Assembly (NCBI RefSeq): GCF_002723935.1
Contig: NZ_BEWM01000001.1
Coordinates: 62,001-126,000 of the forward strand
Reading direction: 5' to 3'
DNA: 64,000 nt
From: Gluconobacter cerinus
GTDB lineage: Bacteria; Pseudomonadota; Alphaproteobacteria; Acetobacterales; Acetobacteraceae
In this document: piece by piece, positions 1 through 64,000 of the stretch
Layout: every line of letters starts with the position of its first letter
Position numbering within the stretch: position 1 is the stretch's first letter
Translations under genes and position numbers: made by a program
The notes under the pieces: model-generated
Told to the model about the DNA's origin: nothing
What the model saw: the letters and a program-made list of their open reading frames with translations, nothing else
Database searches by the model: none

Positions 1-535
1 CGAAGGTCCGCATGTAATTGGCTAGAGCCTTGTTGCGAAATCCCGTCTCTTCTTCCTGCCGCGCCACATCCCGATCAATCAGGATGGTATCCGGATCTGA
101 GCTCATGGGCTTCAGGAAGCCCAGAAGCTCATTCTGCGCACCGTCCAAGCCATACTGGGATGTCAGAATATCCGATACGACAATCGCACCCGCATTGATG
201 AACGGGTTTCTCGGAATGCCGTTTTCACTTTCAAGCTGGATAATCGAATTGAAGGCACTGCCCGACGGTTCCTGCCGCACGCGGCTCCAGAGCCCGGCGT
301 CCACCGCATTAAGCGCGAGCGTCAGGCCAAAGACCTTTGAAACGCTCTGAATCGAAAAAGCTTCTTCAGCATCCCCAACAATATGACTGCCACCTTCTGC
401 ATCGATAATGGCCATTCCAAACCGGCCGAGATCGACGTTTGCCAATGGCGGAATATAGTTTGCCACCTGCCCCCGATCTGTCTCGGCACGCATTTCCTCT
501 GCGATTTCCGTGATAATAGCGGTCAGTGACGGCAT
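1..535 (-). CDS. glsA: Glutaminase, partial (C-terminus beyond left edge)
   Basis: Hydrolyses L-glutamine to glutamate and ammonia in the cytoplasm; serine-dependent beta-lactamase-like glutaminase family. The first 178 codons are present, starting at an ATG whose coding strand begins at 535. The S-x-x-K catalytic pair is visible (SVSK, residues 64-67), followed by the family block [11 protein letters not shown] around residues 108-118, which contributes substrate-binding Asn residues. A full family member has about 305-310 residues, so roughly 130 are missing because the window ends, not because the gene is broken. It is separated by about 110 bases from the next gene on the same strand and appears to be its own unit. 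Identification is firm from the motifs. Confidence 0.92.
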
Positions 536-645
536 GTGGGGTTATCTCCAGTTCAGGCGGTTGTAAGACCTTTCACAGAGCAGCCTATTGAAAAAAGGCG
601 TTTTTTAAGAACAGGAGCCATGCATCTTACGCGCAGCTCTTTATT

Positions 646-2055
646 CTAGGGTGAAACAACGCGATGACGAACGACCTCACCCACAATCACAAGCGCGGGT
701 GAAGAAACCTGTGCTTCTGCGGCCTGAGCCGCCATTGTTCCGAGTGTTCCCGTCAACACACGTTGCCCGGGCTGGGTTCCCCGTTCCACAATGGCTGCTG
801 GCCAGTCTGACGGCAGGCCATTTTTTACCAGACCCGCCATCAGAGCTGGTAACGTCGAAATTCCCATATAGATAACGACAGTCTGACGGCGATCCGCCAT
901 GTCATCCCAAGGCAGATCCAGCACGCCATCCGCCCGTGCGTGCCCTGTCACAAACAGACACGCCTGAGCACAATCCCTGTGTGTCAGGGGAATACCTGCG
1001 TAGGACGCACATCCACTGGCGGCGGTAATGCCCGGCACAACACGAAAAGACACTCCCGCGTCCACCAGGGATTCAATTTCCTCGCCACCGCGCCCGAAGA
1101 TGAACGGATCGCCCCCTTTCAGACGCAGAACACGCTGACCGGCTTTCGCGTGACGGACCATCTCGCTGTTGATTTCGGACTGTGGCATCGCGTGGCGATT
1201 ACGCTGCTTGCCCACAAAAATCAGCTCCGCGTCACGTCGAACACGTTCGAGCAACACTTTGGGTAACAGATTATCGTAAAGCACCACGTCAGCATTCTGC
1301 ATGAAGTGGAGGGCCTTCAATGTCAGAAGATCGGGGTCGCCGGGCCCGGCCCCCACAAGCCAGACCTCGCCAGCAGCCCGCTGTGCCGACAGGAGCACAT
1401 CAAGCACACTGTCAGCCCGAACCTCATCGCCTGCCAGTGCAGCTTCTGCGCCTGCTCCGTCCAGAAAATCTTCCCAGATCCGTTTCCGATCCTGCACTGC
1501 AGGATATTGTGCGGACACCCGCGCCCGGCGGGACTGCATATACGCGGCGAGTTGCCCCGTCCCATGCGGCATCCAGCTTTCAATTTGTTCCCGCAGTCGA
1601 CGCGCCAGAACCGGTGCTCCGCCAGCGGTTGAAATTGCAACACGTACAGCCCCACGCCGAACCTGAGCAGGCGTAATGAAGGTGGACGGCTCCGGATCAT
1701 CAACAGCACAGACTGGAATATTTAACGTGTCAGCAAGAGCCGCCACTACGCGATTGACGCTCCGATCGTCTGTTGCCGCATAGACCAGACGACACCCCGG
1801 CATGACAGTCTGTAAAATATCAGCGTCAACGCGACCGCCTACATGCCGCGCCAATCCCGCATCCACCCACTCCTGAACAACGGCATTCAGGGCTTCCGCA
1901 ACAATCTCGATCTGCGCACCATGATCGAGCAAAAGCCTGCCTTTGTTGACAGCAACTTCGCCGCCGCCAACCAGCAATACACGTGCGCCCTCCAGACGAA
2001 GGGAAATGGGAAACCAGCCTGTCTCAACCCCGGATGCGGGCATCTCTATATCCAT
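646..2055 (-). CDS. cysG: Siroheme synthase (multifunctional)
   Basis: Makes siroheme from uroporphyrinogen III. The N-terminal part (about residues 1-215) is the precorrin-2 dehydrogenase/ferrochelatase domain, with the NAD-binding glycine stretch LLVGGGEVA near residue 30. The C-terminal part (about 230-460) is the SAM-dependent uroporphyrinogen-III C-methyltransferase, with [11 protein letters not shown], the [17 protein letters not shown] block and PGITAA. The length of 469 residues matches full CysG fusions. Siroheme is the cofactor of assimilatory sulfite/nitrite reductase, but no reductase gene lies in this window. An ATG four codons downstream (2043) is an alternative start; neither has a strong Shine-Dalgarno sequence. 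Confidence 0.93.
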
Positions 2056-2191
2056 GTGCGTTCAGAATAACAGTTCCAGAACGGAACGCCGTTTCTCTTC
2101 CCTACACGCCCACCCCGAACAGGCAAAGACAGGATGCCCTCAGAAAAACCCAAACTGCTTTGAGTTCAGGCTTCTCTGTAAACAGTAAAGG

Positions 2192-2344
2192 TCAGCGGTG
2201 CCCGTACCCTCCGCCGCCGCCAACGTAAGGTCCGCCTCGGCCTTCGTGATGATGATGTCCCCGTCCATGATCGTATGGCCCGTAGCACGCCATCAGGGGT
2301 GCCATCATGGCAAAACCCAGCACCATCATTGCAAGACGCTTCAT
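2192..2344 (-). CDS. Small His/Gly-rich lipoprotein
   Basis: A 50-residue protein with a basic start (MKR), a hydrophobic signal stretch and a lipobox (LMAC, Cys at residue 20). The mature part is very short and rich in Gly and His, including four consecutive His near residue 30. The start at 2344 is preceded by AAAGGA on the coding strand; a longer reading upstream has no support. The His cluster suggests metal binding, but that is inference. No family recognised. It is probably anchored in the inner or outer membrane and lies alone between cysG and a divergent small gene. Confidence 0.7.
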   Translation of the reverse strand: MKRLAMMVLGFAMMAPLMACYGPYDHGRGHHHHEGRGGPYVGGGGGYGHR

Positions 2345-2563
2345 GGGAAAATCCTTTTGAAAGACTGAACCGATAAGATTTCTATTCAGGAAATATGGCT
2401 GCTTTCCGGCGACAGTTTCCCTGTTGTGACGCGGCAAGCCCTTGAAGACCGACTTGCATTTCTGTCCTGCACGGACGGGGAGTTACCATTTTAACCATTT
2501 TCGCATATAATTTCGTACGACTGTAGGACAACCGTTCGCCTGCACTCGCCCCAGGAGCGCGAC

Positions 2564-2692
2564 ATGATGGCTGAATTTATCGTCAAGGCGATCAAATCGA
2601 TCCAGAACGGTATGGGTTTTCCAATCCTTCTTGGAATTCTGGTTTTGCTCGTGATCGCCGGATATCTGGTGCTTTACGCACTGGTGATGTGA
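2564..2692 (+). CDS. 42-residue single-pass membrane protein
   Basis: A short reading frame starting MMAEFIVKAI and ending YLVLYALVM, with a good AGGAGCG ribosome-binding site about six bases upstream of the start. It has an amphipathic N-terminal half and one strongly hydrophobic helix (about residues 18-41) that runs to the C-terminus. The size, clean ribosome-binding site and hydrophobic profile argue for a real small membrane protein. Function unknown. Its stop lies 68 bases upstream of the HD-domain gene start, so the two may be co-transcribed. Confidence 0.6.
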   Translation: MMAEFIVKAIKSIQNGMGFPILLGILVLLVIAGYLVLYALVM

Positions 2693-2760
2693 CAGGACGC
2701 CATCTCTCAGGATCAGGCCTGACTTTGGCCTCAAATTTCCAATCGTCAGGACCTATTTTG

Positions 2761-3330
2761 ATGATCACACACGAGATCAAGAAGCGTCTCGATTTTCTCC
2801 GCGAAGCCTCCAAGCTCAAAGATGTGCTCCGCCGCGCTTTTACTCTAGGTGGTCAAGCTGAAAGCACCGCCGAACACACCTGGGGTCTATGCCTTCTTGT
2901 CATGACCTTCGCTGACCAGCTTGAAGGCATCGACCTGCTGCGCCTCCTTAAGATCTGTATTCTCCATGACTTGGGCGAAGCCATCCATGGCGATATTCCA
3001 GCCATTTCCGTTGAAGCTTCCAGCAACAAGTCCCAGCAGGAGCGTGAAGATCTCCTGACTGTGATGGCCCCTCTTCCCGAGCATTTGAAAGAAGAGTTTC
3101 TTGAGCTTTGGGATGAGTACGAAAATGCCTCCAGCCCTGAGGCCAGGATGGCAAAGGCTTTCGACAAACTCGAAACCATTTCCCAGCATAATACTGGCAT
3201 CAACCCGCCAGACTTCGACCATGAATTCAATCTGACTTATGGCCGCCGCTATACCGACCATTCAGCATTAACCCGTGCGATCCGCGACGTCATTGACAGT
3301 GAAACCATGCGAAACGCTGAGAAAGTCTGA
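2761..3330 (+). CDS. HD-domain phosphohydrolase (HDDC2/YfbR-like)
   Basis: A 189-residue cytoplasmic protein of the HD superfamily. The metal-binding residues are visible: His in the AEHTWG segment, the HD pair in CILHDLGEAIHGDI and a later Asp in AFDKLE. The overall pattern matches the HDDC2/YfbR group, whose characterised members are 5'-deoxynucleotidases acting on dNMPs. The ATG at 2761 is chosen because an upstream extension to 2689 would add a non-conserved leader overlapping the preceding small gene. The exact substrate is inferred from family. Confidence 0.82.
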   Translation: MITHEIKKRLDFLREASKLKDVLRRAFTLGGQAESTAEHTWGLCLLVMTFADQLEGIDLLRLLKICILHDLGEAIHGDIPAISVEASSNKSQQEREDLLTVMAPLPEHLKEEFLELWDEYENASSPEARMAKAFDKLETISQHNTGINPPDFDHEFNLTYGRRYTDHSALTRAIRDVIDSETMRNAEKV

Positions 3331-3500
3331 ACTCAAGCTGAGTGTTTCGGAGAATTTTGTTTCTCGACAAAAAGAAACAGTTTCCCCAAAAATACCCCAG
3401 TATGGTTTCTGCGTCAGGGAATGACCTGACAATCCTTCGCTGCTCCAGACACAAACGGGGCTCATAAACTTGCAATTCCGGGAGATCGGCAGGCCTCAGC

Positions 3501-6137
3501 ATGACCAGCCACCATTCTGGCACTCCAGCCGCTACCCGCTCCCGATTAAATCTCAGAAAACTGACGTGTTGCGGTTTCAGCGCCGCCCTCTCCTGCGGCT
3601 CAGCCTGGGCACAAAGTACCAATACGACGGGCACAACCCCATCCAACGTATCCGGCAGCACGACATCCACAACGGAGCATATCGTTGTTACCGGCCATAA
3701 ACCGGAAGGAGCCGTCATTGGTGCGCCAAAACCACTCATGCACATCAGCGCAGATGAGATTAAATCCTATGGCGTTGATACCGTAACGGATCTGTTGAGC
3801 ACCATTTCGCCTGAGACACGCTCTGGACGGGGAGCAACAGGAAATGCTCCCGTTGTTCTCCTAAACGGCAAACGAATTTCCGGCCTTCAGGAGGTTAATG
3901 ACCTTCCCTTTGAAGCAATTGCACGGGTAGAAATTTTCACGGAAGAAGAAGCTCTCCGTTATGGCTATGCGGCAGATCAGCGCGTCGTCAACATCATCAC
4001 CGTTAAGCACTTCCGGTCCGTTCGTGCGCGCGTATATGGCGAAACATCCACGGATGGGGGTGGAGAAAATGGCGCTCTTTCCCTCAGCTTCACGCGCTTG
4101 CAAGACGAACGGCGCATCAACCTCAGCGCTCGTTATACGGCCAGTTCATGGCTGAGAGACAGCCAGCGCAACGTGGCTCCCCCGGCGGCAAACTCACTCT
4201 ATGCCACACAGGGCAACCTCAGTACGTCAGATGGTACCAGCCTGGACCCGGCCCTTGATGCTCTGTCCGGACAGACAGTCACTACGGCAGGGAGCCCATC
4301 CTTGCCTTTCGGGCAGGCCGCAACGCTGGACGACATTCTCCCCTACGCGAACAATCCCAATACCAGCACGAATGCCTCAGCGTATACGCTTCAGCCGCGC
4401 AAGCACGAATTGAACCTGAACGGGGTTTACGCTGATCGTATCACTGAAAATATCAGCTCGTCTCTCAATGTGAGTTTTGATCATCAGGATCAAATCAGTC
4501 TGCAGGGGCTACCGCATGGGGTACTCACGCTGCCTGGCGGAAGTTTCTATTCACCATTTACCCAGGCTGTTCAGCTTTTCCGCAGCTTTGGAAACATCGG
4601 CCCGCTTCAACAGACCGCACACACCGAAACAGGGCACGCCGGCCTTAATTTTAATGGCGATCTCGGGGACTGGAAGTGGAATGCCAAGGGCAGCTACGAT
4701 TACACTCAAACAGTCACGAACAGCCAGACTGGGCTGTCGCTCACAACGGCCCAGGCAGCCCTGAATTCCAACGACCTTTCTTTCGCCCCATGGACAACAG
4801 TGTCTCCAGCCTGGTTAGGCACGCGCCTCGTCAATCACGGTCGCACCACAAGTAATCAGGGTCAGATCAGCGGACTGCTCTCCGGTTCGGTTTTCACACT
4901 TCCTGCTGGAGATGCCTCCACCAGCATTGCAGCCACGGGAACACTCAGCCAGCAAAACGCTGTATCCACCGTCAATACCGTGACATCTCGTGCGGCCATC
5001 AGCCGAGATATTGGTACAATTCGGATCAACGGCGACCTTCCGATCGCAAGCCGAAAGAACCACTTTCTGTCTTTTCTTGAAAAGCTGGATGCCAATGTGA
5101 ACGGTGCGGTCAGCGAGGTGTCCCACTTCGGAACATTGGGAACAGTCGGTGGGGGCGTCACATGGGCGCCTCTCACATGGATCCAACTGCCGCTCTCCAT
5201 CACTGAACAGACAGAAGCACCCGCAGCCTCCTCCCTTGTGGCGCCCACAATCGAAACTCCGAACGTCACAACATATGACTATGTGCGTGGAGAGTCCGTT
5301 CAGGTCACGACTGTATCTGGCGGCAACCGGAACCTGCGGTCAGCCGATCGACATGAAATCAGTCTTGGTGCCATCCTGTCCCCTCCGTTTCTGGACGGAT
5401 CACGACTGCACATCAATTACGTGCATGACAACACACACAATCCGGTTCTGTCTCTACCCACTGCCACCGCAGCCATTCAGGATGCTTTCCCGGATAACTA
5501 CCAACGAGATGCTGACGGCGTTCTGGAACGTGTGGATTTAAGGCCAGTCAACGCCGACTATGAGAAGCGGACAGAATGGAACACCACTTTCTCGCTGTCA
5601 CGTCCCTTCGGAAATGAGCCTGACAAAGCGCACCATAAAGGACGGCCAGGCAATACCACGCAGGGTCGGTATTACGTTGTCCTGACCCAGGTCTGGCGGT
5701 TGAACGATACCGTAAGATTACGATCCGGCCTCCCAGCGATAGACCTCCTAAACGGCGGAACGATAGGTGGTCTTGGCGGCAAACCCCGTCATGAAGTGGA
5801 ACTTCAGGCAGGAGCTTATCGAAACGGTATTGGCATCAGGCTGGACGGTAAGTGGCAGTCAGGCACATCAACTCTGGGCAGCACGTCCGCAGGCAGCCTG
5901 TATTTCAGTAGCCTCGCAACCCTGGATTTTTCGGTTTTCGTCACTTTGGGAGACGTCCCCCGCTGGAAACACAGCGAGTGGGCTCAGAATTTTAGAATCA
6001 TGTTGTCGCTAGATAATGTCTCGAACAACCGCATTCACGTTCATAACGGAACCGGCGCCACACCGGCTGGATACCAGCCTGCCTTCATGGATCCCATGGG
6101 GCGGACTATCGGGTTGTCCCTTCGAAAATCGCTCTAA
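3501..6137 (+). CDS. TonB-dependent receptor
   Basis: An 878-residue outer membrane protein with a cleavable signal peptide (hydrophobic core ending SAWAQS near residue 38). A TonB-box-like stretch (HIVVTG) comes next, then a plug domain (about 60-165) with the typical LLNGKRI and VEIFTEEEALRYG segments. A long Thr/Ser/Asn-rich beta-barrel follows. The C-terminus is SLRKSL rather than the usual terminal aromatic. Substrate unknown. It precedes the lipid locus on the same strand but is separated by 285 bases, so it need not be part of it. The plug resembles proteobacterial receptors without an assigned siderophore. Confidence 0.85.
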   Translation: MTSHHSGTPAATRSRLNLRKLTCCGFSAALSCGSAWAQSTNTTGTTPSNVSGSTTSTTEHIVVTGHKPEGAVIGAPKPLMHISADEIKSYGVDTVTDLLSTISPETRSGRGATGNAPVVLLNGKRISGLQEVNDLPFEAIARVEIFTEEEALRYGYAADQRVVNIITVKHFRSVRARVYGETSTDGGGENGALSLSFTRLQDERRINLSARYTASSWLRDSQRNVAPPAANSLYATQGNLSTSDGTSLDPALDALSGQTVTTAGSPSLPFGQAATLDDILPYANNPNTSTNASAYTLQPRKHELNLNGVYADRITENISSSLNVSFDHQDQISLQGLPHGVLTLPGGSFYSPFTQAVQLFRSFGNIGPLQQTAHTETGHAGLNFNGDLGDWKWNAKGSYDYTQTVTNSQTGLSLTTAQAALNSNDLSFAPWTTVSPAWLGTRLVNHGRTTSNQGQISGLLSGSVFTLPAGDASTSIAATGTLSQQNAVSTVNTVTSRAAISRDIGTIRINGDLPIASRKNHFLSFLEKLDANVNGAVSEVSHFGTLGTVGGGVTWAPLTWIQLPLSITEQTEAPAASSLVAPTIETPNVTTYDYVRGESVQVTTVSGGNRNLRSADRHEISLGAILSPPFLDGSRLHINYVHDNTHNPVLSLPTATAAIQDAFPDNYQRDADGVLERVDLRPVNADYEKRTEWNTTFSLSRPFGNEPDKAHHKGRPGNTTQGRYYVVLTQVWRLNDTVRLRSGLPAIDLLNGGTIGGLGGKPRHEVELQAGAYRNGIGIRLDGKWQSGTSTLGSTSAGSLYFSSLATLDFSVFVTLGDVPRWKHSEWAQNFRIMLSLDNVSNNRIHVHNGTGATPAGYQPAFMDPMGRTIGLSLRKSL

Positions 6138-6422
6138 AATCGCTCCTCACCCCTTCTTGGCACTGCCGTCCCAAAGATGTGCGCGAAAGTTGGATTACAC
6201 ACTGACACAGAACGCGAGCTTGCCTTCAAACAGTTGAGATCCTTGCAATTCTGCAAAGTTTTCACGTGCAGGTCTCGTCCCAGAACGGCTCATGTTCATC
6301 CCTCCGTGGAGGTGAATGCAACGTTTGGTCATAAAATGTGAGTTTAGATTTTCTCTTGAGACCCTATGTGTGAAGCAGATTTGTGACAACGATTTGACAA
6401 CCATGAAAGTTTCCTGCGCCTG
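6138..6422. promoter_or_regulatory. Upstream region of the flippase gene
   Basis: 285 bases without a gene. I see a consensus -35-like TTGACA about 25 bases before the flippase start and a nearby related TTGTGACAACG, but no convincing -10 at the right spacing. No terminator-like hairpin follows the TonB receptor gene. It probably contains the promoter for the flippase-phosphotransferase-acyl ligase unit. Confidence 0.3.
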
Positions 6423-7790
6423 ATGTCGGCCGAAGAACCGCCTTTACAACTCCCGAAAGTGGCCGGTGTCCGACGCGTCATGAGCAATGTTGGTGTGTTG
6501 CTTGGAGGACGTGTCGTGAATGCGCCCCTGAGCCTCCTCCATATCTGGATGGCGACACATTTCCTTGGAAGTTATGGCTTTGGTCTCATCGCCATGATGT
6601 ACGCCTTCGCGCGTACCATGGGCGATCTGGTCGATTTCCAGTCCTGGCAGACAGTGCTGAAATATGGCCTTCGCCCGCTGACGGACGGAGACCGGAAAGG
6701 GTTCCAGCGCGTCATAGCGTTCAGTTTTCTGCTGGATGGTCTTGGAGGGTTTCTTGGGTTTTCTGGCGGCCTGTTCATCAGTATCTTTGCTATGAAAATG
6801 CTGGGCTGGCCGCCAGAAATTCACCAGACAGGAACAATATTCTGCCTGTCGATCCTGTTCATGGCATCCGCCACCCCCACAGGTCTTCTGCGCATCTTCA
6901 ACAGATATGATCTGATTTCCATTCAGGGCGTCGTCGCCACTTTCGTTCGCGTCGTGGGTACTTTTTTCCTCACCCTAAAAGGCGCGTCCGTACCAGCATT
7001 GGCGTTCGTGTGGATGTTCGCCGAATTTGCAGCCTGGGCAACACTCGGGTTTATGGCCGTCCGGGAGTTGATCCGCCGAGATCTGATGCGTGGCCTTACA
7101 AAAGAACTACGCGATCTGATCCCTGACCTGCTGAATGGGCATTTCTTTCGAACCCATCTCGGTATCAGGCGCTTTGCGCTCTCCACAAACCTCAATTCTG
7201 CCCTAGCTCTGACTTTCGGGCATATTGGAACGCTTGTAGTGGGAGCGTTCGTTGGCCCCGCAGGTGCCGGGTATTATCGGGTAGCCAGCCAGATTGCCGC
7301 AGGGATCGCCAAGCCAGCCGCCCTGATTCAAACAACTGTATACCCGGAAATGGCACGCCTTTGGCGTGATCGCGCGACAACAAAGCTTTACCGCCTGACC
7401 ATTCAGGTGGCTCTTGCCGCCGGTGGGATCGGGACAGTTCTGCTTGCCTTGACCCTTCTGGCAGGCCGCCCCCTTTTGCAGCTTTATATCGGCCCAACAG
7501 GTGCAACGCAGACGATGCCAGTCACACTCTGGCTTCTTGCAGCGGAAGTTGTTGCTGTCTGGGGCCTTCCGCTCGAACCCCTCCTGTTCACAACAGACCG
7601 CTCGGGCGCTGCGACATCTGCGCGTTTCCTGGACTTTCTTGTATTTTTTCCGGGGCTTGTTCTCGTTGTCCGCAGATACGGTCTCGATGGCGTTGGCCCC
7701 ATTACACTCTGCGGGGTCATGCTCCTGATCGGACTTCAGCTTCTTCTGGTTCTTCGTCAGCCCTCTCTGCGCACGATTTCCCAGCCATGA
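6423..7790 (+). CDS. Polysaccharide/lipid-linked flippase (Wzx/MOP-like)
   Basis: A 455-residue integral membrane protein with about 12 predicted hydrophobic segments, matching the multidrug/oligosaccharidyl-lipid/polysaccharide (MOP) flippase superfamily. Such proteins move lipid-linked glycans across the inner membrane. No strong ribosome-binding site precedes the start at 6423; a Met at codon 20 (6480) is an alternative. The stop overlaps the next start by four bases (ATGA), so it is coupled to a TagB/F-like transferase and then an acyl-AMP ligase. The substrate could be a glycan-lipid or a sphingolipid derivative; this is inference from context. Confidence 0.82.
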   Translation: MSAEEPPLQLPKVAGVRRVMSNVGVLLGGRVVNAPLSLLHIWMATHFLGSYGFGLIAMMYAFARTMGDLVDFQSWQTVLKYGLRPLTDGDRKGFQRVIAFSFLLDGLGGFLGFSGGLFISIFAMKMLGWPPEIHQTGTIFCLSILFMASATPTGLLRIFNRYDLISIQGVVATFVRVVGTFFLTLKGASVPALAFVWMFAEFAAWATLGFMAVRELIRRDLMRGLTKELRDLIPDLLNGHFFRTHLGIRRFALSTNLNSALALTFGHIGTLVVGAFVGPAGAGYYRVASQIAAGIAKPAALIQTTVYPEMARLWRDRATTKLYRLTIQVALAAGGIGTVLLALTLLAGRPLLQLYIGPTGATQTMPVTLWLLAAEVVAVWGLPLEPLLFTTDRSGAATSARFLDFLVFFPGLVLVVRRYGLDGVGPITLCGVMLLIGLQLLLVLRQPSLRTISQP

Positions 7791-8917
7791 AAGTCGTCTT
7801 TCCCTTAATCGCCCAGCGACACCAGACGCTACACGCTCTACCAATCGCACTGGAAATGTCAGCCCGACATCCAGAAGTCGCGGTCCATATTGCGTGCCTG
7901 ACAGCAAGTCATCTCGAACTCGCGCGTTCGTTGGCTACGCTTTATCCGGAGTCTCGCGTTCAGTTTGACCTGCTTCCGATTTCAGATGCACTTCGGCATC
8001 GGATTGAAGCACAGGGGCTACGAGTCCTTGACCGCCTCATGGGGCTGTTTTTCTCCCGGAAGTATTTCAAGGGCTTCGATGCCATCATCGTTCCTGAAGC
8101 AACCTCTCTTCAGCTTCGACACATGGGCGTTCGTACCCCCCGTATGATCTGGACGGGTCATGGGGCCGGAGATCGTGCCATCGGCTTTGCCAAGCATCTC
8201 AGAAAATTTGATTATCTTCTGGTTCCCGGCCGTAAAGTCGAAGAGCGGATGCTGGAAAAAGGCATCATCCGTCCTGGCTTCTATCACCGTGGCACATATG
8301 CAAAGTTTGATCTGGTTCGCCGGATGCATGCACGTCGACCACCGCTTTTTAATAACGGTCGCCCGACAATCCTGTATAATCCGCATTTCGTGCAGCGTTT
8401 CTCGTCATGGCGCATGATGGGCAAGAAGCTGCTTGATTTTTTTGCAGCACAGGATCAGTACAATCTGATCTTTGCTCCTCATTTCCGGCTGTTTGATAAC
8501 CATCGCCCGGAAGGAGAAGCCCTCAGACGAGAATATGCGGGTCTGTCCCATATGCTAATCGACCCAGGGAGCGAACGAAGTATCGACATGACCTATACCA
8601 TGGGCGCAGATCTCTATCTCGGGGATGTCAGCAGTCAGGTGGCAGAATTCATGATACGACCACGCCCATGCCTGTTTCTCAACGCTCACGAAGCAGCCTG
8701 GCAGGATAACCCCAATTATCAGTCTTGGACGCTTGGCCCGGTGACGGATAATATTGCCAATCCTGGACAGGAAATCATGAAGGCGTTCGACACACACTCA
8801 CGTTTTCTTGAGACCCAGCGCCAATATGTACTAGAGACTTTCGAAACTTTGGGCGAACAGCCCACGGCACCCGCCGCAGCGGACGCCATAGTTAACTTTC
8901 TACACAAGGCCGCCTGA
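7787..8917 (+). CDS. CDP-polyol phosphotransferase-like protein (TagB/TagF family)
   Basis: A 376-residue cytoplasmic or membrane-associated protein of the CDP-glycerol:glycerophosphotransferase type. The second GT-B-like half carries the motifs LYNPHF and FAPHFRLF, an acidic GADLYLGDVSSQVAEF segment (about residues 280-295), and RPCLFLN, all typical of the family. Known members transfer a phosphopolyol from a CDP-activated donor. In this locus a MobA-like cytidylyltransferase candidate (18310-19065) could supply a CDP-activated donor for a lipid acceptor. Overlaps its upstream neighbour by four bases and the next gene by one base (TGATG). Exact donor and acceptor unknown. Confidence 0.78.
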   Translation: MKVVFPLIAQRHQTLHALPIALEMSARHPEVAVHIACLTASHLELARSLATLYPESRVQFDLLPISDALRHRIEAQGLRVLDRLMGLFFSRKYFKGFDAIIVPEATSLQLRHMGVRTPRMIWTGHGAGDRAIGFAKHLRKFDYLLVPGRKVEERMLEKGIIRPGFYHRGTYAKFDLVRRMHARRPPLFNNGRPTILYNPHFVQRFSSWRMMGKKLLDFFAAQDQYNLIFAPHFRLFDNHRPEGEALRREYAGLSHMLIDPGSERSIDMTYTMGADLYLGDVSSQVAEFMIRPRPCLFLNAHEAAWQDNPNYQSWTLGPVTDNIANPGQEIMKAFDTHSRFLETQRQYVLETFETLGEQPTAPAAADAIVNFLHKAA

Positions 8918-10728
8918 TGTCCGGCGATCCTAATGGAGCTAGTCTAGGTTTGACCGAGGACACCCAGAACCCAACTCTTCTCTCCGCTCCGACGCCGAGC
9001 CGCTCTGGCCTGACCAGACGGTACGGGGACTTCACGAGCTTTGCCGCAGCCCTGGACTATGCAGCCCAGGGCGAGAGTGGATTCAATATCTACTCTGGCC
9101 GCGGGCAACTGCTGGAAGCCTTGCCGTATCGAACGCTCCGCGAACAGGCAATTTCCATGGCCCAGCGTCTGCTTGGCCTTGGACTGGCAGCAGGAGACCG
9201 GGTGGCCATCGTCGCAGAAAGCGATGGTGACTTTGCCCGTATCTTCTTCGGTTGCCAGTATGCAGGGCTCGTTCCAGCTCCGCTGCCGCTTCCTGTCGCT
9301 TTTGGCGGACGTGAAGGATATGTTTCCACCCTCCGTGGCATGATTCAGAGCGCTGCAGCACGTGCTGTTGTGGTTCCGGACGTAATCGGAAGCTGGACAT
9401 CGGAGATCGTTGAGGGTCTGGATCTGGTTTTTGGCGGCTCCCCCGCTGACCTCTACCGTCATGCTGAAGCCAATGTAGAGCTTCCGGAAATCAAATCCGA
9501 AAATCTGTCCTACCTCCAGTTTTCATCTGGCAGCACGCGTTTCCCAATGGGCGTTTCTGTCACTCAGGCCGCCGGAATGGCCAACGCACGCGCGATTGCC
9601 CGTGACGGTCTCAAGGTTTATGCCGCAGAAGATCCACGCGATGATCGCTGCGTGTCCTGGCTACCACTCTACCATGATATGGGCCTGGTCGGGTTTTTCC
9701 TGACTCCCCTGACATGCCAGTTGACGGTTGATCTGCTGCCGACCCGCGAATTCGCACGTCGCCCCCATGTGTGGCTGGACCTGATTTCGCGCAATCGCGG
9801 CACAATCGCCTACAGCCCCTCTTTTGGCTACGAGCTATGTTCGCGTCGCAGTGGCCAGGCGGATCTGGACCTCTCCTGCTGGCGCATTGCGGGGATCGGC
9901 GGCGACATGATCCGCCACCATATCCTCGAAGGCTTTGCCGAGCGTTTTGAATCCAATGGATTTGATGCCCGCGCGTTCGTTGCCAGCTACGGTATGGCCG
10001 AAGCAACCCTGGCCATCAGCTTTGCCCCGCTCAACACCGGCATTCAGACCGACACGATCGATCTGCGCACGCTGGAAAAAGACGGCCTCGCACAGCCTTC
10101 CAATGATCCCTCTCACGCGCTCCGCACTTTTGTGCTTTGCGGTGAAGCCCTTCCTGAGCACGAGATTGAAGTCCGTGACCCGCTCGGTAACATTCAGCCT
10201 GAGCGCCATGTTGGCTGTGTTTTCGTCCGTGGACCAAGCCTCATGTGTGGCTATTTCCGCCGTCCGGAAGAGACGGAAGCCGTTCTCGATGCTGATGGCT
10301 GGCTGAACACTGGCGATCTTGGCTACCACCTGAACGGCCAGATTGTCGTAACGGGCCGCGCCAAGGACCTTATCATCATCAACGGCCGGAATATCTGGCC
10401 GCAGGATCTGGAATGGTCTGCCGAGAGCGAGATCAGCACACTGCGGTCCCGCGATGTCGCAGTCTTCTCACTGGAAACGGAAACAGGCGAGAATATCGTC
10501 GCACTTGTTCAGTGCCGTGCAACCGAAGAAGAAAGCCGCAACACGCTCCGTGATGAAGTCACGAGCCTGTTCCGCCGTCAGCATGGTGTGGACGTGCAGG
10601 TTATTCTGGTTCCGCCCCGCACCCTTCCACAGACGTCTTCCGGCAAGCTGACGCGTGCCCGCGCCAAGACAATGCTTCTGTCAGGTCAGTTCGATCTGCA
10701 GACCGAGCCAACCAACTCCGCAGCCTGA
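8917..10728 (+). CDS. Fatty acyl-AMP ligase (FAAL)
   Basis: A 603-residue adenylate-forming enzyme that activates a fatty acid as acyl-AMP, normally for transfer to an acyl carrier protein instead of CoA. Visible are the P-loop-like LQFSSGSTRFP (about residue 200), SWLPLYHDMGLVG, YSPSFGYELC, the aspartate motif LNTGDLG, and the C-terminal GRAKDLIIINGRNIWPQD hinge. The last is typical of FAALs more than acyl-CoA synthetases. An ACP gene follows 113 bases downstream and then serine palmitoyltransferase, supporting a role loading acyl chains for sphingoid base synthesis, as proposed for the acyl-ligase in the Caulobacter sphingolipid locus. Confidence 0.88.
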   Translation: MSGDPNGASLGLTEDTQNPTLLSAPTPSRSGLTRRYGDFTSFAAALDYAAQGESGFNIYSGRGQLLEALPYRTLREQAISMAQRLLGLGLAAGDRVAIVAESDGDFARIFFGCQYAGLVPAPLPLPVAFGGREGYVSTLRGMIQSAAARAVVVPDVIGSWTSEIVEGLDLVFGGSPADLYRHAEANVELPEIKSENLSYLQFSSGSTRFPMGVSVTQAAGMANARAIARDGLKVYAAEDPRDDRCVSWLPLYHDMGLVGFFLTPLTCQLTVDLLPTREFARRPHVWLDLISRNRGTIAYSPSFGYELCSRRSGQADLDLSCWRIAGIGGDMIRHHILEGFAERFESNGFDARAFVASYGMAEATLAISFAPLNTGIQTDTIDLRTLEKDGLAQPSNDPSHALRTFVLCGEALPEHEIEVRDPLGNIQPERHVGCVFVRGPSLMCGYFRRPEETEAVLDADGWLNTGDLGYHLNGQIVVTGRAKDLIIINGRNIWPQDLEWSAESEISTLRSRDVAVFSLETETGENIVALVQCRATEEESRNTLRDEVTSLFRRQHGVDVQVILVPPRTLPQTSSGKLTRARAKTMLLSGQFDLQTEPTNSAA

Positions 10729-10752
10729 CGGACACACCTGACCGCTTTTCCT

Positions 10753-10768
10753 CTCCCTGCTCAGGGAG
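10753..10768 (+). other. Small hairpin between acyl ligase and ACP genes
   Basis: A 7-bp stem (CTCCCTG/CAGGGAG) with a two-base loop lies in the 113-base gap between the acyl-AMP ligase and ACP genes. It has no following T-run, so it is not a convincing terminator. It could be a processing or stabilising element that sets ACP/Spt expression apart from the upstream genes. Confidence 0.3.
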
Positions 10769-10841
10769 GGGGTGGCGAACAGACGTGCTTTGACGCATAA
10801 AGCGCTCACAAACTGCATAGTAAGACCGAGAGTTCAATTCC

Positions 10842-11096
10842 ATGACTGACAGCGTCGCCGGCATCTCCGGAATGATCATAGAAAAGCTGCTTGCCAACCC
10901 GAAAGTGCCACGGGACATCAATGGCAACAGCAAGATCGTCGAAGATCTGGCTTTTGACAGCCTCGCCGTCATGAACTTCGTCATGGAAATTGAAGATGAG
11001 CTGGACGTGTCTGTCCCGCTCGACAAGCTGGCAGATATCCGCACCATCAACGATCTGGCTGCCTGCCTTCATACACTGAAGGCAAGCCACGCGTGA
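10842..11096 (+). CDS. Acyl carrier protein, dedicated to sphingoid synthesis
   Basis: An 84-residue ACP with the phosphopantetheine attachment serine in the FDSLAVMNF motif (Ser about residue 45) and an acidic helix II (MEIEDELDV). It differs clearly from the house-keeping AcpP encoded at 25883-26122. It overlaps the serine palmitoyltransferase start by four bases (GTGA) and follows a fatty acyl-AMP ligase. It therefore most likely carries the acyl chain that Spt condenses with serine. This arrangement is known from other alphaproteobacterial sphingolipid loci; the assignment here is from sequence and context. Confidence 0.9.
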   Translation: MTDSVAGISGMIIEKLLANPKVPRDINGNSKIVEDLAFDSLAVMNFVMEIEDELDVSVPLDKLADIRTINDLAACLHTLKASHA

Positions 11097-12286
11097 TTGA
11101 TATCTTTGCAAAACACGCCGCCCTCCGGGCAGCCTATGACGGATTGACGGCAGTTTCGCCACGCAACCCGTTCGAGGTCGTGATTGAACGCCCGCTCTCA
11201 GCCACGGTCGGTCTGATTGAGGGGCGTGAGACGCTTCTGTTCGGAACCAACAATTATCTGGGCCTCAGCCAGTCAGGGCACGCAGCGGAAGCCGCGATTG
11301 AGACAGCCCGCACAATGGGCGTCGGCACAACGGGCTCCCGGATTGCCAATGGCACCTTCGGCCTGCATCGCAAGCTGGAAGAGCGCCTCGCTTCTTTCTT
11401 CGGCCGCAAGCACTGCATGGTGTTCTCTACGGGATATCAGGCCAACCTCGGCACAATTTCTGCGCTGGTTAACAAGGACGATGTGCTGCTTCTGGATGCA
11501 GACAGCCATGCCAGCATTTATGACGGTGCAAAACTGTCTGGTGCGCAGGTCATCCGCTTCCGCCACAATGACCCGGTCGATCTTGAGAAGCGCCTTGCAC
11601 GCCTGAGCGATCATCCTGGCGCCAAGCTGATCATCGCGGAAGGCATCTATTCCATGACGGGGAACGTTGCCCCGCTGGACAAGTTTGTCGAAATCAAGAA
11701 GCGCCACGGCGCCTACCTGATGGCTGATGAAGCACATTCCTTTGGCGTGCTAGGTGAAAACGGTCGTGGGGTTGCAGAACTCCAGGGCTGTGAAGACGGC
11801 ATCGACTTCGTAGTCGGAACCTTCTCAAAGTCGCTCGGAACAGTGGGCGGATATTGCGTCACGGATCATGATGGCGTTGATCTGATGCGCCTCTGCTCTC
11901 GCCCGTATATGTTCACAGCCTCCCTCCCCCCGGAGATCATCGCGGCAACGCTGGCTGCTCTTGATGATATGGTTGCACATCCAGAACTTCGCACCCGCCT
12001 CCAGGACAATGCTGCACGTCTTCATGCCGGATTGAAGGCCGCAGGCCTACAGACCGGCGAACATGTTTCGCCGGTGGTTGCTGTGACGCTTGAAACGGTG
12101 CCTCAGGCTGTCGGGTTCTGGAATGCCCTTCTTGAAAACGGCGTTTACGTTAATCTGTCTCTCCCGCCCGCAACACCTGACAACCGTCCGCTGTTGCGCT
12201 GCTCGGTTATGGCTGCTCACAGCCCTGAAGAAATTGATCAGGCAACAGCCGTCTTCAAGCAGGTTGCCGAGCATTTCCGAGACTGA
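11093..12286 (+). CDS. spt: Serine palmitoyltransferase
   Basis: A PLP enzyme of the alpha-oxoamine synthase family that condenses L-serine with an acyl thioester to 3-oxosphinganine, the first step of sphingolipid synthesis. It has 397 residues, with a GTG start overlapping the ACP stop. Blocks I recognise from Sphingomonas Spt are conserved here: VFSTGYQANLG, DADSHASIYDG, the PLP aspartate/histidine region ADEAHSFG, the Schiff-base lysine in GTFSKSLGTVGG (about residue 245), RPYMFTASLPP and YVNLSLPPATP. These favour Spt over 8-amino-7-oxononanoate synthase or 2-amino-3-ketobutyrate ligase. The context (acyl ligase, ACP, lipid kinase, hydroxylase) agrees. Confidence 0.92.
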   Translation: MIDIFAKHAALRAAYDGLTAVSPRNPFEVVIERPLSATVGLIEGRETLLFGTNNYLGLSQSGHAAEAAIETARTMGVGTTGSRIANGTFGLHRKLEERLASFFGRKHCMVFSTGYQANLGTISALVNKDDVLLLDADSHASIYDGAKLSGAQVIRFRHNDPVDLEKRLARLSDHPGAKLIIAEGIYSMTGNVAPLDKFVEIKKRHGAYLMADEAHSFGVLGENGRGVAELQGCEDGIDFVVGTFSKSLGTVGGYCVTDHDGVDLMRLCSRPYMFTASLPPEIIAATLAALDDMVAHPELRTRLQDNAARLHAGLKAAGLQTGEHVSPVVAVTLETVPQAVGFWNALLENGVYVNLSLPPATPDNRPLLRCSVMAAHSPEEIDQATAVFKQVAEHFRD

Positions 12287-12308
12287 GTACGGCGTCGTTT
12301 AAAGCGCA

Positions 12309-12341
12309 AAAAGGGGACTGTTCCAGACAGTCCCCTTTTTT
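12309..12341. terminator. Bidirectional terminator after spt
   Basis: A 12-bp stem, AAAAGGGGACTG paired with CAGTCCCCTTTT, with a 7-base loop and T-runs on both strands. It sits between convergent genes (spt and the minus-strand nucleotidyltransferase-like gene), so it can end both transcripts. Confidence 0.9.
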
Positions 12342-12366
12342 ATGGGCTTTATCCTGAGAAATAACG

Positions 12367-13299
12367 TCAGGCGGCTTTGCGCAAACGTTTCATACGTAAA
12401 AGCAACGCAGGCAAAGTGAGCAAGGGATGTCGCCGCTCAAACTCAGAGAGGGCCAGATCAAGCCCTGTATGACGCTTGATTTTCCACGCCAGATAAGACG
12501 CACCGTTTTCAAAAGTAAACGCCGCTTTCACGAGCCGCGCTACGTTTCGAGGCTTGCCTGACGTCCCAACAAGCGCCCAGCGCCGTGCTGCCCGTTTGCG
12601 CAAAGTCGGCGACACGGTCGGCTCAAGCATTTCGCCCACTGCAGAATAACCAAGATGCGCTCGCGCCCATCCCAGGGTCAGCATGCTACTGAACCGCGCC
12701 TCTTGGCCAGCAAGCAAACTATTGCCGCGCCCCTTCTTCTCAACACGCAATTCTGAAGCATAAGTGTGGGCAAAAAGGGTCCGCCAGTATTCAAGCGCCG
12801 TCATGTGCGGCGCACCCAGGAGGGCAGCCCAGCAGGACGCAGTCGTCACACACCGCGCCAGCAAGTCCAGCAACATATCCGCTGCATGCTCGTCTCGAAC
12901 CCACACGAGACGTACAGGCTGACAAAACCGTGCCCATAGTGTCGTATCGAGCGCGCCAAGTGACGTACGGTCTTCGAACTGCTCCCGCGACAATACCGCA
13001 ATCTTTGCGCGCAACGTGCGATGACCGTCTTTGAATTCGGCGTAACGGACATTTGGAGGAAGAAGCAGGTTGCCGGTACGAGCAACCATACTGCCCGTAA
13101 AATCCTTTGAGCTTTCCGTCACGATATAAAAATCGAGAATACCGTCCGGGTCTGCTGCGCGGAGCACCGAACCATAAAACAGAACACCCAGAGGCGGACG
13201 TGGGAAAGCACGAGCCAGAGCATCGGCGAAAGCTACAGCGCTCTCATCAACCGGCGTTGTCAGCTCTTCAATGAGAATTTTTTCAAGTGCATCAGGCAT
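12367..13299 (-). CDS. Nucleotidyltransferase-like protein of the lipid locus
   Basis: A 310-residue protein. Near its start a segment YGSVLR...DGILDFYIV (about residues 45-62) has the G-S then D-x(n)-D layout of the polymerase-beta nucleotidyltransferase fold; no transmembrane segment is obvious. The start at 13299 overlaps the upstream kinase-like gene by eight bases (ATGCCTGA) and is preferred over an extension to 13398, which would overlap by about 100 bases. Coupling to a lipid-kinase homologue and proximity to spt suggest a role in head-group attachment. The Caulobacter ceramide-phosphoglycerate locus also contains a protein of this kind, as I recall. Reaction unknown. Confidence 0.6.
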   Translation of the reverse strand: MPDALEKILIEELTTPVDESAVAFADALARAFPRPPLGVLFYGSVLRAADPDGILDFYIVTESSKDFTGSMVARTGNLLLPPNVRYAEFKDGHRTLRAKIAVLSREQFEDRTSLGALDTTLWARFCQPVRLVWVRDEHAADMLLDLLARCVTTASCWAALLGAPHMTALEYWRTLFAHTYASELRVEKKGRGNSLLAGQEARFSSMLTLGWARAHLGYSAVGEMLEPTVSPTLRKRAARRWALVGTSGKPRNVARLVKAAFTFENGASYLAWKIKRHTGLDLALSEFERRHPLLTLPALLLRMKRLRKAA

Positions 13300-14242
13300 G
13301 GAGGAAACGGAAGGCTGGCCCACGTTCAAGTCGAATACGCCCGCTCTCTGAGGGTGTAAAAACCTCTCCGTCCAGGACAAAGTCACTTCTTGTTTCAAGC
13401 ATCATGTCGTCTGTTCGGCCACTCACATAGTCAGGATGACGCCGCAGCCACCGGGGCGCACGTCCACACAGAAGCGCAGCCGTCGCACGGGCAAGGTTTT
13501 CCGGGTAGGCGCTGACATCAAGATATCGCAGACCTTCCACATTCGGTTCCGCATCCCAGAACGGCCAGATTCCATGAGAAAGCCGGGATAGTCCCGTTGA
13601 AAGAAACATGAAGCTGTTCCCGTCATAAGCGTGGCCAGATGTTTCAACCCGTAGAGGCTCCCCCTCCAACCAGCTCTTGCGACTTTTACGGAAAAGGAGA
13701 CTGACAACGGTGCTGAAGAGCGTAAAGCCTACAGCCAGATCATGGGGGGCAAACCTGACGACTGCTGGGGAATGCGCCGTACGAACAGCGCGCGCATAGC
13801 CCGTACACCCTCCAAACAATCCGAGCACTGGCTTGCGGTCTGTGTCTGGCCAAGAAAGACAAATGGGTGTGCGTGTGCTCGATCGCATTGCAGCCCCTTG
13901 TTGCAAGCGATTGATAGCCTCCATCTCCCTCAGCCCGAACCCGATATCCCCAGCAATGAGATTGGTGTTCCCTGATGCGATTACGGCGATATCGGGAAGG
14001 CGATCTGCTGGATATGCACGCGCAATGGCTGTCAGCGCAGCGCTGATTGTTCCGTCCCCACCATCAATGGCAATGGTTCGGACTCCCTGCCTGCAAAGGT
14101 AATGAACATGTTCGGTCATCCCTTCACGACTGTCTGATGGAACGAAATTCTCTCCGAGAAGCGCCTTGGCCTCCGTAGCGAATACGGAACCGCCGCGCCG
14201 GTTCTTACGGCTGCGAGCATTATGAATAAGGGCAAATCGCAC
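13292..14242 (-). CDS. DAG/sphingosine-kinase family protein (candidate ceramide kinase)
   Basis: A 316-residue protein with the DAGK catalytic domain: N-terminal IHNARSRKN, the nucleotide-binding AIDGGDGTISAAL (about residues 58-70) and ASGNTNLIAGDIG. The family phosphorylates lipid hydroxyls (diacylglycerol, sphingoid bases, ceramide). Next to serine palmitoyltransferase, ceramide or a long-chain base is the likeliest acceptor, as for the ceramide kinase CpgB of Caulobacter. It starts at GTG (14242), divergent from the metallophosphatase operon with a 123-base gap, and is coupled to the nucleotidyltransferase-like gene downstream. Lipid substrate is inferred. Confidence 0.8.
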   Translation of the reverse strand: MRFALIHNARSRKNRRGGSVFATEAKALLGENFVPSDSREGMTEHVHYLCRQGVRTIAIDGGDGTISAALTAIARAYPADRLPDIAVIASGNTNLIAGDIGFGLREMEAINRLQQGAAMRSSTRTPICLSWPDTDRKPVLGLFGGCTGYARAVRTAHSPAVVRFAPHDLAVGFTLFSTVVSLLFRKSRKSWLEGEPLRVETSGHAYDGNSFMFLSTGLSRLSHGIWPFWDAEPNVEGLRYLDVSAYPENLARATAALLCGRAPRWLRRHPDYVSGRTDDMMLETRSDFVLDGEVFTPSESGRIRLERGPAFRFLHA

Positions 14243-14365
14243 TATAGGGGGAATTCTTCGTTTTTGTTCGGAGCTATGCGGGCGGGTCTAGCACGGCTAT
14301 GATGTTTCGGCCAGAATGCGAGCTTCCCCTTCCGGCAGAAAGACTGACAAGGCTTCATTTCCTCC

Positions 14366-15274
14366 ATGCCCCATGATCTCCCCGCAGAAACGTCTTCTCA
14401 GCGGGAGACGTGCGCCGTCGTTCTGGCCCATCTCTCGGACCCTCACCTCCCACCTCCTCCGGTTCGCTGGTGGGAAGCTCTGAACAAGCGGGCTCTCAGT
14501 CTCATTTCGTGGAAAAAGCATCGTCGGCACGTTCACCTGGCGGCTATATGCATGGAAATTGTACAGGATATTGCCAGAGCCAACGTTGATGCCATTCTTG
14601 TCAGCGGAGACCTGACGAACTTCGGCACGCCAGCAGAGTTCACCCTGGCTGCCGAATGGCTGGAAAAGCTCCCGGCGCAGACATTGGTCATTCCGGGCAA
14701 TCATGATTGCATGATCCGTCAGTCCCCTGAAAAGGGGATCCTGCAATGGGAGAAATGGTCTGGGGCGACTTATCCGTACGCCCGCATCCACAACGGCGTT
14801 GCCATTATCGGTGTGAACTCGGGCATCCCAACCCCACCGTTCATGGCTTATGGCCGGGTTGGCCACAAACAGCTTGCCCGACTGGAAGCTCTGCTGACGC
14901 AACTGGGCGATGCCGAACTCTGTCGTGTTGTCATGATCCATCATCCCCCCCGAAAAGGGCTGGTGCCATGGCGGAAGTCGCTGCTCGATCATCCCGCCGT
15001 GGCAAAGCTTCTTCAAAGAACTGGTGCTGAAATCGTTCTCCATGGGCACTCCCATGACGCGACCCTGACACACATCGCCGGAACTGAAATACCGCTTCTT
15101 GGGGTCGCCTCTGCATCCCTGACAGACAAACGTGCTCATCGACAGGCCTGCTGGAATCATCTGACTATTCGCCCCCGAAAAAGCGGTTGGACGATTGATC
15201 TTGCCCGACACCGGCCGGATGGGAGCATTACGGAACAGGCCTCCTGGTTCCGACCGCAAGGTACGCAGGCATGA
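14366..15274 (+). CDS. Calcineurin-like metallophosphatase
   Basis: A 302-residue metallophosphoesterase, first gene of a six-gene coupled operon. All metal-ligand motifs are present: LSDPHL (about residue 24), SGDLTN, GNHD, MIHHPP and LHGHSH. It has no signal peptide, so it acts in the cytoplasm. In the sphingolipid context it may remove a phosphate from a phosphorylated head-group intermediate, for instance a phosphoglycerate ester; alternatively it could be a general phosphodiesterase. The stop overlaps the LptF-like start by four bases. Substrate unproven. Confidence 0.82.
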   Translation: MPHDLPAETSSQRETCAVVLAHLSDPHLPPPPVRWWEALNKRALSLISWKKHRRHVHLAAICMEIVQDIARANVDAILVSGDLTNFGTPAEFTLAAEWLEKLPAQTLVIPGNHDCMIRQSPEKGILQWEKWSGATYPYARIHNGVAIIGVNSGIPTPPFMAYGRVGHKQLARLEALLTQLGDAELCRVVMIHHPPRKGLVPWRKSLLDHPAVAKLLQRTGAEIVLHGHSHDATLTHIAGTEIPLLGVASASLTDKRAHRQACWNHLTIRPRKSGWTIDLARHRPDGSITEQASWFRPQGTQA

Positions 15275-16422
15275 AGCAGCGCGCCTCCATTCTGGACAGA
15301 TATCTACTGTGGCAGATGATGCCACCGTTCGTTATCGCCCTCTTTGCGATGCTCGTGGCGCTCCTTCTGGAACGCCTGCTCGTCCTGTTCGATTATCTGG
15401 CCTCAGCCGGAAGCTCCCTTGCGACCTGCATCGCGCTGCTGACAGATCTTCTGCCGCATTATTTCGGGATCGCTCTTCCAGCCGCGCTCTGCATCTCGGT
15501 TTTTCTCACCATCCATGGAATGAGCGACAATAACGAGATTGATGCACTTCAAGCTGGACGTGTGTCTCTGCTGCGGATCAGTCGGCCCTTCATGATTGTG
15601 GGTCTGCTGCTGGGGGCCGTAAGTGTGCTGCTCTACGGCTATATTCAGCCGGTTGCGCGCTACGATTATCGGGCCGGCTTCTATTTCGCGGCTCATACAG
15701 GCTGGGCACCGCATCTTCAGGCAGGAATGTTCGCGTCCACGTCTGATACGGCAGTGATGACGGCAGACAGCGTCAGTCACGGCGGCACCCACATGAGGCG
15801 TGTCTTCATCCGGGAAGTGAACAAGAATGGTCTTGCTCACATCATCACCGCCCGCCGCGGCATGCTCACAATTTCAGATAAAACCCGCAGCACCCAGATG
15901 GATCTCTGGGACGGTGAAATCGTCGACGATCCCTTCCCCGGAGCCGCTAATCACAAACCGACGGTCACGCATTTCTCGCATGTCGTTCGCGTCATTGATC
16001 ATCCTGCAAAAGAGACGACCTTTCGCTCTCGTGGAATTGACGAACGGGAGCTGACGCTTTTCGAACTCGCACATGATCTTCGTTATGGCGTACCGGGCAT
16101 CGAATATCGGACGCTTCGTGCAGAAATCGATTTCCGCATCGCACATGCCCTTGCCATCCCGTTTATCCCCCCCCTGGCCGTAGCGCTGGCCATTGGCTCA
16201 CGGCGTAGAAAGTCGGTGTGGGGATTGATTGCGGTTTCGGGCATTCTTGTCGGGTTTGACCAGATGCTCATGTTTGGACATAGCCTGGCTGCGACGGGCC
16301 GCCTTCCCATCTGGCTTGCCATCTGGGTGCCGGAAGCGCTCTTCTGCATTGGCTGTCCCGCCACTCTGCTGCGCCGGTCGCGCGGTTCCTGGAAACGCCG
16401 CAAACTGGTTCGCCCGTCATGA
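15271..16422 (+). CDS. LptF-like (YjgP/YjgQ) lipid export permease
   Basis: A 383-residue membrane protein of the LptF/LptG family: N-terminal transmembrane pair, conserved cytoplasmic NNEIDALQAGRVS segment (about residues 88-100), periplasmic beta-jellyroll (about 125-270), then C-terminal transmembrane helices. Canonical LptF pairs with LptG and the LptB ATPase to lift lipopolysaccharide from the inner membrane. Here the pair is embedded by four-base overlaps between a metallophosphatase and a ceramide-type hydroxylase. It may therefore handle a sphingolipid instead of, or as well as, LPS. No LptB, LptC or LptD gene is in the window. Confidence 0.85.
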   Translation: MKQRASILDRYLLWQMMPPFVIALFAMLVALLLERLLVLFDYLASAGSSLATCIALLTDLLPHYFGIALPAALCISVFLTIHGMSDNNEIDALQAGRVSLLRISRPFMIVGLLLGAVSVLLYGYIQPVARYDYRAGFYFAAHTGWAPHLQAGMFASTSDTAVMTADSVSHGGTHMRRVFIREVNKNGLAHIITARRGMLTISDKTRSTQMDLWDGEIVDDPFPGAANHKPTVTHFSHVVRVIDHPAKETTFRSRGIDERELTLFELAHDLRYGVPGIEYRTLRAEIDFRIAHALAIPFIPPLAVALAIGSRRRKSVWGLIAVSGILVGFDQMLMFGHSLAATGRLPIWLAIWVPEALFCIGCPATLLRRSRGSWKRRKLVRPS

Positions 16423-17519
16423 CCGCCCACGCACCACACTATGTTCTGTATCGTTATCTGAACCGTGCACTTCTGGGGCGCTTTATGCTCTGTGGTGGCG
16501 TGCTGGTCTCGCTGCTTGAGATCCTTGCGCTCCTTGAAAAAACGACGCCCATTCTCAACCGGAATCTGGGCTTCAAGGGCATCCTGACATTTGCACTGCT
16601 GCATCTTCCTGCGCTCAGCGTCGAGATCATGCCTCTGGCATTCATGGTCGGAGCACTGTTCCTCCTGATGCAGATGACGCTGTCATCGGAAATGTCAGCC
16701 CTTCGTGCAGCCGGACTTTCCACGATCAATCTCTACAAGCGCTTTCTGCCAGCCATCCTGATTGTGGGTTTTACCGGAACAGCCATGCAATACTGGCTCA
16801 TCCCCCCGTGCGAAAATGCGCTTGCAACATGGTGGAACAAAACGGACCCTGATGCAGCGAAGCCCGACACCCCCTCAAAGCGTATTCTCTGGTTTCGTGC
16901 AGGGCCAACTCTTGTCCGTATCGGCCAGTTTGCGCACGGTGGGGCGTTCCTGCGGGATGTTACTATTTATCACCGGGACCCGGGTGGCCTTCTGACAGGG
17001 ACCGAGCACGCCGCGACCCTGACATATGACGGCAAGGACTGGCACCCGACCGGAGCGCAGGATCTCACGCTGACGGATAATGGCGCTTTTGTAAAAATCA
17101 CTGGTGGCGACAATAATTTTGCCATTCCGGCGACACCATCAATGATCATGACGTTATCGGAAGATAACGCTGCCGTGACCCCAAGTCAGATCGGGGCCAT
17201 CCTCCACAAAGGTGCCCCTGCCAGTCTTCCCCGTGCAACGTACCGCATGGCACTCTTCAGTGGTATTATTCTTCCGTTTCAGGTCGCAGTAATGCTTTTA
17301 TTAGCGCTACCAGTGATCTATATCCCCCCTCGGGCAGGACTTCGAAACCCGCTTCCGGTCTATGTGCTGGCCGCGGGAATGGGCTTCGTGATCCTGCAGG
17401 GAATGATTTCCGCACTGGGCAATGCTGGAACGCTTGCCGCGCCACTGGCGGCCTGTGCGGGCCCACTTCTGGGCGCCCTTCTTGGGCTGACCTGGGTCCT
17501 GAGGATGGAGGAAAGATGA
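16419..17519 (+). CDS. LptG-like (YjgP/YjgQ) lipid export permease
   Basis: A 366-residue partner of the LptF-like protein. It has the coupling-helix segment SSEMSALRAAGLS (about residues 87-99), a periplasmic jellyroll (about 135-270) and three C-terminal membrane helices. The start overlaps the LptF-like stop by four bases and the stop overlaps the hydroxylase start by four bases. If the genome encodes a second, canonical lptF/lptG pair, this one is a dedicated lipid transporter; if not, it is the essential LPS exporter placed in a lipid operon. The sequence alone cannot decide. Confidence 0.85.
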   Translation: MTAHAPHYVLYRYLNRALLGRFMLCGGVLVSLLEILALLEKTTPILNRNLGFKGILTFALLHLPALSVEIMPLAFMVGALFLLMQMTLSSEMSALRAAGLSTINLYKRFLPAILIVGFTGTAMQYWLIPPCENALATWWNKTDPDAAKPDTPSKRILWFRAGPTLVRIGQFAHGGAFLRDVTIYHRDPGGLLTGTEHAATLTYDGKDWHPTGAQDLTLTDNGAFVKITGGDNNFAIPATPSMIMTLSEDNAAVTPSQIGAILHKGAPASLPRATYRMALFSGIILPFQVAVMLLLALPVIYIPPRAGLRNPLPVYVLAAGMGFVILQGMISALGNAGTLAAPLAACAGPLLGALLGLTWVLRMEER

Positions 17520-18313
17520 GCAAGTCCAAACCATGGCAGAACATGTCGTCCCTCCGGACGGGGCGCAGCTTCGATCTCGGAAAGATGTCGCTGCCTCAGT
17601 TGTGGATTGCCTATCTCACCTACCCTACCATCCTTCTGTATTTCGTACTGATCGTTGCAGCAGCTTTCGGAGCACTTCACTTCTCCCATAGCCTGCTAAC
17701 AACGCTAATACCCGTTCCTGTCGTGATCGTGGTGTATCCGCTGGCCTGGTACATGATCCATCGCTTCATCCTGCATGGACGCTGGCTATACCGGAACCAC
17801 TGGACCGCTTCGCTCTGGAAGCGCATCCACTTCGATCATCATCAGGACCCCCATCTGCTGGATGTGCTGTTTGGATCCCCCCTGAACACCGTCCCGACCA
17901 TGGGCATCATCACCATGCCGATCGGATACCTGATCTGCGGCTGGAGCGGGGCATTCTGCGCCCTGTCCACAGCCCTTGTGATGACATGCATCTATGAGTT
18001 TTTTCACTGCATCCAGCATCTGGCCTACAAGCCGCGCTGGAAGTGGGTTGCCCGGATCAAGCAACTTCATGTTCTTCATCATTTCCATGATGAAAATGGC
18101 AATTACGGGATTACAAACTACGTGCCAGACCGATTTTTTGGCAGTTTCTACCGTGAAGCCCGTGACCGCGCACGCAGCCAGCACGTCTTCAATCTCGGCT
18201 ACGATCTGGATGAAGCCAAGCGCTATCCCTGGGTCATGAACCTTACAGGCGCTCCGCCAAAAGATCGTCCTGATGGGGCACGCTCTTCCTCCGACAACAG
18301 CCGCACAGCGTGA
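17516..18313 (+). CDS. Fatty acid hydroxylase/sterol desaturase family protein
   Basis: A 265-residue integral membrane diiron enzyme. The histidine clusters are complete: HRFILH (about residue 82), HFDHH, HCIQH and HVLHHFH. They are interspersed with membrane segments as in the FA2H/Scs7 and sphingoid C4-hydroxylase group. Acetic acid bacteria are reported to make dihydroceramide with a 2-hydroxy acyl chain, so ceramide acyl 2-hydroxylation is the most economical role here; long-chain base hydroxylation is the alternative. Four-base overlaps on both sides place it in the same transcript as the LptF/G-like pair. Specificity is inferred. Confidence 0.85.
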   Translation: MSKSKPWQNMSSLRTGRSFDLGKMSLPQLWIAYLTYPTILLYFVLIVAAAFGALHFSHSLLTTLIPVPVVIVVYPLAWYMIHRFILHGRWLYRNHWTASLWKRIHFDHHQDPHLLDVLFGSPLNTVPTMGIITMPIGYLICGWSGAFCALSTALVMTCIYEFFHCIQHLAYKPRWKWVARIKQLHVLHHFHDENGNYGITNYVPDRFFGSFYREARDRARSQHVFNLGYDLDEAKRYPWVMNLTGAPPKDRPDGARSSSDNSRTA

Positions 18314-19065
18314 GCCTTCCCGTTCTCGTACTCGCTGGTTCTCGTGACGGTGAGCGTGATGTTCTGGCACAACTTGGGAAGGTCTCGCACAAAGCGCTCC
18401 TTCCGGTCGGCGGCCAACCGATGCTGGGGCGCGTCCTGCGCGTGCTGGAGAGCATGCCTGCTCTCGGGCCGATTACGGTCAGCATCGAAGCACCAGACCG
18501 TATTCGGGATATTTCCGGCGAGGCCCACGTTCTCCAATCGGCACCTTCTCCCAGCGAAAGCGTTGCTGAAGCTCTCAGCAAGGTTGGGACGCCCTGCCTG
18601 GTGACAACGGCTGATCACGCGCTGCTGCGTCCAGAATGGATTTCAGAATTTCTTGGTAAAACGGCTGGATGTGATCTTGCCGTGGGCGTCGCTCTTCGGG
18701 AAACTGTAGAGCGAGACGTCCCGACCACGAAGCGAACCTATATTCGCCTCGCAGATATGAGCTTTTCCGGATGTAATCTTTTCTGGATGGGCACGCCTCA
18801 GGCTGCGGAAGTAGTCGAACTGTGGAAGCGGCTTCAGAAGGACCGCAAGCGGCCCCTGAAAATGGCTCGAACACTTGGATTCGGAACACTTCTTCGGGCC
18901 CTGACAGGCCGCCTGGATTCCACCGCTCTGTGTCGTCGGATCGAAGTTCTGACGGGGGCGAAAATACGTCTCGTGCCGCTTTCTGACGGTCAGGCCGCCG
19001 TAGATGTCGATAAGCCTTCTGACCTGACACTCGCTGAACAGCTTCTGGCACAACGGTCTTCATGA
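18310..19065 (+). CDS. MobA-like nucleotidyltransferase (candidate CDP-donor synthase)
   Basis: A 251-residue protein with the N-terminal nucleotide-binding pattern LVLAGSRDGERD...KALLPVGGQPMLGRVL and a metal-site TTADHALL (about residue 98), as in MobA-like NTP transferases. The GTG start overlaps the hydroxylase stop. In Caulobacter a MobA-like protein, CpgD, is reported as a phosphoglycerate cytidylyltransferase for ceramide diphosphoglycerate synthesis. This gene sits in the equivalent place of a comparable locus and could make a CDP-activated donor for the TagB/F-like transferase at 7787-8917. That link is inference. Confidence 0.72.
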   Translation: MSLPVLVLAGSRDGERDVLAQLGKVSHKALLPVGGQPMLGRVLRVLESMPALGPITVSIEAPDRIRDISGEAHVLQSAPSPSESVAEALSKVGTPCLVTTADHALLRPEWISEFLGKTAGCDLAVGVALRETVERDVPTTKRTYIRLADMSFSGCNLFWMGTPQAAEVVELWKRLQKDRKRPLKMARTLGFGTLLRALTGRLDSTALCRRIEVLTGAKIRLVPLSDGQAAVDVDKPSDLTLAEQLLAQRSS

Positions 19066-20162
19066 AAATTGCCTACGTCATCAACTCGCTCGAATGCGGT
19101 GGCGCACAGCTACCCATTCCGGACATTGTCTCCGTTCTCCAGCAGCGAGGTGGCGAAGTCACAGTTTTCAGCCTCGAAAAGCGTGATGGCCTTGCCATTC
19201 CCGTTCTGGAGAGCCACGGCATTGAGGTTCGCGTAAGATCCGGCGGCAACAAAGACCATTTAGCGGCCTGGCGCTGGCTGCGCGATGAAATGGACGCATT
19301 TCAGCCGGATCTGATCTGGACATCCCTGACCCGAGCTACGCTTCTCGGCCAGCGCGCAGCCAACAGGCTTGGTGTCCCGGCAGTCCACTGGCAGCATTCT
19401 GCCCGGTTGAAGTCCGCCAACAGCCTCCTGCTCCGGCTTTTGTGCCGGAATGCGAAGCTATGGATTGCAGACTCTCCTACGGTTGAGGATTTTGCCCGCA
19501 AAAGTCTGGGACTACGGAACCGCGTTCTTTCCTGGCCAATTTTCCGGGCCAATCCTCACAGCCCCACAGCAAAGGCCTGGCGCAAAGGACAGACCGTCCG
19601 TATCGGAAGTCTTGGCCGACTGCACGCCGTAAAGGGGTATGACCTGCTTTTCGAAGCACTGGATCTGCTCCGTGACCACCCGGACCTTCCCCCCTATCGA
19701 CTGTCCTTAGCCGGAGACGGCCCAGAAAAAGAAGCACTGGAGCAGATCGCCAGGGAGAAAAAACTCCCGGTCGATTTTCTCGGACATTGCGACAAGCCGT
19801 TCGAATTTTTGTCGACGCTGCATCTGTATGTTCAGCCGTCCCAGTGGGAGGGCATGTGCGTTGCCGCCCATGAGGCCATGGCCTGCGCGCTGCCCGTAAT
19901 TGCCACGCCGGCGGGCGAAATCCCCCACACCATGGAAGACGGGCATTCCGGTCTTGTGGTCCCGTTCAACAACGCCCCGGTTCTGGCCAGTGCGATTGCT
20001 GAACTCATCATGACTCCGGGAAAGCTCAAACCCATGGGGCGCCTCTCCCGGGAACGCGTTCTGGAGCGGTTCGGCCCGACGGCGTTTCTACGTCAGGGAA
20101 ATGCCGTTCTGGACAGAATTCCTGGCTTTAACCCAGCCCCAGACGACGCTTCACATTCATAA
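19062..20162 (+). CDS. Glycosyltransferase family 4 protein
   Basis: A 366-residue GT-B fold glycosyltransferase. The N-terminal domain begins YVINSLECGGAQ; the donor-binding domain has GSLGRLHAVKGYDLL (about residue 185) and the E-x7-E region EGMCVAAHEAMACALPVIAT (about 263-282). It is the last gene of the six-gene operon, joined by a four-base overlap. It may add a sugar to the ceramide-derived lipid. Its 3' end overlaps the convergent GINT1-like gene by 35 bases. Donor and acceptor unknown. Confidence 0.85.
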   Translation: MKIAYVINSLECGGAQLPIPDIVSVLQQRGGEVTVFSLEKRDGLAIPVLESHGIEVRVRSGGNKDHLAAWRWLRDEMDAFQPDLIWTSLTRATLLGQRAANRLGVPAVHWQHSARLKSANSLLLRLLCRNAKLWIADSPTVEDFARKSLGLRNRVLSWPIFRANPHSPTAKAWRKGQTVRIGSLGRLHAVKGYDLLFEALDLLRDHPDLPPYRLSLAGDGPEKEALEQIAREKKLPVDFLGHCDKPFEFLSTLHLYVQPSQWEGMCVAAHEAMACALPVIATPAGEIPHTMEDGHSGLVVPFNNAPVLASAIAELIMTPGKLKPMGRLSRERVLERFGPTAFLRQGNAVLDRIPGFNPAPDDASHS

Positions 20163-21018
20163 AATCCCGACGTGGGCCAATTCCAACACGCTTGACGTCA
20201 ACAAGCGTCACTTGACCAGCGGCTGAGAGCGTGTGGAAACCGTCCGGAAAACGACGGCGCAGCACGGCAGGCGCATCCAGCACATCACTTGGTGTCACTT
20301 TCGGCAACCCGCGCTCAAGCCCTTCAATTTTCAGCAGACGAATGCCTTGGCCATAAGTGTCACGGCAGTCTTGCGTGGGAAGGAAGAGCTCTCCATCGAC
20401 AACAACCGGAGTGCCACCCGGACGCGCTCCCGCACGGTCACTCAAAAACAGCCCGAGATGTGTCCACGGCCCCGTAAGACTATCTGCTACGGAGATGTGC
20501 AGAGCGCTTTGTCGCTCGTCTCGCGTGCCTGCGGGCGTCCAGAACATCCACCAACGCTCGGCATAATGGAACGGCGTGGCGTCAATCGCGGCCTCTCGGA
20601 AATCAAATGCTTCGACCTTTTCCCATTCCAACGGAAAAGCTTTGGCCCGATACAGGGTCAGGCGGCCTGAAGCACTGGCCTCGGGCAGCATGTACGTCTC
20701 CCCGCCATGCTCAAAGACGTATGGGTAGGACAGATGCCAGTCTTCACGCAGGACAGGCTGTTGCTGAATCAGCTTTCCCGTCCGGTCATAGACCAGAACA
20801 TCAATGGTGCCTTTGGGGGCTCGGTAGTCGAAGGCTTCCGCAAAAATATGCAGCTTTCCGTCCCGCCAGAGACCAAAAGGATCGGCCAGAAAACGATGAT
20901 CTCCGATATCCGGCAGGGTCGTCACCTCAAACCCATTGAGGCTACCCGCTCGGATCAGGTCCGCCAGAGGAGCGTGGATAATGGCGCAACGCCAGTGGTC
21001 CGTGCGTAGAAACGGCAT
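20128..21018 (-). CDS. GINT1 N-terminal-domain-like beta-propeller protein
   Basis: A 296-residue protein with a repeated beta-propeller pattern: FLADPFGLW (about residue 43), LHIFAEAFDY, HLSYPYVFEH, MLPEASASGRLTLYRA, WWMFWTP and SLTGPWTHL. This resembles the N-terminal domain of plant glucosamine inositolphosphorylceramide transferase and bacterial proteins named after it; it also looks distantly like GH43/GH32 propellers. The start at 21018 follows an excellent AAGGAGAGT ribosome-binding site, so a longer reading to 21075 is rejected. Its location against a sphingolipid operon is suggestive. Catalytic function unproven; it could be a lipid-glycan binding or transfer protein. Confidence 0.65.
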   Translation of the reverse strand: MPFLRTDHWRCAIIHAPLADLIRAGSLNGFEVTTLPDIGDHRFLADPFGLWRDGKLHIFAEAFDYRAPKGTIDVLVYDRTGKLIQQQPVLREDWHLSYPYVFEHGGETYMLPEASASGRLTLYRAKAFPLEWEKVEAFDFREAAIDATPFHYAERWWMFWTPAGTRDERQSALHISVADSLTGPWTHLGLFLSDRAGARPGGTPVVVDGELFLPTQDCRDTYGQGIRLLKIEGLERGLPKVTPSDVLDAPAVLRRRFPDGFHTLSAAGQVTLVDVKRVGIGPRRDFMNVKRRLGLG

Positions 21019-21084
21019 GCCGACTCTCCTTGAAAAACGCGAACAGGGGCAGACGTAAAGCGCAGATCCGGGCAATATGGAACC

Positions 21085-21612
21085 ATGAGTTCGGTCCTTT
21101 CCGAGATCCCACCTGGTTTCCCTGAACGACAGTTTGCCATCCGGCGTGCTGTTTTGGGGCTATGTCGCGCCATGGGCTGGGCAGCAATCAACGAATTTGC
21201 TCTTCCCTCGGCCGGACGTCGCGCAGACGTGATGGCCCTCCTGCCGGATCACAGCCTGTCCTGCATTGAGATCAAATCCGGACTCCGCGATTTCCAGACA
21301 GATCAGAAATGGCCGGATTACAGGAACTGGTCGGACAGGCTGTACTTTGCCGTCGATGATGGCTTTCCGCTAGACGTTCTGCCTCCGGACGTTGGCATTA
21401 TCACTGTCAGTCTCAGCATGGTGCCCAGTAGCCTCTTCCACAGTGTGGTAGCTGAATGCGCCATCATTCGTGACCCCGCAGAACACCGGATCGCACCGGC
21501 ACGTCGGCGGACAATTCTGCACCTGTTTGCTACCATCGCCGCCAGTCGCCTCATGTCTCTTGAGGATCCGGCCATCACTGCCTCCCTGCGCGCAGCACGC
21601 CGCACAGAATAG
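21085..21612 (+). CDS. MmcB-family DNA repair nuclease-like protein
   Basis: A 175-residue protein resembling the MmcB/DUF2266 family, with a PD-(D/E)xK-like core: Glu in NEFALP, Asp in RRADVMAL and the IEIKSG segment (about residue 62). In Caulobacter, MmcB is SOS-regulated and linked to DNA damage repair. It is divergent from the GINT1-like gene (66-base gap) and four bases upstream of the inositol-phosphatase family gene, so those two are probably co-transcribed. No LexA box was recognised upstream. Confidence 0.8.
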   Translation: MSSVLSEIPPGFPERQFAIRRAVLGLCRAMGWAAINEFALPSAGRRADVMALLPDHSLSCIEIKSGLRDFQTDQKWPDYRNWSDRLYFAVDDGFPLDVLPPDVGIITVSLSMVPSSLFHSVVAECAIIRDPAEHRIAPARRRTILHLFATIAASRLMSLEDPAITASLRAARRTE

Positions 21613-21615
21613 GAT

Positions 21616-22410
21616 ATGTCCATGAGTTTTGACCCTATTGCCGTCCGTCTTGAAGCCGCCCGCAGTGTCGTCCGGGACGCAGCGGCCCTCGCCCTTTCCA
21701 TGCGCCCTCAGCCTGGGGGCCCGACTGGCACCCTTAAAGGCCGCCAAGACTATCTGACGGAAGCAGACGGAGCCGTTGAAGCCCTCGTCAGCCGTCGGAT
21801 TCAGGAACTCTTCCCGGAAGATGGTTTTCAGGGCGAAGAAGGCGGTCTGACGCGTGAGGGGCAGTTCCGTTGGGTCGTGGACCCGATTGATGGAACCTCC
21901 AATTTTGCACGCGGTCGGGACCGGTGGTGTGTGTCGCTGGGTCTGCTTGAGGGCAATGTACCCGTTGCTGGCGTTATTGAGGCTCCAGCCCTCAATGAAG
22001 TTTTCACTGCTCAGAAAGGCAAAGGCGCCTTCCTGAACGGAAAACCCATCAAAGCCTCCCCTATCAGCAACCCGCAGGAGGCCATGATCGAAATGGGATG
22101 GTCCTGCCGGGTGTCGACCGAACTGTTTGGAGAAAAAATCGGTGCCATCATGTCTCTGGGCGCCATGCCGCGTTCAGGTGGTTCCGGGGCCTTGGCACTG
22201 GCGGACGTCGCATGTGGCCGCAGCGATGGTTACCTGGAAATCGTGATCCAGCTTTGGGATGTGGCCGCAGCACTGATCATTCTGGAAGAAGCTGGCGCTA
22301 CTGTCTCTCCGTTCCTTCAGACGGGCGGCCTGACAGGGGGAGCCACTATCCTTGCGGCTGCACCGGGCATTGCGCAAATCCTGTCAAACGCCGTGAAGGT
22401 GGAAATCTGA
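21616..22410 (+). CDS. Inositol monophosphatase family protein
   Basis: A 264-residue Mg-dependent phosphatase of the IMPase/FBPase/CysQ superfamily. Metal-site motifs are present: EEGG (about residue 75), WVVDPIDGTSNF (about 85-96) and a C-terminal LWDVAAALIILEEAGA. Substrates in the family include inositol-1-phosphate, fructose-1,6-bisphosphate, histidinol phosphate and PAP. The proximity of a GINT1-like protein makes inositol phosphate intriguing, but nothing in the sequence selects among them. The short gap to mmcB suggests an operon. Confidence 0.85.
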   Translation: MSMSFDPIAVRLEAARSVVRDAAALALSMRPQPGGPTGTLKGRQDYLTEADGAVEALVSRRIQELFPEDGFQGEEGGLTREGQFRWVVDPIDGTSNFARGRDRWCVSLGLLEGNVPVAGVIEAPALNEVFTAQKGKGAFLNGKPIKASPISNPQEAMIEMGWSCRVSTELFGEKIGAIMSLGAMPRSGGSGALALADVACGRSDGYLEIVIQLWDVAAALIILEEAGATVSPFLQTGGLTGGATILAAAPGIAQILSNAVKVEI

Positions 22411-22500
22411 CAAGACCTGTTACCCCGCACTCGTGATTTGGCCTCATTTCACGCATAGTGCGGGGAGATCTATTTTTGCCGTTAGCAGAAGGTAAGTTTT

Positions 22501-23379
22501 ATGACCCTGTCCGGTCTCCTGCGTTCGACCGTTCTTGCCGCCACAGGGTGTGCAACGCTCGCTGCGTGTTCTGGCACAACCACCACGACAGCAAGCGAAC
22601 AACAGATCGTTGTAGATAAAGCGACGCTGGCTGTTCAGGACCTGTTTGCCAAAACAACCTCGACATCCCGCTCACAGCAGCTTCTGGCGGAAGCCAAAGC
22701 CGTCATGGTGTGCCCGTCTGTTCTGAACATGTCTTTCGGTCTGGGAGGCTCTGGCGGTCGCTGCGTCCTCATGAGCCGCGATGCGCGTGGGTCATGGTCT
22801 GATCCAGCATTCTACCGTCTGAGCACGGGGTCTCTGGGTGTTCAGGTTGGCGTCCAGAACTCCGAGATGATTTTCTTCATCATGTCCCAGCGCGGCATTC
22901 AGGCCCTGCTGGATAGCCAGTTCAAGTTTGATGCGACAGCATCCGCCTCTTTCGCCACGATCGGAACTGGTGTTGAAAGCAGCACGGCCGGCGCAAAGAA
23001 TACGGACATCTATGCGGCACAGAAAGCTCAGGGCCTTTATGCGGGCGCAGCCCTTGGTGGCTCCAAGCTGACAGTGGATAGCGGCGCAAACCGCGCTTAC
23101 TACAATCAGGCTGTTGGTCCTGAAGACATTATCGTGACGATGCGCGTCAACAATCCGTCTGCCGATCCGCTTCGTCGCATGATGATGAACATTGCGAAAC
23201 TACCAACGGCATCCACGGCCCGCTCAACAAGCGCAACGGCTCCAGCCTCTCAGGGGAGCACGTCAACGGATATCGATCCCGTAAGCAGCAGCCCCTACCC
23301 CAGCAATTACGACACCTCGAAGCCGTACAGCACCCAAACGCGCGGTGTGCAGAGTTCATCTCTGAACCCTGTGAAGTAA
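22501..23379 (+). CDS. SYLF-domain lipid-binding lipoprotein
   Basis: A 292-residue exported lipoprotein: signal sequence with lipobox LAAC (Cys about residue 23), then a SYLF/Ysc84-like domain (about 40-230) with the FGLGGSGGRCVL, FIMSQRGIQALLDSQFKF and AGAALGGSKLTVD segments. SYLF domains bind acidic phospholipids. The C-terminal 60 residues are Ser/Thr/Pro-rich and probably disordered. An AAGGTAAG ribosome-binding site precedes the ATG. Transcription ends at the strong bidirectional hairpin at 23386-23420. Confidence 0.85.
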   Translation: MTLSGLLRSTVLAATGCATLAACSGTTTTTASEQQIVVDKATLAVQDLFAKTTSTSRSQQLLAEAKAVMVCPSVLNMSFGLGGSGGRCVLMSRDARGSWSDPAFYRLSTGSLGVQVGVQNSEMIFFIMSQRGIQALLDSQFKFDATASASFATIGTGVESSTAGAKNTDIYAAQKAQGLYAGAALGGSKLTVDSGANRAYYNQAVGPEDIIVTMRVNNPSADPLRRMMMNIAKLPTASTARSTSATAPASQGSTSTDIDPVSSSPYPSNYDTSKPYSTQTRGVQSSSLNPVK

Positions 23380-23385
23380 GACAGC

Positions 23386-23420
23386 AAAAAGCCCCGCACA
23401 TGAAAATGCGGGGCTTTTTT
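23386..23420. terminator. Bidirectional terminator between SYLF gene and mltG
   Basis: A 13-bp perfect stem AAAAAGCCCCGCA/TGCGGGGCTTTTT with an 8-base loop and T-tracts both ways, placed between convergent genes. Confidence 0.95.
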
Positions 23421-24460
23421 TATTGTGGGACGACAGGGATTTTTTCTCGGTATGCCCGGATATTTCGGTCCTGCTCCTGTAGTGTCTCAGAGAAACTATG
23501 TCCCCCCTCACCCGTGGCGACGAAATATAACGCCTTACCTTCCGCTGGATGTGCCGCCGCCTCAAGAGACGTCTTGCCCGGTGAGCAGATTGGCCCCGGT
23601 GGCAGGCCGGTTTCCAGGTAGGTATTGTATGGGCCAGGGACCTGAAGATCATCATGCGTCAACGGCCGGTCTAACGTCCCCAGACCTTCACTGAGGCCAT
23701 AAATGACGCTTGGATCCGTCTGAAGGCGCATGCCAAGTTTGAGACGGTTCAGGAAGACGCGCGCCACCATTGGACGTTCAGTCGGTACGGCTGTTTCCCG
23801 CTCGATCAGTGATGCAAGCGTCACCAGATCCTGCGGGTTCTGAATCAGGCCATCCAGAGCTTCCACATCCCGCTTGTCCCAGATGGACTGCACCTGAGCG
23901 TCCATCATGCGTTTCAGGCGGTCAACCATAGATTGCCGTGCAGCACCACGAACATAGGCAATCGTCTGAGGAAGGACGCTTCCCTCCACAATTTGAGGAA
24001 CGTCTCCCGTCAGGAACGGTGCTTTGCGAAGAATATCCGCAATCTTGAGCGCAGTCAGACCTTCAGGAACAGTCAACTGATGGGAAACAGGTTTACCATG
24101 CCGCAAAATTTCCAGCACATGAGCCACAGAAGCTCGTGCGGGAAACTGAAGTTCCGCCGCATGAATCTGTCCATCCCGATGCGTCAGGAAGGCTGACAGC
24201 CGGAAGAAGGCTCCGGAGGACCATGTTGGGGAAAGAATTCCGTCATCCTGAAGAGCTTTTGTAACCGTCGCATTATTACCGCGGGGAATGACAAAGGCTT
24301 TTGTTTCAGGAAGCGGACCAGGGTCAGTGTAATGACCGTACCCGGCCACCGCTGCTGCGACAAAGAGCAGTGGCGCCATAAAGATTGCCAGCTTACGGCC
24401 AGCCTTGGGGGGAAGAAGAGGTTTTCTGTTTTCTTCGCCGTCCGGCTGGCTTTCAGGCAT
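23420..24460 (-). CDS. mltG: Endolytic murein transglycosylase MltG
   Basis: A 346-residue inner-membrane lytic transglycosylase that cleaves nascent glycan strands and helps set their length. One N-terminal membrane anchor (about residues 25-45, ALLFVAAAVAGYG-type stretch), then the YceG-like catalytic domain with LASLIERETA (catalytic Glu about 220), RLQTDPSVIYG, YNTYLETGLPPGPICSPG and LYFVATGEGGHSFSET. The gene follows fabF after 18 bases; fabF-mltG adjacency is common in proteobacteria. Confidence 0.95.
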   Translation of the reverse strand: MPESQPDGEENRKPLLPPKAGRKLAIFMAPLLFVAAAVAGYGHYTDPGPLPETKAFVIPRGNNATVTKALQDDGILSPTWSSGAFFRLSAFLTHRDGQIHAAELQFPARASVAHVLEILRHGKPVSHQLTVPEGLTALKIADILRKAPFLTGDVPQIVEGSVLPQTIAYVRGAARQSMVDRLKRMMDAQVQSIWDKRDVEALDGLIQNPQDLVTLASLIERETAVPTERPMVARVFLNRLKLGMRLQTDPSVIYGLSEGLGTLDRPLTHDDLQVPGPYNTYLETGLPPGPICSPGKTSLEAAAHPAEGKALYFVATGEGGHSFSETLQEQDRNIRAYREKIPVVPQ

Positions 24461-24478
24461 AAATCAAAACGACTCCGC

Positions 24479-25762
24479 TCAGTCCTTGCAGCGCTTCAGG
24501 ATAATGCTGGCATTCGTGCCGCCAAATCCGAAGCTGTTGGAAAGAGCGACATCAACCTTACGCTTCTGAGCCTTCAGAGGCACACGATCGATTACGCTCT
24601 CGCGTGCCGGATTTTCAAGGTTCAGCGTGGGCGGCACGATGCCGTCACGGATGGCCTGAAGGCAGAAGATCGCCTCCACAGCACCTGCTGCGCCAAGAAG
24701 ATGACCAATGGCAGACTTGGTAGAAGACATCACCAGGTTCTTGGCATGGTCGCCAAAGAAACGCTCGACCGCATCCAGTTCCAGATCGTCTGCCATGGTA
24801 GAGGTGCCATGCGCGTTAACGTAGTCGATATCGGATGCCTGAAGACCACTGTTCTTCAGGGCGGCCTTCATGGCGCGGAACGCACCTTCATGACCTTCAG
24901 CCGGGGCTGTGATGTGATGAGCGTCGCCGGACAAGCCATAGCCGCCGATTTCGCCATAGATCTTGGCACCGCGAGCCTTGGCATGTTCGTACTCTTCCAG
25001 CACGACCACACCGGCACCCTCACCCATGATGAAGCCATCACGATCCTTGTCCCACGGACGGGACGCCTTGGTCGGATCATCATTGGAGCCGGTGGAGAGC
25101 GCACGTGCCGAGCAGAAACCGGCAATACCCAGCGAACAGATGGCAGCTTCCGCACCACCTGCAATCATGACGTCTGCATCACCGTACTGGATCAGACGGG
25201 ACGCATCGCCAATCGCATGCACGCCTGTAGCGCAGGCTGTAACGACAGCATGGTTCGGTCCCTTGAAGCCGTAACGGATCGAAAGGTGACCGGAAATGAG
25301 ATTGATAAGCGCAGACGGGATGAAGAACGGTGACAGACGACGGGCCTTGCCGCTTGAAACTGTCAGGGAACCTTCATAAATCGTCTGCAGACCACCGATA
25401 CCGGAGCCGATCATCACGCCTGTGGCGCAGCGATCATCTTCGTTCTCAGGCTTCCAGCCCGAGTCCTCGACGGCCTGGATGGCAGCGGCCAGACCAAGAT
25501 GGATGAAGCGATCCATTTTCTTCTGGTCTTTGACCGGCACCCAGTCAGACAGCGTGAGACCGCCTTCTTCGGTCGGTCCCTCAGGAACCTGACCAGCGAC
25601 CTGCGCAGGGAGTTCGGAAGGATCAAAATGGGTAATACGCCCGATACCGGACTGCCCTTCGATCAGACGCTTCCACGTCAGTTCCGCACCCACCGCAAGT
25701 GGGCTGACAACACCGATTCCGGTAACGACGACGCGTCTTCCGTTGATTGCATTTCCGCTCAT
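24479..25762 (-). CDS. fabF: Beta-ketoacyl-ACP synthase II
   Basis: Elongates acyl-ACP by condensation with malonyl-ACP. It has 427 residues with the thiolase-fold Cys-His-His triad: Cys in VVTACATGVHAIG (about residue 172), NAHGTSTMADD and SSTKSAIGHLLGAAGA. C-terminal NSFGFGGTNAS is conserved. The start MSGNAINGRRV at 25762 has a GAGG ribosome-binding site; an 11-residue extension to 25795 is less likely. Last condensing step gene of the fabD-fabG-acpP-fabF block. Confidence 0.96.
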   Translation of the reverse strand: MSGNAINGRRVVVTGIGVVSPLAVGAELTWKRLIEGQSGIGRITHFDPSELPAQVAGQVPEGPTEEGGLTLSDWVPVKDQKKMDRFIHLGLAAAIQAVEDSGWKPENEDDRCATGVMIGSGIGGLQTIYEGSLTVSSGKARRLSPFFIPSALINLISGHLSIRYGFKGPNHAVVTACATGVHAIGDASRLIQYGDADVMIAGGAEAAICSLGIAGFCSARALSTGSNDDPTKASRPWDKDRDGFIMGEGAGVVVLEEYEHAKARGAKIYGEIGGYGLSGDAHHITAPAEGHEGAFRAMKAALKNSGLQASDIDYVNAHGTSTMADDLELDAVERFFGDHAKNLVMSSTKSAIGHLLGAAGAVEAIFCLQAIRDGIVPPTLNLENPARESVIDRVPLKAQKRKVDVALSNSFGFGGTNASIILKRCKD

Positions 25763-25882
25763 CGATGCCTCATGTCTCACGTTGTAAACGACCATACGAT
25801 GCGGCCTGAAAACCGCTCCGTGTATCCGCCTCTGGTAATCGAGGCGGGATGGGACCAGCCTTAGACCAGTCCCGAAAGCGCC

Positions 25883-26122
25883 TTAGGCAGCCTTCTGCTT
25901 CTCGATGTAGTCAATCGCGTCCTTGACGGTGGCGATCTTCTCGGCTGCATCTTCCGGGATCTCGACGGAGAAAGCTTCTTCGAAAGCCATGACCAGCTCA
26001 ACCGTGTCGAGGCTGTCTGCGCCCAGATCGTCAATGAAAGACGCTTCCGGCGTGACCTTGCTTTCTTCAACGCCGAGGTGCTCGACAACGATCTTCTTCA
26101 CCTTGTCAGCGATATCGCTCAT
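25883..26122 (-). CDS. acpP: Acyl carrier protein (house-keeping)
   Basis: A 79-residue ACP with the canonical [16 protein letters not shown] helix II motif; Ser at about residue 37 carries the 4'-phosphopantetheine. It works in type II fatty acid synthesis with the flanking fabG and fabF products. It is distinct from the second ACP at 10842-11096. The 200-base gap upstream (26123-26324) probably carries a separate strong promoter, as is common for acpP. Confidence 0.97.
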
Positions 26123-26324
26123 CTGTTTGTTCCTTCTGCCCGTTCAGGGCGTTACAAAAAACTCGTATTGCCGTCTGCCAGTCCGGGAACCCATCAGGGC
26201 TTCCAGCGCAGGCCACCTCTCCTTTCGGAAAGGCGTTGCCACCGGCCGAACCGGACATCGGCCTTCATCAGACCGGGCAAAGCAGCGCGCGATTAGCACG
26301 CTTTGACCTGAAACGCCAAGCGTC

Positions 26325-27065
26325 TCAGACCATGGCCATGCCACCGTTGACGTGCAGGGTCGTTCCCGTGACCCAAGCAGCCTCGTCAGAAGCCAGATAC
26401 ACCACTGCCGCAGCCACGTCATCCGGGTTTCCCATCCGACCGAGCGGAATGGAGCCAACCAGCTTTTCGCGGATACCCTCAGACAGCACATCCGTCATCG
26501 GCGTTTCAATGAAACCAGGAGCCACAACGTTGACCGTCACACCGCGAGGACCGGCCTCCTGAGCTAGTGACTTGCTCATACCAACAATGCCAGCCTTTGC
26601 CGCTGCATAGTTAGCCTGACCCGCATTTCCTGTCGTTCCAACAACAGACGCGATGGAAATGATGCGGCCAGCGCGACGGCGCAACATACCCTTAAGGGCA
26701 GCGCGGGCCAAACGGAACGGGCTTTCCAGATCCACCGTCATGACCTGCGACCAGTCACTGTCCTTCATGCGAATGGCGAGCGTATCGCGCGTCAGACCCG
26801 CATTATTCACCAGAATGTCCAGCGGAGCCCCGGCCACTTCTTCAGCCTTAGCCACAAGACCATCAGCTTCAGACGCATCCGACAGGTTAGCAACTGCAAT
26901 ATGCGTGCGCTCACCTAGGCTGTCTGCCAGTTCCTTCAGAGCCGCTTCACGCGTGCCGCTGAGAACAACCGTTGCGCCAAGGGCGTGAAGCTGACGGGAA
27001 ATAGCTGCACCAATGCCACCGGATGCACCCGTGACGAGTGCGATCTTGCCAGAAAGAGAGAACAT
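26325..27065 (-). CDS. fabG: 3-oxoacyl-ACP reductase
   Basis: NADPH-dependent reduction of 3-oxoacyl-ACP. A 246-residue classical SDR: TGASGGIGAAI cofactor loop, NNAG (about residue 86), catalytic Ser in SIASVVGTTGN, and Y-x3-K in NYAAAKAGIVG. The C-terminal GTTLHVNGGMAMV is typical of FabG. It lies between fabD and acpP in the expected order, with a 12-base gap to fabD. Confidence 0.96.
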   Translation of the reverse strand: MFSLSGKIALVTGASGGIGAAISRQLHALGATVVLSGTREAALKELADSLGERTHIAVANLSDASEADGLVAKAEEVAGAPLDILVNNAGLTRDTLAIRMKDSDWSQVMTVDLESPFRLARAALKGMLRRRAGRIISIASVVGTTGNAGQANYAAAKAGIVGMSKSLAQEAGPRGVTVNVVAPGFIETPMTDVLSEGIREKLVGSIPLGRMGNPDDVAAAVVYLASDEAAWVTGTTLHVNGGMAMV

Positions 27066-27077
27066 GGTTCGTTGTCC

Positions 27078-28022
27078 TTACAGAGCCTTGAGCAGGGCTT
27101 CGATTTCAGCAGGTGTGCCAGCATTGTCCGTGGCAAGATCAGGAGCAATACGACGCGCCAGACCGCACAGCACCTTGCCAGCTCCCAGTTCATGCATGTT
27201 TGTCACGCCCATGGCCGCCATGGCCTGAACGCTCTCGCGCCAGCGGACCGTTCCCGTAACCTGCTTCACCAAAAGGTCGCGGATCGCATCAGGATCAGTG
27301 ACCTTCGCAGCAGTCACATTGGCAATAACCGGGACGCTCGGCGCATTCAGTGTAGCCGTTGCCAGCGCTTCGGCCATTTCACGACCGGCAGGCGCCATCA
27401 GCGACGAGTGAAACGGCGCAGAGACCGGAAGCTTCACAGCCCGCTTGATGCCACGCTCCTTGGCAAGGGCAATGGCGCGATCCACGGCATCCATGTGTCC
27501 AGACACAACAATCTGGCCGCCGCCGTTATCATTGGCGATCTCAAGGACCTGTCCCTCGGCGGCATCTTCACAGATGGACTGCGCCTGCTCAGCCTCAACT
27601 CCGAGAAGGGCTGCCATGCCGCCCTCACCTGCAGGAACAGCGCGCTGCATTGCCTGACCGCGCAGACGCAGCAGACGGGCACCTTCAGCAATACCGAGCG
27701 TGCCAGCAGCAGCAAGAGCAGAATATTCTCCAAGAGAATGACCCGCCAGCAAAGCGGCCTTGTCTGCCAGTTTGAAGCCACCTTCGGTTTCAAGGGCACG
27801 AACAGCAGCGAGCGATACGGCAAAAAGTGCCGGCTGCGTGTTCTCGGTCTTTGTCAGTTCGTCCGCTTCGCCGGAGAACATCAGCTTTGACAGATGCACT
27901 CCTAGGGCATCGTCAACTTCCTGAAAAACGGCGCGGGATGAAGCAAAGGCATCATGCAGGGCCTGCCCCATTCCGACTGACTGACTGCCCTGACCCGGAA
28001 AGACAAAAGCGTGAACCGACAT
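27078..28022 (-). CDS. fabD: Malonyl-CoA:ACP transacylase
   Basis: Transfers malonyl from CoA to ACP. It has 314 residues, starting MSVHAFVFPGQGSQ with an AGGGGGA ribosome-binding site; the six-residue extension to 28040 is unlikely. The nucleophile Ser lies in LAGHSLGEYSAL (about residue 92), an Arg about 25 residues later (RLLRLRGQAMQ), and the catalytic His in SAPFHSSLM. First gene of the fatty acid synthesis block. Confidence 0.96.
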   Translation of the reverse strand: MSVHAFVFPGQGSQSVGMGQALHDAFASSRAVFQEVDDALGVHLSKLMFSGEADELTKTENTQPALFAVSLAAVRALETEGGFKLADKAALLAGHSLGEYSALAAAGTLGIAEGARLLRLRGQAMQRAVPAGEGGMAALLGVEAEQAQSICEDAAEGQVLEIANDNGGGQIVVSGHMDAVDRAIALAKERGIKRAVKLPVSAPFHSSLMAPAGREMAEALATATLNAPSVPVIANVTAAKVTDPDAIRDLLVKQVTGTVRWRESVQAMAAMGVTNMHELGAGKVLCGLARRIAPDLATDNAGTPAEIEALLKAL

Positions 28023-28093
28023 GGATCCCCCTGCTGGCATGAAAAACAGGCTCAGGGTGATGCTGTTTCACACGCGATCTGTCAAATTCTGCG

Positions 28094-28840
28094 TTATCTG
28101 TCAGGTGTGAATGTCACGTATGCCTCACCAGGAATTTTAACCCGCACACGACCAAAAGGCTTGCTGGAACGGAATACCGTATCCTCTGCATAGTCCTGCG
28201 GCCGAAGCAGAATAGTCATTGGTTCTCTGCTCACGTTTGACGCCAGCACCCGCACGGTGCCGCTCGTCACCGCCTCAAAATTCGCTCCCGGAGCAATATC
28301 TATCTTGAGCCGATGAGCATCCGGCATGAACCAGGACAGGATCGCACCCGTCAGATCACGGATGCACGCATTGACCTGACGAAGCCAGTGACGGGCCTCT
28401 GTGCCGGTAAATGTCTGCGGCGCAGGCAACGCGACCACCAGAGACAGCTCCGTTCTGACATTATGCCCGATGGCTTCTGTCTGAAGGACTGGCGGGTTCT
28501 CTGCCTTCAGGCGGTCTGTCAGCGGGAAATGCATGTCCCGGTCCTGGCCGAAGAACAAGGGGATATCCCCATCCCGGCTATGAACCATAAGCCGCGCTTT
28601 TGAGGGGTAATCATGGTCAGGCAGCAACTCGCCTGTGAAATGGAGCGAAAGACCCTCTTTTGCCGCCTGTGGGAAGTGCTCAAACCGCTCATAGATGCGT
28701 GCGATGTCCTGATATGTCGCAACGCGCACGTCATGTCGGCCAGCGACAATAAGATGCTCCTCGGAGGCACCGCGCGCCTCGTGAAGCCCGACACAGGAAA
28801 GGAATGCGATGAAACATCCCGTCAGAAGACGATAGGTCAT
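28094..28840 (-). CDS. Secreted protein of unknown function
   Basis: A 248-residue protein with a clear signal peptide (hydrophobic core, cleavage near GLHEARGA, about residue 25). The mature part is mixed alpha/beta with no repeats, and Cys appears once (about residue 157). I recognise no family. It stands between fabD (53-base gap plus opposite promoter side) and a methyltransferase gene on the same strand, 26 bases upstream, which may be co-transcribed. Likely periplasmic. Confidence 0.65.
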   Translation of the reverse strand: MTYRLLTGCFIAFLSCVGLHEARGASEEHLIVAGRHDVRVATYQDIARIYERFEHFPQAAKEGLSLHFTGELLPDHDYPSKARLMVHSRDGDIPLFFGQDRDMHFPLTDRLKAENPPVLQTEAIGHNVRTELSLVVALPAPQTFTGTEARHWLRQVNACIRDLTGAILSWFMPDAHRLKIDIAPGANFEAVTSGTVRVLASNVSREPMTILLRPQDYAEDTVFRSSKPFGRVRVKIPGEAYVTFTPDR

Positions 28841-28866
28841 GAATTTACTTTACAACAAATGATGTC

Positions 28867-29745
28867 TTATTCAATTTTTTGCAGAACAATCAGAACCTGC
28901 GGCAGCCTTACCGGATTATCCAGATATTCGATCAGGCGAAACATCCCACCCCAAGCTTTAAGAATATAGTTCCGTGGTATGATGGCCTCTCCATAATGCG
29001 CCTGAGGCTGAGGGCGCTTTGCAGACGCGGCATGCAGAAACCGCCCTGCTTCAAAATGTGAATTCGCCTGGGCTTCATCCACAAAACTGTTTGCACAGGC
29101 TTCATGCCATGGATGCTCCAGTTGCATTCCAGAAGCACGACGCAAGCGCTGCTCTGCACAAAATGACAGAAACCGCCGGCTCTGCGTCGTAAAGACAACC
29201 AATCCATCTGGCTTTAGAAGCCGATGAAACTCCCTCATCCAGTGGCCGGCCAGAAATTCATCCAGATGTGAAAATGTTGACCAGGACGTGATCAGATCCA
29301 GCGTACCGGGCACGAGCGGCAATGGTGGCACCAGTCCGGCCTGCAAAAAGGGAAGAAATGGATTGGCGCGCCGTGCTGCCATGAGAAAGCGGTCCGTATG
29401 CTCGACGCTGACGAGGGACTGTGATCGCACATCCTTCATGAAAAGGCGCGCCATCCGCCCCCACCCACATCCGAAATCAAGAACGGAAGTCTCAGGCCTC
29501 AAAGGCCTTCCCGCGTAGGCGCAATACGCCTTTATTTCCCGATAAAAGACATGCGCCTCATGAATGGAAACCTCCCCATGATGTCCATGAATTTCACGCT
29601 GAAGATCATCCGGGGGGAACTCAGGCATCCGAACGCCCCGCACCTCGTATCCGCCAAGGGACGAGACCAGAACATGCAGCCATTCTTCATCCGCAAGCCC
29701 GTGAAAGGCTTCAAAAACAGCATCCGTCCTGTCGGAGTGGGTCAT
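28867..29745 (-). CDS. Class I SAM-dependent methyltransferase
   Basis: A 292-residue cytoplasmic protein with the SAM-binding motif I VLDFGCGWGRMARL (about residues 85-98), an acidic VEHTD loop, and the post-core GTLDLITSWSTFSHL segment typical of the Methyltransf_11/25 group. The substrate is not evident. The downstream gene on the same strand encodes a secreted protein (26-base gap). Similar enzymes often act on lipids or glycans, but nothing here proves that. Confidence 0.75.
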   Translation of the reverse strand: MTHSDRTDAVFEAFHGLADEEWLHVLVSSLGGYEVRGVRMPEFPPDDLQREIHGHHGEVSIHEAHVFYREIKAYCAYAGRPLRPETSVLDFGCGWGRMARLFMKDVRSQSLVSVEHTDRFLMAARRANPFLPFLQAGLVPPLPLVPGTLDLITSWSTFSHLDEFLAGHWMREFHRLLKPDGLVVFTTQSRRFLSFCAEQRLRRASGMQLEHPWHEACANSFVDEAQANSHFEAGRFLHAASAKRPQPQAHYGEAIIPRNYILKAWGGMFRLIEYLDNPVRLPQVLIVLQKIE

Positions 29746-29869
29746 TCTTCTACCGTTACGCCATGTCAGTAACGATTTATTAACGCACTTCCACCAACAA
29801 GAGAACCAAGCTGCCGCCCCCTGAAAAATTCTGCCCCGCGCCTTTCAGATACAACGCAAGAAAGAGTTC

Positions 29870-31324
29870 TCACATAAACTGGATATGGCTCTTAAACCCC
29901 AAAAGAGCGGCATCCCGCAGATTGTATTGGGCATTCGGGTGAATGTAGTACTCAAACAGAGGTGTAAAAATCACACCCTTCACAACATGGATAGCGTAGT
30001 TGAACTCCATCACGACCGCGTCCTGCTGAACACCTGTCGCATGATTGGGGAGTGATTGCCCTTTACGGATCAGCGCAGCTTCACTTCGGCTCACACCAGA
30101 CGCAATCTTGGTGTAGGTCAGAGAAAATCCGAGCGTATCGTAGGGTCGAGACGTCAGAAATCCGCGGTTAATCAGTGCGCCATAAACGAGATACCGGCGC
30201 AGGGACGTATGAGGATCATTGTAAATAAGCCCCGTCATCGCCGTCAGGCCTGAGCCCTTTGCCCTATAGTGCAGCAATTGCTGATCCAGCATGACCCATG
30301 TTGACCAAGACGCGCTGCGCTTCTTATGCGCAAGTCCGCTTTCTGCATAAGAACCGTCATATAGATCGTAATAGTTGTCAGTCTGCGGCGTACTGAAGAG
30401 CTGGGCACCGAATTTGTAATGGCCCGGCAAGGTGCCATGCCCGAAAACCGGCTCCCAGGCTGTTTCGATCGGTGCCGCATACCCGATGATATTGGCCCCA
30501 TTGAATTTGAATCCGGTTCGATGCTGATAGACTTGGTAAATCCCGTTTTCGATCGGATACACCCCTGTCTGAACATAAACAGACCGCACCGGCCGTCCTC
30601 GAACCCGAAATCCCCAGGTCGCAGCAGGATAGCCAGCGTCAAAATTCGTGTCCGTAATCCCTTTGGGACGACCGCAGAAACTACCGTTCTGGAAATTGCA
30701 GAACAAAGGGCTCGCCGCAAAATCTGAAATTTCTGACATACGGCCAGCGGCGATCGCCAGACGCCCACCGTAAAGCGTTTCTTCCCCGTACATATAGACC
30801 AAATGCACGACAACATTTCCGCCACCGCCATAATCTTCGGAAGCATGATTGAGCCAGTCACCAAACATGCGATTGGCCGTCGTACCGTATCGCCCCACCG
30901 TAATCATGTGCGTCGCAAAACCACGCAGACCAGCAAGCTTTTCCCAGTCCACATCAAGCTGCATCGCATACTGGCCCGCATTACTCGCGCCCTGCTTGTA
31001 GTTTTCAAATCCTGGCGTTGTTCCGCGCGTCGGCTTCGTTATCGCTCCGGCAAATTCATTCGTATTATCGACGAGGAAATTGATGCCACGCTTACGCAGC
31101 CAGCCTGACAAGGGATTGGAGACGATAGCCTCGGGATGGGAAAATGCTGCCACGGTTGTTTCACGCGATGCATGGACAGGAAGAGGCGTTGAAACCAACT
31201 GACTTGGCGCAGATCCAATATCGCGGTCCATGACCTGAGCAAAAGCAGGCAGCGATACGAAAATACTGAAAAACCACACGAACCATGAGCTTTTCAGAGC
31301 ATAACCCAGCACACGAAGATGCAA
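29870..31324 (-). CDS. OprB-family carbohydrate porin
   Basis: A 484-residue outer membrane beta-barrel with signal peptide (ending LPAFAQ, about residue 30). Family landmarks include WLRKRGINFLVDNTNEFAG (about residues 75-95), AGRMSEISDFAASPLFCNFQNGSFCG and GVYPIENGIYQ; the barrel strands are rich in Tyr/Gly/Phe. OprB porins let glucose and other sugars cross the outer membrane, fitting the oxidative sugar metabolism of acetic acid bacteria. The gene is preceded by a long AT-rich spacer shared with a divergent SDR gene. Confidence 0.88.
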   Translation of the reverse strand: MHLRVLGYALKSSWFVWFFSIFVSLPAFAQVMDRDIGSAPSQLVSTPLPVHASRETTVAAFSHPEAIVSNPLSGWLRKRGINFLVDNTNEFAGAITKPTRGTTPGFENYKQGASNAGQYAMQLDVDWEKLAGLRGFATHMITVGRYGTTANRMFGDWLNHASEDYGGGGNVVVHLVYMYGEETLYGGRLAIAAGRMSEISDFAASPLFCNFQNGSFCGRPKGITDTNFDAGYPAATWGFRVRGRPVRSVYVQTGVYPIENGIYQVYQHRTGFKFNGANIIGYAAPIETAWEPVFGHGTLPGHYKFGAQLFSTPQTDNYYDLYDGSYAESGLAHKKRSASWSTWVMLDQQLLHYRAKGSGLTAMTGLIYNDPHTSLRRYLVYGALINRGFLTSRPYDTLGFSLTYTKIASGVSRSEAALIRKGQSLPNHATGVQQDAVVMEFNYAIHVVKGVIFTPLFEYYIHPNAQYNLRDAALLGFKSHIQFM

Positions 31325-31752
31325 ATCTGGCGCCCCTATTTGAACAGGAATAATGTTACATCACGACCTCTGAAACGAATTGCGCCCGATCCAGAGTGAG
31401 CATGCAAAATCCCTACGCGACGGAGCATTGTAGCGTAATTAACATTTTAGAATTTCTCGTAAATTTGATTAATAATTCACAAATATAAAATAATTAAAAT
31501 ATTTTTTATTATTTATTTTAAAGTAAAAATACTTAATAAAGTGAAATACGATTTATATTAATATTCAAATATCTACAAAATCGTTAATTTAGAAAATTAC
31601 TCATGTAATATTTCTTTCACATGAAACACGTTTGCGTGCCTATTTTCGAAAACATGTCTTTTTTTGTGGAAAATCAAAGCCTGAAAGCAGAAGACGTTTA
31701 CCATTCGTGCGAACCACATTTCGTGGCGCATGAAGAGAGAGGAAATTTCTGC
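31325..31752. other. 428-base intergenic region with extreme AT-rich core
   Basis: No gene recognised. Within it, 31441-31620 contains 26 G or C in 180 bases (about 14% GC), in a window of clearly GC-rich DNA. The core has A/T runs with no obvious tandem unit. It separates divergent genes for an OprB porin and a butanediol/acetoin-type SDR, so it probably holds both promoters, perhaps with UP elements or a nucleoid-protein binding zone. A reading frame running in from 31621 lacks a ribosome-binding site and is not favoured. Confidence 0.7.
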
Positions 31753-32532
31753 ATGTCTCTTTCTGGTAAAATTGCCGCTGTAACCGGGGCGGCTCAAGGT
31801 ATCGGCAAGGCCATCGCTCTTCGTCTGGCGCGCGAAGGAGCTGACATCATTCTATTGGATGTCAAACAGGAAACCGTTCAGCAAGCCGCCAAGGAAGTTG
31901 AAGCTCTTGGCCGACGTGCTATCGCTCTAACGGCTGACATCAGCAATCGCGATGAATTTCAGAAGACCCTGAAAGAAGCCTCCAGCCAGCTGGGCGGCCT
32001 CGATATCATGGTCAATAATGCCGGCATCTGCCAGGTGAAGCCTATTCTGGACGTGACCCAGGAAGAAGTTGAAAAGATTTACCGTATCAATGTTCAGGGC
32101 GTAATCTGGGGCATTCAGGCTGCAGCCAACATTTTCAAAGAGACCGGCAAGAAGGGAAAGATCATCAATGCCTGCTCCATCGCTGGCCATGAAGGCTTTC
32201 CCCTTCTCGGGATCTATTCTTCCACAAAGTTCGCAGTTCGCGCACTGACGCAGTCGGCCGCCAAAGAACTGGCAGCCTTCGGTATCACCGTGAACTCCTA
32301 CTGCCCGGGCATCGTCGGAACGGATATGTGGGTCGAGATCGACAAGCGCATGTCTGAGATTACCGGTGCTGAACTGGGCGCAACCTACAAGAAGTATGTT
32401 GAAGGCATCGCTCTCGGACGGGTCGAAACAGCAGACGACGTTGCTGGCTTCGTCGCATTCCTGTCGGGCAAAGATTCCGATTACATTACTGGCCAGTCCA
32501 TCCTGATCGATGGCGGCCTCGTCTACCGCTAA
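31753..32532 (+). CDS. SDR: meso-2,3-butanediol dehydrogenase/acetoin (diacetyl) reductase-like
   Basis: A 259-residue NAD(P)-dependent short-chain dehydrogenase. The cofactor loop is TGAAQGIGKAI; NNAG is near residue 90; Ser in INACSIAGHEG; Y-x3-K in YSSTKFAVRA. The C-terminal half (FGITVNSYCPGIVGTDMW and SDYITGQSILIDGG) closely resembles BudC-type butanediol dehydrogenases. The start at 31753 follows GAGAGAGGAAA; an upstream extension to 31621 is rejected. Related polyol dehydrogenases cannot be excluded. A strong terminator follows immediately. Confidence 0.83.
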   Translation: MSLSGKIAAVTGAAQGIGKAIALRLAREGADIILLDVKQETVQQAAKEVEALGRRAIALTADISNRDEFQKTLKEASSQLGGLDIMVNNAGICQVKPILDVTQEEVEKIYRINVQGVIWGIQAAANIFKETGKKGKIINACSIAGHEGFPLLGIYSSTKFAVRALTQSAAKELAAFGITVNSYCPGIVGTDMWVEIDKRMSEITGAELGATYKKYVEGIALGRVETADDVAGFVAFLSGKDSDYITGQSILIDGGLVYR

Positions 32533-32544
32533 GGCTGTAGATAC

Positions 32545-32576
32545 AAAAAAGGGCCGGAGAAATCCGGCCCTTTTTT
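32545..32576. terminator. Bidirectional terminator after SDR gene
   Basis: A 14-bp perfect stem AAAAAAGGGCCGGA/TCCGGCCCTTTTTT with a GAAA tetraloop, between convergent genes. Confidence 0.96.
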
Positions 32577-32583
32577 GAAATCC

Positions 32584-33315
32584 TCAGGCATCCCGCGGAA
32601 TAAGGCGTCCACGCTGCCATGCTTCCGCAGCATCATCAGGGTCCTGCCCTTCAACGCCGATATTATAATCCAGCGCACTCATGACCTTGTTGCCGAGCAT
32701 CATCTCGGACAATTCGTCAAGAAGATCCGTGTCTGCCTTGCGGGCTACATCTTCCCGCAGAACCATGCGCGCAGACATTTCCCCGCCGAGCAGCTTGTCA
32801 GGGTCCTCAACCAGCGTCAGCAACGCGGTGTGGAACACCGCGTGTGGCTGAGTGGCGACCACAAGCGGAGATTCGCCGTCTGCCTGCGCCTTTTCCAGAC
32901 GACCGATCAGAGCGGCCTCCCCCACAACTTCAAGCGGCAGGGAAGAAAGGGCTGGAAGCTGCTTGAGTGCTTTTTCAAGAATTTCGCGGCTGTCCTCTGC
33001 AACGATCACTCGATCCACTTCGGCTGATGTCAGCGCATTGACAGGACCGAGCACACGCAGCGCAGCAAACGAAATCTGTGGCTGATACAGATCCCCGATG
33101 ACACGAAAGCCAGGCCCAGCGAATTTTTCATCGCGCGGGAACCAGGCAGAAACCAGAAGATCGACTTCGCCCTGCTCCATGGCTTCCGCCACATCTTCAG
33201 GGTCGAGGTCCACAAACTCGACGTCCACCTCATGCGCTTCGAGAACACGGGCGACCGCACTGGCACACCCGGCATGAAGCGAGGTGTACAGATGGCCGAT
33301 CGTCATTTGCGTCAT
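32584..33315 (-). CDS. OpuAC-like substrate-binding domain protein without signal peptide
   Basis: A 243-residue acidic protein. The pattern HLYTSLHAGCASAVARVLEAHEVDVEFVDLDPEDVAEAMEQGEVDLLVSAWFP resembles the first lobe of glycine-betaine/quaternary-amine binding proteins (OpuAC). No export signal, lipobox or transporter partner is nearby, so it seems cytoplasmic and stand-alone. It could be a ligand-sensing or storage protein. Convergent with the SDR gene across a terminator; upstream is an M13 peptidase gene on the same strand (73-base gap). Identification moderate. Confidence 0.55.
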   Translation of the reverse strand: MTQMTIGHLYTSLHAGCASAVARVLEAHEVDVEFVDLDPEDVAEAMEQGEVDLLVSAWFPRDEKFAGPGFRVIGDLYQPQISFAALRVLGPVNALTSAEVDRVIVAEDSREILEKALKQLPALSSLPLEVVGEAALIGRLEKAQADGESPLVVATQPHAVFHTALLTLVEDPDKLLGGEMSARMVLREDVARKADTDLLDELSEMMLGNKVMSALDYNIGVEGQDPDDAAEAWQRGRLIPRDA

Positions 33316-33388
33316 GAGGCAGTCCGTCAGTCAGAAAATTGAAACGTGAGACCGTGGATAAGCCTCACGCTTCATTTTGTCACGACCC

Positions 33389-35485
33389 TTACCAGATCTT
33401 TACGCGCTGATCCGGGGCCAGATAGAGCTTGTCGCCCTCTTTTACGCCGAATGCATCGTACCAGGCGTCAATATTGTGCGCTGGCATGTTCACACGCGTT
33501 ACGGCCGGGGCATGCTCGTTCGAAAGCATCTGCTGGCGCAGCGCATCCGGACGATCCTTCTCACGCCAGACCTGCGCCCAACCCAAGAAGACCCGCTGAT
33601 CGCCCGTCAGGCCATGAACGGTAGTCTGTGGCTTGCCATGCAGAGAGTCATGATAAGCCTGCAGCCCCAGGTTCAACCCACCAGAATCCGCAATATTCTC
33701 GCCCATGGTCATCTTGCCGTTCACGTGCGTGCCCGGCAGAGGTTCCTGCGCGTCATATTGTGCACCAAGACGATCGGCCAGCTTCTGGAAAGCATCAGAA
33801 GATGCTTTGGTCCACCAGTCATTCAGGCGGCCATGTTCATCATAATGACGGCCCTGGTCGTCAAAGCCATGGCTCATCTCATGACCGATCACGCCACCAA
33901 TGGCACCATAATTCACAGCCATATCGCCCTTCGGATCGAAGAACGGCGGCTGAAGGATGGCAGCCGGGAAAACGATCTCGTTCATCGTCGGATCGTTGTA
34001 AGCGTTCACGGTCTGCGGCGTCATGCCCCACTCGTCACGATCCACCGGCTTGTCGAGCTTGTTCAGCTCATGCTGCCAGTTAAACGCAGCGCCACGCACA
34101 GCATTGCCATACACGTCGCCCTTGCGAACTACGAGGTTGCTGTAGTCCCACCACTTTTTGGGATAGCCAACCTGAATAGCAAAGTGATCCAGTTTGTTCA
34201 GAGCAGCCTTACGGGTCTGCTCGTCCATCCATGTGTTGTGCTCAAGCCGATCATGGAAGGAGGACTTCACCTTCTGCACCAGCTCCGTAATCTGAGCCTG
34301 TGCTGACGGCGGGAAATAACGGGCAACGTAGATCTTGCCCAGAGCCCAGCCCATGGCGCCATTGGTCACGCGCGTCGCACGCTTCCAACGCGGAGACTGC
34401 TGCGCCACGCCCGACAGCGTGCGACTGTTGAAGTCAAAGGACGCGTCAGAGAAATCATGCGACAGATAGGCTGCGGCATTATCTGCCAGATGGAAGGCTA
34501 GCCAGGCCTGAAGTATGCTGTAATCAGCCTTCTTCAGAACGCGGGACATGGCTGCGATGCCATCCGGCTCGCGCACATCCACTTTGCGATCGGCAATATT
34601 TTCGGCCGGAAGCCCTGCAGTCGTCAGGAACGTGACCCAGTCAAAATCTGGAGCGATCTTTTGCAACTGCGTGACCGTCATCGGGTTGTAGAGCTTGAGC
34701 GGATCGCGCGTCTGATCGCGGGGGATCTCAACCTTGGCAAGCGCCGTTTCAAGATCGACAACGGCCTGCGCGTTCTTGGCTGGATCAGCCCAGCCCACAA
34801 GCGTCAGCATCTTCGCGACGTAAGCCTGATAGGCCTTTTTCTTGTCGGCAAGCTTCGGGTCTGTGTAGTAGCTGATATCGGGCAGGCCTAGCCCACCGCT
34901 GACGCCAATGCTCATGCCCTGATCAAGCATCAGCATATAATGTTCCGGATCTTTCTGATCCTGCTCGACGCCAATCTGGAACGTTGAGAACGCCATGGAG
35001 TTCAGGGACGTACCAAACGCTTCTGCCAGGCTCTTGGCATCACTGACCTTGCGGATCTTCTCCAGATCCACAGCAAGCGGCTTGGCTCCCAGAGCATCAA
35101 CGGCCTTCTGGTCCAGATAGCTGGCGTAGAAGGTGCCGATCTTGCCCATGTCATCAGACGGCTCGGCAGAAACGTGCTTCTGTGCTTCGCTCAGGATCGC
35201 CTTCTGGCGCTCCATGGACAGTTCGTACAGAATACGGAACGGACCATAGCTGCTCATATCCCCTGGAATTTTCAGGTTCTTGAGGTACGTGCCGTTGGCA
35301 TATTCGAAGAAATTGTCGCCCGGCTTGACGCTGTGATTCATGCCGGCTTCATCAAAGCCCCAGCCTGAATTGTAACCGGCGGCCTGTGCATTTGCGGCTG
35401 TAAGGCCCATAGCCAGCGCAAGTACACTCGCACCTTGCGTCAGGCGGCGTTTAACAGAAACTGTAGTCTTCACATTATGCCTCAT
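33389..35485 (-). CDS. M13-family metallopeptidase (neprilysin-like, secreted)
   Basis: A 698-residue zinc peptidase. The Zn site is GGVIGHEMSHGFDDQGR (HExxH) with the downstream Glu in MGENIADSGGL; the C-terminal CxxW is replaced by a VKIW ending. The signal peptide core LALAMGLTAANAQA indicates periplasmic export. Length matches PepO-type enzymes that cleave oligopeptides. Start choice is uncertain: ATG at 35485 or GTG at 35473. The GTG has a GAGG six bases upstream, and that GAGG lies inside a long inverted repeat (35475-35516). Confidence 0.9.
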   Translation of the reverse strand: MRHNVKTTVSVKRRLTQGASVLALAMGLTAANAQAAGYNSGWGFDEAGMNHSVKPGDNFFEYANGTYLKNLKIPGDMSSYGPFRILYELSMERQKAILSEAQKHVSAEPSDDMGKIGTFYASYLDQKAVDALGAKPLAVDLEKIRKVSDAKSLAEAFGTSLNSMAFSTFQIGVEQDQKDPEHYMLMLDQGMSIGVSGGLGLPDISYYTDPKLADKKKAYQAYVAKMLTLVGWADPAKNAQAVVDLETALAKVEIPRDQTRDPLKLYNPMTVTQLQKIAPDFDWVTFLTTAGLPAENIADRKVDVREPDGIAAMSRVLKKADYSILQAWLAFHLADNAAAYLSHDFSDASFDFNSRTLSGVAQQSPRWKRATRVTNGAMGWALGKIYVARYFPPSAQAQITELVQKVKSSFHDRLEHNTWMDEQTRKAALNKLDHFAIQVGYPKKWWDYSNLVVRKGDVYGNAVRGAAFNWQHELNKLDKPVDRDEWGMTPQTVNAYNDPTMNEIVFPAAILQPPFFDPKGDMAVNYGAIGGVIGHEMSHGFDDQGRHYDEHGRLNDWWTKASSDAFQKLADRLGAQYDAQEPLPGTHVNGKMTMGENIADSGGLNLGLQAYHDSLHGKPQTTVHGLTGDQRVFLGWAQVWREKDRPDALRQQMLSNEHAPAVTRVNMPAHNIDAWYDAFGVKEGDKLYLAPDQRVKIW

Positions 35486-35516
35486 GTTCTGGCGATCGCC
35501 GTAGCATGAGGCATAA
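35475..35516 (-). promoter_or_regulatory. Long palindrome over the M13 peptidase start
   Basis: Perfect 12-base arms (TTATGCCTCATG and CATGAGGCATAA) symmetrically flank a perfect 10-base palindrome GGCGATCGCC at 35491-35500, with four-base spacers. In the transcript the right arm includes the GAGG ribosome-binding site for a GTG start, so folding would hide it. It may be a translational hairpin or a dimeric-regulator operator. Confidence 0.6.
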
Positions 35517-35562
35517 AAGATCATTTCGTCAAAAGGCCGTCCATACAAACGGAGACTTTTTG

Positions 35563-36201
35563 TTACTTCCCGCTTTTGCAGGTTGTCTTGCGTGCTTTGT
35601 CAGCCGGTACGGAGACAGCCAGCACGTCATAATCAAAGACCATGACCTTATCGAGATATGGCCCGGCAAATTCCTTGAAGGCCTCATGGGCAGGGTCAAA
35701 GAACGCCGGATCTGTCACCACGGGCTTGCCAACATAGTAGTTCCGGTCCCCTTCAGAGCGGAACGTTACGAGGAACGCCTGCTGCAGGCCGCCCTCTACA
35801 CCTTCCCCACTATTCTGGAACCCGGTCTCAATGCTGACCACAACCGGGCGGCCGTCCGGACGGCGGCTGTCCTGCGCAAGATGCAGAAAACGGCCGGACA
35901 CTTCTGCACGCTGTGCCGTCGTGGCGTCCTTCTTGTACCGGAACATCACCATGTGCCGCACGGTGCCAACATGCCAGTCCGCCGCCGTAAACTGCGCGTA
36001 TCCGACCTGTCGGGCAAGCTGCTGGGAGGCCACCGTTGCGGCTGCCGGTGTATCGCTCGTCACCGGGCCTGATGTCGCGATCGGCAACGAGTACGGATCT
36101 GCTTTGGCTGAGAAGCCCTGCGACAGCCCTGCGATGGACAGAAGGGCAGCTGCTCCCCAGATAAAGCGACGGGACAGAAGTGGTCGAACGTCCATTCTCA
36201 A
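35563..36201 (-). CDS. Exported Dabb-domain protein
   Basis: A 212-residue protein. The N-terminus has SRRFIWGAAALLS, a twin-arginine-like signal, with cleavage probably after SAKA (about residue 35). The central part (about 80-195) has a stress-responsive alpha/beta-barrel (Dabb) pattern: VRHMVMFRYKKDATTAQ and the FDPAHEAFKEFAGPYLDKVMVFDY ending. Dabb proteins are small dimers of varied function. Located between the diiron-protein and M13 peptidase genes on the same strand. Function unknown. Confidence 0.68.
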   Translation of the reverse strand: MRMDVRPLLSRRFIWGAAALLSIAGLSQGFSAKADPYSLPIATSGPVTSDTPAAATVASQQLARQVGYAQFTAADWHVGTVRHMVMFRYKKDATTAQRAEVSGRFLHLAQDSRRPDGRPVVVSIETGFQNSGEGVEGGLQQAFLVTFRSEGDRNYYVGKPVVTDPAFFDPAHEAFKEFAGPYLDKVMVFDYDVLAVSVPADKARKTTCKSGK

Positions 36202-36288
36202 GCTCCAGTTACAAGACAGAAAATGCAGCCCTTCATGGCACGAAATGGCCCCTTCCGTCTTGTGAATTTCCGTAAGTCTGACGAACCG

Positions 36289-37110
36289 TCAGGCCGCAAT
36301 CTGGCGCTGAAACGATTTGCGACGCCACTGGATCAGTCGATACACCCCATTCGCTGCCAGCTTCTGCCAACGGGAATGCGGGGTGAAGCCGATTGTCTTG
36401 AAGATCATCGCCGTCACACGATCAATGTGCTTCTGCTGGTAGAATCCCATGGCTTTGGACATGTAAGCCGCAATGCAGCGCTTGTGATCATAGGGCATAT
36501 CCGGGGATTCATTGGTCGTGTGATAGGCGGACGCCAGCTCATCGTCCTCACTCTCGGTCACACGCCCAAGAGCAATACGCGTCCGTGCCCAGACACTGAG
36601 CTTCTCGCGCTTCAGATAGCGATGCATGTGATCATAGAAGAGTTTGAAATGCCGGTATTCATCGGCGGCAATCTGCTTGCAGATAGCTTTCAGCAGGGGT
36701 TCATCCGTCGCATCCGCCAGTGCCGTGTAAAAAGACGACGTTCCCGTTTCCACCATACAGCGCGCGATCAGTTCGCCCGTGCGGGACCCGCGGATAGACG
36801 CATCGACGTCTGCATCAATCTTGTAACTTGCGCGATAGCGCTCAAACGCCTCTTCATAGTCCCAGCTCGGATCTGCCAGCATGGCCCAGCGGCCCAGAGC
36901 ATCTCCGTGCTGAACTTCTTCCACTGCCCAGTTGGCTGTTGCTGCGCTGAAATCCGGGTCTCCCACAAAGACGTGTCTCAGATATTCAGCGTAGTCCAAG
37001 CCATTCTTTTCAACGACTGAAGCAGACTTCACCAGAGGAATGATATCCGGGTCCACGCGGGATGGATCAAAGGAATCCCAGTCCATCTGCTCGATACGCC
37101 AGTGTTTCAT
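36289..37110 (-). CDS. Ferritin-like diiron protein (acyl-ACP desaturase-like)
   Basis: A 273-residue soluble helical protein carrying two diiron motifs: EEVQHGD (about residue 63) and, after Glu in MVETGTSSFY, the DEYRHFKLF segment (about 150). Spacing and the EExxH/DExxH pair resemble plant-type soluble acyl-ACP desaturases and the wider ferritin-like superfamily. The start at 37110 (MKHWRIEQ) is preferred over 37233, which would overlap bioB. It diverges from bioB with a 101-base shared promoter region. A role in acyl-chain oxidation is plausible but unproven. Confidence 0.72.
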   Translation of the reverse strand: MKHWRIEQMDWDSFDPSRVDPDIIPLVKSASVVEKNGLDYAEYLRHVFVGDPDFSAATANWAVEEVQHGDALGRWAMLADPSWDYEEAFERYRASYKIDADVDASIRGSRTGELIARCMVETGTSSFYTALADATDEPLLKAICKQIAADEYRHFKLFYDHMHRYLKREKLSVWARTRIALGRVTESEDDELASAYHTTNESPDMPYDHKRCIAAYMSKAMGFYQQKHIDRVTAMIFKTIGFTPHSRWQKLAANGVYRLIQWRRKSFQRQIAA

Positions 37111-37211
37111 CGCTTTGCCTCGTCCGTTTTCCGGCTCATAATCATGACGATGAGATGACACGCCGGGGCCATTTTGGGTAGGTGTGAAGCAACAACGTTG
37201 GAGAAAGCCCC

Positions 37212-38252
37212 GTGACGGCTCAGAAAATGACACAGCCAGACGTCCGCCACGACTGGACGCGCGCTGAAGTTGAAGCGCTGATCAACCTTCCCTTCCCGGA
37301 CCTGATGTTCCGCGCCCAGGAACTGCATCGTCGTTATTTCGACCCCACAAAAGTGCAGATTTCCACGCTTCTTTCGATCAAGACAGGCGGCTGCCCCGAA
37401 GACTGCGCCTACTGTCCGCAGAGCGCCCGACACGAAAAAAGTGTTAAGGCTGAGCGTCTGATGGCCGTCGAAAAGGTGATGACCGAGGCGCGTGCAGCAA
37501 AGGCAGCAGGCGCAGGCCGATTCTGCATGGGTGCTGCCTGGCGCTCCCCGAAGGACCACGATCTCGACTCCGTTTGTGAGATGATCGAGGGCGTAAAGTC
37601 CCTTGGTCTCGAAACATGCGTCACGCTGGGAATGCTGGACTCTGTACAGTCTCAGCGCCTGAAGGATGCCGGGCTGGATTATTACAACCACAACCTCGAC
37701 ACCTCCGAGGAATTCTACGGCTCCATCATCTCCACCCGCACGTATCAGGAGCGCCTCGACACGCTCTCTAACGTGCGCGATGCCGGCATCAATGTCTGCT
37801 GTGGCGGAATCGTGGGTATGGGCGAAGATCTGTCCGACCGCGCTGGCCTGCTGATGACGCTCGCCAACCTGCCGAAGCATCCCGAGAGCGTGCCCATCAA
37901 TCTGCTCGTTCGCGTTGAAGGCACACCGTTAGGTGAAGCTGAAGCGGTCGATCCGATCACATTCGTTCGCATCATCGCTACGGCCCGCATCATGATGCCG
38001 GAAAGCCATGTCCGTCTGGCCGCAGGGCGTGAAAACATGACGGATGAGGCACATGCTCTGTGCTTCCTCGCAGGTGCCAACTCCATCTTCTGTGGCGAGA
38101 AGCTCCTGACCACGCCAAACCCTGCTGAACACCGCGACCGTCAGCTTCTGTCCGCTCTGGGCATGACGCCGATGGTTCAGTCTGAAGCAGAAATGGGAAC
38201 GCTACGTCCTGCCGTTCCGGACGTTGCTGCCTACGAAGCGGCTCTGTCCTAA
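37212..38252 (+). CDS. bioB: Biotin synthase
   Basis: A radical-SAM enzyme inserting sulfur into dethiobiotin. It has 346 residues, with the [4Fe-4S] motif C-x3-C-x2-C in [13 protein letters not shown] (about residue 60), plus [19 protein letters not shown] and RLAAGRENM typical of BioB, including the [2Fe-2S] ligand Arg region. GTG start with GGAGAAA upstream. No other biotin genes are in the window. An inverted repeat with GC-rich arms but no T-run follows (38260-38291). Confidence 0.97.
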
Positions 38253-38259
38253 CCAACAA

Positions 38260-38291
38260 GGGCGAGGCATGCTGTTTGCAGCGCCTCGCCC
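38260..38291. terminator. Hairpin between bioB and flavodoxin gene
   Basis: Arms GGGCGAGGC and GCCTCGCCC separated by 14 bases, between convergent genes. No T-tract follows on either strand, so a weak or factor-assisted terminator at best. Confidence 0.45.
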
Positions 38292-38304
38292 CACACATTG
38301 CTGA

Positions 38305-38859
38305 TTAAGCTTTTAAACGCGCCGCAATATCAGCCACACGACGGCCATAGCGCTCAGCCGTCAGCAGATCTCCCTTCTGAACACCATCGACACCCGCGTT
38401 TGCTGGAGCGCGCGCCAGAAGCCCGACTGAGCCACCCAGATTGTTCGGATCGCCGCTCGTTGCCTCAAGAGTGTTGGACGGCGGAATTCCCAAACTCACC
38501 CAGATGCCACCATGCTGGGATGCAAGTGTTTGCAGCGTAATCAACGTCACCTGCTTGTCCCCGTTCGGACTGGCAGAGTTCGTGAAGCCACCGAATACCT
38601 TGTCCTGCCAGCCGCGCGTGAACCAAATTTTGGACGTGGCGTCTGCAAATTTCTTAAACTGCCAACTCACATTCCCCATGTAGGTTGGCGTTCCAAAGAT
38701 GATGGCATCTGCGTCATCCAGTGCGGCCCACTCTGCCTCGGTAATTTCACCATCCACGCTAATTGCCACGAGTTGAGCCTCAGCTCCCTGAGCCACATGC
38801 TCCGCCACCATTTTGGTGTGCCCATACCCTGAGTGATAGACGACCAAGACTTTAGACAT
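38305..38859 (-). CDS. Flavodoxin-fold NAD(P)H:quinone oxidoreductase-like (WrbA/NADPH-reductase family)
   Basis: A 184-residue FMN protein. The N-terminus VLVVYHSGYGHTKMVAEHV binds phosphate of FMN; FGTPTYMGNVSWQFKKFAD and GGFTNSASPNGDK complete the site. Relatives reduce quinones by two electrons and protect from electrophiles. The start at 38859 has AGGACAGGA upstream; a 52-residue extension is rejected. It diverges from an HxlR-type regulator, the usual arrangement for quinone/electrophile-inducible reductases. Confidence 0.85.
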   Translation of the reverse strand: MSKVLVVYHSGYGHTKMVAEHVAQGAEAQLVAISVDGEITEAEWAALDDADAIIFGTPTYMGNVSWQFKKFADATSKIWFTRGWQDKVFGGFTNSASPNGDKQVTLITLQTLASQHGGIWVSLGIPPSNTLEATSGDPNNLGGSVGLLARAPANAGVDGVQKGDLLTAERYGRRVADIAARLKA

Positions 38860-38905
38860 CGTTCCTGTCCTTCGAACCAAGAGATCAAACATACAATGCG
38901 ATACG

Positions 38906-38943
38906 TGGTATCCATTGGAAACCAGCACTCTTTCTGGTATTAC
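38906..38943 (+). promoter_or_regulatory. hxlR promoter with overlapping palindromic operator
   Basis: A -35 TTGGAA (38915-38920) and -10 TATTAC (38938-38943) are 17 bases apart, upstream of the HxlR gene. The -35 lies inside an imperfect palindrome GGTATCCATTGGAAACC (38907-38923, 14 of 17 positions symmetric). This is a natural binding site for the dimeric regulator, controlling itself and the divergent flavodoxin gene. Confidence 0.6.
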
Positions 38944-38981
38944 GCTGAAAAATTCGGGACAAGAAGGCACTTTCAAGACAC

Positions 38982-39389
38982 ATGGTAACCTCGCAGAAAC
39001 CAGACACACCGGCACGAAACCTCTGTTTCAACGTCTATGCGAAAGAGTGTCCGACCCGCATGGTGCTGGACAGGCTCGGTGACAAATGGGCCCTTTTGGT
39101 GCTGGACCGCCTTCAGAATGACGTTGTGCGCTTCAATGCCCTCAAGCGGGACATCAATGGGATCTCGCAGAAAATCCTGTCTCAGGTGCTGAAAAACCTG
39201 GAGCGCGACGGGCTTATTTTAAGGCAAGCTTATCCAACCGTGCCCGTCACTGTTGAATACAGCCTCAAGCCTCTCGGAGAGACCCTGATCCAGGCTGTTT
39301 CGAGCCTCACGCACTGGGCTGAAACCCATATGGCTGACATTCAGGACTCTCAACGTCTTTACGATGAAGCAAAAAACAGCGCGCTCTGA
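38982..39389 (+). CDS. HxlR-family transcriptional regulator
   Basis: A 135-residue winged helix-turn-helix protein (about residues 20-110: CPTRMVLDRLGDKWALLVL, LKRDINGISQKILSQVLKNLERDGL). Two N-terminal cysteines (15 and 23) sit where YodB/HypR/QorR-type HxlR proteins carry redox- or quinone-sensing thiols. It is divergent from the flavodoxin-type reductase, which is probably its target, through the palindrome at 38907-38923. Thiol sensing is inferred from position only. Confidence 0.88.
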   Translation: MVTSQKPDTPARNLCFNVYAKECPTRMVLDRLGDKWALLVLDRLQNDVVRFNALKRDINGISQKILSQVLKNLERDGLILRQAYPTVPVTVEYSLKPLGETLIQAVSSLTHWAETHMADIQDSQRLYDEAKNSAL

Positions 39390-39494
39390 CATTTTGCGCT
39401 TTCCATGAAGCCATTTTTCAACTTTTCCCTTGGCCTCGTAGCCGTTCTTTCCTAAACCCTCGCCCTTCGCGAATTCGGGACGGGACCAGCCAAA

Positions 39495-40799
39495 ATGACG
39501 ACGCAACCTCTTAAAGCGCCAAAAATTCGCGTCGGCATCGACTTTGGAACGACCAACAGTGTCGTCGTCATCGCAGATGAACAGGGCAACACGCAGCCTG
39601 CCATCTTCAACTTCATTGACAGCCCGTCTTCCGAAACCTGCCGCACCCTGCTCTGTCTCTGGATGGATCAGGAGGGCAATCGACGCGTTCTTCAGGACGC
39701 TATCGGGCTTGATGCCATCGAAGCCTATCTGGATGATCCGGCAGAAAGCCGCCTCATCATGTCCATGAAAACCTATCTGGCTCAGGGCTCATTCCGCGAA
39801 ACACGTGTTTTTGCCTCAACCATGACGCTTCAGAACCTGATCGCCCGGTTCCTGCGTTCCCTGATGGACAAAGCCGGCATTACACCAGAGCAGGTCAGCA
39901 CAACGATCGGCAGGCCCGTGCGCTTTGCGGGTGAACTGGCCGATGACGATCTGGGTGTGAAGCGCCTGAAGGAAAGCTTTGTCGAGGCAGGTTTTACTGA
40001 GCCGAACGTCGTGCTTGAGCCCGAAGGGGCTGGCTGGCGCTTCATGCAGCGACTGGATGCACCAGCAACCGTGCTGGTGGGAGACTTCGGCGGCGGCACA
40101 AGCGATTTCTCTGTCATGCGCTTTGACCCCCATGGCACACCGCGCACCGTCACACTGGGTCATTCCGGTGTCGGGATCGCGGGAGACCAGTTTGACTTCC
40201 GTATTATCGACAATGTCGTCGCACCCGCACTTGGTCGGGACACGACATATCGGGTGATGGGTGGGCAGCCTCTTCCCGTCCCTATTGAATGGTATGCGAG
40301 CCTCGGGCGCTGGCATCGCCTGTCCCTGATGCGGACCCCTCAAACCCTTCGCAGCATTGCAGACGTCGCAAAAACGGCCTCCGATCCGCAGAAGCTGCGA
40401 AATCTGCTGCGTCTGATTGAAGATCAGGAAGGCCAGAACCTGTATCGGGCGATTGGTCAGGCCAAAAGCGATCTCTCACGGCACGACAGCACGGTCCTGA
40501 AGTTCAGCCACCGGGATCTGAAAATCGAACAGACCATCACGCGTGCAGATTTCGAAAGCTGGATCAAACCCGATCTGGAAAAACTCGCAGCCGCCATCGA
40601 CGATGCCCTGAACGTTACAGGCCTCGGCATTGACGATATCGATCATGTCTTCCTCACCGGCGGCACGTCTTTCGTTCCGGCTGTTCGGAAGTTGTTCACG
40701 GATCGCTTTGGTGAAAGCCGCGTCGATGGCGGATCAGAATTCGTCTCTGTCGCTGAAGGTCTGGCCCTGATCGAAGTGGAAGCAAGAGCCTCGGCCTGA
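39495..40799 (+). CDS. Short Hsp70-family protein (YegD-like)
   Basis: A 434-residue ATPase of the actin/Hsp70 fold. Phosphate motifs are VGIDFGTTNSVVV (about residue 14) and GDFGGGTSDFSV (about 197), with the adenosine segment FLTGGTSFVPAVRKLF near 395. It ends at the nucleotide-binding domain and lacks the substrate-binding and lid domains of DnaK (about 640 residues), as in YegD-type proteins. No DnaJ or GrpE gene is nearby. It ends five bases from the convergent GH32 gene. Client or role unknown. Confidence 0.87.
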   Translation: MTTQPLKAPKIRVGIDFGTTNSVVVIADEQGNTQPAIFNFIDSPSSETCRTLLCLWMDQEGNRRVLQDAIGLDAIEAYLDDPAESRLIMSMKTYLAQGSFRETRVFASTMTLQNLIARFLRSLMDKAGITPEQVSTTIGRPVRFAGELADDDLGVKRLKESFVEAGFTEPNVVLEPEGAGWRFMQRLDAPATVLVGDFGGGTSDFSVMRFDPHGTPRTVTLGHSGVGIAGDQFDFRIIDNVVAPALGRDTTYRVMGGQPLPVPIEWYASLGRWHRLSLMRTPQTLRSIADVAKTASDPQKLRNLLRLIEDQEGQNLYRAIGQAKSDLSRHDSTVLKFSHRDLKIEQTITRADFESWIKPDLEKLAAAIDDALNVTGLGIDDIDHVFLTGGTSFVPAVRKLFTDRFGESRVDGGSEFVSVAEGLALIEVEARASA

Positions 40800-40803
40800 A
40801 TGT

Positions 40804-42249
40804 TCAGACCGGGCTACTGGTCAGGCGATCTGGAGAAATGGGTTTCATCGCGCAGGCAGAAACAACGGCCTCACGGAATGTTCCTTCCACAGACAACTTG
40901 AAGGCCACATTCGTATTTCCATAAGCCCGGGTCGTGAGACAGACACCTGAAGAGGTAAAAATTTCCACGACCGAACCATCTACGAAAATATCCAGCATAT
41001 TGCGGGCGGCCAATGGCAAGGGTGCGGAATCTCCATTGGCCATCAATTCTTTTCCGGGCCGGTATGGATCGTAATCAAGCTCCAGAAATGACCCCTCCCC
41101 TCCAAATGTCAGGCGCCCGGCCTCGGTTCCGATAAAGGTCAGACGAATTCGGCCATTCGGTCCATCGGGAGCGGCCCAGGATGAGGGCGTGAGTCGGCGG
41201 AAATGCGGGCCTTCCAACGCTGCCAGATTGGGATGGGGTGCAAGACGCAGAGCCGCATCCCCGTCAGCCGTAAGAACCCGCGGTAAAGACATGACACCAC
41301 TCCAGCCCGCTTCCATGGCCCCATGACTGCGCTCAGGCTTTTCAGGCACCCAACCCCAGAGAACGCGCCGTCCGTGCTCATCTAACATGGTCCGTCCGGC
41401 ATAGAACGAGCCATATCCAAGCGGCTGAATAATGCGCGGATGAAATGCGCCTTCGCTGTAAATGCCTGAGGCATAATAAACAGTACTGCCCAGCGAGTAG
41501 ATCAGAACCCAAGTGTCACCGAGCACAAAAAAATCCGGGCATTCCATGGCATCGTCGTAAGAGCCAGCCTGATGCGTGGGGCCATAGAAAACAGTGCGAT
41601 AGGTCCAGTCTTTCAGATTTTCGCTATCGTATTTCAGAATGACGCCACCCGGACCAAACTCGGATTGCCGAACGCTGGCGCCGAGCAGCATGTGCCATCT
41701 CTCGTGATCCTTCCAGACGAGCGGGTCGCGAAATCCATCAACATGCAATCCCGGCGGAGGCTCAGACAGAACCGGGACGGGGTTCTGCTTCCATTGCATC
41801 ATCTGAAGATCAGATGTCGCCGTGCACTGCACGGATGGCTCAATCCCCGTGTAAAAAGCGATCGCCTGATCTTCAACGATCACAACGCAACCACTGAAAA
41901 CTCCGAGGGCATCTGGTCCCCCGGGGACAGGGCTCATCGCAACGGGTTCGTGATGCCAGTGAACGAGATCAGGGCTGGTCGCATGGCCCCAGTGAATGTT
42001 TCCAAACGCAGCTTTGTCCGGCCCCCACTGATAGAACATGTGATAGCGACCATTGACCCAGACCGGGCCGCAAGGATCGTTCATCCACCCATCAGGGGCA
42101 ATCAGATGATATTGAGGGCGCAACCGATCCACAGCCATCACGGCGGCTGACGGAAGACGATAAGGACGCGCCTGACTCCTGCGCGTCAGCCTCAGAGCGA
42201 GCAAGGCCACTCCAGACCCAAGAACCATTCGCCTGGATGTAGGCCTCAT
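40804..42249 (-). CDS. Glycoside hydrolase family 32 (levanase/fructosidase), Tat-exported
   Basis: A 481-residue beta-fructofuranosidase. The nucleophile Asp is in GWMNDPCG (about residue 56), the stabiliser in GFRDPLVW, and the acid/base Glu in MECPDFF (about 240). A C-terminal beta-sandwich contains VDGSVVEIF (about 430). The N-terminus SRRMVLGSGVALLAL is a twin-arginine signal, implying folded export. Likely splits sucrose, inulin or levan outside the cytoplasm. It follows the MCE operon on the same strand after 79 bases. Substrate range is unproven. Confidence 0.9.
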   Translation of the reverse strand: MRPTSRRMVLGSGVALLALRLTRRSQARPYRLPSAAVMAVDRLRPQYHLIAPDGWMNDPCGPVWVNGRYHMFYQWGPDKAAFGNIHWGHATSPDLVHWHHEPVAMSPVPGGPDALGVFSGCVVIVEDQAIAFYTGIEPSVQCTATSDLQMMQWKQNPVPVLSEPPPGLHVDGFRDPLVWKDHERWHMLLGASVRQSEFGPGGVILKYDSENLKDWTYRTVFYGPTHQAGSYDDAMECPDFFVLGDTWVLIYSLGSTVYYASGIYSEGAFHPRIIQPLGYGSFYAGRTMLDEHGRRVLWGWVPEKPERSHGAMEAGWSGVMSLPRVLTADGDAALRLAPHPNLAALEGPHFRRLTPSSWAAPDGPNGRIRLTFIGTEAGRLTFGGEGSFLELDYDPYRPGKELMANGDSAPLPLAARNMLDIFVDGSVVEIFTSSGVCLTTRAYGNTNVAFKLSVEGTFREAVVSACAMKPISPDRLTSSPV

Positions 42250-42328
42250 CTTCTCTCCCTCTCATTCCGATTCCGTTACTATCGAATGAGAGGGGCGGCT
42301 CTGGCAATGACGGAAAAATTTTCCTTGA

Positions 42329-43153
42329 TCAGCGAATGGCTGCCGCAGGCGCACTTACAGCAGAGACCGTGATGGAAGCTTTCTCCACATGGCCAGTCTG
42401 CTGCACGCTTCGGCTTGAGAGTTCCTGCTGTCGTAAAGCGGCGGCGGTGTTCATGTCACCCTGTGCTTCAGCAGCTTGAGCCGCGACAAGCAGAGCACGC
42501 CGCATTCCCTCATAATCCTGCGCATCCCGTCTCTTCTGTGTCAGGGACATGGCCTGTTCCAGCGCAAGTGCTGGCGCATGATTCAGGAGTGCCAGACGCG
42601 CCGCCAGATCCTGATGGTCCAGCATGGCAGCAGGCTCTTTTGAGGGAGCCAATAACGCTTCCATGCGGGTCAACTGCGCTGTATCACCCTGATCCGAAGC
42701 CCCTAGACCAGCCAGATAAGCCGCACGATTGCGAATGCCCACATCAGGCGACTGAAGCGCCACGAGCGCGGATGCCTCAGAACCCGTCAGGTCATGCTGC
42801 CGATAGAGCGCTGCACTTCTGACAAGCTCCAGCTCACTGGTCTGACTGTACTGACGCAGCTTCAGGGCTTTTCCGGTGCGATCGAGCGCTGTCAAAGCAT
42901 CGGCAGGCTTATTTTCTTCCAGCAGGGCCGTCGCAAGATTGAAGCCCGCATCATGGATCTGGGCAGCATCATCCCGGATAAGGGCACGGTCCATCGCCGC
43001 ACGGTACTGACTTTCGGACTGGTCTGGATGTCCAAGCTCAAAAGCGCTCCGCCCGGTGTCCATGGCGTTTTCATAAGCCTGATCCTGATCAGGCCCCTTC
43101 GTCACAGACGAGCAACTTGCCATGACAAGACACAGCAGAATCATACGCTTCAT
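42329..43153 (-). CDS. Lipoprotein with TPR-like helices, last gene of MCE operon
   Basis: A 274-residue lipoprotein: MKRMILLCLVMASC with the acylated Cys at residue 14, then an all-helical, Ala/Leu-rich body with several TPR-like pairs (for example AFELGHPDQSESQYRAAM and ALLEENKPADALTAL). The start at 43153 overlaps the MCE gene stop by four bases, so it is coupled. It occupies the position where PqiC/MlaC-type partners usually lie but resembles neither. Probably scaffolds the transport complex; inference. Confidence 0.7.
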   Translation of the reverse strand: MKRMILLCLVMASCSSVTKGPDQDQAYENAMDTGRSAFELGHPDQSESQYRAAMDRALIRDDAAQIHDAGFNLATALLEENKPADALTALDRTGKALKLRQYSQTSELELVRSAALYRQHDLTGSEASALVALQSPDVGIRNRAAYLAGLGASDQGDTAQLTRMEALLAPSKEPAAMLDHQDLAARLALLNHAPALALEQAMSLTQKRRDAQDYEGMRRALLVAAQAAEAQGDMNTAAALRQQELSSRSVQQTGHVEKASITVSAVSAPAAAIR

Positions 43154-44106
43154 GGACGGACAGCCTCCGCTGGCAGACGATGACTGGGCGCTTTCTGCGC
43201 TGTACCACCCAGCAGCCATAGGCCCCTGAGCTGATCTGTCAGCTTGCGGAGACTATTGGCACTCGCTTCCGCCTGCGTGATGAGCGCAGGAAGCTGGGCC
43301 GTTGCGGCACTGGCATGGGTAATCGTTTCCTGCACCTGCGGCATGCTCTTGCGAAGGCTGTCCGTGGCCGATTTGGCATTGTCCATCGTGCCATCAGCTT
43401 TGGTCATGACACCCCCAAGCTGCTTTTCGATCGGCTGAAGGCGGGCGATAACTTCTGTAAGATTTTCCAGCGCCTGATTGGCTTTCTGAAGAGTATCGTC
43501 CTTTGAAAGAAGCCCGCCAACCGTGCCCTTGCCAGCCCGCATGTCCGTCAGCATGTCGTTGACCTGCCTGGTAATGGCCTGAACGCTATCCATTGCAGGG
43601 ACGAGCTTGTTTCTCAGGTCCGTAACCGTCTGGGTGATCACGTCTGCCGGGTTTGCCTCTACCGTTGCGTTCAGCACGGCATAGCCCCAGTCCATGTCTT
43701 CCCCACGTCCACGGCCTAACTCGATATAGCTGGCACCGGCCACCACGAAACGATGCCGGATCACCGCGGCACTATCCTGACGGATGAAGGGCACAAATTG
43801 TGGCTCGATGTAGCCCTCGGCATACATGCGGCCAGTGCTGTTCAAATCCAGATGGCGAATTTCACCGGCATGCACGCCCATGATCTCAATGTCGTCACCA
43901 ATAGCCAGCCCGGCCACGCCGGTTTCCGGCAGGACAAAGTGGATTTTCTTCTCGGGTGTCAGCCACTGCTTGAGAAAGCCGGCTTCTGCCACCGCCACAG
44001 CAAAGAGGACGATGGTCACAAGGACCAGCAATCCCACCCATTCATCCGCATAGCGGTTCTGGAAAAGCGGGCGGGCAGTGTCAGGGCGGCGTACGCGAAA
44101 CATCAA
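43150..44106 (-). CDS. MlaD/MCE-family lipid transport protein
   Basis: A 318-residue inner-membrane-anchored periplasmic protein. One transmembrane helix (about residues 24-45, LLVLVTIVLFAVAVAEA), one MCE domain (about 50-130; GVAGLAIGDDIEIMGVHAGEI), then a long helical coiled region ending in a hydrophobic WLLGG. MCE proteins form hexameric lipid-transfer rings and pair with a MlaE permease and MlaF ATPase, whose homologues are the two genes upstream, linked by four-base or near overlaps. Confidence 0.9.
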   Translation of the reverse strand: MMFRVRRPDTARPLFQNRYADEWVGLLVLVTIVLFAVAVAEAGFLKQWLTPEKKIHFVLPETGVAGLAIGDDIEIMGVHAGEIRHLDLNSTGRMYAEGYIEPQFVPFIRQDSAAVIRHRFVVAGASYIELGRGRGEDMDWGYAVLNATVEANPADVITQTVTDLRNKLVPAMDSVQAITRQVNDMLTDMRAGKGTVGGLLSKDDTLQKANQALENLTEVIARLQPIEKQLGGVMTKADGTMDNAKSATDSLRKSMPQVQETITHASAATAQLPALITQAEASANSLRKLTDQLRGLWLLGGTAQKAPSHRLPAEAVRP

Positions 44107-44831
44107 GACCCTCGCATCGAAAACAGTCCATCATCATACAGTCGGAGGCGAATGGTCGCATCCGCTTCATACGCTCCCCAGCCGCTGTCATTCGGAGCAA
44201 GCCAGACAACAGCACAGCCCCGGTCACGCGCATCCGTCAAAGCGGACAGAAAAGCGTTCATGAGCGGAGGGTTGGCACTTCCCATCGGATTTTCCAGCAG
44301 AAGAAGTGCAGGCTCCCCCAGAAACGCACGCACGCAATCAGCGCGGCAACGATCCAGAGGAGACAGTTTGCCCGGAGAAACAACTGGCAGGCCGGGCAGA
44401 CCAAACTGCATTCCCAGTTGCACGGCCTGTTGCATCAACCGTTCCTCGGGCACCCGAGTATGATGCAGCTGTGGCCAGAGAATGTTCATGTGAGTGCCAT
44501 ACAGGTCGATCCACCCGCCATTGGCCACCATCCGCCCGATCCGCCCCCGCAAGGCCGCAGCCCGGCGTTCATCCAGATCAGACCATTCAAGCCCCATACA
44601 GCGGGCAATCCCGTCATCCAGATCTACCAGCCCGACACACATATCGGCAAAGAGGCTGGCCTGCTGCATATCCCGACATTCAATCAGGGCGCAGTCACCC
44701 GGATTTAGACGCAAATTATAACGGACAGAGGCCAAGCCACTGCCATCAAAGCGTGGACGAGCATCCAGCAACTCCAGAATAGGGTCGAGGATGTTCAGTT
44801 CAGCAGGCGGGACTGTCTTTTCGTCGGCCAT
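44103..44831 (-). CDS. Degenerate MlaF-like ABC ATPase (probable pseudo-ATPase)
   Basis: A 242-residue protein aligning along its length with ABC ATPase domains: LNPGDCALI, LRGRIGRM, PALLLLENP and a closing strand. Every catalytic motif is altered. The Walker A P-loop position reads ECRDMQQAS with no GK[ST]; the signature reads LSPLDRC instead of LSGGQ; Walker B ends LLLLENP rather than DEP; the H-loop His is replaced (WLAPND). The frame is intact and translationally coupled to both neighbours, so this looks like a maintained, non-hydrolysing subunit rather than decay. The start at 44831 follows the permease stop by one base. Confidence 0.75.
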   Translation of the reverse strand: MADEKTVPPAELNILDPILELLDARPRFDGSGLASVRYNLRLNPGDCALIECRDMQQASLFADMCVGLVDLDDGIARCMGLEWSDLDERRAAALRGRIGRMVANGGWIDLYGTHMNILWPQLHHTRVPEERLMQQAVQLGMQFGLPGLPVVSPGKLSPLDRCRADCVRAFLGEPALLLLENPMGSANPPLMNAFLSALTDARDRGCAVVWLAPNDSGWGAYEADATIRLRLYDDGLFSMRGS

Positions 44832-44832
44832 A

Positions 44833-45648
44833 TCAACCGAGCCAGACGCTGAGGACGACATTAATCGTCATGATGGACAGAATGCCACGCGCAAATCCTC
44901 GGGGCATCAGAGACGAAAGATCGTCTTCAGTCGTGGCATCCATCCCGGACAGGCACGAGCACACACCGACCGCAAAGCCACTGAAAATGAATTTGGCGGG
45001 AATGGCGAAATAGTCGACCGGGTGCATACTGCTCACCACCTGATCCAGAAACGCCCAGACCGGCATGGTGATAACACCTTCAACACGACACACCGCATAA
45101 CCGACCAGCAATGCCGTCAAACTGAAGATGATGCCCAGCGTGAACCCACTGATGGTCATGGCGAGACTTCGCGGAAGCAGAAACGCCACGAACGGGTCAA
45201 TCCCCATGCCCGTCAGAACGCGCATCTGACCACCCGTCGTCAGGGTTCCCAGTTCCGTCAGCATCAACATCCCGGAACGCCCCAGAAGAATGACGCCAAC
45301 CAGCACCGGAGCAATCTCCCGCACCATCACGGTGGACAGGATCGAGCCCGTCATCTGGGCCATCCCGGCAAAACCCAGCCAGTAAACGGCCTGCGCCACA
45401 ATCCCGAACCCTGTCAGAGCGGCCGTCACCAATACACTGAGAAGACCGCCGCCTGTGGCCTGCTGAAGGGAGTGCCAGAATTCGATCCGCACAGTCCGGC
45501 GCCATGACGTCGGTGAGAGACCAACACGAATAACGCCCCACGAGGCACCAATGACCATCAGGGTGAACCGCATCTGGGTCCGGGTAAAATGCCCCAGAGT
45601 GCCCAGAGCATTCTGCACGCGCGGAATACGATCGAAGCGGGTTTTCAT
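44833..45648 (-). CDS. MlaE-family ABC permease
   Basis: A 271-residue permease with an amphipathic N-terminal helix and about five to six membrane helices. The family segments MVREIAPVLVGVILLGRSG (about residues 104-122), ALGTLTTGG-like LTELGTLTTGGQMRVLTGMGIDPF and a C-terminal FSGFAVGVCSCLSG are clear. MlaE binds the MCE ring and moves phospholipid between the membranes. ATG overlaps the upstream cyclase-like gene stop by four bases. Confidence 0.9.
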   Translation of the reverse strand: MKTRFDRIPRVQNALGTLGHFTRTQMRFTLMVIGASWGVIRVGLSPTSWRRTVRIEFWHSLQQATGGGLLSVLVTAALTGFGIVAQAVYWLGFAGMAQMTGSILSTVMVREIAPVLVGVILLGRSGMLMLTELGTLTTGGQMRVLTGMGIDPFVAFLLPRSLAMTISGFTLGIIFSLTALLVGYAVCRVEGVITMPVWAFLDQVVSSMHPVDYFAIPAKFIFSGFAVGVCSCLSGMDATTEDDLSSLMPRGFARGILSIMTINVVLSVWLG

Positions 45649-48026
45649 CGCCGCCCTGCCAGAATGAAGCTGCGGGTCACGCCGCTGTTTGGCAGATAGA
45701 ACATACCCCGGGCTCTGAAGAGGAAATGCTCCCGAAGCTGAAGATAGGCCTGTTCCGAAACCTGAATTGTCCCGGCATCCGGCGCGCTGGCAGCCAGAAG
45801 CTCAGCCACATTGATAGCCTCGCCCCACAGATTAAAGACAGACGGCTCCTTGCCGAGCATTGCAGCCATAACAGGCCCAACATCAATGCCCACGCGGAAG
45901 ACCGGATCAATATCTACGGACGCCAGCAGGGACAGGCAGGCTTCACGGATGGACACCGCAGCATCTGCCAGACGCAGCACGGCACCTGGATCGGGCTCCT
46001 GCGAACACCCACCAACCAGCACCAGACGGTTACTCACCACCTGAACAGAGAACAGCCCTGTTTCCCGGGCAATGCGTTGAATATCCTCGCTGAGCGACGA
46101 GACAACTTTCATGGCGCGTTCGGCGCTGTGGCTATCCATTGCATAAGGATCAGCAAAGGAAATCACCATGACCGGCACCTGCGGGTAAATCCCGCTTGGC
46201 ACCACGCCGTCCTGAACACCCGAACCTGGTGGCAGGAGGAATCCCTCATCGTAACGCGTGTCTTTCAGCTCATGCGACACGCTTGGACGCGCTCCAGCCT
46301 GCTGGTCTCCCTGATCCAGAGCCTGGGAAAACCGTAGTGCCACGACAGACGAAACAATCGCGACAATATGCTCCATCGCGTCTGCTCTGGAGGGATCTTC
46401 CAAAACAATAACACCAACAGCCTGATGCCCACGCATAACCGGATGAAAGACGAGCGACTTGGCCTCAACGGATCGCATGATGATGCGCTGGAAATTCTGA
46501 CTGCGCTCATCCTGACGCGCATCTTCAATGAAAAGGGAATGCCCTTCCATCAAAGCATCGAAAAGCTTGCTGTGCTCGCGTTTCGTAATCTCGATGCCCG
46601 TGCTGTGGACATCCCGCACGGGATCAAAAGCGTCCTCGCACAGCAGACGTTCTCCGTCCGGCAGCAATCGCCAGAGGCTGGCACGGCGTGAGCCAGTCCG
46701 CGCTGCCAGAGCTTCGGTCAGGATCGGGACATCATGCGACGCTTCAAACAGATCCGGGGTACTGGCAATTTCATACAAGGAGGCATTTTCCGCGCGCATC
46801 TGCTCACGACCAACTTCAAGCCGTTTGCGCAGGCGTTCGATACGCCGCCCCTGTATGATCAACCCTAGCGCCAGCAAAGAGGCCAGCCCGACGACCAGTG
46901 CCGAAAACCAGAGGTTCTGACGACGCGCCGTAACGGCAAAGTCCGAGAAGTCGTTTTCTGGCGCATTCAGCAACAGAACCCAGCGCCTGTGCACGAAAGG
47001 AAGCGTCGCGGCGATGGTGACGTAATTCTTGTTGCGCGCCGTCACGAGGCCCGGCCCCGGTCCTTTGACCCTGAAAGTATTCAGAGCCCGAATGAAAACA
47101 GGCTGCGTCTTCGGATCAAGCTGCATATGGGCGGGATCGAAGGACGGCTCCGCCCCATCCTCGCCCATATTATGCCCGGCGATGATCTGCCCCTTCATGT
47201 CCACGATCACAGCTCGACCGCTGCGACCAACCTGAAGCTCGTTAAGAAAAGACGTCAGCCGGTTCAGGGAGATATTGGTAGCAAAAACCGCGTGGTGCCC
47301 ATCCTTCATCGGGAAGGCAATGGAAGCGGTAATGGTAAACTCGCGAGCCGCTAAATATGCATAAGGGTTGGTCCAGTAGAGCGCTCCGTCTCCCCGTCCA
47401 ATCCTTTTGATGGCGCCCTGAAACCATGGACGCGCCGTGACATCATATTTGTCAGCCGGATCAAACGCCGTGCCCAGATATGTGCCATTCTGGTCCACGT
47501 ATGTGTGCCGATAGACCTCATGACCATTCTCGACCTGAAAATGGGTCTGCTCGTAGTCCTTGCCGTGTCGTGTCACCATCCAGAACTGGCCCTGATCACT
47601 GGCCAGATAAAAGCTGTCCACCTGGGGCATATGAGCCAGCATGGAACGGCCATAGAGCATGAACGAGTCTGGTGACGCATCCGTCAGCGGCGAACCAAAC
47701 ATGTCCGGGGCGATGCTGGCGCTGTCAGATGCCGGAGACAGATAATTCCGGACCTCTTCCGTCACATACTTCTGCTGGCTGCGCAGCAGGTCCGAGGAAA
47801 GCGCAATCGCGCCCTGACGGGTGGTCCGATAGTTGTGCAGACTGATCGCAATAATGGCGGCAATGACCAGCAGCACACCAACAATAGGCCCAAGAAACTG
47901 CAGAACCTTTTGCCGGCTACTGGCTGGGCTACGTGTCGGATCAACAATCTCGGCAGCTGACAAGGGCGTGTTACTCCGGAAGCACGGATAGTCTGATGGT
48001 ATTTCTGACAGGCTTTGACATGCCAA
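45645..48026 (-). CDS. Membrane sensor with dCache, GAF and degenerate class III cyclase domain
   Basis: A 793-residue protein: TM helix about 45-65, periplasmic dCache-like domain about 75-350, second TM about 375-397, short coiled coil, GAF about 420-570, and a class III nucleotidyl cyclase homology domain about 615-790. The last keeps FRVGIDVGPVMAAMLG and LWGEAINVAELL, but the second metal Asp region reads SNRLVLVGG and the catalytic Arg after INVA is Leu, so activity is doubtful. TTG start with AGGAG nearby. It heads the MCE operon, suggesting ligand-controlled lipid transport. Confidence 0.75.
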   Translation of the reverse strand: MACQSLSEIPSDYPCFRSNTPLSAAEIVDPTRSPASSRQKVLQFLGPIVGVLLVIAAIIAISLHNYRTTRQGAIALSSDLLRSQQKYVTEEVRNYLSPASDSASIAPDMFGSPLTDASPDSFMLYGRSMLAHMPQVDSFYLASDQGQFWMVTRHGKDYEQTHFQVENGHEVYRHTYVDQNGTYLGTAFDPADKYDVTARPWFQGAIKRIGRGDGALYWTNPYAYLAAREFTITASIAFPMKDGHHAVFATNISLNRLTSFLNELQVGRSGRAVIVDMKGQIIAGHNMGEDGAEPSFDPAHMQLDPKTQPVFIRALNTFRVKGPGPGLVTARNKNYVTIAATLPFVHRRWVLLLNAPENDFSDFAVTARRQNLWFSALVVGLASLLALGLIIQGRRIERLRKRLEVGREQMRAENASLYEIASTPDLFEASHDVPILTEALAARTGSRRASLWRLLPDGERLLCEDAFDPVRDVHSTGIEITKREHSKLFDALMEGHSLFIEDARQDERSQNFQRIIMRSVEAKSLVFHPVMRGHQAVGVIVLEDPSRADAMEHIVAIVSSVVALRFSQALDQGDQQAGARPSVSHELKDTRYDEGFLLPPGSGVQDGVVPSGIYPQVPVMVISFADPYAMDSHSAERAMKVVSSLSEDIQRIARETGLFSVQVVSNRLVLVGGCSQEPDPGAVLRLADAAVSIREACLSLLASVDIDPVFRVGIDVGPVMAAMLGKEPSVFNLWGEAINVAELLAASAPDAGTIQVSEQAYLQLREHFLFRARGMFYLPNSGVTRSFILAGRR

Positions 48027-48241
48027 TATCTCCTGCCGATTAATCTACCGCAACCCATACGATACTGAACGAACGCACGAACCAGCAGGTTTTTTGCCTG
48101 CTTCCAATAAACTTTCGTCAATTCTTGCTCTGTACAAAGAGACAGCTTAATCCGTATCGTACAAGTCCTCTTTTATTCGTCTTCAGTCGGCAGCATATCA
48201 TACTGCCCCGCCTTTCATTCACGCATGCCCCGGTGCCTCCC
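48027..48241. promoter_or_regulatory. Divergent promoter region, MCE operon/ygfZ
   Basis: 215 bases between divergent genes. Inverted TACGATAC and GTATCGTA octamers lie about 100 bases apart (near 48056 and 48154), and a small AGCAGG/CCTGCT hairpin sits near 48080. No clear sigma-70 hexamer pair was found. Probably carries both promoters. Confidence 0.35.
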
Positions 48242-49051
48242 ATGATTGAACTGCTCCCCCACCGCTCGGTTCTGACTTTTTCAGGCGCTGACAGAGCGTC
48301 GTTCCTGCAAGGGCTGATCACGAACGACGTTCAGTCCCTCTCACCTGGTAACGCGGTCTGGAGCGCCCTTCTGACGCCACAGGGCAGATGGCTAAGCGAG
48401 TTTTTTCTCTTCAGCGATGGCGATCGCATTCTGATGGACTGTCCATCAGAGCATTCAGAAATGCTGGTCAAAAAGCTGTCACGCTTTCGTTTGCGCGCAG
48501 ACGTCAAAATTGAACTGACAGCACTGCATGTCATTGTTGGTGCCACTGAGACGATACCACCTGAAGCGCTCTGCTCCGCGCCCGACCCGCGCTGCGAGAA
48601 TGCTGGATGGCGAGCGATTGTCTCCCAGCCGCCTGTCGAAACCACACAGGGCCATGACTGGCTGGACCGACGTCTCTCTCTTGGCCTTCCCGACACGGAC
48701 GACTTCGAGAGCGAAAAAACGCTCGTGCTGGAAGCCAATCTGGACCTCCTGCACGGCGTGTCATGGAAAAAAGGCTGCTACATGGGGCAGGAGTTGACCG
48801 CCCGCACCCATTATCGTGGCCTTCTCCGCCGTCGCATCCTGCCAGTCACGGTGAAAGACGGTACTTTTCCGGAAACAGGCGGCATTCTCACGCTGGGGGA
48901 CAAAGAGGTCGGTGAATTGCGCTCACGTCATGGATCGCACGCTCTGGCCCTTCTTCGGCGTGAAGCGTGGCTGTCGCCAGACCTTGCTTTTGAGGGCAAA
49001 CCAGTCTCCGTTGTGTGGCCTGACTGGTTCCCTCTGGAGATGCGTTCGTGA
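48242..49051 (+). CDS. ygfZ: YgfZ/CAF17-like iron-sulfur cluster maintenance protein
   Basis: A 269-residue folate-binding GcvT-fold protein that helps maturation or repair of 4Fe-4S enzymes. The signature KGCYMGQE is present (about residue 180), with N-terminal LTFSGADRASFLQGLITNDV. The start at 48242 is chosen over an N-terminal extension to 48125 that has no family match. The stop overlaps hisI by four bases (GTGA). Confidence 0.92.
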   Translation: MIELLPHRSVLTFSGADRASFLQGLITNDVQSLSPGNAVWSALLTPQGRWLSEFFLFSDGDRILMDCPSEHSEMLVKKLSRFRLRADVKIELTALHVIVGATETIPPEALCSAPDPRCENAGWRAIVSQPPVETTQGHDWLDRRLSLGLPDTDDFESEKTLVLEANLDLLHGVSWKKGCYMGQELTARTHYRGLLRRRILPVTVKDGTFPETGGILTLGDKEVGELRSRHGSHALALLRREAWLSPDLAFEGKPVSVVWPDWFPLEMRS

Positions 49052-49458
49052 CCTATACCCCGCCTGCCCCCGCCATCGTCGATGACATCGTCAGCAAGAC
49101 GAAATTCGATGCCAACGGCCTGATTTCCGCCATCGCGCAGGACACGAAAGGCGTCATTCTCATGCTTGCGTGGATGAATGCGGATGCTCTGCGGGAAACG
49201 CTTTTGACGGGACGTGTATGTTACTGGTCCAGGAGCCGACAGTCTCTCTGGCGCAAAGGTGAAACGTCAGGCCAGCAGCAGCATCTTATTGAAGCCCGGC
49301 TGGACTGTGACATGGATGCCGTCCTGATGATTGTGGATCAGACTGGTGTCGCCTGCCACACCGGGCGTCGCAGCTGTTTTTATCATGGCGTCACACCAGA
49401 CGGGCTGCGCGACACCGCACAGCCCGAAATCAGCACCAAAGAACTATACGGTCACTGA
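49048..49458 (+). CDS. hisI: Phosphoribosyl-AMP cyclohydrolase
   Basis: Third step of histidine synthesis: opens the adenine ring of PR-AMP. A 136-residue stand-alone HisI with LMLAWMNADALRETL, WSRSRQSLWRKGETSG, the metal-binding DCDMDAVLM and the C-terminal ACHTGRRSCFYH. GTG start overlapping the ygfZ stop. No other his genes nearby. It overlaps the convergent RNase T2 gene by seven bases. Confidence 0.96.
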   Translation: MTYTPPAPAIVDDIVSKTKFDANGLISAIAQDTKGVILMLAWMNADALRETLLTGRVCYWSRSRQSLWRKGETSGQQQHLIEARLDCDMDAVLMIVDQTGVACHTGRRSCFYHGVTPDGLRDTAQPEISTKELYGH

Positions 49459-50228
49459 CTGACGTTAACGGGCACCGCTGCTCCTGGCAGCGGCCAACCC
49501 GGCATCATGAACGTTGCCGGGCAGTTGTCCTGCACCTGCGGGGATGAGAGATAAGCGCCATTCCCCGGAAAGACTGAAAGCTTCTTCGGGTCCAGAGTGA
49601 ACCAGAACTGCGTCAGGACAACGCGACCCTCGTGGTCCGCTTCACACTGAAACTGCAGCGCTCTTTCCTCCCGAACGCCCGTGAGTTGCACGAACATCGA
49701 CAGCAGATCGTCTTTCTTCACCTGAAAGCCGCTATGCTGTGCGAGCCACTGGCCATAAGCTGAAGACGCAAAACGATCCCGCAGGATCATGGACGTGACG
49801 AAGAACTTGTCAGCGTCATATCCGAAACAGCGGGCATGCTTGGTATATTCATGCACATGCAGCGGGTGCTTGAGGTGTGGCACAACGCTTGCCAGCGCAT
49901 TCTCAGTGGCAGGCTGAAGCTTTGGCGGCGCGTCGTCATGGTCATAAATATCGCACCCCTTCATCCACCACTGCTGCACAGGCACCGCCTGCGCTTCCAA
50001 GGCATGCGGCTCGGATGCCCATAGCCCGTGTAGCCCGATCAGATGGTTATGCGGTTGTCCCGTGAGACATCCTCCGCCCGTTGCACAAAAGCCGGGCTGC
50101 CAGGTCAGAGCCAGTGTATCGTGGCTGAAATCCGCATGCGTAACAGGGGTCAAGGCTGGCCCAACAGGAGCCTGCGACGAGACGCAGCCCCCCAGAACAA
50201 GCAGGGCAGCAACTACAAGACGTCTCAT
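49452..50228 (-). CDS. RNase T2-family ribonuclease (lipoprotein)
   Basis: A 258-residue exported RNase. The two catalytic segments are GLHGLWA (CAS I, His about residue 72) and HEYTKHARCFG (CAS II, about 145-155). The N-terminus [15 protein letters not shown] has a lipobox with Cys 15, so it is likely membrane-anchored in the periplasm. It overlaps the upstream S-formylglutathione hydrolase by four bases, an unexpected coupling with formaldehyde detoxification. Confidence 0.87.
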   Translation of the reverse strand: MRRLVVAALLVLGGCVSSQAPVGPALTPVTHADFSHDTLALTWQPGFCATGGGCLTGQPHNHLIGLHGLWASEPHALEAQAVPVQQWWMKGCDIYDHDDAPPKLQPATENALASVVPHLKHPLHVHEYTKHARCFGYDADKFFVTSMILRDRFASSAYGQWLAQHSGFQVKKDDLLSMFVQLTGVREERALQFQCEADHEGRVVLTQFWFTLDPKKLSVFPGNGAYLSSPQVQDNCPATFMMPGWPLPGAAVPVNVSQ

Positions 50229-51079
50229 GCCTTCAGTCCTTTGGCGTGATGGCTCAGATGATCAGCAATGACGGTCTGGATAAACCAGTAGGAATGGTCA
50301 CTGTCGTCATGCCGACGCATGTCCAGCGCTTGCCCACATTCTTTTGCAGCTTCGACAAGGGCGTCTGGACGGAGGTCTGCGAGATACTGATCCTGAAGCC
50401 CCTGATCCACGAGAATTGAAGTCGGATGCTGATGCCCGCTCCGCAGCAAAAGCGTGGGGTCACATTCCTTCCACTTCGCAGGGTCTCCGCCGAAATAGGC
50501 ATCAAAGGCTTTTCGCCCCCAGGGGATAACGCTGGGATGACAGATGGGCGCGAGGGCCGAGACTGTTTTCCAGAATTCCGGATGGTTTAGGGCCTGATTG
50601 AGAGCCCCCATGCCGCCCATGGAATGGCCCATGATTCCGCGTCGATTTCCATCCAGCGGAAACAGGCTTTCGGTCAGAGCGGGAAGCTCCTTCCGGATGT
50701 AGCTCTCCATCCGGTAATGGGCACTCCATGGCGCGTGCGTCGCATCCACGTAGAACCCAGCCCCGGTTCCTAAGTCATATTCATCATCTTCACCGGCTGT
50801 TCCGGTGTTCCGCGGAGACGTATCAGGTGCCACAAGCGCAATGCCGTGTTCCGCAGCGAAACGAACGGCATTGGACTTGATGAGAAAAGTCTCGTGCGTA
50901 CAGGTCAGACCGCCGAGAACATGAACAACCGGAACCTTTTCGCCTGCCAGAGCCTCTTTGGGCAGAAAAATCCCAAAAGTTGCAGGTACGCCCAGTTCAG
51001 ACGACTGATGCCTCAGAAAACGGACAGACCCGCCACAACAGGCATGCTGCCCCAGCGTCTCAACATCAGTCATGCTCAA
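50225..51079 (-). CDS. fghA: S-formylglutathione hydrolase
   Basis: Hydrolyses S-formylglutathione to formate and glutathione. A 284-residue alpha/beta hydrolase with nucleophile Ser in [13 protein letters not shown] (about residue 148), Asp in [12 protein letters not shown] and His in DDSDHSYWF. Coupled by four-base overlaps to the glutathione-dependent formaldehyde dehydrogenase upstream and to RNase T2 downstream. Confidence 0.95.
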
Positions 51080-52191
51080 TACTCCACGACGCTGCGGATG
51101 CTCTCGCCGCGCGTCATGAGGTCAAAACCGTGATTGATTTCGGAAAGTTTGAGTTTGTGGGTGATGAGGGAATCAATGTCGATCCGTCCATCCATGTACC
51201 AGTCCACAATCTTGGGAACATCCGTGCGGCCCCTCGCCCCACCGAAGGCTGAACCGATCCAGCGGCGACCCGTCACAAGCTGGAATGGGCGCGTGCTGAT
51301 TTCCTGCCCTGCCCCGGCCACGCCGATCACGCAAGACACACCCCAACCACGATGAGCACTTTCCAGAGCTTGCCGCATGAGGGTGACATTCCCCACACAT
51401 TCGAAAGTGTAGTCTGCGCCACCGCCGGTCATCTCGACCAGATGCCCCACCAGATCACCGTTCGGGCCCAGGTCCTTGGGATTGACGAAGTCCGTCATGC
51501 CGAACTCGCGGGCCATCTGCTCCCGGGCCGGATTGACGTCAATACCGATGATGCGTGTCGCCCCGACCATCTTGGCGCCCTGAATGACATTCAGGCCAAT
51601 CCCGCCAAGTCCAAACACCGCGACAGTCGATCCCGGCTCCACCTTGGCCGTGAACATGACTGCCCCGAGGCCAGTCGTGACACCGCAACCGATGTAGCAG
51701 ACCTTATCGAACGGCGCGTCAGGACGGATTTTCGCAAGGGAGATTTCCGGCAGAACCGTAAAATTCGCGAAGGTCGAACAACCCATATAGTGATGGATTG
51801 GCTGACCCTTGTATGAAAACCGGGATGTCCCGTCCGGCATGACGCCCTTGCCCTGCGTGGAGCGGATGGACGTACACAGATTGGTCTTGCGAGACAGGCA
51901 GGACGGGCACTCACGGCATTCCGGCGTGTAAAGCGGTATGACGTGGTCGCCCGGCTTCAGATGTTTGACGCCCGGCCCCACTTCCCGGACGATGCCCGCG
52001 CCCTCATGCCCGAGAATGGCCGGAAAGAGGCCCTCCGGGTCCTGACCAGAAAGCGTGTACTTGTCCGTGTGACACAGACCAGTCGCCTTGATCTCGACCA
52101 GAACTTCACCCGTTTTCGGGCCCTCAAGCTGCACGGTGTCAATTTCAAGAGGCTTTCCGGCCTCAAAGGCAATCGCGGCGATGACATCCAT
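51076..52191 (-). CDS. frmA: S-(hydroxymethyl)glutathione dehydrogenase (class III ADH)
   Basis: Oxidises the formaldehyde-glutathione adduct with NAD. A 371-residue zinc MDR: catalytic Zn ligands in [10 protein letters not shown] and GHEGAGIV, four-Cys structural Zn loop [15 protein letters not shown] (about 92-106), and the nucleotide-binding [15 protein letters not shown]. The start at 52191 ([15 protein letters not shown]) has GGGAG upstream; the ten-residue extension to 52221 is not favoured. Forms a detoxification operon with fghA. Confidence 0.96.
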
Positions 52192-52360
52192 CTGAACTGG
52201 CTCCCTGATATATGTGTACAAAGTGTCTCATGAGGGAAACGGGACGCAAGAGCCGCGTTACGCTTTACACTCATCTCATGCCCTGACACTTGACGCTCGA
52301 AAGATTTCTTTTCCGGTTCGAGTGGCAAAAGAGTGCAAGAGAGTGGACATCTTTTGGTGT

Positions 52361-52398
52361 TGGCCGGTCACACTTTTCACGGTTAGTTTCACCGGCCA
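52361..52398. promoter_or_regulatory. Inverted repeat upstream of bestrophin-like gene
   Basis: Eight-base arms TGGCCGGT and ACCGGCCA separated by 22 bases, about 30 bases before the TTG start. Could be an operator or a 5'-UTR hairpin; no further support. Confidence 0.35.
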
Positions 52399-52425
52399 TA
52401 CCGTTTTCAGGCAAGGAGCACAGGC

Positions 52426-53301
52426 TTGATCGTCAATCGCCAACACGGGCTAGCCATTCTTTTCAGAGAGTCCTTGCCACCTCTTCTGATTCTGGCGCTC
52501 TGGGACCTCGTGGTCGTCATTCTCTTCCAGATCTACCATCAGGAGTGGATGGACCAGCCAGCGCTGCCAATTTCTCTCATGGGCTCCGCACTGGCCATTT
52601 TCCTAGGCATGCGAAACAACGCGGCCTATGCCCGGTGGTGGGAAGGACGAACCCTCTGGGGCTCCATCACGAACAACTGCCGGTCGTTTGGCCGTGAGGC
52701 TGCATCCCTCCTCGGCGGGCGGCCTGACCTGGCCAGATTGATGGCAGCTTACCCGCATGTCCTGCGCGCAGCTCTGCGTGGCGACAAGACGGGCGAAGAA
52801 GTAGATCGCCTTCTTCCGTCCGATATCCGTGAAAAAGTCTTCGCCTGCTCCAACACGGCCAACGCCCTGCTTTACGAAATTGGCCTGAGTGTACAGCAGG
52901 AAGTGGCTCTCAAGAATATCGACGGCGCCGTCCATGGCACCGTGGACCGCATCCTGTCTGATATCGCCAATGCGCAGGGCGGCCTTGAGCGTATCCGCAA
53001 TACGCCGCTCCCGGTGCAGTATTCGGTCATTCCCGAAATTGCGACGCATCTTTTCTGCATCATTTTGCCGCTTTCGGCCGTGCAGACCCTGGGGTGGATT
53101 ACGCCGCTTGGTTCCAGTGTCATCGGGCTTCTGTTCCAGATGCTGGATCGCAGTGGCCGTGACCTGCAGGAACCGTTTATTGCCAGCGTTCATGCCCTCC
53201 CGATGCACACGATGGCGCGGACAATCGAGCGTGACCTGCTTCAGCCGATTGGCGAGCCTGCTCCAGGCATCATTCAGTCCAAGCACGGCGTTCAGCCCTG
53301 A
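52426..53301 (+). CDS. Bestrophin-like (UPF0187) membrane channel protein
   Basis: A 291-residue membrane protein of the bacterial bestrophin family. The N-terminal membrane helices are followed by the conserved SLMGSALAIFLGMRNNAAYARWWEGRTLWG (about residues 43-75) and a PLP-rich second half. Bacterial homologues form pentameric ion channels. TTG start with a strong AAGGAG seven bases upstream. Divergent from the formaldehyde operon. Ion selectivity unknown. Confidence 0.85.
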   Translation: MIVNRQHGLAILFRESLPPLLILALWDLVVVILFQIYHQEWMDQPALPISLMGSALAIFLGMRNNAAYARWWEGRTLWGSITNNCRSFGREAASLLGGRPDLARLMAAYPHVLRAALRGDKTGEEVDRLLPSDIREKVFACSNTANALLYEIGLSVQQEVALKNIDGAVHGTVDRILSDIANAQGGLERIRNTPLPVQYSVIPEIATHLFCIILPLSAVQTLGWITPLGSSVIGLLFQMLDRSGRDLQEPFIASVHALPMHTMARTIERDLLQPIGEPAPGIIQSKHGVQP

Positions 53302-53354
53302 TTGGACATGATAGTGCAGGACAGGAGGGGGTTTTTCTGGTATCATCCGTGGCT

Positions 53355-53942
53355 ATGAACACCTTCAAGACCCCCCCGAAGGGCGGCATGACCGACGAAA
53401 TGGCTCGTGCCGCAGCCAAGTACACCGCCCGTCAAACCGACCCTGAACACGGCACTGACCCGTTCAGCGAAGGTGACTCCATCGTCTATGCCGCACATGG
53501 CGTAGGCCGCGTGGAAAAGATTGGTATGGTCGAAGTGGCCGATACCATGATCGAGATGATCCAGATCTCGTTCCCCGGCAATCAGATGATGCTCCGCATT
53601 CCGCTTGCGAAGGCCCGTAAGGCTGGTCTCCGCAAGATCGTGACGCGGGATATCGTGGACAAGGCGATGACGGTCATCAAGGGCAAGCCGCATGTCAGCA
53701 AAGGCATGTGGGCCCGTCGCGCTGTCGCCTATCAGGAAAAGATCAACTCCGGTGATCTGATCCAGATTGCTGAAGTTCTTCGTGACCTGCGTCGTAACGT
53801 CGACAGCCTTGATGGCAGCTTCTCCGAGCGTAAGCTTTTCGAAGCTGCACAGGAGCGCTTTGTTGCGGAAGTTGCCGTTCTCGAAAATACGGACCCTGCA
53901 ACGGTCCTCGAGAGCCTGACCAAGACCATGAAGGCCGCCTGA
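53355..53942 (+). CDS. carD: CarD-family transcriptional regulator
   Basis: A 195-residue RNA polymerase-binding regulator: N-terminal Tudor-like RID (about 38-100; GDSIVYAAHGVGRVEKI) and a helical DNA-binding C-terminus (KGMWARRAVAYQEKINSGDLIQIAEVLRDL). CarD stabilises open promoter complexes, especially at rRNA promoters. A GTG two codons upstream (53349) is an alternative start. The transcript ends at the hairpin at 53956-53991. Confidence 0.9.
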   Translation: MNTFKTPPKGGMTDEMARAAAKYTARQTDPEHGTDPFSEGDSIVYAAHGVGRVEKIGMVEVADTMIEMIQISFPGNQMMLRIPLAKARKAGLRKIVTRDIVDKAMTVIKGKPHVSKGMWARRAVAYQEKINSGDLIQIAEVLRDLRRNVDSLDGSFSERKLFEAAQERFVAEVAVLENTDPATVLESLTKTMKAA

Positions 53943-53955
53943 GCCTTCCAGAATT

Positions 53956-53991
53956 CTGTGATGTTTTCGCGTAATTACGAAAACATCACAG
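53956..53991 (+). terminator. Hairpin after carD
   Basis: A perfect 14-bp stem CTGTGATGTTTTCG/CGAAAACATCACAG with an 8-base loop, 14 bases after the carD stop. Only TTT follows, so it may be a terminator of reduced strength or a 3'-end protecting structure. Confidence 0.6.
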
Positions 53992-54099
53992 TTTGAAAAG
54001 CATCCTTCAGGCCGTTTCCGCGTTGGCGACACGGAAGGCCGCTCCCGGATGCCCTATCCCATCTTTAAATCACTGACGTTCAAGGAGAGGTGAGGACCT

Positions 54100-54900
54100 A
54101 TGCCCGCCCCTTACAGCAATCGTTTCGCCGGCAAGAAAGTACTCGTTACGGGTGCGTCCCAAGGTATTGGTGAGGCAACAGCCTTACGCTTTGCAGAAGA
54201 AGGCGCTCAGGTTGCGCTGAATGGCCGCAAGGAAGACAAGCTGATTGCTGTCCGCGACAAGCTTCCAAAGGTTGCTGGCGGCGAACACCCGATCGCCACG
54301 GGTGACATCTCCAAGGAAGAAGACGTCCGCCGCCTGATGCGCGAAAGCATTGAGGCCATGGGTGGACTGGATGTTCTGGTCTGCAACGCAGGCTACCAGA
54401 TCGCGTCCCCGTCCGAAGACATCAAGCTGGAAGACTTTGAAGGCGTGATGGCCGTCAATGTGACGGGCGTGATGCTACCCTGCCGCGAGGCCATCAAGTA
54501 CTGGCTCGAAAACGGCATCCAGGGCGCGATCATCGTGAATTCCTCTGTGCACCAGATCATCCCGAAGCCTCATTATCTCGGTTATTCCGCCTCCAAGGGC
54601 GCCGTGGGCAACATCGTCCGCACGCTGGCTCTGGAATATGCAAGCCGTGGCATCCGCGTAAATGCTGTTGCGCCTGGCGCAATCGTGACGCCGATCAACA
54701 TGTCCTGGATCAACGATCCAGAGCAGTACAAGAACGTTGCTGACCACATTCCGATGAAGCGCCCGGGTGAAGGACGTGAGATCGCGGATGCCGTCACATT
54801 CCTGGCCGCCGAAGACAGCACCTACATCACGGGTCAAACCCTCTTTGTTGATGGCGGCCTGACGTTGTATGGTGACTTTGAAAAGAACTGGTCCTCGTAA
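54100..54900 (+). CDS. Glucose 1-dehydrogenase (SDR)
   Basis: A 266-residue cytoplasmic SDR oxidising glucose to gluconolactone with NAD(P). The cofactor loop is TGASQGIGEAT, an Asn-Ala-Gly (CNAGY) motif is near residue 90, the catalytic Ser is in VNSSVHQIIPKPHYLGYSASKG with Y-x3-K, and the C-terminus is ITGQTLFVDGGLTLYG. I recognise it as the Gluconobacter-type enzyme. The gene has an AAGGAGAGGTGAGG ribosome-binding region. The response regulator follows after three bases. Confidence 0.85.
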   Translation: MPAPYSNRFAGKKVLVTGASQGIGEATALRFAEEGAQVALNGRKEDKLIAVRDKLPKVAGGEHPIATGDISKEEDVRRLMRESIEAMGGLDVLVCNAGYQIASPSEDIKLEDFEGVMAVNVTGVMLPCREAIKYWLENGIQGAIIVNSSVHQIIPKPHYLGYSASKGAVGNIVRTLALEYASRGIRVNAVAPGAIVTPINMSWINDPEQYKNVADHIPMKRPGEGREIADAVTFLAAEDSTYITGQTLFVDGGLTLYGDFEKNWSS

Positions 54901-54903
54901 TTT

Positions 54904-55284
54904 ATGACATCTTCCCTCACTGTTCTCATCATTGAAGATGATTTTCTGATCCGGACCTGTCTTGTGGAGTTTCTGCAAGACAGTGGGATTACAGTGAGGG
55001 AAGCCAGTAACTGCGCGGAAGCCATTGCCTGTATTTCCGCTGAACGCAGCCTTGATGCTCTCGTGGCAGATATGTCTCTTCCTGATGGCGACGGCATGAG
55101 CCTTAGCCATCAGGCCAGAGAAAAATGGCCTGATCTCCCCGTGATTTACATTAGTGGTCATGGGGACCTTCGGCGGGATGAAGCCTCTGACAATCCGGCT
55201 CTGGCCCGCTTTATCTCCAAGCCTTATTCGCTTGCAGCCATTCTGAAAGCACTTCGGGAGATGGCTGAACCTGTTTCAGGATAA
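54904..55284 (+). CDS. Receiver-only response regulator
   Basis: A 126-residue single REC domain: acidic pocket IIEDDF (about residues 9-14), phospho-acceptor Asp in LVADMSLPDGDG (about 58), Ser/Thr switch ISGHG and Lys in FISKPYS (about 106). It has no output domain and no kinase gene nearby. It starts three bases after the glucose dehydrogenase and ends four bases before the TPR-glycosyltransferase gene, so it may be co-transcribed with both. Likely acts by protein-protein contact. Confidence 0.88.
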   Translation: MTSSLTVLIIEDDFLIRTCLVEFLQDSGITVREASNCAEAIACISAERSLDALVADMSLPDGDGMSLSHQAREKWPDLPVIYISGHGDLRRDEASDNPALARFISKPYSLAAILKALREMAEPVSG

Positions 55285-55288
55285 CACT

Positions 55289-56866
55289 GTGACGGCTAGC
55301 CAAAGTACTTCTACGACGGACGGTGAGGCCCTCACCCGCGCTGAAAACGCCATACAGGCAGGCAATCCGAAACAGGCACTGGACATTCTGGGACCACTCC
55401 CCCCGAGTGACGCCGTTCATCTGGCGAAGGGACGTGCTTTTTTCCGTTCCGCTCAGTATGCGCAGGCTGCGATAGAACTTGAAGCCGCGAGCAAGCCTTT
55501 CGGCGGCCATGCCATCACTGCCCTCATTGAAGAAGCAGCTTCCCTCCGGCGCCGGGCTGATCTGCTCTTGCTTATCAAGGAGTGCCGTCGCCTCTCCCCG
55601 CAAGACACACGTCTTCTGGATGCCTACGGCACAATTCTGATGCATATGGGGCGCTTCGATGAAGCCGATGTCGCCTTCCGCGAGAGCCTGCAAAGACGCC
55701 CTAACGATAAAAATACCCTTAATCTTCTCGTCATGAACCTGACGGAACAGGGCCGGTTTGACGAAGCGTTATCCATTATGGATGACCTGCGCCGCCAGCA
55801 TCCGGAAGATTGGAAGATCGGCTGCAATACAGCTGCAATCCTGAACAACATCGGCAGGCTGGAAGAGTCAGCTAACGTCTATCGAGAGACCATTCCGCTC
55901 GCTCCATACGAACCAGCGCTGCGACTGAACCATTCCATTGCCATGCTCAAGAGCGGTCGAATGGCGCAAGGATGGACAGAACATGAATGGCGCTTTGGCG
56001 TCCCCGGGCACACCAACCTGCCCAAAGACACCCTCCTGCCCAATATTTCACCGACTCTCAATCTTCAGGGCAAGCGCGTGCTCGTCACGCAAGAGGAAGG
56101 ATTGGGTGATACGTTGATGTATCTTCGGTACATCCCCGCACTGGCACGAACAGGCGCAGTTGTGCACATCTGGGGATCTTCAACACTGGCAGATCTGTGC
56201 CGTCGCGTTGAAGGGGTAGCCGTTGTTCAGCATGGCGGCGAGGCCCCTGCTTTTGACTATCACTGCCCCTTCATCAGTCTTCCCCGCGCATTCTCGGCCA
56301 CACCTGACGCCATGGGCGCTCCCGTGCCTTATCTGACGGCTGACCCTGGCAAGGCGTCTCAGTGGAAGAAATCCCTGAAGGCGGATCGCAAACTACGTGT
56401 TGGTCTGGTCTGGGCCGGTGGCGCACGCCCGGAAAACACTGGCGCGCAGATGGTGGACCGTCAGCGATCAATGCCTCTTGCAGCGCTAGCACTCCTCGCG
56501 GATGTAGAAGGCGTTACGTTCTACTCCCTGCAGAAAGATGACGCAGCGCTTCAATGCCTGGATTTCCCGGCCCCGCTGGTGGACTTCATGCCCCAGTGTC
56601 TGGATATGGACGACACAGCTGCTCTGGTGTCGTGCCTTGATCTGATCATCTCCGTGGATACGTCCATGGTTCATCTGGCTGGAGCGTTAGGCAAACCGGT
56701 CATCATGATGGACCGCTTCAACAATTGCTGGCGTTGGCTCCACGAGCGCGAAGACAGTCCGTGGTATCCACAGATGCGGATCGTCCGCCAGACCCGTTTC
56801 CGGGAGTGGTCGGACGTCGTGACCCGCGTGAAGGTTCTTCTGGAAGATGCCGTTCAGGCTCAGTAA
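55289..56866 (+). CDS. TPR protein fused to GT9-like glycosyltransferase domain
   Basis: A 525-residue cytoplasmic protein. The N-terminal half (about 15-235) is tetratricopeptide repeats (for example GRFDEADVAFRESLQRRPND and GRFDEALSIMDDL). The C-terminal half (about 255-515) is like family 9 heptosyltransferases: EEGLGDTLMYLRYIP, VGLVWAGG and LIISVDTSMVHLAGALGKPV. GTG start. It may glycosylate a protein or envelope glycan; such TPR-GT9 proteins are widespread but mostly uncharacterised. Overlaps the convergent tamB gene by seven bases. Confidence 0.82.
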   Translation: MTASQSTSTTDGEALTRAENAIQAGNPKQALDILGPLPPSDAVHLAKGRAFFRSAQYAQAAIELEAASKPFGGHAITALIEEAASLRRRADLLLLIKECRRLSPQDTRLLDAYGTILMHMGRFDEADVAFRESLQRRPNDKNTLNLLVMNLTEQGRFDEALSIMDDLRRQHPEDWKIGCNTAAILNNIGRLEESANVYRETIPLAPYEPALRLNHSIAMLKSGRMAQGWTEHEWRFGVPGHTNLPKDTLLPNISPTLNLQGKRVLVTQEEGLGDTLMYLRYIPALARTGAVVHIWGSSTLADLCRRVEGVAVVQHGGEAPAFDYHCPFISLPRAFSATPDAMGAPVPYLTADPGKASQWKKSLKADRKLRVGLVWAGGARPENTGAQMVDRQRSMPLAALALLADVEGVTFYSLQKDDAALQCLDFPAPLVDFMPQCLDMDDTAALVSCLDLIISVDTSMVHLAGALGKPVIMMDRFNNCWRWLHEREDSPWYPQMRIVRQTRFREWSDVVTRVKVLLEDAVQAQ

Positions 56867-59800
56867 TCAAATCCGTAAGACAGACCCACACTTGAGCCGG
56901 GATCGTTCTCTGGGGTGGTAAAGCCTGTCACCTGGCCGCCCGTCCCGACTGTCGTATTGAGCTTCAGCCGCTTGGTCAGATCAATCTGGACCTGAGCCTG
57001 CGTACCGGAGCCAGAGGTGGCCTGTTTTGCGCCGACATACACGCCCTTCATAACGTATTTGCCCGCTTCAACGCTGGTCCCACCATTATCAACGCCACCA
57101 CCGCCACCAACAGCCAGTCGGTCCAGACCAAGGGCATTCCGCACCTTCCCAAGTGGATCGAATGATGACCCGCCAGCAAGCTGTGCGACGGCGGCAGCAA
57201 GCTCTGCAAGCTGCGTCGTGGAAAGTGAATGGGCATCCGTTCCAAACAGCAGAATGGCCATGACTTCATCGCGAGGCTGAGTTGGTACAGACGAGAAGTC
57301 AATTTTCGGCGCACTGGCATAACCCGTGACAAGAAGGCTCGCGAGCGTTCCCTTGGCATTACGGTCCGCGCGGAAATCCAGTGTCGGGTCCAGCTTGTGA
57401 TTGACGCCTGTTCCATTGAACGCGACGCGACCATGTGTGAAGTTCAAATTAATTCCGGCCAGATTGAAGTTGCCCCGCTTGAGATCGAAACCGCCTGTAA
57501 TGGACGGGGCGCTACTCGTGCCGCGCACATGCAAGCGGCCCTGCATTTCCGCATCCAGGCCATGCCCCTGGACCACAAACTGTCCCGGCGAAATTACATC
57601 AATCCCCAGTCCGATGATGAGGCTGCTGGTATTGTCAGGCGCTTTCTGCCCCGGCCGGACTACGTCAAGCTGCGCGACCGATGCTGGCATCGAGTTCGGA
57701 ATATTGACCGTCACGCTTGGCAGGACAATCTTCCCATCCACATCCACACGCGTTGTGGCCTGACCGTGGATGTGCAGGTCCGTGTTGATGACGGCTGTTA
57801 CAAGATCACTTGAGACAGGGCGAGCCTTGTCGGAAATAACCTTGATGTCCACCGGCAGACCGGGACGGAAAATTCCAACCGTTCCATCAAGTGCGATCGT
57901 TCCCGGCCCCGCGTGAGCCAGAATATGCTCCAGCGTGAGGCTATCGCCCGAAGCGACAACGGCACCATTGATGTCTGTCAGACGAACGCCCTGTGCATAG
58001 TGGTCAAATGAAACGTTCTGGAGCTCTACACGCCCCGTCGCCCGTGGCTGGCTGGCCGTCCCGGCGACGTTCAGATTGATGCCAACCTGCCCTTTCGTCG
58101 CCATTCCACTCGCACCGAGCACGCCATTGGCAACAGAAAGATCGACATGACCTGTTGTCGCCAGTGCAATTGCTCCCTCCTTGGAAAGAGGCGCTGTTCC
58201 CCGAACAGCCAAGGCAACTTTCGGCCCCGCTCCAAGCGTCACATCAACTTTGGCCGTCTTTCCGGCCAGACCGATATTGGCCAGAATTTCAGCTGCTGGC
58301 AGTGATGCTGCGGGGCCTGTCTGCATTTTCAAGCCATGCGCCGTCAGCGCGACAGTCCCGGTAGGAGCGTCAATCGTTCCCGCCAGATTGGCCTTCGCAG
58401 AAATGACACCACTTGCAGCAAGTTCGGGGGCAAAGGGTTTGGCTATGGCGGGGGTCAGTCGGTCAACTGTCGCTGTCAGAGCCAGACGAGGTTTGATGGA
58501 CCCGGCAATATCAATCGTTGCAGGCGCAACACCCTGCGGAGCCAGTGTCGCCCGCAGATGATCGACCCCCATGATATCTCCGAAAGAGACATTCGCAGGG
58601 CCACCCAGCCGGATATACTCTTCCTTGGCCATGGCCGTCAGACGGTCCACGCGCACCGTCTTTTTGGGCAGGTTGAGCAGAACCGCCGCATCCACGTTGG
58701 CCGGAGAACCCATGACGTTCTGAAAGGCACCATTCAGGGTCACCGCCATGGCGGACTGAGGACCTTTGACTGTGGCATGAGCCTTGCCGGTGATGTCCTG
58801 AGAGCGGACACCCGTTAAATCCAGCGCCAGATCTGGAGCGGGATCGTCAATCGGGTTGGAAATCGTTCCTTTTAGATTGAGAGCCTGCACACTCGCCTGA
58901 GCCATGGCGAGTGCACCGTCCAGTCCCAGCTTGACCTGCGGTGGCGCGCCCTGCGGTTCAGTCGTATGGATGGCCAGCGCCAGATGACCTTTGATGGCCT
59001 GCCCAATCAGTCGCTGGAAATCCGAAAGATTTTTTATGCTGACGTCCAGATCACCCAGCGGCACTTTCGCGCCATTCTGGAGGCGGAGTTTCCCCTGCCC
59101 CGTCAGGCTGTTCCAGCTCAACTTGTTCAGATCGAGATGGAAAGCACCGTCATCCGTTTTCTGAACAGCCGTATCCAGCGCCAGCGGGGCATGATCCAGT
59201 GTTCCATGTGCAGTCAATGTACCTTGCGGCCGGCCGGGCAAATGCTGGAAATCAGCATCCAGCGCGACGGGGCCCTTGGCGACATCCTTGGTGCCGAACT
59301 CACCCTCAAGCCCTGCTTTGACAGCCAGATCATCGGTAGGGCCATCTGCCGTTGCCGTCAGGGTCATGTTGCCCAGAAGTGCTGGGCTGGCCTGCCGCAG
59401 ATCAGGAAGAGCAACCGTTGCTTTGGTTTGCATCGTGTTGCCATGCGCCAGATCAACAACGGCAGACACCAGAAGATGAAGCGCCTGACCGTCCAGACCA
59501 AAACTCTTCACCGTCAGAACATTGGCGGGTGACTTGCTGAGCTGAAGCGCCAGATGACCATCCTTGCCAATCAGATGGAGAGCCTGTGGCTGGCCGCCCG
59601 TAACAGAGATCGTGCCTGAGCTCTCAAGTGTCAGATCATCATGATCGGTCACTGGCATGGCGAAATCAGCCGCAAGGGCCGCGCTACCACTCAGATCCGT
59701 ACTTCCGATCGCAGCAAGAGGATGCAGATCTGGCAGCGCCAGTGTCACATGGCCTTTGGCCGCCGGCTTCACCTCAACATTGGCTGCGACGTGCATCAAA

Positions 59801-60999
59801 GGATGGTCAATCCTGGCGACAACCGGAAGTGTCGCTGCCAGAGGATGAGCCGTCACATCCAGTGTCAGAGGCGCCGAAGCCAGAAGTGTTGGCTGGCTTC
59901 CCGGAATCCGCAGGCCATCCAGAGCGGCTTGCAAATGTGCAACGGTATCTTCTGGCTTTGCGGCTTCCGTGCCATCGAACGTCGCGTGCAGATGGCCGAT
60001 GGATGCGCCGCCAGCAGTCAGAGCATCAATATCCAGAAGCCCCTGTCCGGCAGGAGCCTTGAGCGGACCGTGTAGATCCGTGTTCAGGGCAATCGCATTC
60101 CAGCCAATGCCAGGCTTCAATGTCATCGCAGGGGCATTTGCCTTGACGTGCAGGTTTGCGATGTTGGTGTAGAGATTGATCTGCCCTGTTGAAGATGCCG
60201 TGATCGGTCCAGCACTCAGGCCGAAATCAAGGGCCGCCGCCGTGCGGGGGCCTACAAGGTTCAGATGCATGTCCACAGGGTCAAGCTGCGGAAGCTGTCC
60301 GAGTGTGGTTGCAAAGCCGTTGACACCTTCCTTGAAGGTAACGGCGAGAGCCAAACGATCTTTCGGCGTCTGGGCTGAAAGCGTAAGTTCCCCGGCCGCA
60401 TCCAGACGGGCCAGTTGCAGGGCAATGTCCATCTTGGGAAGTGTCTGCATCGTCACGCCATTCAGGAATGGCGCGATAGACGCAATATGAGCGTGACCGT
60501 TCAGGCTGAATAGCGTTGCCTTGCCAGTGAAATCAGGACCAATTTCGATCTGACTGACTTTCAGGACATCCAGATCAACCTGAATATTCAGCTTTGATGG
60601 GCTGGAACTGGCTTGGGTTTCAGTCGTCTCTGCCGTTGTGTCAGAAATTGGTTTGCGCAGAAGAGCGAGGCGGTCAGCGCTCAGAGCCTTGACGTGCGCA
60701 TCCATGCCCACAAGGGACAGAGGCGACCAGCGCAGTTCAAAGTTATCCAGTTCGAGCCAGACGCCCTTGCTGTCCTTCACTGCAAGTCGCGCCAGCTTCA
60801 GATGCTGAGGAAGCGCACCGGACAGACCGGAGATCTGCACCATTCCACCCGTGAGTGGACTAACCTTCTGTTCAATCAGGCGTTGGCCCGGGCCGATGTT
60901 GATCCCGACAAGAACGACAACCAGCGCCAGAACAACCAGCCCGAGCGGAACGCCAATGACGAGAGAGACGATCCAGAGAATAATCCTGCGGGCGCGCAT
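56860..60999 (-). CDS. tamB: Translocation and assembly module TamB (AsmA-like lipid-transfer protein)
   Basis: A 1379-residue inner-membrane-anchored periplasmic protein. One N-terminal TM (IILWIVSLVIGVPLGLVVLALVV, about 5-30), then a long beta-rich repetitive region of the taco/hydrophobic-groove type. The C-terminal TamB (DUF490) domain has FDLKRGNFNLAGINLNF and LFGTDAHSLSTTQLAELA, and the protein ends in GLSYGFDY. TamB works with TamA and is implicated in phospholipid transport to the outer membrane. The ATG overlaps the tamA stop by one base (TGATG). Confidence 0.92.
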   Translation of the reverse strand: MRARRIILWIVSLVIGVPLGLVVLALVVVLVGINIGPGQRLIEQKVSPLTGGMVQISGLSGALPQHLKLARLAVKDSKGVWLELDNFELRWSPLSLVGMDAHVKALSADRLALLRKPISDTTAETTETQASSSPSKLNIQVDLDVLKVSQIEIGPDFTGKATLFSLNGHAHIASIAPFLNGVTMQTLPKMDIALQLARLDAAGELTLSAQTPKDRLALAVTFKEGVNGFATTLGQLPQLDPVDMHLNLVGPRTAAALDFGLSAGPITASSTGQINLYTNIANLHVKANAPAMTLKPGIGWNAIALNTDLHGPLKAPAGQGLLDIDALTAGGASIGHLHATFDGTEAAKPEDTVAHLQAALDGLRIPGSQPTLLASAPLTLDVTAHPLAATLPVVARIDHPLMHVAANVEVKPAAKGHVTLALPDLHPLAAIGSTDLSGSAALAADFAMPVTDHDDLTLESSGTISVTGGQPQALHLIGKDGHLALQLSKSPANVLTVKSFGLDGQALHLLVSAVVDLAHGNTMQTKATVALPDLRQASPALLGNMTLTATADGPTDDLAVKAGLEGEFGTKDVAKGPVALDADFQHLPGRPQGTLTAHGTLDHAPLALDTAVQKTDDGAFHLDLNKLSWNSLTGQGKLRLQNGAKVPLGDLDVSIKNLSDFQRLIGQAIKGHLALAIHTTEPQGAPPQVKLGLDGALAMAQASVQALNLKGTISNPIDDPAPDLALDLTGVRSQDITGKAHATVKGPQSAMAVTLNGAFQNVMGSPANVDAAVLLNLPKKTVRVDRLTAMAKEEYIRLGGPANVSFGDIMGVDHLRATLAPQGVAPATIDIAGSIKPRLALTATVDRLTPAIAKPFAPELAASGVISAKANLAGTIDAPTGTVALTAHGLKMQTGPAASLPAAEILANIGLAGKTAKVDVTLGAGPKVALAVRGTAPLSKEGAIALATTGHVDLSVANGVLGASGMATKGQVGINLNVAGTASQPRATGRVELQNVSFDHYAQGVRLTDINGAVVASGDSLTLEHILAHAGPGTIALDGTVGIFRPGLPVDIKVISDKARPVSSDLVTAVINTDLHIHGQATTRVDVDGKIVLPSVTVNIPNSMPASVAQLDVVRPGQKAPDNTSSLIIGLGIDVISPGQFVVQGHGLDAEMQGRLHVRGTSSAPSITGGFDLKRGNFNLAGINLNFTHGRVAFNGTGVNHKLDPTLDFRADRNAKGTLASLLVTGYASAPKIDFSSVPTQPRDEVMAILLFGTDAHSLSTTQLAELAAAVAQLAGGSSFDPLGKVRNALGLDRLAVGGGGGVDNGGTSVEAGKYVMKGVYVGAKQATSGSGTQAQVQIDLTKRLKLNTTVGTGGQVTGFTTPENDPGSSVGLSYGFDY

Positions 61000-63110
61000 C
61001 AGAACGTCTCTCCAAGACCAATATACAGTTCCCATTTGTCGCCGTAGGCCGGTCTGTTCATCGGCAGCGCGACATCGACACGAATTGGCCCGATAGGAGT
61101 GAAATAGCGCACCCCTCCGCCATAACCCACGCGAAGTGTTCCCTGTCCAGGGCGGGAACCTGTGCCGACCTGTCCGGCGTCCACGAACCCTGCCAGACCG
61201 AGGTTCATGGGCAGTCTCTGCCTGAACTCAACTGTCCCAGCATCCAGAGAGGTGCCACCGATCGCATATTTCGTGTGACCATATTGCGGGCCTACACCCT
61301 GATATCGGAAGCCACGTACTGTCGCCGGTCCACCCGCATAGAGCCGTTGATCTGGCGGGATCTGATACGTCGAAGCGCCCTGCACAGACCCAACAGTTCC
61401 ACGAACTGCGATAACGCTCTTGCCCGGCTTCGTCAGGCCGATCTTGGCCAGATCGAAATAAGTGGAGACCTGCGCGGACAGTAGTGTGAAGAACGATGTT
61501 CCGTTCTCCAGCGACACAGAAGGTGTGGCAGACAGAGAGGCCCGAACACCATGTGTGGCCGGATCAATCGGATTTTCCAGCTGGGTGCTATCGTAGGCCG
61601 CACTGAGAGGCGCCGATACGATGAAGTAACTCCGCGTGTCTCCGAACTGCTGGATCTGCTCCTGCATGCCCATCAGGCCGCCGGACACATACCAGAACTT
61701 GCCGAGACGACGTCCGATGCCACCACGGATGAGGAAGGCGGTCTGATGATAGGAGTACAGAAGCTGACGAATAGCTTCGACACGCAGACTCAGGTTTTGG
61801 TTCTTATGCAGGAAGTCCGGTTTGCTGAAGTCCGCATAAACGTCATAGCCCAGCCCCTGCTGCGCTGATCCTCCAAGACCCGTAATAAGCGCTGTGAGCT
61901 TGAGCTGCTCTGCATTGCCCAGCAGATTATGGTGCGTCCAGGTTGCACCGGCACGCCCACCCAGATCAGTCGAGTACCCGGCCTGCACCGCAACAGTGCG
62001 TCTTTTTGCTTCCTTGAAGCTGAAATTGACCGGCATGGCCTGAAGAACGCCCGGCATAAGCGTCTGGCTTGCGGGAAGTGTGATGATGGGCGGTGCGTTA
62101 TGCACCTGAACGGAAGAGAACACGCCGACTGCTGCCAGATCCTGACGGGCGGCTTCAATCTTGGAGGGCTGGTAAAGCTGCCCTTCCCGGATCGTCAGAC
62201 GCCGCCGCAGAAAGGACTGATGCACACGCTTGAGGTCATCCATCCCGATTGGACCGATGACAACCTTCGGCCCTTTCCCGACACGGAAAACAATATCAAG
62301 GGTCTCATCATGCGGCTGGAGATAGGCCAGCGGCGTAGAAACATCCGCGACGGCGTAACCCTCTTCCTGCAACTGGGTCAGCAGGTTGCCTTGGGCAGCC
62401 AGAACGTCTGAAGCAATCGCTGGCTGGCCTGCCTTGAGCTTAAAGGCCTTCTGTTCATCAGATGTAAGCTCGACCGGCACTCCCTGCCCCGCGGCCTGCC
62501 CGGAGGTATCAACCGCTCCCATTTTGTCGGCAGTCTGAGCTTTACTCGAGACCGGCGCCGCACTTCCTTTGGGGGATGGCGCTGTTTTCGGAGCGCCCGA
62601 AACGTCTGGTTGAGGTTCTGCTTTCGGTGGCGGTGTCGTCAGGATAATTTTCCCAAGGCGGAACTGGTTCCCCTTGGTGACGGAAATCGTGATGGTGACT
62701 TTGGCGTCTTTGGGAAGCGTGTTCAGCACGTCCGGCACGGCCGGATCACGTCCGTCTAACTCTCGTGTTCCCGCCTTGATAAGAATTGTAACCGTCCCGG
62801 CATAATACCCCTGAGACTGCAGTGCCGTGTCCACACGGTCATAATCTGACCTGATACGGCCAGCGAGAGCATAGGGCCCGACGGCATGCGTATTCTGAAG
62901 CGATTGCAGCTGGGAGGACGCATTTACAGCGGCATCAAGATCAGCATTTTTTGTTGGCTGTATCGTGACCTTGTAGGGAACTGCCTGTTCAGCAGTTTCG
63001 CCGGCGACAGGCGCCGTATCTGCCTTGGCCCTGGGCGCATGGCAGCAGACTGCCATTGCCCCAATGGCAAGAGAAAGGGAAACAGCAGATGAGCGACCGC
63101 GTGACTTCAC
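60999..63110 (-). CDS. tamA: TamA/BamA-family outer membrane protein
   Basis: A 703-residue Omp85 protein: N-terminal POTRA domains (about 45-370) and a 16-strand barrel (about 385-703) with LYAGGPATVRGFRYQGVGP and C-terminal YIGLGETF ending in Phe. The GTG start at 63110 is chosen because AGGA lies six bases upstream and it places a signal peptide (AVSLSLAIGAMAVCC...PRAKA) at the N-terminus; a reading to 63353 adds 81 unlikely residues. An approximately 55-residue Pro/Ala/Ser-rich linker interrupts the POTRA region (about 160-215). Confidence 0.9.
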   Translation of the reverse strand: MKSRGRSSAVSLSLAIGAMAVCCHAPRAKADTAPVAGETAEQAVPYKVTIQPTKNADLDAAVNASSQLQSLQNTHAVGPYALAGRIRSDYDRVDTALQSQGYYAGTVTILIKAGTRELDGRDPAVPDVLNTLPKDAKVTITISVTKGNQFRLGKIILTTPPPKAEPQPDVSGAPKTAPSPKGSAAPVSSKAQTADKMGAVDTSGQAAGQGVPVELTSDEQKAFKLKAGQPAIASDVLAAQGNLLTQLQEEGYAVADVSTPLAYLQPHDETLDIVFRVGKGPKVVIGPIGMDDLKRVHQSFLRRRLTIREGQLYQPSKIEAARQDLAAVGVFSSVQVHNAPPIITLPASQTLMPGVLQAMPVNFSFKEAKRRTVAVQAGYSTDLGGRAGATWTHHNLLGNAEQLKLTALITGLGGSAQQGLGYDVYADFSKPDFLHKNQNLSLRVEAIRQLLYSYHQTAFLIRGGIGRRLGKFWYVSGGLMGMQEQIQQFGDTRSYFIVSAPLSAAYDSTQLENPIDPATHGVRASLSATPSVSLENGTSFFTLLSAQVSTYFDLAKIGLTKPGKSVIAVRGTVGSVQGASTYQIPPDQRLYAGGPATVRGFRYQGVGPQYGHTKYAIGGTSLDAGTVEFRQRLPMNLGLAGFVDAGQVGTGSRPGQGTLRVGYGGGVRYFTPIGPIRVDVALPMNRPAYGDKWELYIGLGETF

Positions 63111-63325
63111 CGGAGGTCCTGATAATCCGTTTTGAGAAATGATCGACCCCGAAGAGGCCGAACCACGAAAAGCGAACCGATCGGATGTGGCCGCATACCC
63201 TTGTGGCAGTACCCCACGACGCACTGTCAAGTCCATGACAGAAAGACCTTTCGGGGCAGGTATACAATGTTCGTAAGACAAACGAGATTGTCTCCAGCGC
63301 CTGAAATCCTTATCACTCAGCACCC

Positions 63326-64000
63326 ATGCCCCATCCTGATGCTCAGCCACCACTCGGCCGCCGTCGCCATAACCGACCGATCATTGACGAAAGTGTCAAT
63401 TTTCCGGCCGAACAGGCAACGACCCAGTTCTCTGCTTTCAGCCGCACTGTCTGCGTGGCAAGGCTTGCAGCTGTTCTGATCTGGGCATTCTGGGTCTCTA
63501 TCATCCAGTTCGTACTCATTCGCCTTCCTGGCTCCGGTAAGATTCGGGTGCCTCGGATCTTCTGGCGCATGATCAGCCGTATTCTCGGCTTGCAGATCCG
63601 CATCGTGGGCACGAGAGCCGGAAAAATCCTGAACGCCAAGGACGTCCAGCGCGGAGAACGTCCTATCATTTATGTCGCGAACCATTGTTCGTGGCTGGAT
63701 ATCCCTGTTGTTGGCGGCACTCTTCACACTGTCTTTGTTGCGAAAGGTGAAGTTGGCTCCTGGCCACTGATCGGCACCATCTCGCGGCTGGGCAGAACAA
63801 TATTTGTAAGCCGCAACAGGCAGAATACTGGCAAAGAGCTACAGGAAATGACCGAACATCTCTGGAATGGAGATGACATCGTTCTGTTCCCTGAAGGAAC
63901 ATCGACGGACGGTTCCCGTGTTCTGCCCTTTCTGTCCTCGTTCTTTGCTGTCGCAAAGCCTGGACGGCTTGATCAGGCTGGCATGCCAAAGCCTCCACCA
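63326..64000 (+). CDS. 1-acyl-glycerol-3-phosphate acyltransferase family (PlsC), partial
   Basis: The first 225 codons of a PlsC-type acyltransferase, cut by the right edge. It has a membrane segment around residues 50-70, then the catalytic NHCSWLD (NHx4D, about 119-125), a substrate-binding FPEGTSTDG (about 193-201) and the intervening LGRTIFVSRN block. The ATG at 63326 is the first in frame. It makes phosphatidic acid, or possibly ornithine lipid by the OlsA branch; the motifs do not decide. Divergent from tamA, with a 215-base spacer between. Confidence 0.85.
   Translation, partial: MPHPDAQPPLGRRRHNRPIIDESVNFPAEQATTQFSAFSRTVCVARLAAVLIWAFWVSIIQFVLIRLPGSGKIRVPRIFWRMISRILGLQIRIVGTRAGKILNAKDVQRGERPIIYVANHCSWLDIPVVGGTLHTVFVAKGEVGSWPLIGTISRLGRTIFVSRNRQNTGKELQEMTEHLWNGDDIVLFPEGTSTDGSRVLPFLSSFFAVAKPGRLDQAGMPKPPP

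Follow-up and report, generated by a model that had tools for sequence, protein, structure and literature searches.

The window analysed here, a 64,000-nucleotide stretch of Gluconobacter cerinus DNA, contains a gene cluster whose products, judging from the sequence, very probably synthesise a ceramide-based membrane lipid, modify it and export it. All proteins listed in a preliminary description of the window are encoded by open reading frames where it placed them, and its gene inventory is borne out by library matches, two proteins having no Pfam match. The genes form four transcription blocks rather than one: flippase to spt (plus strand), a nucleotidyltransferase and a kinase (minus), metallophosphatase to GT4 glycosyltransferase (plus) and a GINT1_N-domain gene (minus). 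From flippase to GT4, nine of the ten same-strand junctions overlap by 1-11 bases (with the nucleotidyltransferase start set at 13302); the sole non-overlapping junction, aasR-acpR, has a gap of 113 bases. All fourteen parts occur in 19 of 20 Gluconobacter loci, the remaining one (L128) being a 4.8 kb contig.

Presence per locus was counted by tblastn, and genes that are short or have diverged, acpR in particular, are undercounted as a result. The acetic-acid-bacteria type comprises the loci of those genomes whose Spt is closest to that of the window, including Gluconobacter and Bombella. The run of spt, nucleotidyltransferase, kinase, phosphatase, LptF2, LptG2, hydroxylase and MobA-like gene is intact in 33 of 39 such loci, and the arrangement is therefore far beyond chance.

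Core and accessory genes

Sphingoid-base synthesis is represented on the plus strand by aasR (8917..10728), for a predicted acyl-AMP ligase / acyl-ACP synthetase acting on AcpR (NF006624, 904.3 bits; cut-off, 600; found in 39/39 loci), acpR (10842..11096), for a dedicated acyl carrier protein (PF00550, 43.1 bits), and spt (11093..12286), for serine palmitoyltransferase (NF047599, 613.5 bits; cut-off, 500). As in rhodobacterial spt operons, coordinates and models place acpR immediately before spt and aasR close by.

Next, on the minus strand, is a CpgC-type gene (12367..13302) in the position of Caulobacter CC_1161; CC numbers are assigned here from gene order and published text, not from Caulobacter sequences. 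Its product is a predicted CTP:ceramide-1-phosphate cytidylyltransferase. The open reading frame (12367-13398) had no match in the Pfam search, and in a fold search the modelled protein has the Tam41 fold. CpgC-type proteins did not reach the cut-off of the Tam41 Pfam, PF09139 (best E 0.13, 1 of 15 members), and against solved structures phmmer gave no match and a profile one weak match (E 1.2). Identity to the mitochondrial Tam41 is only 13% over the aligned part, and Tam41 is a CDP-DAG synthase, whereas the substrate here is presumably ceramide-1-phosphate.

The adjoining minus-strand gene (13292..14242; PF00781 (DAGK_cat), 36.4 bits), in the CpgB/CC_1160 position, encodes a ceramide-kinase homologue. 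It has a GGDGT motif and no CxxxCxxC; the bacterial ceramide kinase CpgB is defined by GGDG, the absence of CxxxCxxC and phosphorylation of ceramide. Homologues in the CC_1160 and CC_1161 positions adjoin spt as in Caulobacter-type CPG loci, by gene order and by identity to the Roseomonas genes in the same positions (kinase, 31%; CpgC-type, 48%). The metallophosphatase (14366..15274, plus strand; PF00149, 62.1 bits) is a possible CC_1158 counterpart by order only. The MobA/CofC-like nucleotidyltransferase (18310..19065, plus strand; PF12804 (NTP_transf_3)) had been likened to CpgD. That identity is ruled out by position comparison with Roseomonas: the protein corresponds to CC_1153, being 50.6% identical to the Roseomonas protein in that position with no match to the CpgD-position protein. 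Two of 38 CC_1153-type matches (G079, G295) contain an internal stop.

In the genome of the window (G000; 99.96% complete) the CpgA (CC_1159) model had no match at E 1e-10 and the CpgD (CC_1152) model none at E 1e-15, so the CpgA and CpgD combination of a Caulobacter-type CPG2 system was not found. A CpgA hidden elsewhere was rejected because no model match appeared and the genome encodes just two CDP-alcohol phosphotransferases.

LptF2 (15271..16422; PF03739, 178 bits) and LptG2 (16419..17519; PF03739, 225.5 bits), both on the plus strand, are second LptF- and LptG-like permeases, the former sphingolipid-linked. Both pass the PF03739 cut-off; the NCBIfam LptF and LptG equivalog cut-offs (230 and 240 bits) are not reached (164.5 and 195.8 bits). 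The LptF2 model gave 494.6 bits for the locus protein versus 114.3 for the other match in the genome. The following gene (17516..18313, plus strand; PF04116 (FA_hydroxylase), 65.4 bits) encodes a membrane diiron hydroxylase with the four histidine motifs of the fatty-acid hydroxylase superfamily (HX4H, HX2HH, HX3H, HX2HH), and in several relatives it directly adjoins cerS. Its target is probably the N-acyl chain of the ceramide. Acetic acid bacteria contain 2-hydroxypalmitoyl-sphinganine ceramide.

The outer genes are variable accessories. A MOP/Wzx-type flippase gene (6423..7790, plus strand; PF01943 (Polysacc_synt), 37.8 bits) was detected by tblastn in 11 of the 39 loci, some of which end short upstream. 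The protein encoded at 7787..8917 (plus strand; 18/39 loci) had no match in the Pfam search; its poor model (pLDDT 67) resembles GT-B enzymes, UDP-GlcNAc 2-epimerases first, and it may be a CDP-polyol phosphotransferase or a glycosyltransferase. The genes for the GT4 glycosyltransferase (19062..20162, plus strand; PF00534, 104.2 bits) and the GINT1_N-domain protein (minus strand, 20128..21075, or from 21018 as first described; PF24793, 126.9 bits) were detected in 18 and 17 of the 39 loci, which rules them out as core genes and leaves the glycosylation once suggested for the lipid doubtful.

Taken by its genes, the locus is a reduced, acetic-acid-bacteria version of the Caulobacter-type phosphosphingolipid locus. 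With CC_1168-CC_1152 of Caulobacter crescentus, as described in PMC11324152, it has in common the order aasR-acpR-spt, the CC_1161 and CC_1160 positions, a phosphatase, LptF2-LptG2 and a CC_1153-type gene. Unlike that locus it is without cerR, cerS, CpgA and CpgD, and canonical CerR, CpgA and CpgD were not found genome-wide. The PF04116 hydroxylase gene lies inside the Gluconobacter operon, whereas PMC11324152 describes a DesA-type gene, CC_0202, elsewhere in the Caulobacter genome.

Co-occurrence with spt in Acetobacteraceae

The 80 Acetobacteraceae genomes compared were selected from a set of 299, as 48 of the 100 with spt and 32 of the 199 others. CpgC was found in 39 of the 48 spt genomes, the MobA-like (CC_1153-type) nucleotidyltransferase in 38 and LptF2 in 37; looked for in spt-less relatives as conserved flanking genes, they were kept by none of the 32. 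Strong hydroxylase matches occur in 42/48 and 0/32, with one weak 102-bit match among the spt-less genomes. These counts are not independent because the genomes are related. They agree with the earlier proposal of a ceramide-kinase, head-group, hydroxylase and export module tied to spt, which retention of these genes in spt-less relatives would have contradicted. LptF2 follows CpgC, not ceramide synthesis alone: all 37 genomes with LptF2 have CpgC. In G116 and G029 CpgC is kept and no LptF2 was found.

Ceramide synthase and candidate reductases

The ceramide synthase had been expected outside the window, and G000:C3:302212-303348 matches the CerS family profile with 347.1 bits. The CerS tree leaves out row L162, and in the SDR and CerS trees the label CerRtype covers every row not otherwise labelled. 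The CerR reductase, also expected elsewhere, was not found in canonical form by model search and tree: the best match in the genome scores 95.3 bits versus 341-437 for canonical proteins and falls outside the cerR clade. Canonical CerR is missing in 33 of the 48 spt genomes. The CerR tree has 29 canonical rows (including five pairs that are the same protein from two loci) and, on the other side, represents 12 of the 33 that lack CerR, namely ten of the acetic-acid-bacteria type plus G001 and G021. The CerR-like (NDUFA9-like) proteins tested group with a paralogue also carried by spt-less genomes; genomes with CerR can carry this type as an additional copy, and it is split from canonical CerR with 100/100 support; on the tree it was rejected as CerR. 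Counting against loss of CerR, PMC9386255 describes good homologues of the reductase among Rhodobacteria that carry spt, G. oxydans included. In a literature search of titles and abstract openings no account of acetic acid bacteria losing CerR turned up, and an earlier notice may exist.

A short-chain dehydrogenase (SDR) gene (G000:C3:301234-302064, minus strand) is the divergent neighbour of cerS. Its product (PF00106, 141.6 bits) has the nucleotide-binding and YxxxK motifs of a classical SDR, as in 3-ketosphinganine reductase (KDSR); its family assignment is generic classical SDR only. In cerS neighbourhoods, rather than whole genomes, covering the CerR-less genomes other than G218, G054, G250, G037, G210, G009, G214 and G040 (8/33), a classical SDR adjoins cerS in 24 of 25, the other one having it beside aasR; none of 15 CerR genomes has an SDR adjoining cerS. 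In most acetic acid bacteria the SDR gene has glucokinase on one side and cerS on the other, in a largely conserved glucokinase-SDR-cerS-thiL run, so part of the linkage is ordinary synteny. It is still with cerS in G013, G001 and G010, where tblastn detected neither glucokinase nor thiL.

Some genomes depart from this pattern. G021 is CerR-less, yet its CerS falls among the CerS proteins of genomes that have CerR; its SDR (40%) is outside the paired-SDR group, on a long branch, and SDRs from two genomes without spt lie closer to that group, with weak support. G215 has a second cerS with no adjoining SDR.

By description, the Bacteroides 3-ketosphinganine reductase BT_0972 (PMC9278070) and yeast Tsc10 are likewise classical SDRs with the nucleotide-binding glycine motif and YxxxK; PMC9278070 reports that BT_0972 is not clustered with SPT, whereas the Gluconobacter SDR adjoins cerS. 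From its sequence and position the SDR probably takes the place of CerR, which would make a eukaryote-like order (reduction, then acylation) possible.

Proposed pathway and its alternatives

In our proposal, AasR would charge AcpR with a fatty acid and Spt would join the acyl group and serine to give 3-ketosphinganine. Canonical CerR having apparently been lost, the SDR would probably reduce this before CerS N-acylates it to dihydroceramide, both genes being on another contig. The in-operon diiron enzyme would add a hydroxyl to the N-acyl chain, the kinase homologue would yield ceramide-1-phosphate, and the Tam41-fold enzyme, with CTP, would convert this to CDP-ceramide; our literature search for CDP-ceramide and bacteria found no report. 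One phospho-head group may then be added, aided by the CC_1153-type nucleotidyltransferase and the metallophosphatase, and LptF2/LptG2 would extract the completed phosphosphingolipid for passage to the outer membrane. With CpgA and CpgD both undetected, CPG2, which carries two phosphoglycerates, is not to be expected, and the likeliest product would be a CPG-like lipid with a single one. According to PMC11324152, Caulobacter CC_1153 is required for CPG2 and not for CPG; retention of a CC_1153-type gene here fits the proposal poorly. The analysis establishes which genes are present and how they are arranged, with what they co-occur, and the folds and trees; from these we infer all the reactions, their order and the export role, and as a whole we judge the scheme probable. 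Its most specific form is a tentative reading that we rate as quite possible: a classical SDR and a distinct CerS branch would replace periplasmic CerR, synthesis would run wholly on the cytosolic side in eukaryotic order, and the head group would be attached through CDP-ceramide made by the Tam41-fold enzyme.

Other readings have to be weighed against this proposal. The SDR might be a housekeeping neighbour, as the conserved glucokinase-to-thiL run allows, with the NDUFA9-like protein performing the CerR reaction: CerR is itself NDUFA9-like (PMC11087976), and PMC9386255 lists a G. oxydans epi gene, GOX1849, that is probably this protein. The 100/100 split, the presence of the NDUFA9-like type in spt-less genomes and in genomes that also have CerR, and the SDR-cerS pairing seen where neither glucokinase nor thiL was detected make this unlikely. 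That a glycosylated ceramide is the main product, the GT4, GINT1_N and GT-B proteins being the head-group enzymes and the kinase/CpgC unit serving another purpose, would account for the genes that adjoin the locus; we think it decidedly unlikely, as they occur in 17-18 of 39 loci versus 36 of 39 for kinase plus CpgC.

The reading in the preliminary description, a Caulobacter-type lipid made with CpgD activity, possibly CPG2, and with CerR encoded elsewhere, is favoured by the presence of a kinase, CpgC-type enzyme, LptF2/G2 and nucleotidyltransferase. Its kinase, head-group, hydroxylase and export module and its distant CerS are supported; the CpgD identity and the canonical CerR are not, and glycosylation is little favoured. 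With CpgA and CpgD models unmatched, only a 95-bit CerR match and two CDP-alcohol phosphotransferases in so complete a genome, that reading is very improbable as a whole. Equally improbable is that LptF2/G2, by family LptF/LptG members, serve lipopolysaccharide transport and stand here by coincidence, given the CpgC gene in every LptF2 genome and the second, lower-scoring LptF/G-like match in this one.

Under the proposed scheme, LptF2 is tied to the head-group module and not to ceramide, which indicates the probable cargo of the second Lpt pair. The reduced gene set, with no CpgA and no CpgD, allows the CPG step to be studied separately from the CPG2 step. Whether reduction or acylation comes first when bacteria make ceramide is disputed, and periplasmic CerR is described as having no known NADH source (PMC11087976); genomes with spt and CerS and without canonical CerR offer a natural experiment on that order, in culturable bacteria.

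Locus content and reference loci

The Gluconobacter cerinus locus (window positions 6423-21075; the window is G000:C1:62001-126000 in the 3.58 Mb genome G000) has fourteen parts, from the flippase gene to the GINT1_N gene, and the gene list and families of the preliminary description agree with our gene calls and family matches. From flippase through GT4, 9 of 10 same-strand junctions overlap. The serine palmitoyltransferase (Spt) shares 99% identity with its Gluconobacter sp. Gdi counterpart and 93-94% with those of G. frateurii, G. thailandicus and G. japonicus, and all fourteen parts were found in 19 of 20 named Gluconobacter loci (the exception, L128, is a short contig; the flippase match of G. 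thailandicus is split into three pieces). Upstream (3501-6137) is a gene for a TonB-dependent receptor-like protein, with a plug-domain match only, which occurs in 2 of 39 loci of the acetic-acid-bacteria type (genomes nearest the window by Spt); the stretches often end there. Several spt contigs of the draft genomes G192, G228, G189, G142, G073, G226, G254, G030 and G276 begin about 3.5-4 kb ahead of spt, which would fit a repeated element at that point.

PMC11324152 describes Caulobacter CC_1168-CC_1152 as aasR, cerR, acpR, spt, CC_1161 (CDP-DAG-synthase-like domain), CC_1160 (ceramide kinase), CC_1159 (CDP-alcohol transferase), CC_1158 (phosphoesterase), LptF2, LptG2, CerS, CC_1153 (CofC-like) and CC_1152. 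Through parallel gene numbering we infer that CC_1152 is CpgD (ccna_01210), CC_1161 CpgC and CC_1159 CpgA; window and Roseomonas genes were given CC numbers from gene order and annotation. An independently annotated Roseomonas marmotae plasmid follows the Caulobacter order from acpR-spt to the CpgD position, differing in DUF2141 and HIT genes ahead of LptF2 and in aasR-cerR behind the run; its CerS was recognised through 44% identity to E. coli YghO. At the same positions the window matches it in the CpgC-type protein (48%), kinase (31%), phosphatase (38%), LptF2 (34%), LptG2 (29%) and CC_1153-type protein (51%), and its CpgD-position protein has no counterpart in the window. The window metallophosphatase as CC_1158 is the least certain assignment, because PMC11324152 reports CC_1158 orthologues absent from the other species it examined. 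The cluster on the Roseomonas marmotae plasmid (p1318-4, L113) is a full CPG2-type one, which includes cerR and a CpgD-like gene, and spt is also plasmid-borne in other Roseomonas.

Co-occurrence with spt

Among 299 Acetobacteraceae genomes 100 carry spt, and 80 (48 with spt, 32 without) were sampled for co-occurrence. CerS was found in 48/48 spt genomes and 6/32 spt-less ones, CpgC in 39/48, LptF2 in 37/48 (lowest match 362.7 bits, the next 147.2), the CC_1153-type gene in 38/48 (internal stop in 2 of the 38) and the hydroxylase in 42/48. Retention of flanking genes in spt-lacking relatives, which the preliminary description had set against its own reading, was not found: CpgC, LptF2 and CC_1153-type stood at 0/32, and the hydroxylase had no strong match and one weak 102-bit match. 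Fisher tests gave p < 1e-12 for CpgC, LptF2 and hydroxylase, values that overstate independence because the genomes are related. The sole CpgC genome lacking the CC_1153-type gene is G009, whose contig stops past the hydroxylase.

The nine spt genomes without CpgC have neither LptF2 (0/9) nor the CC_1153-type gene (0/9), and 6/9 keep the hydroxylase, which is therefore tied to the ceramide itself; its adjoining cerS in several genomes points to the N-acyl chain as the site of hydroxylation. LptF2 accompanies the phospho-head-group genes, which fits its predicted export of a phosphosphingolipid. Two genomes, G116 and G029, have CpgC without LptF2; their loci (L070, L071) keep CpgC, kinase, hydroxylase and CC_1153-type genes, with the phosphatase and LptF2/LptG2 not at the locus and LptF2 not found genome-wide. 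In G131, G054 and G066 the CpgC to CC_1153-type block is complete and distant from spt.

Five of the six spt-less genomes with CerS (G010, G016, G015, G005, G028; not G011) have it beside a Spt/BioF-like gene (34-38% to Spt). In G010, which lacks canonical spt, this gene (NF047599 266.8 bits and bioF 323 bits, both under cut-off) follows a short-chain dehydrogenase (SDR) gene, the two lying together with cerS at L178:4822-8167 with sulfatase, capsule-synthesis and glycosyltransferase genes nearby; the set perhaps makes another alpha-oxoamine-derived lipid. An alpha-oxoamine-synthase-like gene (35-38% to Spt) is directly upstream of the CerS-like gene in L179, L180, L182 and L183 (G016, G015, G005, G028), and the CerS-like proteins of these genomes and G011 form a separate branch of the CerS tree.

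Ceramide reductase

Canonical CerR (341-437 bits) was found in 15/48 spt genomes. The remaining 33 comprise G000, 30 more of the acetic-acid-bacteria type, G001 and G021; like the spt-less genomes, they gave a best match that did not exceed 140 bits or fell short of the E limit. The preliminary description placed CerR elsewhere in the genome; the genome search of G000 found no canonical CerR, its best match being within the class of at most 140 bits. A tree of 54 proteins set all 29 canonical rows on one side (support 100/100; five rows are duplicates) and on the other 10 acetic acid bacteria rows, 7 spt-less, G001, G021 and 6 second copies from CerR genomes. PMC9386255 gives the G. oxydans epi gene as GOX1849 and the N-acyltransferase as GOX2417; GOX1849 is probably a paralogue, since the best CerR-like protein of G. 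oxydans genome G279 is of the second, non-canonical type.

The reductase has probably been replaced by one encoded outside the window, the candidate being a classical SDR (276 residues; PF00106, 141.6 bits) that adjoins cerS and is divergently transcribed. It lies by cerS in each of a first set of 20 acetic-acid-bacteria-type loci (45-100% identity) and in G001, G215, G116 and G189, making 24 of the 25 CerR-less genomes whose cerS region was compared; in the 25th, G021, an SDR of 40% identity adjoins aasR, and G215 has a second cerS without SDR. Beside cerS in the 15 CerR genomes it was found in none, weaker SDRs (27-32%) occurring at greater distance in G086, G182 and G293. Ordinary synteny accounts for part of the linkage, since most acetic acid bacteria have the pair between glucokinase and thiL; in G013, G001 and G010 the pair is kept without both. 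A glycine motif and YxxxK are present in 26/26 SDRs (acetic acid bacteria, G001, G010, G021). In the SDR tree the acetic acid bacteria cluster with G001 and G010 in a single group (25 rows, 100/99), and they do likewise in the CerS tree (25 rows, 100/99, including one unpaired row, the second G215 copy), there apart from other CerS. G021 falls outside both, its SDR on a long branch with two spt-less SDRs nearer at weak support, its CerS among the others. Neither SDR nor CerS has a strongly hydrophobic segment, which we do not take as evidence of location.

Head-group genes and expected product

CpgA matches were strong in G121, G266 and G063, truncated in G293 and weak (42 bits) in G157; strong CpgD matches were in the first four of these genomes, and 20 others, some spt-less, had only weak ones (58-108 bits). 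The genome search of G000 found no match to either, and G000 has only two CDP-alcohol transferases. The MobA-like protein is the CC_1153-type protein and not CpgD; the CpgD-position protein has no window counterpart. The preliminary observation is borne out, and its interpretation in part: the spt-linked locus type holds, and the genome searches of G000 found neither CpgD nor canonical CerR.

According to PMC11324152, CPG in Caulobacter requires CC_1160 and CC_1161, and CPG2 is served by CC_1159, CC_1158, CC_1153 and CC_1152. Where CpgA and CpgD have no match, the persistence of a CC_1153-type gene does not agree with that role and suggests for it a part in the first head-group step or on a different head group. 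The locus is of a known type, in the reduced form of the acetic acid bacteria, and a one-phosphate product would be expected of it, because the genes that serve CPG2 include CpgA and CpgD, to which the search of G000 found no match.
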